DNA of 20,193 bases, taken from positions 1-20,193 of IMG/VR virus record IMGVR_UViG_3300031878_000050, one strand, 5' to 3'. Source of the stretch: a virus. The position numbers and the translations under genes are program-made. Shown piece by piece: positions 1 to 20,193 of this stretch; the first letter of the stretch is position 1, and the number at the start of each line of letters is the position of its first letter. The notes beneath the pieces were generated by a model. That model did not search any database, was not told the origin of the DNA, and was given only the letters and a program-made list of their open reading frames with translations.

Positions 1-57
1 ACCCCTGTGGGGAATTGTGAAGATTCGATGAAAAAGGGGAAAACTGCAAAATGCCCC

Positions 58-86
58 TTGACGAGTTGCGAAGTAGATAGTAGAAT
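58..86 (+). promoter_or_regulatory. Promoter P1, inside left TIR
   Basis: A TTGACG box (58-63) is followed by a 17-base spacer and TAGAAT (81-86), close to the bacterial sigma-70 consensus. The -35 box overlaps the right arm of the AAGGGG/CCCCTT dyad, which could be an operator. It reads into the 73-residue gene at 133. The same promoter is found at 401-429 and, inverted, at 20108-20136. Confidence 0.85.
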
Positions 87-90
87 GAGA

Positions 91-107
91 GTGAAAGGTT
101 GAAGCAA
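91..107 (+). repeat. Conserved leader repeat, copy 1 of 3
   Basis: The 17-base word GTGAAAGGTTGAAGCAA lies just after the P1 -10 box and before a purine-rich ribosome site. It recurs exactly at 434-450 after promoter P2, and inverted at 20087-20103 after the right-end promoter. Its place at the start of three transcripts suggests a 5'-UTR role such as stability, translation or antitermination; which one is not known. Confidence 0.8.
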
Positions 108-132
108 AGAGAGAAGAGAAAGGAGGACAGCA

Positions 133-354
133 ATGCACATCAGCTACAAGATTAGCCGCGGTTACTACCTCACAAAGGATAACAAGATCATTCAGGTAGT
201 CATCTTCTTTCATGGTAGTACTAAGTATGGTTACAAGGCCAAAATAGCCCTATGGGGAAAGTCTGAAGAAGAGGCATTTTGGGTAGATGGTCGTCGAGTT
301 AGTTGGAATCGTGAGTATATCGAAAAGCTACAAAAGGAATTGCAAAAAGCGTGA
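133..354 (+). CDS. Small protein of unknown function (73 aa)
   Basis: First gene after the left TIR. ATG 133 follows a strong ribosome site (AAAGGAGGA, 119-127), so the start is well supported. The protein is small and basic: an aromatic and lysine-rich N-terminal half, a middle with GYKAKIALWGK, and a C-terminal helix that probably begins near residue 58 (SWNREYIEKLQKELQKA). There is no signal peptide or membrane segment and no family I recognise. Transcribed from P1 as the leftmost inward gene, it is likely expressed early, as small host-directed proteins at phage genome ends often are; that role is inference from position only. Confidence 0.75.
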   Translation: MHISYKISRGYYLTKDNKIIQVVIFFHGSTKYGYKAKIALWGKSEEEAFWVDGRRVSWNREYIEKLQKELQKA

Positions 355-400
355 TCTATATGCTAAACCCTGAGAAAAACAGAAAAATCCTGAATCCCCC

Positions 401-429
401 TTGACGTGTAATTGACCGCATGCTAGAAT
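401..429 (+). promoter_or_regulatory. Promoter P2, copy of the TIR promoter
   Basis: TTGACG (401-406), 17-base spacer, TAGAAT (424-429). The preceding CCCC and the following GTGAAAGGTTGAAGCAA leader match the TIR cassette, while the spacer sequence differs. It drives the 49-residue gene at 469 and probably the gene at 725. Confidence 0.85.
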
Positions 430-433
430 AGGG

Positions 434-450
434 GTGAAAGGTTGAAGCAA
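434..450 (+). repeat. Conserved leader repeat, copy 2 of 3
   Basis: Exact copy of GTGAAAGGTTGAAGCAA found at 91-107 and inverted at 20087-20103. It follows P2 and is itself followed by AGAAAGGAGG, as in the TIR copies, although the linker between leader and ribosome site is shorter here. Confidence 0.8.
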
Positions 451-468
451 GCAGAAAGGAGGAAAACA

Positions 469-618
469 ATGAACGAAGTAATCACGAACAATCCACAAGG
501 CTGGCATGAGGATTGGGACAACGGAATGGACATTGAAATTATCGCAGAGAAGTGGGAAGAGCTAAAGCAACTAGAGGAGGAATACAAGGGATACGGATGG
601 GATGATGAGGAAGAGTAA
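469..618 (+). CDS. Small acidic protein of unknown function (49 aa)
   Basis: A short reading frame starting MNEVITNNPQGWHEDW and ending GYGWDDEEE, stop TAA at 616-618. It is supported by promoter P2, the repeated leader and a strong ribosome site (AAAGGAGG, 455-462) seven bases before ATG 469. The protein is very acidic, with a likely helix from about residue 21 (MDIEIIAEKWEELKQL) and a D/E tail. Small acidic proteins made from early phage promoters often bind host enzymes or mimic DNA; here that is only a possibility. No family is recognised. Confidence 0.7.
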   Translation: MNEVITNNPQGWHEDWDNGMDIEIIAEKWEELKQLEEEYKGYGWDDEEE

Positions 619-724
619 ATAGCAGAGAATTAGAAAAGCAGGGAAGCATACCGTAAGGTATCCTGGTAAGGAAGCCACCCCTCCACTACCACTACCCCTA
701 ACCCAAGACTAAAGGAGACCAAAG

Positions 725-973
725 ATGATCACGTTCGACTATGTACGTAGTAATCAGGGCGACTATGCAGTACAACTATATGACGATCATGGTTACTTCT
801 GCATCCTTACATCTGACCTTGAATACCCCCAAGGTATAGGTTGGGCAACAGAATGGGAAGTAATCGACCCTGGAGAAGTACCTGAAGAGGTGCGTAGGGA
901 ATTAGACTTAGCAGTGGATGGATACCTTGACTACCTAGCGTATAGGGATAGTGAGGACAACCCTATAGGATAG
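725..973 (+). CDS. Small acidic protein, paralogue of the right-end gene (82 aa)
   Basis: ATG 725 has a good ribosome site (AAAGGAG, 711-717) and lies 106 bases after the previous stop, presumably on the P2 transcript. The protein is acidic, with alternating hydrophobic residues in its first half that suggest beta strands (YAVQLYDDHGYFCILTSD) and a C-terminal helix after VPEEVRREL. It resembles the 84-residue protein read inward from the right TIR (19806-20060): both have an N-terminal YVR, a GY/GF-x-x-I-x-T-D stretch, then W-x-V and VPE-x-V-x-x-x-L at matching spacing. So a related gene sits near each end. Function unknown. Confidence 0.75.
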   Translation: MITFDYVRSNQGDYAVQLYDDHGYFCILTSDLEYPQGIGWATEWEVIDPGEVPEEVRRELDLAVDGYLDYLAYRDSEDNPIG

Positions 974-993
974 AAAAATTCGACTAACCCACC

Positions 994-1022
994 TTGACTG
1001 GACACTTGGTTTGCACTATAAT
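994..1022 (+). promoter_or_regulatory. Promoter P3
   Basis: TTGACT (994-999), 17-base spacer, and a perfect TATAAT (1017-1022): the strongest match to the sigma-70 consensus in the window. Unlike P1 and P2 it lacks the CCCC prefix and the GTGAAAGG leader, so it may be regulated differently. It drives the gene at 1067. Confidence 0.85.
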
Positions 1023-1066
1023 GTCATCGAGCGAAGGGGAGAGCAACGAAACCAAGGGGAATAAAA

Positions 1067-1675
1067 ATGATTCGCAAGCTAACTAAATTTGAGATCAAAA
1101 GCCTAGTTTCAGATTGCCCTGCTTTGCAGTATGCTCTCCAGGTTCTTGATGAGAATCCCCCTCTACCCCTACCCTCTCCCCACCCCCTGCGGGATGAAGT
1201 TGTCGAGCGTGTACGTGAGTGTGCACATGCCTGGATGAAGGGGCAAGTTTTGGATGAGCAGTTAGACAAGGCTATCGTTGGATTCTGCTACCTAGTAAGG
1301 AATTACCCCGAGCATCCCGCGTTTGACGCATTGCGGGATAACCTGACACGTGGAGAATTGCAAGCTGCACTACGCAAGATTGGGGACACTTACGCTTGCA
1401 AGTTTTCCCCTTGTGTAGTAAAAGGAGCGTCCCTTTATGTAGTGGCTAAAGGTGAACCACCACACATCTTTGAACCACTATACCTAGCTACCCTAGGTAA
1501 ACTGGAACCGCGGATCAAGGATATAGGTCTAAAGGTTCTAGGGGATTGCTTGCGGGCAATTTGCATGATTTCCACTTCGCAGAAGCGTATCCCTCAGCAC
1601 CAGCATTGGGCAATCGCTAGGCTGATTTGGGATATGTACAACTACAAGATAGATTTTTATTACATCCGGAAGTGA
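1067..1675 (+). CDS. Protein of unknown function (202 aa)
   Basis: ATG 1067 follows AAGGGG (1054-1059) and promoter P3. The protein seems mostly helical. A proline-rich linker (ENPPLPLPSPHPL, about residues 29-41) separates a short N-terminal helix from the rest, and the C-terminal third is rich in hydrophobic residues (LKVLGDCLRAICMIS; IARLIWDMYNYKIDFYYI). No clear membrane segment, catalytic motif or known family is visible. It is followed 11 bases later by the gene at 1687 and is probably co-transcribed with it. Position among early genes suggests an accessory or host-takeover role, but nothing in the sequence proves it. Confidence 0.7.
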   Translation: MIRKLTKFEIKSLVSDCPALQYALQVLDENPPLPLPSPHPLRDEVVERVRECAHAWMKGQVLDEQLDKAIVGFCYLVRNYPEHPAFDALRDNLTRGELQAALRKIGDTYACKFSPCVVKGASLYVVAKGEPPHIFEPLYLATLGKLEPRIKDIGLKVLGDCLRAICMISTSQKRIPQHQHWAIARLIWDMYNYKIDFYYIRK

Positions 1676-1686
1676 AAGGTATTATC

Positions 1687-2187
1687 ATGCGGACATGGTT
1701 CTGTAGTTACATGCGCACTAGTGATGGAGACATTATACCATGGTTGGATTGCGTTAGTCACTATGAGCCAAACACCACAACTGAAACAGTTTACACCCTA
1801 AGCCTATACAAACTGTTTCCCAATTTACAAACAGAGCTAACCAAGACAATTAGGAAATGTCGATTAGTTGTGAAGAATAAAAAGAGTCTAAGGGATGCTT
1901 TGAAGCTAGGAGTCTATGTAGTAGGTGAACGTGTCTTTGCAGTGGTTGATGCAGATACTGCTTACGAAGTAAGTAACGGTAAGCTAATCAAGCTATCCCA
2001 GGATGATTATCAAGGGTATATCAAACCTGAATACTTTATCTCTACACCCCAAGAATTCGCTAGCCTACCTGAAAAGATTCTGAGGACCATGCTTGATCTT
2101 TTCAAAGAAGCAGCTAAAGATCAGGTTACCCCAACACTCAAGGAGAACGTAGATGGACACACAAGCAACACGGAATCTAATAGCTAA
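1687..2187 (+). CDS. Protein of unknown function (166 aa)
   Basis: The frame is open from 1627, but ATG 1687 is preferred because GAAAGG lies at a proper distance before it and an earlier start would overlap the previous gene by about 50 bases. The protein starts MRTWFCSYMRTSDGD and has a mixed strand/helix pattern; its middle (LGVYVVGERVFAVVDADTAY) looks like beta strands and the C-terminal part is helical and charged. No family is recognised. It ends 30 bases before the convergent end of the reductase gene, with no obvious terminator hairpin between them. Confidence 0.65.
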   Translation: MRTWFCSYMRTSDGDIIPWLDCVSHYEPNTTTETVYTLSLYKLFPNLQTELTKTIRKCRLVVKNKKSLRDALKLGVYVVGERVFAVVDADTAYEVSNGKLIKLSQDDYQGYIKPEYFISTPQEFASLPEKILRTMLDLFKEAAKDQVTPTLKENVDGHTSNTESNS

Positions 2188-2248
2188 GGTTGACGAGTGT
2201 GTCAGTGTTTCTACGATCAGAATGAGCAACCCCCCGCAGAGCACGTGA
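2153..2248 (+). CDS. Possible 31-residue peptide
   Basis: A short frame (MDTQATRNLIAKVDECVSVS..., stop TGA 2246-2248) has a good ribosome site (AAGGAG, 2140-2145) seven bases before its ATG. It overlaps the end of the previous gene and then runs into the 3' end of the reductase gene on the other strand. The ribosome site is the only support, so this is a weak call. Confidence 0.25.
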   Translation: MDTQATRNLIAKVDECVSVSTIRMSNPPQST

Positions 2249-4112
2249 AGAGTGACTGAGCATTCACGGGTTGATCGAATTCTCTGAGTTTGCTCCAGTC
2301 AATCTTTGGGAATTGTCTCATCATGTCCATATACTCATCCTCAGTAATCTCCTCATTAGGTGCATACTTGTAGGTTCCATTATCCCTAGGTAGAAACGAA
2401 ACACCTGTTATGCTGTCCATGTGATTCCACACCCATTCACCAACTTCATCCCATTCGTTGTCTCCAACGTACACTGTGCATGAAACTGAATGTTCAGTAT
2501 AATTCTCTCTCCACGCTAACCAGTTTTCCAGTTGTTGGATTGCACTAAGATCGTTGCGCGTCAACACCCCTTCGGGAGACTTTACAGGGAAGCAGAAAAC
2601 CATCAACCTTTCTGGAGCTTCAGGAGCAGGGGCATGTGGTACACCTTGCGACACTAGGAATTTGCACATTGGACTATCTTTACTCTCTCTCACCCATCTA
2701 CGATAGAATCTAGCATACCTAGGATGAACACCCGAAGAGCAACCAAAAAGGACCGCGGAATCTCCCGATGGTTTCACGGTAGTAATCGCTTTCGGTATGT
2801 TGATTCCAAACCTTTGCGCAAGCATCCGAGCAGTTTGAATCGACTCCTCCTTGAGTTTTCGCATTAGTGCTTCTCTACCCGAGATGCCATACCTTAGTAA
2901 TTCGCAATCCACTTGCCCTGTAATATCTACCCCTAGTAATCTCTCCTCTTCACAATTACGCTTCCACTCACTGCGGATATAGTTGAAGTCTGTGCATAGG
3001 CTTTGCAGTACACCAAAGTATGTAGCTGCTCTTACTTTATCTACTAAGGATTCCGTTGTGTCTCCTTGACGAGCTACAGCAATGGATAGATTGCAGAATT
3101 CAAACGGTCTCAGTACAATCTCCCCACAAGGGTTGGTACCAAAATCGCAAGACTCTCTCCTTGAGGGTTTCAATCTCCGCGTAGCGTCGCGGTTGAAAAT
3201 TCCCCGTTCACCACTCCCGCTTTGCCTTAGTGCTTCCCATTCGTCAATGAACGATTGCTTTGTGTAGTTGCGATCGTACACCGCGGAGTTGTTAGCCATG
3301 GAGAGATAAAGACCATGATCCCAATAAGTCTTGTCATTCCACCATTCACCCGACTTGATGAATCTCATACCAAGAGAGTGAAGATCAGAGAGTGATATTA
3401 GTGCAGCACGCCTTACACCACCTACTTGAACAATTCTACCTATAAAGCATGCAATGCGATGTACATCTGTGTCTCTTAGTTTATGACCACCATTACTAGA
3501 GATAACATTACGTGTAAAGTTGATCAATTCCCTCAAGGGTTCAGGTCCACTAGCATATCCACCTTTGGTCTTGAGGATTGATCCTTTAGGTCTCACTAAG
3601 TGTGTGTCTAATTCGACATCGTATCCGTCAAAGAAAATCTCAAGGCAACGCAATAGTGCGTCGCACCATCCCTCAGTTGTGTCTTCTACTACCACCTTTT
3701 CCACTACCTTACCATTCCAAGGCTTTACTCTAGGTAGGTTACTGATATACTGCTCCTCAACAGAGAAACCTACACCTGTACCTTGCATGAGGACGTATAA
3801 CATTTCCGCAAAGCATCTCAGGTCAATCAAAGGTATATACGAGCAGTTGTAAACACCAACGTTGCATCGATCTAACGCTGGTCCAGCTAGTTGAATTACA
3901 CGCAAAGCTGGTGAAGCCTGCATGTGTAGGAGTTTATCTTTCAACCAAGACCATTCCTCTTGCTTTAGGTATGCTTTGTGCTTAGTCGCAACCTTTTGCA
4001 ACCAAGGTATAATCCTGTCGCAAACAGCCTCAGTCCACGTTTCTCTACGGTTTTCCTGAGGAATCCATCGCGAAAACTTGGAATAAAACTGATAAGTTTG
4101 TAGGTCATGCAT
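2217..4112 (-). CDS. nrdJ: Adenosylcobalamin-dependent ribonucleoside-triphosphate reductase (class II)
   Basis: Reduces ribonucleotides to deoxyribonucleotides with a B12-generated cysteine radical. It is the monomeric class II type: TNPCGEI holds the radical cysteine C329 and the catalytic glutamate, EFCNL follows with C340 (the same 11-residue spacing as C408/C419 in the Lactobacillus leichmannii enzyme), YNCSY (C90) supplies the N-terminal partner cysteine, KPSGDSAVLFGCSSGVHPR is the phosphate-binding stretch, and CSAGGC at the very C-terminus (C624/C629) is the swivelling redox pair that thioredoxin reduces. ATG 4112 is chosen for its AAGGAGG site; upstream in-frame codons to 4208 lack one. 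At 631 residues it is shorter than the 739-residue L. leichmannii enzyme. It diverges from dcd and thyX, with a dyad between them. No B12 riboswitch was recognised. Confidence 0.93.
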   Translation of the reverse strand: MHDLQTYQFYSKFSRWIPQENRRETWTEAVCDRIIPWLQKVATKHKAYLKQEEWSWLKDKLLHMQASPALRVIQLAGPALDRCNVGVYNCSYIPLIDLRCFAEMLYVLMQGTGVGFSVEEQYISNLPRVKPWNGKVVEKVVVEDTTEGWCDALLRCLEIFFDGYDVELDTHLVRPKGSILKTKGGYASGPEPLRELINFTRNVISSNGGHKLRDTDVHRIACFIGRIVQVGGVRRAALISLSDLHSLGMRFIKSGEWWNDKTYWDHGLYLSMANNSAVYDRNYTKQSFIDEWEALRQSGSGERGIFNRDATRRLKPSRRESCDFGTNPCGEIVLRPFEFCNLSIAVARQGDTTESLVDKVRAATYFGVLQSLCTDFNYIRSEWKRNCEEERLLGVDITGQVDCELLRYGISGREALMRKLKEESIQTARMLAQRFGINIPKAITTVKPSGDSAVLFGCSSGVHPRYARFYRRWVRESKDSPMCKFLVSQGVPHAPAPEAPERLMVFCFPVKSPEGVLTRNDLSAIQQLENWLAWRENYTEHSVSCTVYVGDNEWDEVGEWVWNHMDSITGVSFLPRDNGTYKYAPNEEITEDEYMDMMRQFPKIDWSKLREFDQPVNAQSLFTCSAGGCSF

Positions 4113-4144
4113 AGCTTTGTCCTCCTTGCGTCGAGTTGCCAGGT

Positions 4145-4159
4145 ACACTAATTTAGTGT
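4145..4159. promoter_or_regulatory. Candidate operator dyad between nrdJ and dcd
   Basis: ACACTAA-T-TTAGTGT is a perfect 7-bp dyad around one central base, in the 116-bp gap between the two divergent nucleotide-synthesis genes. Its place suits a dimeric repressor acting on both sides. No convincing -35/-10 pair was found in this gap, so the promoters it might control are undefined. A second, 10-bp palindrome (CGTGTACACG, 4200-4209) lies just before the dcd start. Confidence 0.4.
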
Positions 4160-4228
4160 CTCGGGTATTACTGAGCGACTCTAAGCCGCATAAAATCCGC
4201 GTGTACACGAAGTATTGGGAGTTCCATC

Positions 4229-4837
4229 ATGCTTGCCAGTGGGAAAGAGTTGTTAGATATTGTCTCACGTTGGGAAAACGTTTTAGCTACCCATCAACGT
4301 GGGGGAAACCTTTGCTCTTATGGTCTAGGTTATGCAGGATACGATCTAAGATTGTCCAATCAATTCCGCATTCCTAGTTTGTACTACGTGAATCCAGGTA
4401 AGAATCGTTCCGTAATTCAACCCAAGGGGATGTACACATTTATCAATGGTGCAATACCCCAATTCAAGTATAACAAGACAGTCTCGCCATTGAATCCCTA
4501 TGAGCACTACGTTGATGTTGTTGTTGAAAGCAATATCCTAGTACTACCTAGCTACACTACAATCCTTGCTCACTCTATTGAGAAGATCGTAGTACCTGAG
4601 AATTATCTAGGAATTTGTCTCGGGAAGTCTTCATATGCACGCATAGGCCTACTAGTAAACACTACACCAGCGGAACCTGGATGGAGAGGCAATCTCGTTA
4701 TTGAGCTAACGAACCTGTCGCCATGGAAAATTGAGCTACGCATTGGTGAAGGGATCGCACAGATGCTTTTTCTCAAGCTAACTGATAAGGCTACGTATCA
4801 AGGTCGTTGGCAAGATCAGAAGCTACCAAAGGAGTAA
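4229..4837 (+). CDS. dcd: dCTP deaminase
   Basis: Deaminates dCTP to dUTP, or directly to dUMP if bifunctional, feeding thymidylate synthesis by ThyX downstream. The family pattern is clear: YDLRLSNQF near residue 38 (the conserved 'xDLRLg' strand), LGKSSYAR (131-138) with the triphosphate-binding region, a TPAEPGWRG loop, and VIELTN carrying the catalytic glutamate (E159). GEGIAQMLF follows, and the end has the YQGRWQDQKLPK tail typical of dCTP deaminases. At 202 residues it is of normal length. ATG 4229 follows a weak GGGAG. The thyX start lies 3 bases after its stop, with the thyX ribosome site AAGGAG in its last codons, so the two are translationally linked. Confidence 0.9.
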   Translation: MLASGKELLDIVSRWENVLATHQRGGNLCSYGLGYAGYDLRLSNQFRIPSLYYVNPGKNRSVIQPKGMYTFINGAIPQFKYNKTVSPLNPYEHYVDVVVESNILVLPSYTTILAHSIEKIVVPENYLGICLGKSSYARIGLLVNTTPAEPGWRGNLVIELTNLSPWKIELRIGEGIAQMLFLKLTDKATYQGRWQDQKLPKE

Positions 4838-4840
4838 ACC

Positions 4841-5578
4841 ATGGAAGTTTACCTAATCGCTAAGAGCCAACCTATCTATCACACAATCTCTCAGTGGTTA
4901 TCTAAACACCACGTGGACTATAAACCCACAACAACGCATTCAACTGAGGCTATCGCAGAATATGCGGGGAGAGTTTGCTACGACTCATTCGCTAACCCGC
5001 GTCCAGGTGGAACGCAAGCCTACTTAGAGAACATCCTCAAGCAGGGTCATGGTTCGGTTTTGGAGCATTGCGTGTACACTTTCGCATTCGTTGGGTTATC
5101 TCGTGTATGCACGCATGAGCTAGTGCGTCATCGCGCGGGGTTCTCTTATTCCCAACGTAGTCAACGCTATTGCGATGAAGGTTGCATGAGTGTTGTTGAC
5201 CCACTACAAGGTGTAGAGAGAGGAGATAAACTAGGAGAGGAGATAGAGGAATGTATCAACCGTAGTCGTGAGTTATACGACAAGATATGTTCTCTTCTAG
5301 AGAGAGAAGGCTATCAACGCAAGGTAGTAAGGTCAGTTGCTAGATACTTCCTCCCCCAAGGAATTAGCACGGAAATTGTAGTGACAGCTAATGCACGTTC
5401 CTGGAGGCACTTCGTGGAAACACGTGGATCAAGTCATGCAGATAGAGAAATTAGGTTACTCGCGAACAAGGTCCTTGATAAACTACTAGAAGATTCCCCT
5501 AATCTTTTCGGGGACTACAAGCGTGAACCCTTGGGAGACGGTACATGCGAGATAACAACGGAATGGGAAAAGGTGTAG
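4841..5578 (+). CDS. thyX: Flavin-dependent thymidylate synthase
   Basis: Makes dTMP from dUMP with FAD, NADPH and methylene-tetrahydrofolate. Hallmarks in order: HGSVLEH (70-76), the ThyX signature region RHRAGFSYSQRSQRY (96-110), RYFLPQGISTEIVVTANARSW (168 on) with the N/R residues that bind flavin and dUMP, and RGSSHADREIR (195-205). Length 245 is normal. The signature has one more residue than the usual RHRX7S: the serine falls after eight, not seven, intervening residues. It has a strong ribosome site (AAGGAG) and overlaps the next gene by 34 bases. Together with dcd and the reductase it forms a self-contained dTTP supply route. Confidence 0.93.
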   Translation: MEVYLIAKSQPIYHTISQWLSKHHVDYKPTTTHSTEAIAEYAGRVCYDSFANPRPGGTQAYLENILKQGHGSVLEHCVYTFAFVGLSRVCTHELVRHRAGFSYSQRSQRYCDEGCMSVVDPLQGVERGDKLGEEIEECINRSRELYDKICSLLEREGYQRKVVRSVARYFLPQGISTEIVVTANARSWRHFVETRGSSHADREIRLLANKVLDKLLEDSPNLFGDYKREPLGDGTCEITTEWEKV

Positions 5579-7209
5579 CACCTTCTCTCTTTGCTCATGC
5601 GAAGTGGAGGGAAACCCTATCGGGAATTGATGGGGTTTCTCTCTTTGTCGATATATCCGAGTTACCCGAAGGGGTGTTAGTCCTAGCACCTTCGCAGAAA
5701 GCGGAGAGGTTTTTCAAGACTCAGGGGATACGTTGCCTAGAGGTTGAAGACTACGACAACGTAGAGCACGTATTGCAGAGGGTAAAAAGCGTTCTCTCTC
5801 TAGGGGAAAAGGGTAAGGAAAAACCAAGGGAAAAGAAGGAAGACAAACCTAGTGAAGAGACTAAGGTAGTGAAACTAAAGACTCAGGCTAAGGTTGTGGA
5901 GTTTCTAGAGAAGTACATGGAAAACAACAACTACTATGTTTATAACCACCAGATTGTGCACCTAACACCTAGTGGACTGAAAAAGGTAGATAGGGACTAT
6001 CTCGCCAGGGATGTTATTCGACACTACGAGTTGATATTCGATGGTAAGGACTACATTCCTGCGGATAGGTTGTGTGGTCTTGCACTCTCAGGTGTTTCGT
6101 TGAAGACAATCTCTGCTCATCGCAACTACCCCGTTTACTGTCCACTTGCGACCGATAGTGTCTTGTGTCCCAAGGTTGAACCCACAAAGTTTACATCTAA
6201 GGTTGGTGATATACTCACTAGTGTGGAGAGTTACTTCTCAGTGCTAGGTGTACGGTTCAAAGACGTTCACTCCATGGCTTCTACGCTAGCTGCATTGCTT
6301 ACTCCTCTTGTCTATGTCCCTAACAACCCCATCTGGGTAATCACTTCATCAACCCCAGGTGTTGGAAAAACCCTGCTAGCGCAATCTGTTTTCGCTTTAG
6401 CGACTGGAGAGATAATCCCTGTTACTCCTTATCCCGATAGTGACTCTGAGGCAAGAAAGCAAATAACATCCGCACTACTATCTAACCGTCCTGCACTAAT
6501 CTGGGATAATCTATCTAAACCCCTTGGTGGACCATCAATCGACGCACTGGTCACTTCAAGGTTGTGGAGAGATAGAATCCTAGGGCGTTCTCAGATGGTG
6601 GAACTGACGAAGTTCATTACTCTTGCATGCACAGGGAATAACGTATCACTTACCGCGGACACCTATCGTAGGGTTTACGTTACTCACCTTGAACCCGTCG
6701 GGGACAAACCTGAGTCTAGGTTGTTCACTAAAGACTTGGTAAACGAGTGTATCAACAAGCATAAGCAATTCGTCAAGGATGCAATGGGTTGGTTGGCGTT
6801 CTACGAAAAGCAAGGTTATGTTCCCCAGAGGGGGTTTGGATCGTTTGAACAGTGGAATGCAGTCGTAGGTGGATTTGTTGAATGGTTGTTAGGTGTACAC
6901 CCCGCGGATACATCGGAGAGCATAGTGTCTGAAGACAAGGAGTTACTAGAAAGGTTCCTAGTGAATTTCCCCTATGGGGATTACACTAGTGTGGAGGATA
7001 TACTGAAGGATTGCCAATCGACTATGTTTGGGAATGTGTCCAAGGAATTTGTATCCACAGTCAAAGAGATAACACCTAAACTACTAACTAAGGAACTGTC
7101 CCAGTGGTTGATGAGACATGAAGGTAGAGTGATCGCTGGTAAGGTTATCACTTCAGTGAAGCAGAAGGGAGTGAGGCTATATGCAGTCAAAGAGGTTAGA
7201 TCAGTCTGA
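5545..7209 (+). CDS. P-loop replicative helicase-like protein
   Basis: Probably unwinds the origin or fork during replication. The C-terminal half has an AAA+/superfamily-3-like ATPase: Walker A STPGVGKT (269-276), Walker B PALIWDN (316-322), sensor-1-like ACTGNN (361-366) and a basic pair RR (375-376) soon after. This is the arrangement seen in phage and plasmid primase-helicase C-terminal domains. The N-terminal ~85 residues form a small alpha/beta domain, followed by a charged lysine/glutamate linker (about 87-112); no primase catalytic motif is recognisable. ATG 5545 has GGGAG upstream and overlaps thyX by 34 bases; ATG 5563 is an alternative. No DNA polymerase lies nearby, so host polymerase recruitment is likely. 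Confidence 0.75.
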   Translation: MRDNNGMGKGVAPSLFAHAKWRETLSGIDGVSLFVDISELPEGVLVLAPSQKAERFFKTQGIRCLEVEDYDNVEHVLQRVKSVLSLGEKGKEKPREKKEDKPSEETKVVKLKTQAKVVEFLEKYMENNNYYVYNHQIVHLTPSGLKKVDRDYLARDVIRHYELIFDGKDYIPADRLCGLALSGVSLKTISAHRNYPVYCPLATDSVLCPKVEPTKFTSKVGDILTSVESYFSVLGVRFKDVHSMASTLAALLTPLVYVPNNPIWVITSSTPGVGKTLLAQSVFALATGEIIPVTPYPDSDSEARKQITSALLSNRPALIWDNLSKPLGGPSIDALVTSRLWRDRILGRSQMVELTKFITLACTGNNVSLTADTYRRVYVTHLEPVGDKPESRLFTKDLVNECINKHKQFVKDAMGWLAFYEKQGYVPQRGFGSFEQWNAVVGGFVEWLLGVHPADTSESIVSEDKELLERFLVNFPYGDYTSVEDILKDCQSTMFGNVSKEFVSTVKEITPKLLTKELSQWLMRHEGRVIAGKVITSVKQKGVRLYAVKEVRSV

Positions 7210-7672
7210 GGTTGTGAGGTATTGGGAATTACTTTGGGGTGAGAGGTATAAGTTAGGTCAACCACTGCGTGGACACCCCAAAGTGAAAGGTCCTGATGGG
7301 AATATCTACAACCTATACGTTGACACTCCAGTGTTCAACGATTCACTAAGTGTACTACACAATCACTATAAACCCAAGGCAATAAAGATGCTCAAGCGTT
7401 TGGTCTATAGGAATAAACTGAGAGGTTACGATTGCGAAAGTGTAGCCTACGATCGTTTTCACTTCGCATTACTACGTTATCACCCATCGTTTTATCCCAA
7501 GAACCCTGAAGGTGGGTTCTATCCTTACATGCTAAATGCTAAGATGGTGTTCTACGACTGTAGGGATTACAAGAAGAGAAACGTATCTGACGCTACATTT
7601 CCACCTATAAACGATCTCCTAAAAGACTCTAGCCCAGACTTCGATTTCGACGAACCTTTCTCTGACCTTTGA
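7181..7672 (+). CDS. Sigma-region-2-like protein, possible alternative sigma factor
   Basis: A 163-residue protein starting within the last 29 bases of the helicase gene. Residues about 88-140 follow the pattern of sigma-70 region 2: a helix with YDCESVAYDRFHFALLRYHP, then FYPKNPEGGFYPYMLNAKM with the aromatic 'F.xY' turn, then a basic end DCRDYKKR. This is close in outline to T4 gp55-type late sigma factors, which are also small and lack region 4. The C-terminus is acidic (DFDFDEPFSDL), a feature that in small phage sigmas can contact a sliding clamp or polymerase. If correct, it would direct late transcription of the head genes, for which no sigma-70 promoter is visible. The call rests on pattern only. 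Confidence 0.45.
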   Translation: MQSKRLDQSEVVRYWELLWGERYKLGQPLRGHPKVKGPDGNIYNLYVDTPVFNDSLSVLHNHYKPKAIKMLKRLVYRNKLRGYDCESVAYDRFHFALLRYHPSFYPKNPEGGFYPYMLNAKMVFYDCRDYKKRNVSDATFPPINDLLKDSSPDFDFDEPFSDL

Positions 7673-8155
7673 ATTCTCCCAAGAGAGAAAGATAGAGTAA
7701 TACTTGTCGTCAACAGGTAGTACAGTTTTCACCACGTCACAAACCGCGTCAATTGAATTCACAGGGTCCATGAGGTTGTAAGGTTGATGCACTGAGCATA
7801 TCACTAACACTTTAGGTTTGATTGTATCTAGACTCATGTTTTCAACGATTAGGTTGTCCATCAATATCTCTCTCCATAGATCATCCGACTCCTTAGCTGC
7901 TTGAGTTTTGAAAACACACTTAGACCTAAAGGACGTTCTCCACCTACGGTTTTTTGACACTCCAGCGATCAAAGGTAGCGTACACCGTCGCACTACCCTA
8001 ACCAGTCCATGCTCAACTTCCCTTTCCAACACTCGATCGAGCAACGTTTCCCCGATTGGGGTTTGCCCCAGTGGAGCACGTTCCCCAGATACCTGGGTTT
8101 TGTCACCGCTTCCGTTTCCGTTTGTTGAGAAAAAACGCTTCCAACGCTTTCCCAT
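7619..8155 (-). CDS. RusA-like Holliday junction resolvase candidate
   Basis: The frame is open to 8209, but ATG 8155 is preferred because AGGGGG lies just upstream; the protein is then 178 residues. After a poorly conserved N-terminal ~60 residues comes LIAGVSKNRRWRTSF, like the early substrate loop of RusA proteins, and later LMDPVNSIDAVCDVVKTVL and PVDDKYYSIF, which align with the RusA D-x-D-N...D-x-L...D-D active-site region; the second aspartate of D-x-D-N is valine here. RusA enzymes cut branched DNA so that it can be packaged. It overlaps the 3' end of the sigma-like gene by 54 bases and the DHH gene by 163 bases. An unrelated small endonuclease is also possible. Confidence 0.45.
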   Translation of the reverse strand: MGKRWKRFFSTNGNGSGDKTQVSGERAPLGQTPIGETLLDRVLEREVEHGLVRVVRRCTLPLIAGVSKNRRWRTSFRSKCVFKTQAAKESDDLWREILMDNLIVENMSLDTIKPKVLVICSVHQPYNLMDPVNSIDAVCDVVKTVLPVDDKYYSIFLSWENSKVRERFVEIEVWARVF

Positions 8156-9345
8156 CCTTTGCCCCCTATAAACCTTGTAGGTGGATTGAGGCATGCAATC
8201 TCTAGGCATTCAATGACCCTAGTATCCTCTGTGTGCTCAGGTTCTAGTGTAGGTTCCTCTTGCGATTTATGCTCTTCTATCTTGGATTCTATCTCCCTTA
8301 GGAAGTCTTCTAGATTCTCCTTGGGAATGTAACCACCACCAGCGTATTTGTGACCACCTAACCTGCCTAGGCCGGTTAGGAATATAGGTTGTAGATTGCA
8401 TGATGACGACCTGATACTTAGCCTATACACTCCACCATCGTCAAAGCATGCTATACCTACAGGTTTTCTCTTGGCTTCTCTAGAAGCTAGATACGAGATA
8501 TGACCCTGGAATTCTCTAGGGTAGATAGCTATAGACACTCTTTCACTCTCTAACACCCGTAGGGGTTGGGCACTACGTGATTGAATTTTTCTTTCCTCAT
8601 TAGCCTTTTTGATGAGCCTTAGTGTCTCCGCGGAGGGATTGCGTAGGAATTCCCAAGCGTATTCAACCTTACCTATCCTAGCGCAAGAGTTGATCCTAGG
8701 TACTACGTGATAGCGGATATGACTAGGTGAATGCAACCTTCCCCAAGGTGTATCGTCACTCCAGTTATCTAGGAATGTGGTTGTAGTATCGTAGTCAACA
8801 CTACAGTAATCCCCAAGCGTTCCAATCAATGCAAGGGGTGTTGTGTAGTGGTTACCAAAAAGGTGTTGGGCAATTAGACTAGTACACGGGGTAATTTCGT
8901 GTTCTCTTGAGTGTGGGTTTATGATGTTTGCCTTTCCCCTAGGTTGGTAATCTTCAGATTGGTGGTGATCGATGATCAGAACGTTATAGTTATCATACAA
9001 CCCACTTGAATACTCGGGTGAACCGCGGTCTAATATAACATTCAGAGAATCTCTATCCAAATAGTCCTCACGCACCACAAACCCATCGCTACGGTTGAAA
9101 AGTCTTATGGAGTAAGGTTTTGCGTGGCGATCTAGATATAATGAGAGAATAGCTCCAGCAGTTAGTCCATCCGCATCGTAGTCTATAATGAGGTTTATCT
9201 TTGATGCTTGATCCACTATATTCCTAACAGTGAACCTGTCACAAAACGACCAGTTGAAAACCTTTCTCAAAGGAGACAAGATATGCGTAATGATTCCCCT
9301 GAGATTTTCCGGAAGTATGTTTTCGATGTGGTAGAGACTCTTCAT
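7993..9345 (-). CDS. RecJ-like DHH-family single-strand exonuclease
   Basis: A 450-residue DHH phosphoesterase. Motif I is IIDYDADG (53-60), the DHH motif is VLIIDHH (122-128), a TLGDYCSVD stretch near 176-184 fits motif III/IV, and RINSCARIGK (217 on) plus the terminal GLGRLGGHKYAGGGYI (325-340) match the RecJ core and DHHA1 domain. RecJ removes 5' single strands in repair and recombination. It lacks the OB-fold region of full-length RecJ. Residues after about 375 look unlike the rest and overlap the RusA-like gene in another frame, so the natural end may be shorter or the overlap real. The start at 9345 overlaps the terminase gene on the other strand, and no good ribosome site is seen. Confidence 0.85.
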   Translation of the reverse strand: MKSLYHIENILPENLRGIITHILSPLRKVFNWSFCDRFTVRNIVDQASKINLIIDYDADGLTAGAILSLYLDRHAKPYSIRLFNRSDGFVVREDYLDRDSLNVILDRGSPEYSSGLYDNYNVLIIDHHQSEDYQPRGKANIINPHSREHEITPCTSLIAQHLFGNHYTTPLALIGTLGDYCSVDYDTTTTFLDNWSDDTPWGRLHSPSHIRYHVVPRINSCARIGKVEYAWEFLRNPSAETLRLIKKANEERKIQSRSAQPLRVLESERVSIAIYPREFQGHISYLASREAKRKPVGIACFDDGGVYRLSIRSSSCNLQPIFLTGLGRLGGHKYAGGGYIPKENLEDFLREIESKIEEHKSQEEPTLEPEHTEDTRVIECLEIACLNPPTRFIGGKGWESVGSVFSQQTETEAVTKPRYLGNVLHWGKPQSGKRCSIECWKGKLSMDWLG

Positions 9346-9546
9346 TACTTCGCTATGAACCCCGATGAGGAAAACAAGCTTCGTGTAAAAGCTTGCGAGA
9401 TACTTCTGAGATATTTACCCGATACTACCGCGTATCTAGACACCATTGACCGCCTGGAGCGTATCGAACAGGAGCTAGGTATTGAATCCGTCGGTCTTGA
9501 GGATGACGATGATGACAGTGAAGAGGATGAGGAAGCGGATGAATGA
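9283..9546 (+). CDS. Putative terminase small subunit (87 aa)
   Basis: The frame is open from 9208, but ATG 9283 is chosen because AAAGGAG (9269-9275) sits seven bases upstream. The protein is helical (RKYVFDVVETLHYFAMNP; NKLRVKACEILLRYLP) and ends in a strongly acidic tail (DDDDDSEEDEEADE). The large terminase start ATGA overlaps its stop, the usual layout of terS-terL. Small terminases bind the packaging site and stimulate TerL. The assignment is mainly from position, size and the 'vRl-A-eilL-r' type helix; the sequence is not diagnostic. Its 5' end overlaps the divergent DHH gene by 63 bases. Confidence 0.55.
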   Translation: MRNDSPEIFRKYVFDVVETLHYFAMNPDEENKLRVKACEILLRYLPDTTAYLDTIDRLERIEQELGIESVGLEDDDDDSEEDEEADE

Positions 9547-10973
9547 AAAGGGACATCCAGAAGAGATTAGAGCGTATCTCCAAGGTACTAGCCTCACTCA
9601 AAAGTAAAAAGGTTCCACCTAATCCTGGTAGGTATTCTATTGCATGGTTACGCAGTGTAGTCCCTAGTTACTTCCAACTAGAATCCCCTGAGTTTCACAA
9701 TAAAATAGCAGATGCACTAAACGATCATGACAAGATAGTGATCACTGCACCTAGAGGATCAGCTAAAAGCACGGTCATAACTCTAGGTTATCCCCTCTAC
9801 ACAATCTTATACCACAAGCGCATCAAGTATATACTCATCGTTAGTGATACATTTTCACAAGCTAGCAAGCTTCTCTCCTCAATCGCTCATGCACTAGATA
9901 CCCTAGGTGTAAACCATCAAGCTAGTGCATCGCGGATTATCGTGGGTTCTACGCTTGTAGAAGCCTTGGGAACAGGTTGCAGAATCCGAGGGAGAAGATG
10001 GAGAGAATCTAGACCGGAATTGATCATCTTAGATGACCCTCAAGGCCACATGGACCTAATTTCCCCTTCGGTTAGAGAATCCCATTGGGACTGGTTTCTA
10101 CGTGATCTTATCCCCGCGGGTTCACGTACATGTAAGTATATCGTTGTAGGTACAACAATTCATGAAGACAGTATAGTGCACAAACTATCATCCCAATGGT
10201 CTAGTCTGACATTTCCTGCTCTCACTCTCCCCGAGAGAATAGACTTGTGGCAACAGTGGTATAAACTTCCTCAAGGGGAACGTGATACCTTCTACACACA
10301 AAACAAGGATGAGATGGAAAAGGGTGTCACACTTCTGTGGAGGGAACGCTGGAGTCTTGAATCCCTCATGGAGGCCTACTTTTCTCTAGGTGAAGACGTT
10401 TTCCGTAGTGAATACCTACAACAACCTGGTTTAGGTGCAGTGTACCCCCTATTTCTACCATTTATCGACGATGACGCTTTTGTGGATACTATCCCAAGTA
10501 ACACCTACTGTAGTGTTATTGCAATTGACCCTGCATACTCAACAAAACGATCCGCGGACTGGTGCGCGGTAACTACTCTCTACGTTAGCTACGATAGCTC
10601 CACGATCTACGCCCATTGTGATTGCTCTAAGGGAGATTGGGTAAACTTCGCGGTTGAGAAGATACTATTGCATAGACCCCTCAAGGTTGTCGTGGAGTCT
10701 AACGCAACGTTGGGGACTGCATTGCAGTTGGTGAGAGATGGTTTTGCGGAATTGTACGACAGTGGCCAGTTTCCACAATTCCTTGCACACATGTGGACAT
10801 CGGGACATAATAAGCACAACCGTATCGTTACGGGAATCATGGGGGTAATAAAGGGGAACAGACTAAGGATAACTAGATCATCAACAGAGCTAGTCCAGGA
10901 GATAAAGTCTTATCCCAACACTAAGCATGACGATGCATTGGATTCACTATGTCTTGGGTTGTTGTACCTGTGA
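9543..10973 (+). CDS. terL: Terminase large subunit
   Basis: ATP-driven motor and nuclease that packages DNA into the prohead. Walker A is APRGSAKST (69-77), Walker B LIILDD (160-165) with the catalytic acid, and VVGTTIHED (201-209) fits the coupling motif. The C-terminal RNase H-like nuclease has its metal ligands at AIDPAYS (D329), KVVVESN (E385) and KHDDALDS (D463/D464). All key residues are present and the 476-residue length is normal. It overlaps the preceding gene by four bases (ATGA) and ends 31 bases before the convergent end of the portal gene; that gap is T-rich on the plus strand but holds no clear hairpin. Confidence 0.95.
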   Translation: MKRDIQKRLERISKVLASLKSKKVPPNPGRYSIAWLRSVVPSYFQLESPEFHNKIADALNDHDKIVITAPRGSAKSTVITLGYPLYTILYHKRIKYILIVSDTFSQASKLLSSIAHALDTLGVNHQASASRIIVGSTLVEALGTGCRIRGRRWRESRPELIILDDPQGHMDLISPSVRESHWDWFLRDLIPAGSRTCKYIVVGTTIHEDSIVHKLSSQWSSLTFPALTLPERIDLWQQWYKLPQGERDTFYTQNKDEMEKGVTLLWRERWSLESLMEAYFSLGEDVFRSEYLQQPGLGAVYPLFLPFIDDDAFVDTIPSNTYCSVIAIDPAYSTKRSADWCAVTTLYVSYDSSTIYAHCDCSKGDWVNFAVEKILLHRPLKVVVESNATLGTALQLVRDGFAELYDSGQFPQFLAHMWTSGHNKHNRIVTGIMGVIKGNRLRITRSSTELVQEIKSYPNTKHDDALDSLCLGLLYL

Positions 10974-11004
10974 GCTTTTCTGTTGGGTTTTGGCTTTTGC
11001 TAAC

Positions 11005-14000
11005 TTATAGTACCCTTACGGACCTCAATATCATCCTCCACCGACTTTCGTAGCCTTTTCTGCGGTATATACCAGCCTTTTCAGGTACTAACTTTACCTT
11101 GCCTCCTCTTTTCTTTTCAATTCCCTTATAAAACTCTATCCTATCAGGTCTAAATCTGACTAATGTAATAGGTTGATAGTTTATCTTTTTGATGTCGTCT
11201 TGGGACATATTCTTTATGTACTTAGAAAGTGACGAAAGTATCATCTTAGTATAATCCAGCTTGAAGCACTCTTCTCTATTGCCAGTACCTTTGCTCCAAT
11301 CTACTTTATCACATTTATTAGCCTCTAGAGCGTTTTCAATATCTCTTATGTGCTTGTTTAGAGCTATACTTCTTGCCTCAGGTTCATTGATTACCAGGAC
11401 ATTACCTAGTATATTCTCAACCTTGTCGCGTATGAACCATTTACCTTGTGGATAGTTGCCCTGCGGTTTTCTCTCAAAGTTGTCTGATATTAGTTCTGAT
11501 ATTTTGGTCATATCGCTAAACTCCTTTTCTGGAGTGTTACTACTCTCAGTCATATGCATCTTGTGTGACATTGGAATTATTGAGTAAGTGCCATCTTTAT
11601 TCCTCTTAGTCATAATGTTATCAATCCCAGGGAATTGTGGGTTGTAAGCCATACCTGCACCATGGATTCTCGCCCATGCTTCCTCATTACCTCTGCGAGC
11701 TATCTCGGCTGTACCGTAAGAGAATATGCATCTTAGTAGTATAGACTCAATTACCTGCTTCCTTTTATCCTTATCTTGTATCTGCATTATACTATCAGCT
11801 ATTTTCTTTGCTCTTTTATCATCTCTGCTTTTACTTTCTTTTTCACCCAACGATCCGTGGATATTTGGACATTCCTTTATCACACTTTCCAGTAAATCTG
11901 ATAATTCCTTGTCAGACATAGTTCCGCCGAGAATTTTTCCTGTGTTACTAATAACCTTTGCATATGTCTTTTCGTTTACCGAAATAAAGGAGCCAAAAGC
12001 AAAACTTGACAAAGAATCGCTAATCCGAGCGTTCTGTAGATACGGAATCTTGCCCGCCAGGGTCTTGAGTAATGCTGACCTTAGCATAACCTTTTGATGC
12101 TCTTGTATCCCATCCTCAATAGAACCTAGTGTCATTGCGCCACCCAAAAATTGGGCCATATTTTTAGGAGTAAAATCCATCTTGCCCATCGCGTACCTTA
12201 TATCTCTTTCGTTTGGCGTACCTTCAGGAAGATCAATTCGGTGGCCCGACTTTATTGAATCGTCTAGACTATCAATAGCTGTTTGTGCAATTATATCTAA
12301 GATAGGTGTAGCCGCACTTTTTCTCTTTTCCTTATCAACATTTTCTATCTCCTTCCTTACTCTTCTTACAGCCGATAATATAACCCTGTTTAGCTGTTTA
12401 TCACTTGCATTTTCTATTTCCGTTATTGTAAAGAGCTTGTTTACCTTGTCATCACCTTGTACGGCTTTAGCTAACTGCCTCATTACCTCTCGTTTTACTT
12501 TGGGTGGATAAGATGATAAATCTTTTAGATACGCTAAAGCAACAACGGAAGATGATAAATAAGTCACTTGTCCCATTAGCTTCTGTCTCTTGTTATGATC
12601 AGCTTCATTGGCTGCCTCTGCATATATACTCTCCATCTTTCTTATGGTGCCTTTTGAGATGCTTTCAACAGCCTTGCTAACCCATGGGTTTGGTTTGCTG
12701 CCCGTAGATGTCTTTCTCCACTGCTTATCACCGTGTTCACACCCTAAAACATACGGGCTTTTATCTCCAGGTTTCCAACCACTGCATCTTTGTACTGTTT
12801 CACATTCACCTGTAAGTTTTCTCATGACATCGAAGTTTTCCTTTTCGCACTCCTCCTCTCTCAAAATCCTGCTTCCAGGGGGATTGAGATAGTCCCTAAA
12901 CTTCTTGGGTTTAGTCTTTTCCTTGTCTTCCAAAACACCTTGCTGCTCGCTACCTACACCATACTTGCTGAGCAATTCTCTCCACTTTTTTCTCTGAGCG
13001 AGTGTTTTCCGTGGATCACGTCCACGCTTATGCAGATACTCTATCTCACTCAGTAATCCAGATTGCAATTCCCCCCGAAGTATTTCTACCTGCCTTGCCT
13101 CATCAGCCATGATGACACTTGGAAGTCTCACTACAGGTTGCACCCTTTGGAGTGTTTTTCTCTCTAACCAACCCAATCTTTCTGCAAGCCTGACAAACGT
13201 AGTGCAGAGTTGTCCAAAGATAGCCGCGTAGTCTGCCTGCATGGATTCAATGCGTCTGACAAAAGGTGATCCACTTACTAGTGCGGACGCATAGGCTTCA
13301 GGACCCTTAGTGACCCAATCCGGTAAACACCACTGAAGCGAAAGCAAATGCAATATGCTTGCACATGTGTCGATATACCTTTGGGGGTCAGAAGTTGGTC
13401 CAGGTTCGTATTCCTTACCTTGGTTTACTGAGAGTACTGTACCTGGATCAATGTTCCTAGCGTTAGGATCAATCCCATAAAAAGATGGGGACAGGTTAGG
13501 TGTGCCTGGTTTGAAGGGTCCAAATGACGTTGTACCTGTATCCTTGGTTGATATTGAGTGTGCAAGTATTTGATCAGACAATGCTCCAGGATACTTCTCG
13601 ATCCATGCAATGGAAGCTTGGGCTTTTGATGATATTGTTACACCCCGTAGGAGTTGCCATAGGTGTGCGAAGTCTATTTCGACATTCGCAATCTCGGGTA
13701 GCCCACGCTTCACGTTCCTGTCTGCATTCCTACGACCATAGACCATGTACCTACGGTGTACGTAGTCCCATTCACCTTGGTTGGGATAGTAAACCCAATA
13801 ACCCCTGATGTTCTCGTTGTCGTCAATCTCAGTAACTATCCCCCAAGTGTGAGAGAATTTTTCATCAAGGTCGATAGGTGGTGTGCGTACCTGCTCAGGT
13901 TCCACAAAGCGCAACACTAAGGGGTAACCTACATTCTTCACGAAAAACCTTATAAAAACTTCCCCATCACGCAACCAGCGTACACGAATTTCCTTTTCCC

Positions 14001-14367
14001 TGTCTTGCGACAATTCACCCGTGGTGAGATAACCTGAATCTCCTAAGCAATTCACCCGAGAGAATTTTTCCCACAGTTTATTCACCTTGCGTGCAAGAGA
14101 CTTGTCTCCAACCCATTCTACATGTGGTTTACCTATGTGGTCTATAAGTATGTTGATGATACCCTTCACGACGGGGTTTCTCTCATACGCAAAGCGCGAC
14201 CATGCAATCGTTTGCCAGAGTTGAGAGTCTGACCAATAACCTATTTGTGTTTGACTTGGACCTGTTACACGGTCAACAGGAATAGACGACGAGAAGCGTT
14301 GGTTGTAAATATCCCATTGGTATGAACCAAAGAATATCTGGTTGATTAGGTTATTTACAGGGAGCAT
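11005..14367 (-). CDS. Portal protein with a ~645-residue C-terminal extension of unknown function
   Basis: ATG 14367 is chosen over an upstream in-frame TTG at 14385 because AAAGGTGG precedes it (1120 residues). Residues 1 to about 475 read as a lambda-type portal: many aromatic N-terminal residues, RVRWLRDGEVFIRFFV, RRNADRNVKRGLPEI near 217-230 (the 'RgvP' stretch of this family), and SALVSGSPFVRRIESMQ near 370. The portal ring forms the packaging vertex. From about residue 475 to the end the sequence matches nothing I know. It is lysine-, isoleucine- and serine-rich, uses ATA and AGA/AGG codons far more than the portal part, and begins with a charged linker followed by spaced cysteines (CEKENF...GECETVQRC...GCEH) that could bind metal. 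The gene is inverted relative to its terminase and capsid neighbours. Confidence 0.8.
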   Translation of the reverse strand: MLPVNNLINQIFFGSYQWDIYNQRFSSSIPVDRVTGPSQTQIGYWSDSQLWQTIAWSRFAYERNPVVKGIINILIDHIGKPHVEWVGDKSLARKVNKLWEKFSRVNCLGDSGYLTTGELSQDREKEIRVRWLRDGEVFIRFFVKNVGYPLVLRFVEPEQVRTPPIDLDEKFSHTWGIVTEIDDNENIRGYWVYYPNQGEWDYVHRRYMVYGRRNADRNVKRGLPEIANVEIDFAHLWQLLRGVTISSKAQASIAWIEKYPGALSDQILAHSISTKDTGTTSFGPFKPGTPNLSPSFYGIDPNARNIDPGTVLSVNQGKEYEPGPTSDPQRYIDTCASILHLLSLQWCLPDWVTKGPEAYASALVSGSPFVRRIESMQADYAAIFGQLCTTFVRLAERLGWLERKTLQRVQPVVRLPSVIMADEARQVEILRGELQSGLLSEIEYLHKRGRDPRKTLAQRKKWRELLSKYGVGSEQQGVLEDKEKTKPKKFRDYLNPPGSRILREEECEKENFDVMRKLTGECETVQRCSGWKPGDKSPYVLGCEHGDKQWRKTSTGSKPNPWVSKAVESISKGTIRKMESIYAEAANEADHNKRQKLMGQVTYLSSSVVALAYLKDLSSYPPKVKREVMRQLAKAVQGDDKVNKLFTITEIENASDKQLNRVILSAVRRVRKEIENVDKEKRKSAATPILDIIAQTAIDSLDDSIKSGHRIDLPEGTPNERDIRYAMGKMDFTPKNMAQFLGGAMTLGSIEDGIQEHQKVMLRSALLKTLAGKIPYLQNARISDSLSSFAFGSFISVNEKTYAKVISNTGKILGGTMSDKELSDLLESVIKECPNIHGSLGEKESKSRDDKRAKKIADSIMQIQDKDKRKQVIESILLRCIFSYGTAEIARRGNEEAWARIHGAGMAYNPQFPGIDNIMTKRNKDGTYSIIPMSHKMHMTESSNTPEKEFSDMTKISELISDNFERKPQGNYPQGKWFIRDKVENILGNVLVINEPEARSIALNKHIRDIENALEANKCDKVDWSKGTGNREECFKLDYTKMILSSLSKYIKNMSQDDIKKINYQPITLVRFRPDRIEFYKGIEKKRGGKVKLVPEKAGIYRRKGYESRWRMILRSVRVL

Positions 14368-14370
14368 GCT

Positions 14371-15792
14371 ATGCCACCTTTGCAAGGGAAAACTAAGACA
14401 TACTCTAACCTAGTTTTAGTGGGTCCAAAGTCTGTCAACAACAGGATTTATGCCCCAGATGTTTTGCGTAAAGCAGTCGAAGACGGTTTATACGACGGTG
14501 TACCTATTTTCCTGGACCATGAGGAGAAAATACAAACCTTAGTAGGTAGAGTAACCAAGGCCTATTGGGATGAAGATAAAAACTGCATCCGCGGAGATAT
14601 AGAGATATACGATTCACCATATTCTAGTATCATTGATATAATCATCAACGTTTTCGGGGGTGAATTTGGGTTCTCCCATGTAGTTGAGGCGGAAGTTGAT
14701 GAAGATAAGGAATCGGGAAAGGAATACGTAAAGCACATCAGTAAAGTGAAGTCTGTCGATCTTGTCACTGATCCAGCTACCACTAGGGGTATAAACGAAG
14801 TGCAGGAGCGAGTGATGAACGCAATAAGGAGTGTCATCAAGGAATCCAGGATCAGAAAACTAAAGGAATGCGGGGAAAACACAACGGTCAACATGCAGTC
14901 TTTAGGTGTTGTTGATAGTCTAATCCAGTCCTACTATAATGGTGAGATTAGTCTCCATGCACTAGTAAAACTTTTAGAGATACTTTCTCAAGGTGAGTTG
15001 AGGGAAAGCGTAGAGAGAAAAGAGTGTTGTCAGGAGAGTGAGGGTAAAACTATGCCTAAGAGAAAACTAAAGGAGCAGGAATCCGACTTCATGAAGGATG
15101 AAGTGCTCAACAACAAAGACAAAAAGGTTGTCGATAGTGAGGATACACTGGAACAGGAAGAATATAAGGAAAAAGAGGATGAGACTTTAGAGGAAGGTGA
15201 AGACTTAGAAAACGTAGAAGATGGTGAAGAGAGTGAAAATAAGGAATTTGAAGAGGAAGGGGTTAGTGAAGAAGATGGAGAATTGAGTGACGAGGAATTA
15301 GAGGAATATGATGAAGAGGATATGGAAGGTGAAGGTGACGAAGATTTAGAAGAGGAAATGAATAAAGAGGTTGAAGAAGATTACAAATGGGATAAAGATG
15401 TAGAAGAGGATCACGAGGGTTATGAAGGTGATCACGAAGACAAGGAGCTAAAGGAAAGCAAGAAACGTAATAAAAACAAGACAAAGCAAATAAAGGAAAG
15501 TGTACTATCGCTCAAGCGTGAGTTGAACCTGACACGCAAAAAACTACGGGAGAGCCAGAAGTTACTAGAAGAGATTGTAAAGAGTCGTTATGTACCTTCG
15601 TTGAAAGAGTATAAGATCATTTCTGAATCTAAGGACCCTGTAGGTCTAATCAAAATCCTTAGTGAAAAGCGTGTGGTTGTCGCTAAGAGTAAACCTAAGA
15701 CAATCTCAGAATCCCGCAATAACACTCAGCAACCCGACGAATGGGACCAGATGATTGAGGAGGTCCGCAGACGTAAGGGCCTAATTCGATGA
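14371..15792 (+). CDS. Prohead maturation protease fused to an acidic scaffold
   Basis: Residues 1 to about 150 form a prohead protease: VGPKSVNNRIYAPDVLRKAV, FLDHEE with the likely catalytic histidine (H50), VGRVTKAYWDEDKNCIRGDI, GGEFGFSHV with the likely nucleophile serine (S102), and VKSVDLVTDPATTRGINE, the conserved last strand. Residues about 250-360 are dominated by glutamate and aspartate, followed by a basic coiled coil (about 362-405), as expected for a scaffold that fills the prohead and is then digested. ATG 14371 follows GGGAG. The start lies three bases from the divergent portal start, each ribosome site being inside the other gene. An in-frame internal start (15052) could give scaffold alone, as in lambda C/Nu3. 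The next gene overlaps by ATGA. Confidence 0.85.
   Translation: MPPLQGKTKTYSNLVLVGPKSVNNRIYAPDVLRKAVEDGLYDGVPIFLDHEEKIQTLVGRVTKAYWDEDKNCIRGDIEIYDSPYSSIIDIIINVFGGEFGFSHVVEAEVDEDKESGKEYVKHISKVKSVDLVTDPATTRGINEVQERVMNAIRSVIKESRIRKLKECGENTTVNMQSLGVVDSLIQSYYNGEISLHALVKLLEILSQGELRESVERKECCQESEGKTMPKRKLKEQESDFMKDEVLNNKDKKVVDSEDTLEQEEYKEKEDETLEEGEDLENVEDGEESENKEFEEEGVSEEDGELSDEELEEYDEEDMEGEGDEDLEEEMNKEVEEDYKWDKDVEEDHEGYEGDHEDKELKESKKRNKNKTKQIKESVLSLKRELNLTRKKLRESQKLLEEIVKSRYVPSLKEYKIISESKDPVGLIKILSEKRVVVAKSKPKTISESRNNTQQPDEWDQMIEEVRRRKGLIR
15052..15792 (+). CDS. Possible internal in-frame start: free scaffold (246 aa)
   Basis: Methionine 228 of the protease-scaffold protein (MPKRKLKEQ) is preceded by GTGAGG at a workable distance and lies just before the acidic segment. 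Starting here would make the scaffold without the protease, parallel to the nested Nu3 gene of lambda. The ribosome site is moderate, so this is a suggestion. Confidence 0.35.
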   Translation: MPKRKLKEQESDFMKDEVLNNKDKKVVDSEDTLEQEEYKEKEDETLEEGEDLENVEDGEESENKEFEEEGVSEEDGELSDEELEEYDEEDMEGEGDEDLEEEMNKEVEEDYKWDKDVEEDHEGYEGDHEDKELKESKKRNKNKTKQIKESVLSLKRELNLTRKKLRESQKLLEEIVKSRYVPSLKEYKIISESKDPVGLIKILSEKRVVVAKSKPKTISESRNNTQQPDEWDQMIEEVRRRKGLIR

Positions 15793-16382
15793 GCGACGGT
15801 ACCTGCGTGTATGGTCTTGCTCTCAGTAACTACCAAGGGATATGCATGTCGATTGCGAGTACAATTGACATGCTAAAGCCTAGGGAATACGTAGAGCTAG
15901 AACCTGGACCTTTATCACCTATAGACTACCTAAAAAGTGCGTCAAGGGTTCTCTGTAGTCCAACTGAGAATTATTCGGAGTATCTCAGGGGGATACGTGA
16001 TGCCAAGAGTGAATGGGGTGACGATGTACGTATCTTTACATCCCATCCTGTTGACGCTGTGAGGTTTTTCAATGCACCAGGCACACTGTTCTACTTCTCT
16101 AGGTTTGTAGGTTGTCAAAGCAAGGAATGCCCATTTTGCATGAGTTATAACGATGAAGGTTTTGAATTAGCGTATGTAAACTTCATGAATCTCATGAAAC
16201 TTTATGGTGATAAGTCTCAACTTGTATTTCCATTCTGTTCTAAGTTCCTACTAAATAGTGAAAACATACCACCTGATCTACAAATACTTTGGAGTGTGAA
16301 GGTTACAGATAAAGTCTTTCTCTCACTTATGAGGAAACTACCTGAAGATAGGGGGAATAAAGCATGTCGATCCAACCTGTAG
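15789..16382 (+). CDS. Head-operon protein of unknown function with a CX4CX2C cluster (197 aa)
   Basis: The start codon overlaps the protease-scaffold stop (ATGA, 15789-15792), so it is translationally coupled in the head operon. The sequence has no family I know. A cysteine cluster, CQSKECPFC (C109, C114, C117), with a further cysteine at 150, looks like a zinc-binding site. The region around it is aromatic (LFYFSRFVG, YVNFMNLMKLYG). It overlaps the next gene by 19 bases. Place in the operon suggests a structural or assembly role; the cysteine cluster is unusual for a capsid protein. Confidence 0.75.
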   Translation: MSDGTCVYGLALSNYQGICMSIASTIDMLKPREYVELEPGPLSPIDYLKSASRVLCSPTENYSEYLRGIRDAKSEWGDDVRIFTSHPVDAVRFFNAPGTLFYFSRFVGCQSKECPFCMSYNDEGFELAYVNFMNLMKLYGDKSQLVFPFCSKFLLNSENIPPDLQILWSVKVTDKVFLSLMRKLPEDRGNKACRSNL

Positions 16383-17122
16383 TCGGTTTACCTGGGGTTT
16401 ATCCACCTAAGCTTTCTGTCCGTCGGGAAATCTTCCTTCATCCCGATAGGGTGTCCTATCGCTACTCGGGTCGGTTCTTGCATAAGTATGCTAGGGATTG
16501 GGAAAATCCTTTATCACCTAACACACTAAAAGCAGGAACGCCTCTCGCCTTGAGAAGGTTACGTTTTCCAGGTGATTCTCAGGCCAAGCTTTATTGGTTC
16601 CCTGCTGTTTTGACAAACAACCACTCGTCAGATACAAACAAAATAATACTTCCCGCTGCATTCAGAAATTACTCCTACATGTTTGGTGTAGGCTGTAGAT
16701 TTACAAGAGTAAGGTTAGACCTAAACCGCGTACTTCAATTTAGCACTGTCGAAGCTACAGGAGTGAATGTTACCGATTCTGGTGTAGATATTACTGTTGA
16801 TCCATCTAACTCGGTAGGACAAGGATGGGCAAACCAATCAATCTTGTTATACTCTGGTTTTGAAGGTCCTTCTGCTGGTAATAGCCCACTAGAGCATTAC
16901 GTAGCCTTTTCCGTTCTCCCCAGTGATACTCTCTTAGGTGATGATGACATACAGCTACATCATTACCCATGGAGTGGTATCGTGAGGGGTGATATGCTAT
17001 ATCCAAGACGACCCTCTGGGCAAGACACAGCGAGGAACGTTGTGCTAAGGAGATTTTTGAAAGCTGCTGCTGCGTCTGGTCTCTCTAGTCTCCTTGTTGA
17101 CGAGGCTCTTTTTGAAGAATAA
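16364..17122 (+). CDS. Putative head-associated protein (252 aa), unknown family
   Basis: ATG 16364 has AGGGGG upstream and overlaps the previous gene by 19 bases. The protein looks mostly beta-stranded, with many short hydrophobic/aromatic stretches (ILPAAFRNYSYMFGVGCRFTRVRL; FSTVEATGVNVTDSGVDITV) and a C-terminal helix (VVLRRFLKAAAASGLSSLLVDEAL). It sits immediately before the major capsid gene, the place of the decoration gene D in lambda, but it is twice that size and no similarity was recognised. A capsid decoration or minor head protein is the most likely role, from position only. Confidence 0.75.
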   Translation: MSIQPVVGLPGVYPPKLSVRREIFLHPDRVSYRYSGRFLHKYARDWENPLSPNTLKAGTPLALRRLRFPGDSQAKLYWFPAVLTNNHSSDTNKIILPAAFRNYSYMFGVGCRFTRVRLDLNRVLQFSTVEATGVNVTDSGVDITVDPSNSVGQGWANQSILLYSGFEGPSAGNSPLEHYVAFSVLPSDTLLGDDDIQLHHYPWSGIVRGDMLYPRRPSGQDTARNVVLRRFLKAAAASGLSSLLVDEALFEE

Positions 17123-17153
17123 CTAAGGTCTAGCTAGATAGGAGTGATAAACC

Positions 17154-18251
17154 ATGGCTTACAGTGTAAGGGACATTCTCTCGTGGGTCCCCTTGACGAA
17201 AACCGTGCAAGTCGTCAAAGAGGGGCTACCCAAGGTTTTACCCAAGGAATTCTTCTCTATTGAGGAAAAGGTTAGTGGGCATGTTGCGCGGGTAATCGAA
17301 TATCGTGGAACCCGTCAAACTGCAAGGGTTGTACCTTATGGTGCACCTGCTCCCTTGGGGAGAAAGCTTGAGCTTAGCTCTAGGGACATTGTGTTACTCT
17401 CTGCACGCGAGCAGATTCCCTTCCGTGAGGAATTGGTCTTCATCTTGCGGAATTGGGAGAAGTATCAACCACAGCAAAAGTGGGCTATGCAGGAGATTAT
17501 CTACCAAGGTGAGCAGATGCGCACAAGGTTTGATAACCTTGAAGTCGCAGCTTTGCTGATGTCGTTAGCTAGAGGTGAAATCTACCTTGATAACGAAGGG
17601 AATCTTATACCAACCGCTGCAGGAGCTGAGGTTATAATCTCCCAAGGGATACCTGATATCAATATCACTGGTAGAACCGGAAATCAAGTGGATGCAATTG
17701 TCAACAACTGGCACAACACAAGCACAAACATACCTCAACAGATTGTTGACATCCGCAAGCATGCTGTGCAAAGAACAGGGTATCCACTAAAGTATGCAAT
17801 CTATGGTCGGAATGTCCTAGGACACATGGCTCGCAACGAGGCTCTGAGATACTTCTGGGCAAGAGCTATCGATTACAACCAGGAATTCCTTGAAACTTCC
17901 TACATCCCCAAGGAGTTTCTAGGACTAACCTGGATTCCCGCGGCTGAGGCGTTCTTTGAAGATCATAATGGTACAGTGCGCGAAATCTTTGGACCCAACA
18001 ATATCGTATTTACCCCTGAGATTACAGAAGAGACTTACACGATGTACCGTGGGAGTGAGTTAGTACCTACCATGCTGAGTGCAACCTATAAAGACGGTCA
18101 GGATGCGTTGGGAAGCCTTGCGGAAGTGTTTGGTCGCGGTCGCTACGCTAAAGTGTTAGACAATCCCGTACAGATTATTGATGTTGGGTTCTCTGTCTTC
18201 TTACCACGGTTGAAGGTTCCCAATGCGTACTATATCTGCAACGTGGGATAA
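17154..18251 (+). CDS. Major capsid protein, lambda gpE type (HK97 fold)
   Basis: Forms the icosahedral shell. The 365-residue sequence follows the capsid protein E family: an N-terminal arm ending LPKEFFSIEEKV, then RQTARVVPYGAPAP, which resembles the strand and 'pRG.P' turn; the E-loop/spine region with QMRTRFDNLEVAALLMSLAR and GEIYLDNEGNLIP (121-153); a mid-domain KYAIYGRNVLGHMARNEALR; and a late GPNNIVFTPE followed by a C-terminal part ending in short strands. Length is close to lambda gpE (341). ATG 17154 follows AGGAG. It comes 31 bases after the previous gene, and is followed 16 bases later by a small gene, the same order as lambda E-FI. Confidence 0.85.
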   Translation: MAYSVRDILSWVPLTKTVQVVKEGLPKVLPKEFFSIEEKVSGHVARVIEYRGTRQTARVVPYGAPAPLGRKLELSSRDIVLLSAREQIPFREELVFILRNWEKYQPQQKWAMQEIIYQGEQMRTRFDNLEVAALLMSLARGEIYLDNEGNLIPTAAGAEVIISQGIPDINITGRTGNQVDAIVNNWHNTSTNIPQQIVDIRKHAVQRTGYPLKYAIYGRNVLGHMARNEALRYFWARAIDYNQEFLETSYIPKEFLGLTWIPAAEAFFEDHNGTVREIFGPNNIVFTPEITEETYTMYRGSELVPTMLSATYKDGQDALGSLAEVFGRGRYAKVLDNPVQIIDVGFSVFLPRLKVPNAYYICNVG

Positions 18252-18267
18252 TCATAAGGAGTGAAAC

Positions 18268-18579
18268 ATGGAATGGGTTGCTAATCTCCTAAAGGTTCGT
18301 GGTAAAGAGATTCCAGACTATAGAGTTGACACTATCTCAGAATGGGTATCTGAATTCAAAACCAAGGAAGGTAGGCTTCCTAGTAAGGAGGAGGTACTAG
18401 ATCAAGTGGCCTACTTGTGTAGAGTGAACTTATGGAATCTAAGCACAATCGAAAGAGTAAAGGAATTCGTGTTCGGTGAGAAGGTGGAGAAACCACCACA
18501 GAATCCCACTGAGGCGTTGGCTAAGGAGTTAGGGATTGGTGTTGAAACAAATGAAACAAAAGAGGAAAAAGCTGAATGA
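18268..18579 (+). CDS. Small protein after the capsid gene (103 aa), unknown
   Basis: ATG 18268 follows AAGGAG (18256-18261), only 16 bases after the capsid stop, so it belongs to the head operon. The protein is helical and charged (YRVDTISEWVSEFKTKEG; SKEEVLDQVAYLCRVNLWNL), then has a proline break (EKPPQNPTEAL) and an acidic/lysine tail. In lambda-like phages this place holds a packaging or head-completion gene (FI, or the head-tail connector). The sequence does not confirm either. It is the last plus-strand gene; no tail gene follows. Confidence 0.7.
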   Translation: MEWVANLLKVRGKEIPDYRVDTISEWVSEFKTKEGRLPSKEEVLDQVAYLCRVNLWNLSTIERVKEFVFGEKVEKPPQNPTEALAKELGIGVETNETKEEKAE

Positions 18580-18582
18580 GAC

Positions 18583-18699
18583 AAGGTGGAAGGTGGGTTG
18601 ACTAGCGTGGAGTAACCGCGAGATTATAACCATACCGGTGGTTTATTAGGATACTCCATGACTACGTAGTAGCGTGACAGGTCGAACGCCTTCCACCTT
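18583..18699. repeat. 11-bp inverted repeat around the convergent junction
   Basis: AAGGTGGAAGG (18583-18593) is repeated inverted as CCTTCCACCTT (18689-18699). The arms flank the junction between the head operon and the right-end operon, 95 bases apart; the right arm lies within the 52-residue gene. Too far apart for a typical terminator and without a T tract; the meaning is unclear. Confidence 0.4.
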
Positions 18700-18782
18700 T
18701 CGCGTACAAAGTAGGTTATCTTACCGTCTTCAAATTCACAGACATTCCATATCAATTCCACTTCGTATGTACGCTCCATCAT
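18624..18782 (-). CDS. Small protein of unknown function (52 aa)
   Basis: A minus-strand frame starting MMERTYEVELIW and ending MEYPNKPPVWL, stop TAA at 18624-18626. The composition is protein-like: alternating hydrophobic/charged residues (RTYEVELIWNVCEFEDGKIT) suggest beta strands, and the aromatic content is high. It lies 18 bases after the membrane-protein gene of the same strand. The ribosome site is unclear: AGGGGG is 13 bases before the first ATG (18782), while GGTGA suits the second (18779). It closes the right-end operon. No family is recognised. Confidence 0.6.
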   Translation of the reverse strand: MMERTYEVELIWNVCEFEDGKITYFVRERWKAFDLSRYYVVMEYPNKPPVWL

Positions 18783-18800
18783 GTCACCATAGTAGCCCCC

Positions 18801-19205
18801 TTATGCCTCTAGGTAAATGTCGTTTTGCAATCGATAAGCCAATAACCTATCACCTTCCTTTAGATACATCCTGTCGGTTATGAGGATAAAAGGCTTAGTC
18901 CCACTATATGGGTTACCATCGACAGGGGGATAGACCTTGTAAACCTTGTAACCACCTAGGAGTATAAAGGGGTTGGCCTTTAGCATTAGTACTAGTGGAC
19001 TAGTTGTAGCGAATTCACCCACAACCAGATCACGCATGTCGTTCCGGTTTACTGCGACTAGGTATCGAATGTGCAGCAGGGCAAGAGCAACAAAAAGCGT
19101 TACACCAAGCACAAGCGTTAGGCTAGCATTCCCCATTGCAATCGCAATCAAAAGGGCGAAGGGGACAAGGCTACTGGCGTAGATCGACAACCTTACCAGT
19201 TTCAT
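18801..19205 (-). CDS. Small membrane protein with two N-terminal helices (134 aa)
   Basis: Two hydrophobic segments close together (about residues 5-24 and 28-48: LVPFALLIAIAM; LTLVLGVTLFVALALLHI) form a membrane hairpin. A cytoplasmic or periplasmic domain of about 85 residues follows, beta-rich by pattern (YKVYKVYPP; KPFILITDRMYL). Start ATG 19205 has an excellent ribosome site (AAAGGAGG) and overlaps the stop of the preceding gene (ATGA), so the two are coupled. Size and two helices would allow a holin-like or host-membrane role, but the long soluble tail is unusual for a holin, no endolysin is seen, and the gene is in an operon read from the TIR promoter. Function unknown. Confidence 0.75.
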   Translation of the reverse strand: MKLVRLSIYASSLVPFALLIAIAMGNASLTLVLGVTLFVALALLHIRYLVAVNRNDMRDLVVGEFATTSPLVLMLKANPFILLGGYKVYKVYPPVDGNPYSGTKPFILITDRMYLKEGDRLLAYRLQNDIYLEA

Positions 19206-19732
19206 GACACTACCTCCTTTACCGCCTCTGTAGTATTATTCGCTTCTTCAATGTGAAGATTACGCAAAATCTCCGTAAAGACTTGCCTCCAGATACGTTC
19301 ATGGACCCTGACATACAAGAAATCCACCAGTGCGGTGACACCGGATTCGTCTTTCTTTACACTGTTCAGAACACGTACTAGACCAATGAATTCCTTGTCT
19401 TGAGTGTCCAGTACTACATCTCGACCAGTATAAACTAGATGCAAGATACTGAGCAAAACAATTCGCTTTTGCACCAAGGATAGTCCGACTTCAGGTCGTT
19501 CGACTATAACTGTACTACCCTTCTCTGTGAAGTTTTTAGCCCAGGTCAACTGGTGGATTAGTCCCAGGAAGGGTTTATGTCTAGGGTCGTTTTCTATACC
19601 CTTTACTCCGTACATCTCAACGAAGTAGTTATCACGCATGGATTCAGGTGAAACGTTATACTGTAATCTTTCTTGCAGGGACAACCTGACTCCACTAACG
19701 TTTTCCGCACTACCTACAATGATCTTGGCCAT
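19202..19732 (-). CDS. Protein resembling the C-terminal half of an ABC/SMC-like ATPase, without P-loop (176 aa)
   Basis: ATG 19732 (MAKIIVGSAENVSG) is chosen over 19756 because GGGAGG precedes it. Residues about 77-120 read like the last part of an AAA_15/DUF3696-type ATPase: STVIVERPEVGLSLVQKR matches the Walker B/D-loop 'lliEqPE.hLHP..Q', and TGRDVVLDTQDKEFIGLV matches the H-loop 'g..vi.ETHSe.l..rl'. The switch histidine is replaced by glutamine (DTQD), and no Walker A motif is present anywhere in the protein. It therefore cannot be a complete ATPase; it may be a degenerate copy, a regulatory partner, or a split subunit. It is coupled to the downstream membrane-protein gene by a 4-base overlap. 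Confidence 0.7.
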   Translation of the reverse strand: MAKIIVGSAENVSGVRLSLQERLQYNVSPESMRDNYFVEMYGVKGIENDPRHKPFLGLIHQLTWAKNFTEKGSTVIVERPEVGLSLVQKRIVLLSILHLVYTGRDVVLDTQDKEFIGLVRVLNSVKKDESGVTALVDFLYVRVHERIWRQVFTEILRNLHIEEANNTTEAVKEVVS

Positions 19733-19733
19733 A

Positions 19734-19787
19734 TCAACCTCCCTTCTTAGGTACAAGAAGTCTATCCTTTACATCACCACAACGCAT
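19734..19787 (-). CDS. Possible 17-residue leader peptide
   Basis: A short frame (MRCGDVKDRLLVPKKGG, stop TGA 19734-19736) has AAGGAG at a proper distance before its ATG, and its stop ends one base before the next start codon. It may be a leader that couples translation to the following gene, or chance; its last codons include that gene's ribosome site. Confidence 0.3.
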   Translation of the reverse strand: MRCGDVKDRLLVPKKGG

Positions 19788-19805
19788 AGCCTTCTCCTTG
19801 TAGTA

Positions 19806-20060
19806 CTATTCCTGATTCTCTTCGCTCAACTTCTCCTCCTCAATCCTTTCAAGTCTTTCCCTAGTCCTTTCTAGCCTAGTGATCACCTTTTCGGGAACAT
19901 TATACTCAGACACTGTGTACCAATTGTTTATTCCTTTTCCCCCTTCAAAGGTAAACCCATCGGTGGCAATCAGAGCAAACCCATGCTCAGGGTAAAGAAC
20001 CTCAGAATCAACAAGCAGATAGTACTGATCGTAATCGTCTCTCACGTACCGAGCATCCAT
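19806..20060 (-). CDS. Small protein, paralogue of the left-end 82-aa gene (84 aa)
   Basis: First gene inward from the right TIR; ATG 20060 follows the TIR ribosome site AAAGGAGGA. The first ~60 residues probably form a beta-rich domain (YYLLVDSEVLY; GFALIATDGFTF; NNWYTVSEYNVPEKV), followed by a charged helix (ITRLERTRERLERIEEEKL) and an acidic end. It resembles the 725-973 protein: YVR near the start, G[YF]-x-x-I-x-T-D, W-x-V, then VPE-x-V at similar spacing. Two related proteins near opposite ends, both from TIR-type promoters, suggest duplication and an early function. No known family. Confidence 0.8.
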   Translation of the reverse strand: MDARYVRDDYDQYYLLVDSEVLYPEHGFALIATDGFTFEGGKGINNWYTVSEYNVPEKVITRLERTRERLERIEEEKLSEENQE

Positions 20061-20086
20061 CTTGTCTCCTCCTTTCTCTTCTCTCT

Positions 20087-20103
20087 TTGCTTCAACCTTT
20101 CAC
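20087..20103 (-). repeat. Conserved leader repeat, copy 3 of 3
   Basis: Inverted copy of GTGAAAGGTTGAAGCAA (also 91-107 and 434-450), here after the right-end promoter as part of the TIR. Confidence 0.8.
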
Positions 20104-20107
20104 TCTC

Positions 20108-20136
20108 ATTCTACTATCTACTTCGCAACTCGTCAA
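20108..20136 (-). promoter_or_regulatory. Promoter P4, inside right TIR
   Basis: Exact mirror of P1: TTGACG (20131-20136), 17-base spacer, TAGAAT (20108-20113), read leftward. It drives the right-end operon from 20060 down to about 18624, all on one strand with short gaps or overlaps. Confidence 0.85.
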
Positions 20137-20193
20137 GGGGCATTTTGCAGTTTTCCCCTTTTTCATCGAATCTTCACAATTCCCCACAGGGGT

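Follow-up and report, generated by a model that had tools for sequence, protein, structure and literature searches.

A head and packaging module lacking recognised tail genes between the inverted ends of a 20-kb viral contig

Results

The contig IMGVR_UViG_3300031878_000050, at 20,193 bases the whole of its virus record and referred to here as the window, starts and ends with the same sequence in opposite orientations. Self-comparison confirmed the exact 127-bp inverted ends described in an earlier note on this DNA. The left copy contains a sigma-70-like promoter (58-86) and an inward-reading ribosome-binding site, and on both sides the repeat terminates within the promoter-ribosome-binding-site leader, just ahead of a start codon. 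The features of the two ends are as follows.

1-127, plus strand: left copy of the inverted repeat, an exact inverted match to 20067-20193
20067-20193, minus strand: right-hand copy of the repeat, without a mismatch along its 127 bp
81-121 and 424-464 (span 81-464), plus strand: two copies of a promoter/leader element, 80% identical
401-429, plus strand: second sigma-70-like promoter, reading inward
994-1022, plus strand: sigma-70-like promoter (11/12), in a region kept in the relative L005 ahead of its right-end gene
725-973, plus strand: g2, a small terminal gene, weak paralogue of g21, present inverted at the right end of L005
1067-1675 and 1627 or 1690-2187, plus strand: two genes with no family match in library searches
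19806-20060, minus strand: g21, a small terminal gene behind the right-end promoter, weakly similar to g2

The promoters at 58-86, 401-429 and 994-1022 were picked by score and by position ahead of a leader and start codon, the total count of promoter-like sites in the window being not above chance. Because inward promoters occur in the inverted repeat and again at 401-429 and 994-1022, early transcription probably proceeds from both ends.

Outside the head module, the window encodes a set of genes for nucleotide synthesis and replication, together with two small genes near the right end.

2217-4208, minus strand: class II (B12-dependent) ribonucleotide reductase (phrog_367, E=1e-133; PF02867 above cut-off), its start uncertain, with an ATG near 4112 possible
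4229-4837, plus strand: dCTP deaminase/dUTPase-like protein (PF22769, 83.6 bits)
4841-5578, plus strand: ThyX thymidylate synthase (PF02511, 171 bits)
5545-7209, plus strand: P-loop helicase (phrog_29234, E=6e-27; phrog_19930, E=2e-9; tblastn matches to phages)
7993-9345, minus strand: RecJ-like DHH exonuclease (PF01368, PF02272, phrog_2484)
18801-19205, minus strand: small protein with two predicted membrane helices (phrog_7312, E=4e-5, function unknown)
19202-19756, minus strand: protein resembling part of the ATPase-like defence candidate PDC-M56A, with no Walker A motif seen

The relatives of the helicase are the helicase part of phage primase-polymerase proteins, of which the polymerase part is absent here. 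The earlier note was right that there is no DNA polymerase, yet the helicase, the RecJ-like exonuclease, the ribonucleotide reductase, the dCTP deaminase-like protein and ThyX are all present. The relatives of the ribonucleotide reductase, phage enzymes of about 40% identity, were uninformative as a clue. No Rfam family or tRNA was found in the window. The fraction of the residues IVYWREL is high, at 0.435; a control set reaches 0.437, so thermophily is merely hinted at.

The genes of the head and packaging region are the following.

9286-9546, plus strand: probable small terminase, assigned by position, conserved; first ATG at 9286, with a TTG at 9208 possible
9543-10973, plus strand: large terminase (phrog_38, E=5e-61)
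11005-14385, minus strand: portal, whole gene (PF05136, 42.7 bits against a cut-off of 32.9; phrog_21, E=6e-34)
12889-14385, minus strand: portal core, residues 1-499, with 82-96% of columns invariant across four genomes
11005-12888, minus strand: portal-fused extension of about 630 residues, strongly variable
14371-15792, plus strand: probable protease fused to an acidic scaffold, resembling its positional equivalents in L039 and L187
15789-16382, plus strand: g15, cysteine-rich and highly conserved, no family match
16364-17122, plus strand: g16, probable capsid decoration or surface protein, from its position before the capsid gene
17154-18251, plus strand: major capsid protein, lambda E-like (PF03864, 30.5 bits against a cut-off of 22.9; phrog_29)
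18268-18579, plus strand: small conserved protein of 103 residues after the capsid gene, no family match

The presence of terminase, portal and major capsid genes, noticed earlier from the sequence alone, is confirmed by the matches to phrog_38, PF05136/phrog_21 and PF03864. Judged by its family profile, the capsid protein is HK97-type, and with capsid protein, terminase and portal all found, the region is by definition an HK97-type head module. The probable small terminase gene overlaps the start of the large terminase gene by 4 nt and has no family match. The large terminase carries a Walker A motif (APRGSAKST), a Walker B motif (LIILDD) and, in the alignment, invariant acidic residues in its nuclease half. 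A protease-scaffold gene had also been proposed. The libraries returned no match for it. In a small search, the product of 14371-15792 resembled its positional counterparts in L039 and L187, both distant phage loci (E=5e-8 and 1e-6), and its N-terminal part looks like a protease, with an acidic, scaffold-like stretch after it. The positional equivalent in L039 likewise has no library name. The supposed lambda gene order did not hold: the terminase, protease and capsid genes are all encoded on the plus strand but the portal gene on the minus strand, and two genes separate the protease gene from the capsid gene, which departs from a plain lambda arrangement. Of those two genes, g16 has a conserved start and a variable middle. 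From its position, the product of 18268-18579 is a possible head-completion or connector protein.

The portal gene and the protease-scaffold gene overlap head to head at their starts by 15 nt. Most of the portal extension has only roughly 15-50% invariant columns across the four genomes, apart from a conserved island at residues 901-950, and the portals of L039 and L187 have no extension (520 and 468 residues). A structural model of the extension is mostly helical and of low confidence (pLDDT 61), and a search with it gave no significant fold match; its nearest structural neighbours are T7-like internal virion proteins (E=0.02, not significant). The model of g16 (pLDDT 43) was too poor for a fold search. 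Sequence searches of the PDB with the portal, g16, the helicase, g18, g15 and the capsid protein returned nothing credible.

We found no credible tail, connector, lysis, polymerase or integrase family when the scanned proteins were compared with Pfam and PHROGs at E-values up to 1, nor for ten proteins compared with NCBIfam at E-values up to 0.1. Member-by-member scans of the 18268-18579 product, g16 and the portal extension, at E-values up to 10, likewise gave no credible tail or connector match; a hit of the ribonucleotide reductase to a connector family (E=0.012), like a handful of single-member hits of the portal extension, was put down to chance. As a positive control, the same library found the tape-measure and tail-completion proteins of L039 behind the capsid gene, and also tail-completion and tail-terminator proteins in L187. 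In the window, the capsid gene is followed by the 103-residue gene and three short opposite-strand genes. Since each of these encodes at most 184 residues, a long tail is physically absent from the contig. The claim that tail, lysis, polymerase and integrase families are missing thus held up in Pfam, PHROGs and NCBIfam for the scanned proteins. The suggested check for tail folds turned up none by profile search and none of significance for the modelled portal extension. To the sensitivity available in such searches, the description of a head without a tail is right, and the membrane protein at 18801-19205 is the sole holin-like candidate in the window.

When IMG/VR was scanned with the capsid protein, and again with the terminase, both searches returned one set of three contigs, each from a different sample, whose versions of these proteins are 95-98% identical to those of the window. 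All three are collinear with the window and lie within its span save at the right end. None of them contains tail genes, and none passes beyond the repeat into such genes. At the right end of L005, g21 is followed by a g2 copy together with the promoter downstream of it, an inverted match to the left end of the window; at the right end of L006, g20 is followed by the small gene that lies after the window's second promoter, again an inverted match to the left end. The left-end sequence reached in this way extends to about window bases 650 and 1,040 in these relatives, compared with 127 bp in the window itself. The left ends of these relatives presumably carry the same genes, although the left arms are absent from the recovered contigs. 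The simplest reading of these alignments is that the two ends in this lineage are inverted copies over differing lengths, with sequence copied from end to end. These inverted copies make a chimeric artefact unlikely and disfavour a simple circle. A circular contig was rejected because what the relatives have on the right is an inverted and not a direct copy of the left end. We also dropped the possibility that L005 and L006 break off, on the right, exactly 127 bp into the repeat, since the homology spans about 200 and 150 bp.

Pairwise dN/dS of 0.04-0.24 indicates purifying selection on the tested genes. The most diverged are the portal extension, g16 and the terminal gene g20 (dN 0.30-0.34, dS 1.3-1.5), compared with dS of 0.1-0.9 for the other genes compared; the contrast is rough, as the relative used differs from gene to gene by coverage. 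The gene g10a was left out, and g11 had too few changes. High dN together with high dS in these three regions points to exchange with divergent alleles. The portal core and the capsid protein are nearly invariant among the relatives.

Further afield, a terminase search of IMG/VR and GTDB gave matches mostly about 25-30% identical, and among these distant matches only L034, L035, L036, L039, L043 and L187 also have the portal in common. By tblastn, the capsid protein matched none of 50,697 phage records, and scanning the GTDB contigs with it turned up no relative. In one phylum, 297 genomes gave no DNA match and hence no spacer match. The window belongs to a real, otherwise unknown virus lineage.

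Discussion

The gene content places the window closest to lambda/HK97-type tailed phages such as Paenibacillus phages Unity and Tripp and the loci L039 and L187, which have the same set of terminase, portal, probable protease and capsid genes. The phrog_38 terminases are 25-30% identical, and in L039 and L187 the portal and protease are similar as well. In contrast to these phages, the window encodes its portal on the opposite strand and extended by 630 residues, places two additional genes ahead of the capsid gene, has neither connector nor tail genes behind it, and ends in inverted repeats. The earlier note read this content as a satellite, a second genome segment or a tailless virus. Its observation of a head without a tail stands. 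All three readings, however, share the assumption that the ends bound a complete element, which weakens them, and we consider one arm of a larger genome, a possibility that the note raised solely as a refutation, the likeliest reading.

The assumption of completeness is weak on two grounds. The CheckV study reports that direct repeats at the ends of contigs accumulate at lengths used as k-mers by assemblers, and that completeness above 90% was reached by just 33.2% of the IMG/VR contigs bearing inverted terminal repeats, as opposed to 90% of those with direct repeats (PMC8116208). The 127 bp of the window's repeat is itself an assembler k-mer length. The largest k-mer that metaSPAdes is known to use, JGI runs included, is 127, and when de Bruijn assembly runs at k=127, the repeat left at a junction has precisely this length. 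A literature search on the k-mer setting returned nothing. Because the right ends of two relatives are inverted, further-reaching copies of the left end, the repeat itself is real, longer elsewhere, and a point at which assembly stops.

We therefore tentatively favour, at a little under an even chance, a larger genome of which the contig forms one arm and whose tail genes lie beyond the repeat. The contig would then be the replication-plus-head arm of a new HK97-type (Caudoviricetes-like) bacterial virus, flanked left and right by an inverted repeat that brings short-read assembly to a halt, and the longer versions of the repeat in relatives would have arisen by copying of sequence between the two ends. 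In this scheme, the ribonucleotide reductase, dCTP deaminase and ThyX would supply nucleotides, the virus's own helicase would unwind DNA and the RecJ-like exonuclease would also be supplied, with the genome copied by the host polymerase or by one encoded elsewhere. The protease-scaffold and capsid proteins would build a procapsid around the portal, the terminase would fill it, and a tail made from genes outside the contig would be attached. Most likely, the tail, lysis and any polymerase genes would be found past the repeat but still on the same molecule. A possible analogy is herpesvirus DNA, whose L and S arms flip around inverted repeats. Herpesviruses share with the window an HK97-fold capsid, a portal, a terminase and inverted repeats around genome arms; the window differs in its bacterial-type promoters and phage gene families, and arm flipping is here a hypothesis.

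Several observations are in line with a larger genome: the repeat is exactly 127 bp and sits at the promoter-ribosome-binding-site leader on both sides, the CheckV base rate is low, L005 and L006 also stop inside the region, as expected at a long repeat, and in relatives with the terminase-portal-protease set the tail genes come immediately after the capsid gene. A delivery device is moreover implied by the intact terminase and portal. DNA continuing past the repeat and holding the tail would provide one. Against this, the partner contig with a shared end that the earlier note had suggested looking for did not appear: exact searches of IMG/VR with two end/leader sequences and a promoter leader, and a search with the protein of a terminal gene, returned only L005. 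This negative is weakened because records very similar to the window may be masked from such searches and because the outer part of a longer repeat would differ in sequence. It also counts against a larger genome that no relative runs past the repeat into tail genes, that end-to-end exchange of terminal genes is also typical of truly linear genomes, and that an assembler might be expected to extend into a repeat that was simply longer.

Truly linear genomes lead to the next explanation, a complete linear virus of about 20 kb that has no canonical tail and whose capsid performs adsorption and delivery, which we consider unlikely. Here g16 would be the surface or receptor protein, and the extensions of the 12 portal subunits would make up an internal ejection apparatus that forms a DNA channel on infection. 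The inverted terminal repeats, inward promoters and end-to-end exchange do resemble a linear genome. The best argument is the concentration of divergence in the portal extension and g16, the candidates for facing the host, such exchange being usual for adsorption and ejection proteins; the non-significant resemblance of the extension to T7-like internal virion proteins points the same way. On the other side, neither the extension nor g16 has a significant fold or family match, their models are poor, and no lysis gene was recognised. No bacterial HK97 virus with a portal is known to lack a tail; all known ones deliver their DNA through one. The full form of this proposal, a self-sufficient tailless HK97-type virus of about 20 kb with a portal-fused ejection domain and a variable adsorption protein on the capsid surface, strikes us as quite unlikely. 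The phi29-like phages (Salasmaviridae) are similar in having genomes of about 20 kb with inverted repeat ends. The window differs from them in having a phrog_38 terminase in place of a gp16-type packaging ATPase, and neither a protein-primed DNA polymerase nor a terminal protein was found.

Alternatively, the tail, lysis and polymerase genes may be carried by another DNA molecule whose ends are identical or alike, a distinctly improbable arrangement in our estimation. Whole modules are missing beside a rich replication and head set, and the promoter-bearing inverted ends are conserved as an exchange site, both of which would fit a two-segment virus. No second contig with the end sequence emerged from the exact IMG/VR searches, however, and a literature search returned no segmented tailed phage.

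The least probable reading, and the worst fit, is a satellite with a self-made head and with tails taken from a helper phage, like the capsid-forming PICIs or the Streptomyces satellite Mulch: head and packaging genes without tail genes are the defining content of such satellites (PMC10690885), and the window, like the cfPICIs and Mulch/Flayer, encodes its own capsid protein, probable protease, portal and terminase without a tail, yet it has no integrase, recognisable connectors or HNH gene (although 18268-18579 could encode an unrecognised connector), shows no sign of chromosomal residence, with no relative in the GTDB capsid-protein scan or in the 297 genomes of one phylum, and unlike those satellites carries ribonucleotide reductase, ThyX, dCTP deaminase, helicase and RecJ genes.

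If the tail of this virus has been lost, moved to another molecule or borrowed, the lineage would provide a test of the separate evolution of tail and head, and, if true, this would bear on the origin of tailless HK97 lineages such as the herpesviruses. Even with a tail encoded beyond the repeat, the lineage is new, with an inverted, extended portal gene and gene exchange between inverted ends.

In the portal protein, the roughly 630-residue extension fused to the core (11005-12888, minus strand) contains a conserved island at about residues 885-946 (FSYGTAEIARRGNEEAW..HGAGMAYNPQFPGIDN..SHKMHMTE) amid otherwise variable sequence. This island was without a match in any library and looks like a functional core. 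The portal and protease coding regions overlap head-to-head on opposite strands at 14371-14385, as do those of the RecJ-like exonuclease and the probable small terminase at 9208-9345, so ordinary promoter space is absent at both junctions.

The small terminal genes (725-973 and 19806-20060) show weak mutual similarity and switch position between the ends among the relatives. Conserved in relatives is 18801-19205, a candidate holin-like lysis gene whose product, the sole clear membrane protein of the window, has two predicted membrane helices. The IVYWREL fraction across the window (1-20193) is high at 0.435, a value that hints at a thermophilic host but is equalled in the control set.

The product of 19202-19756 aligns through residues 78-163 with positions 239-323 of PDC-M56A, a candidate defence protein (E=2e-6), and carries a DEPE-like motif, VERPEVGLS; no Walker A motif was seen in it. 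It is possibly a truncated ATPase that would act as a decoy or in counter-defence.
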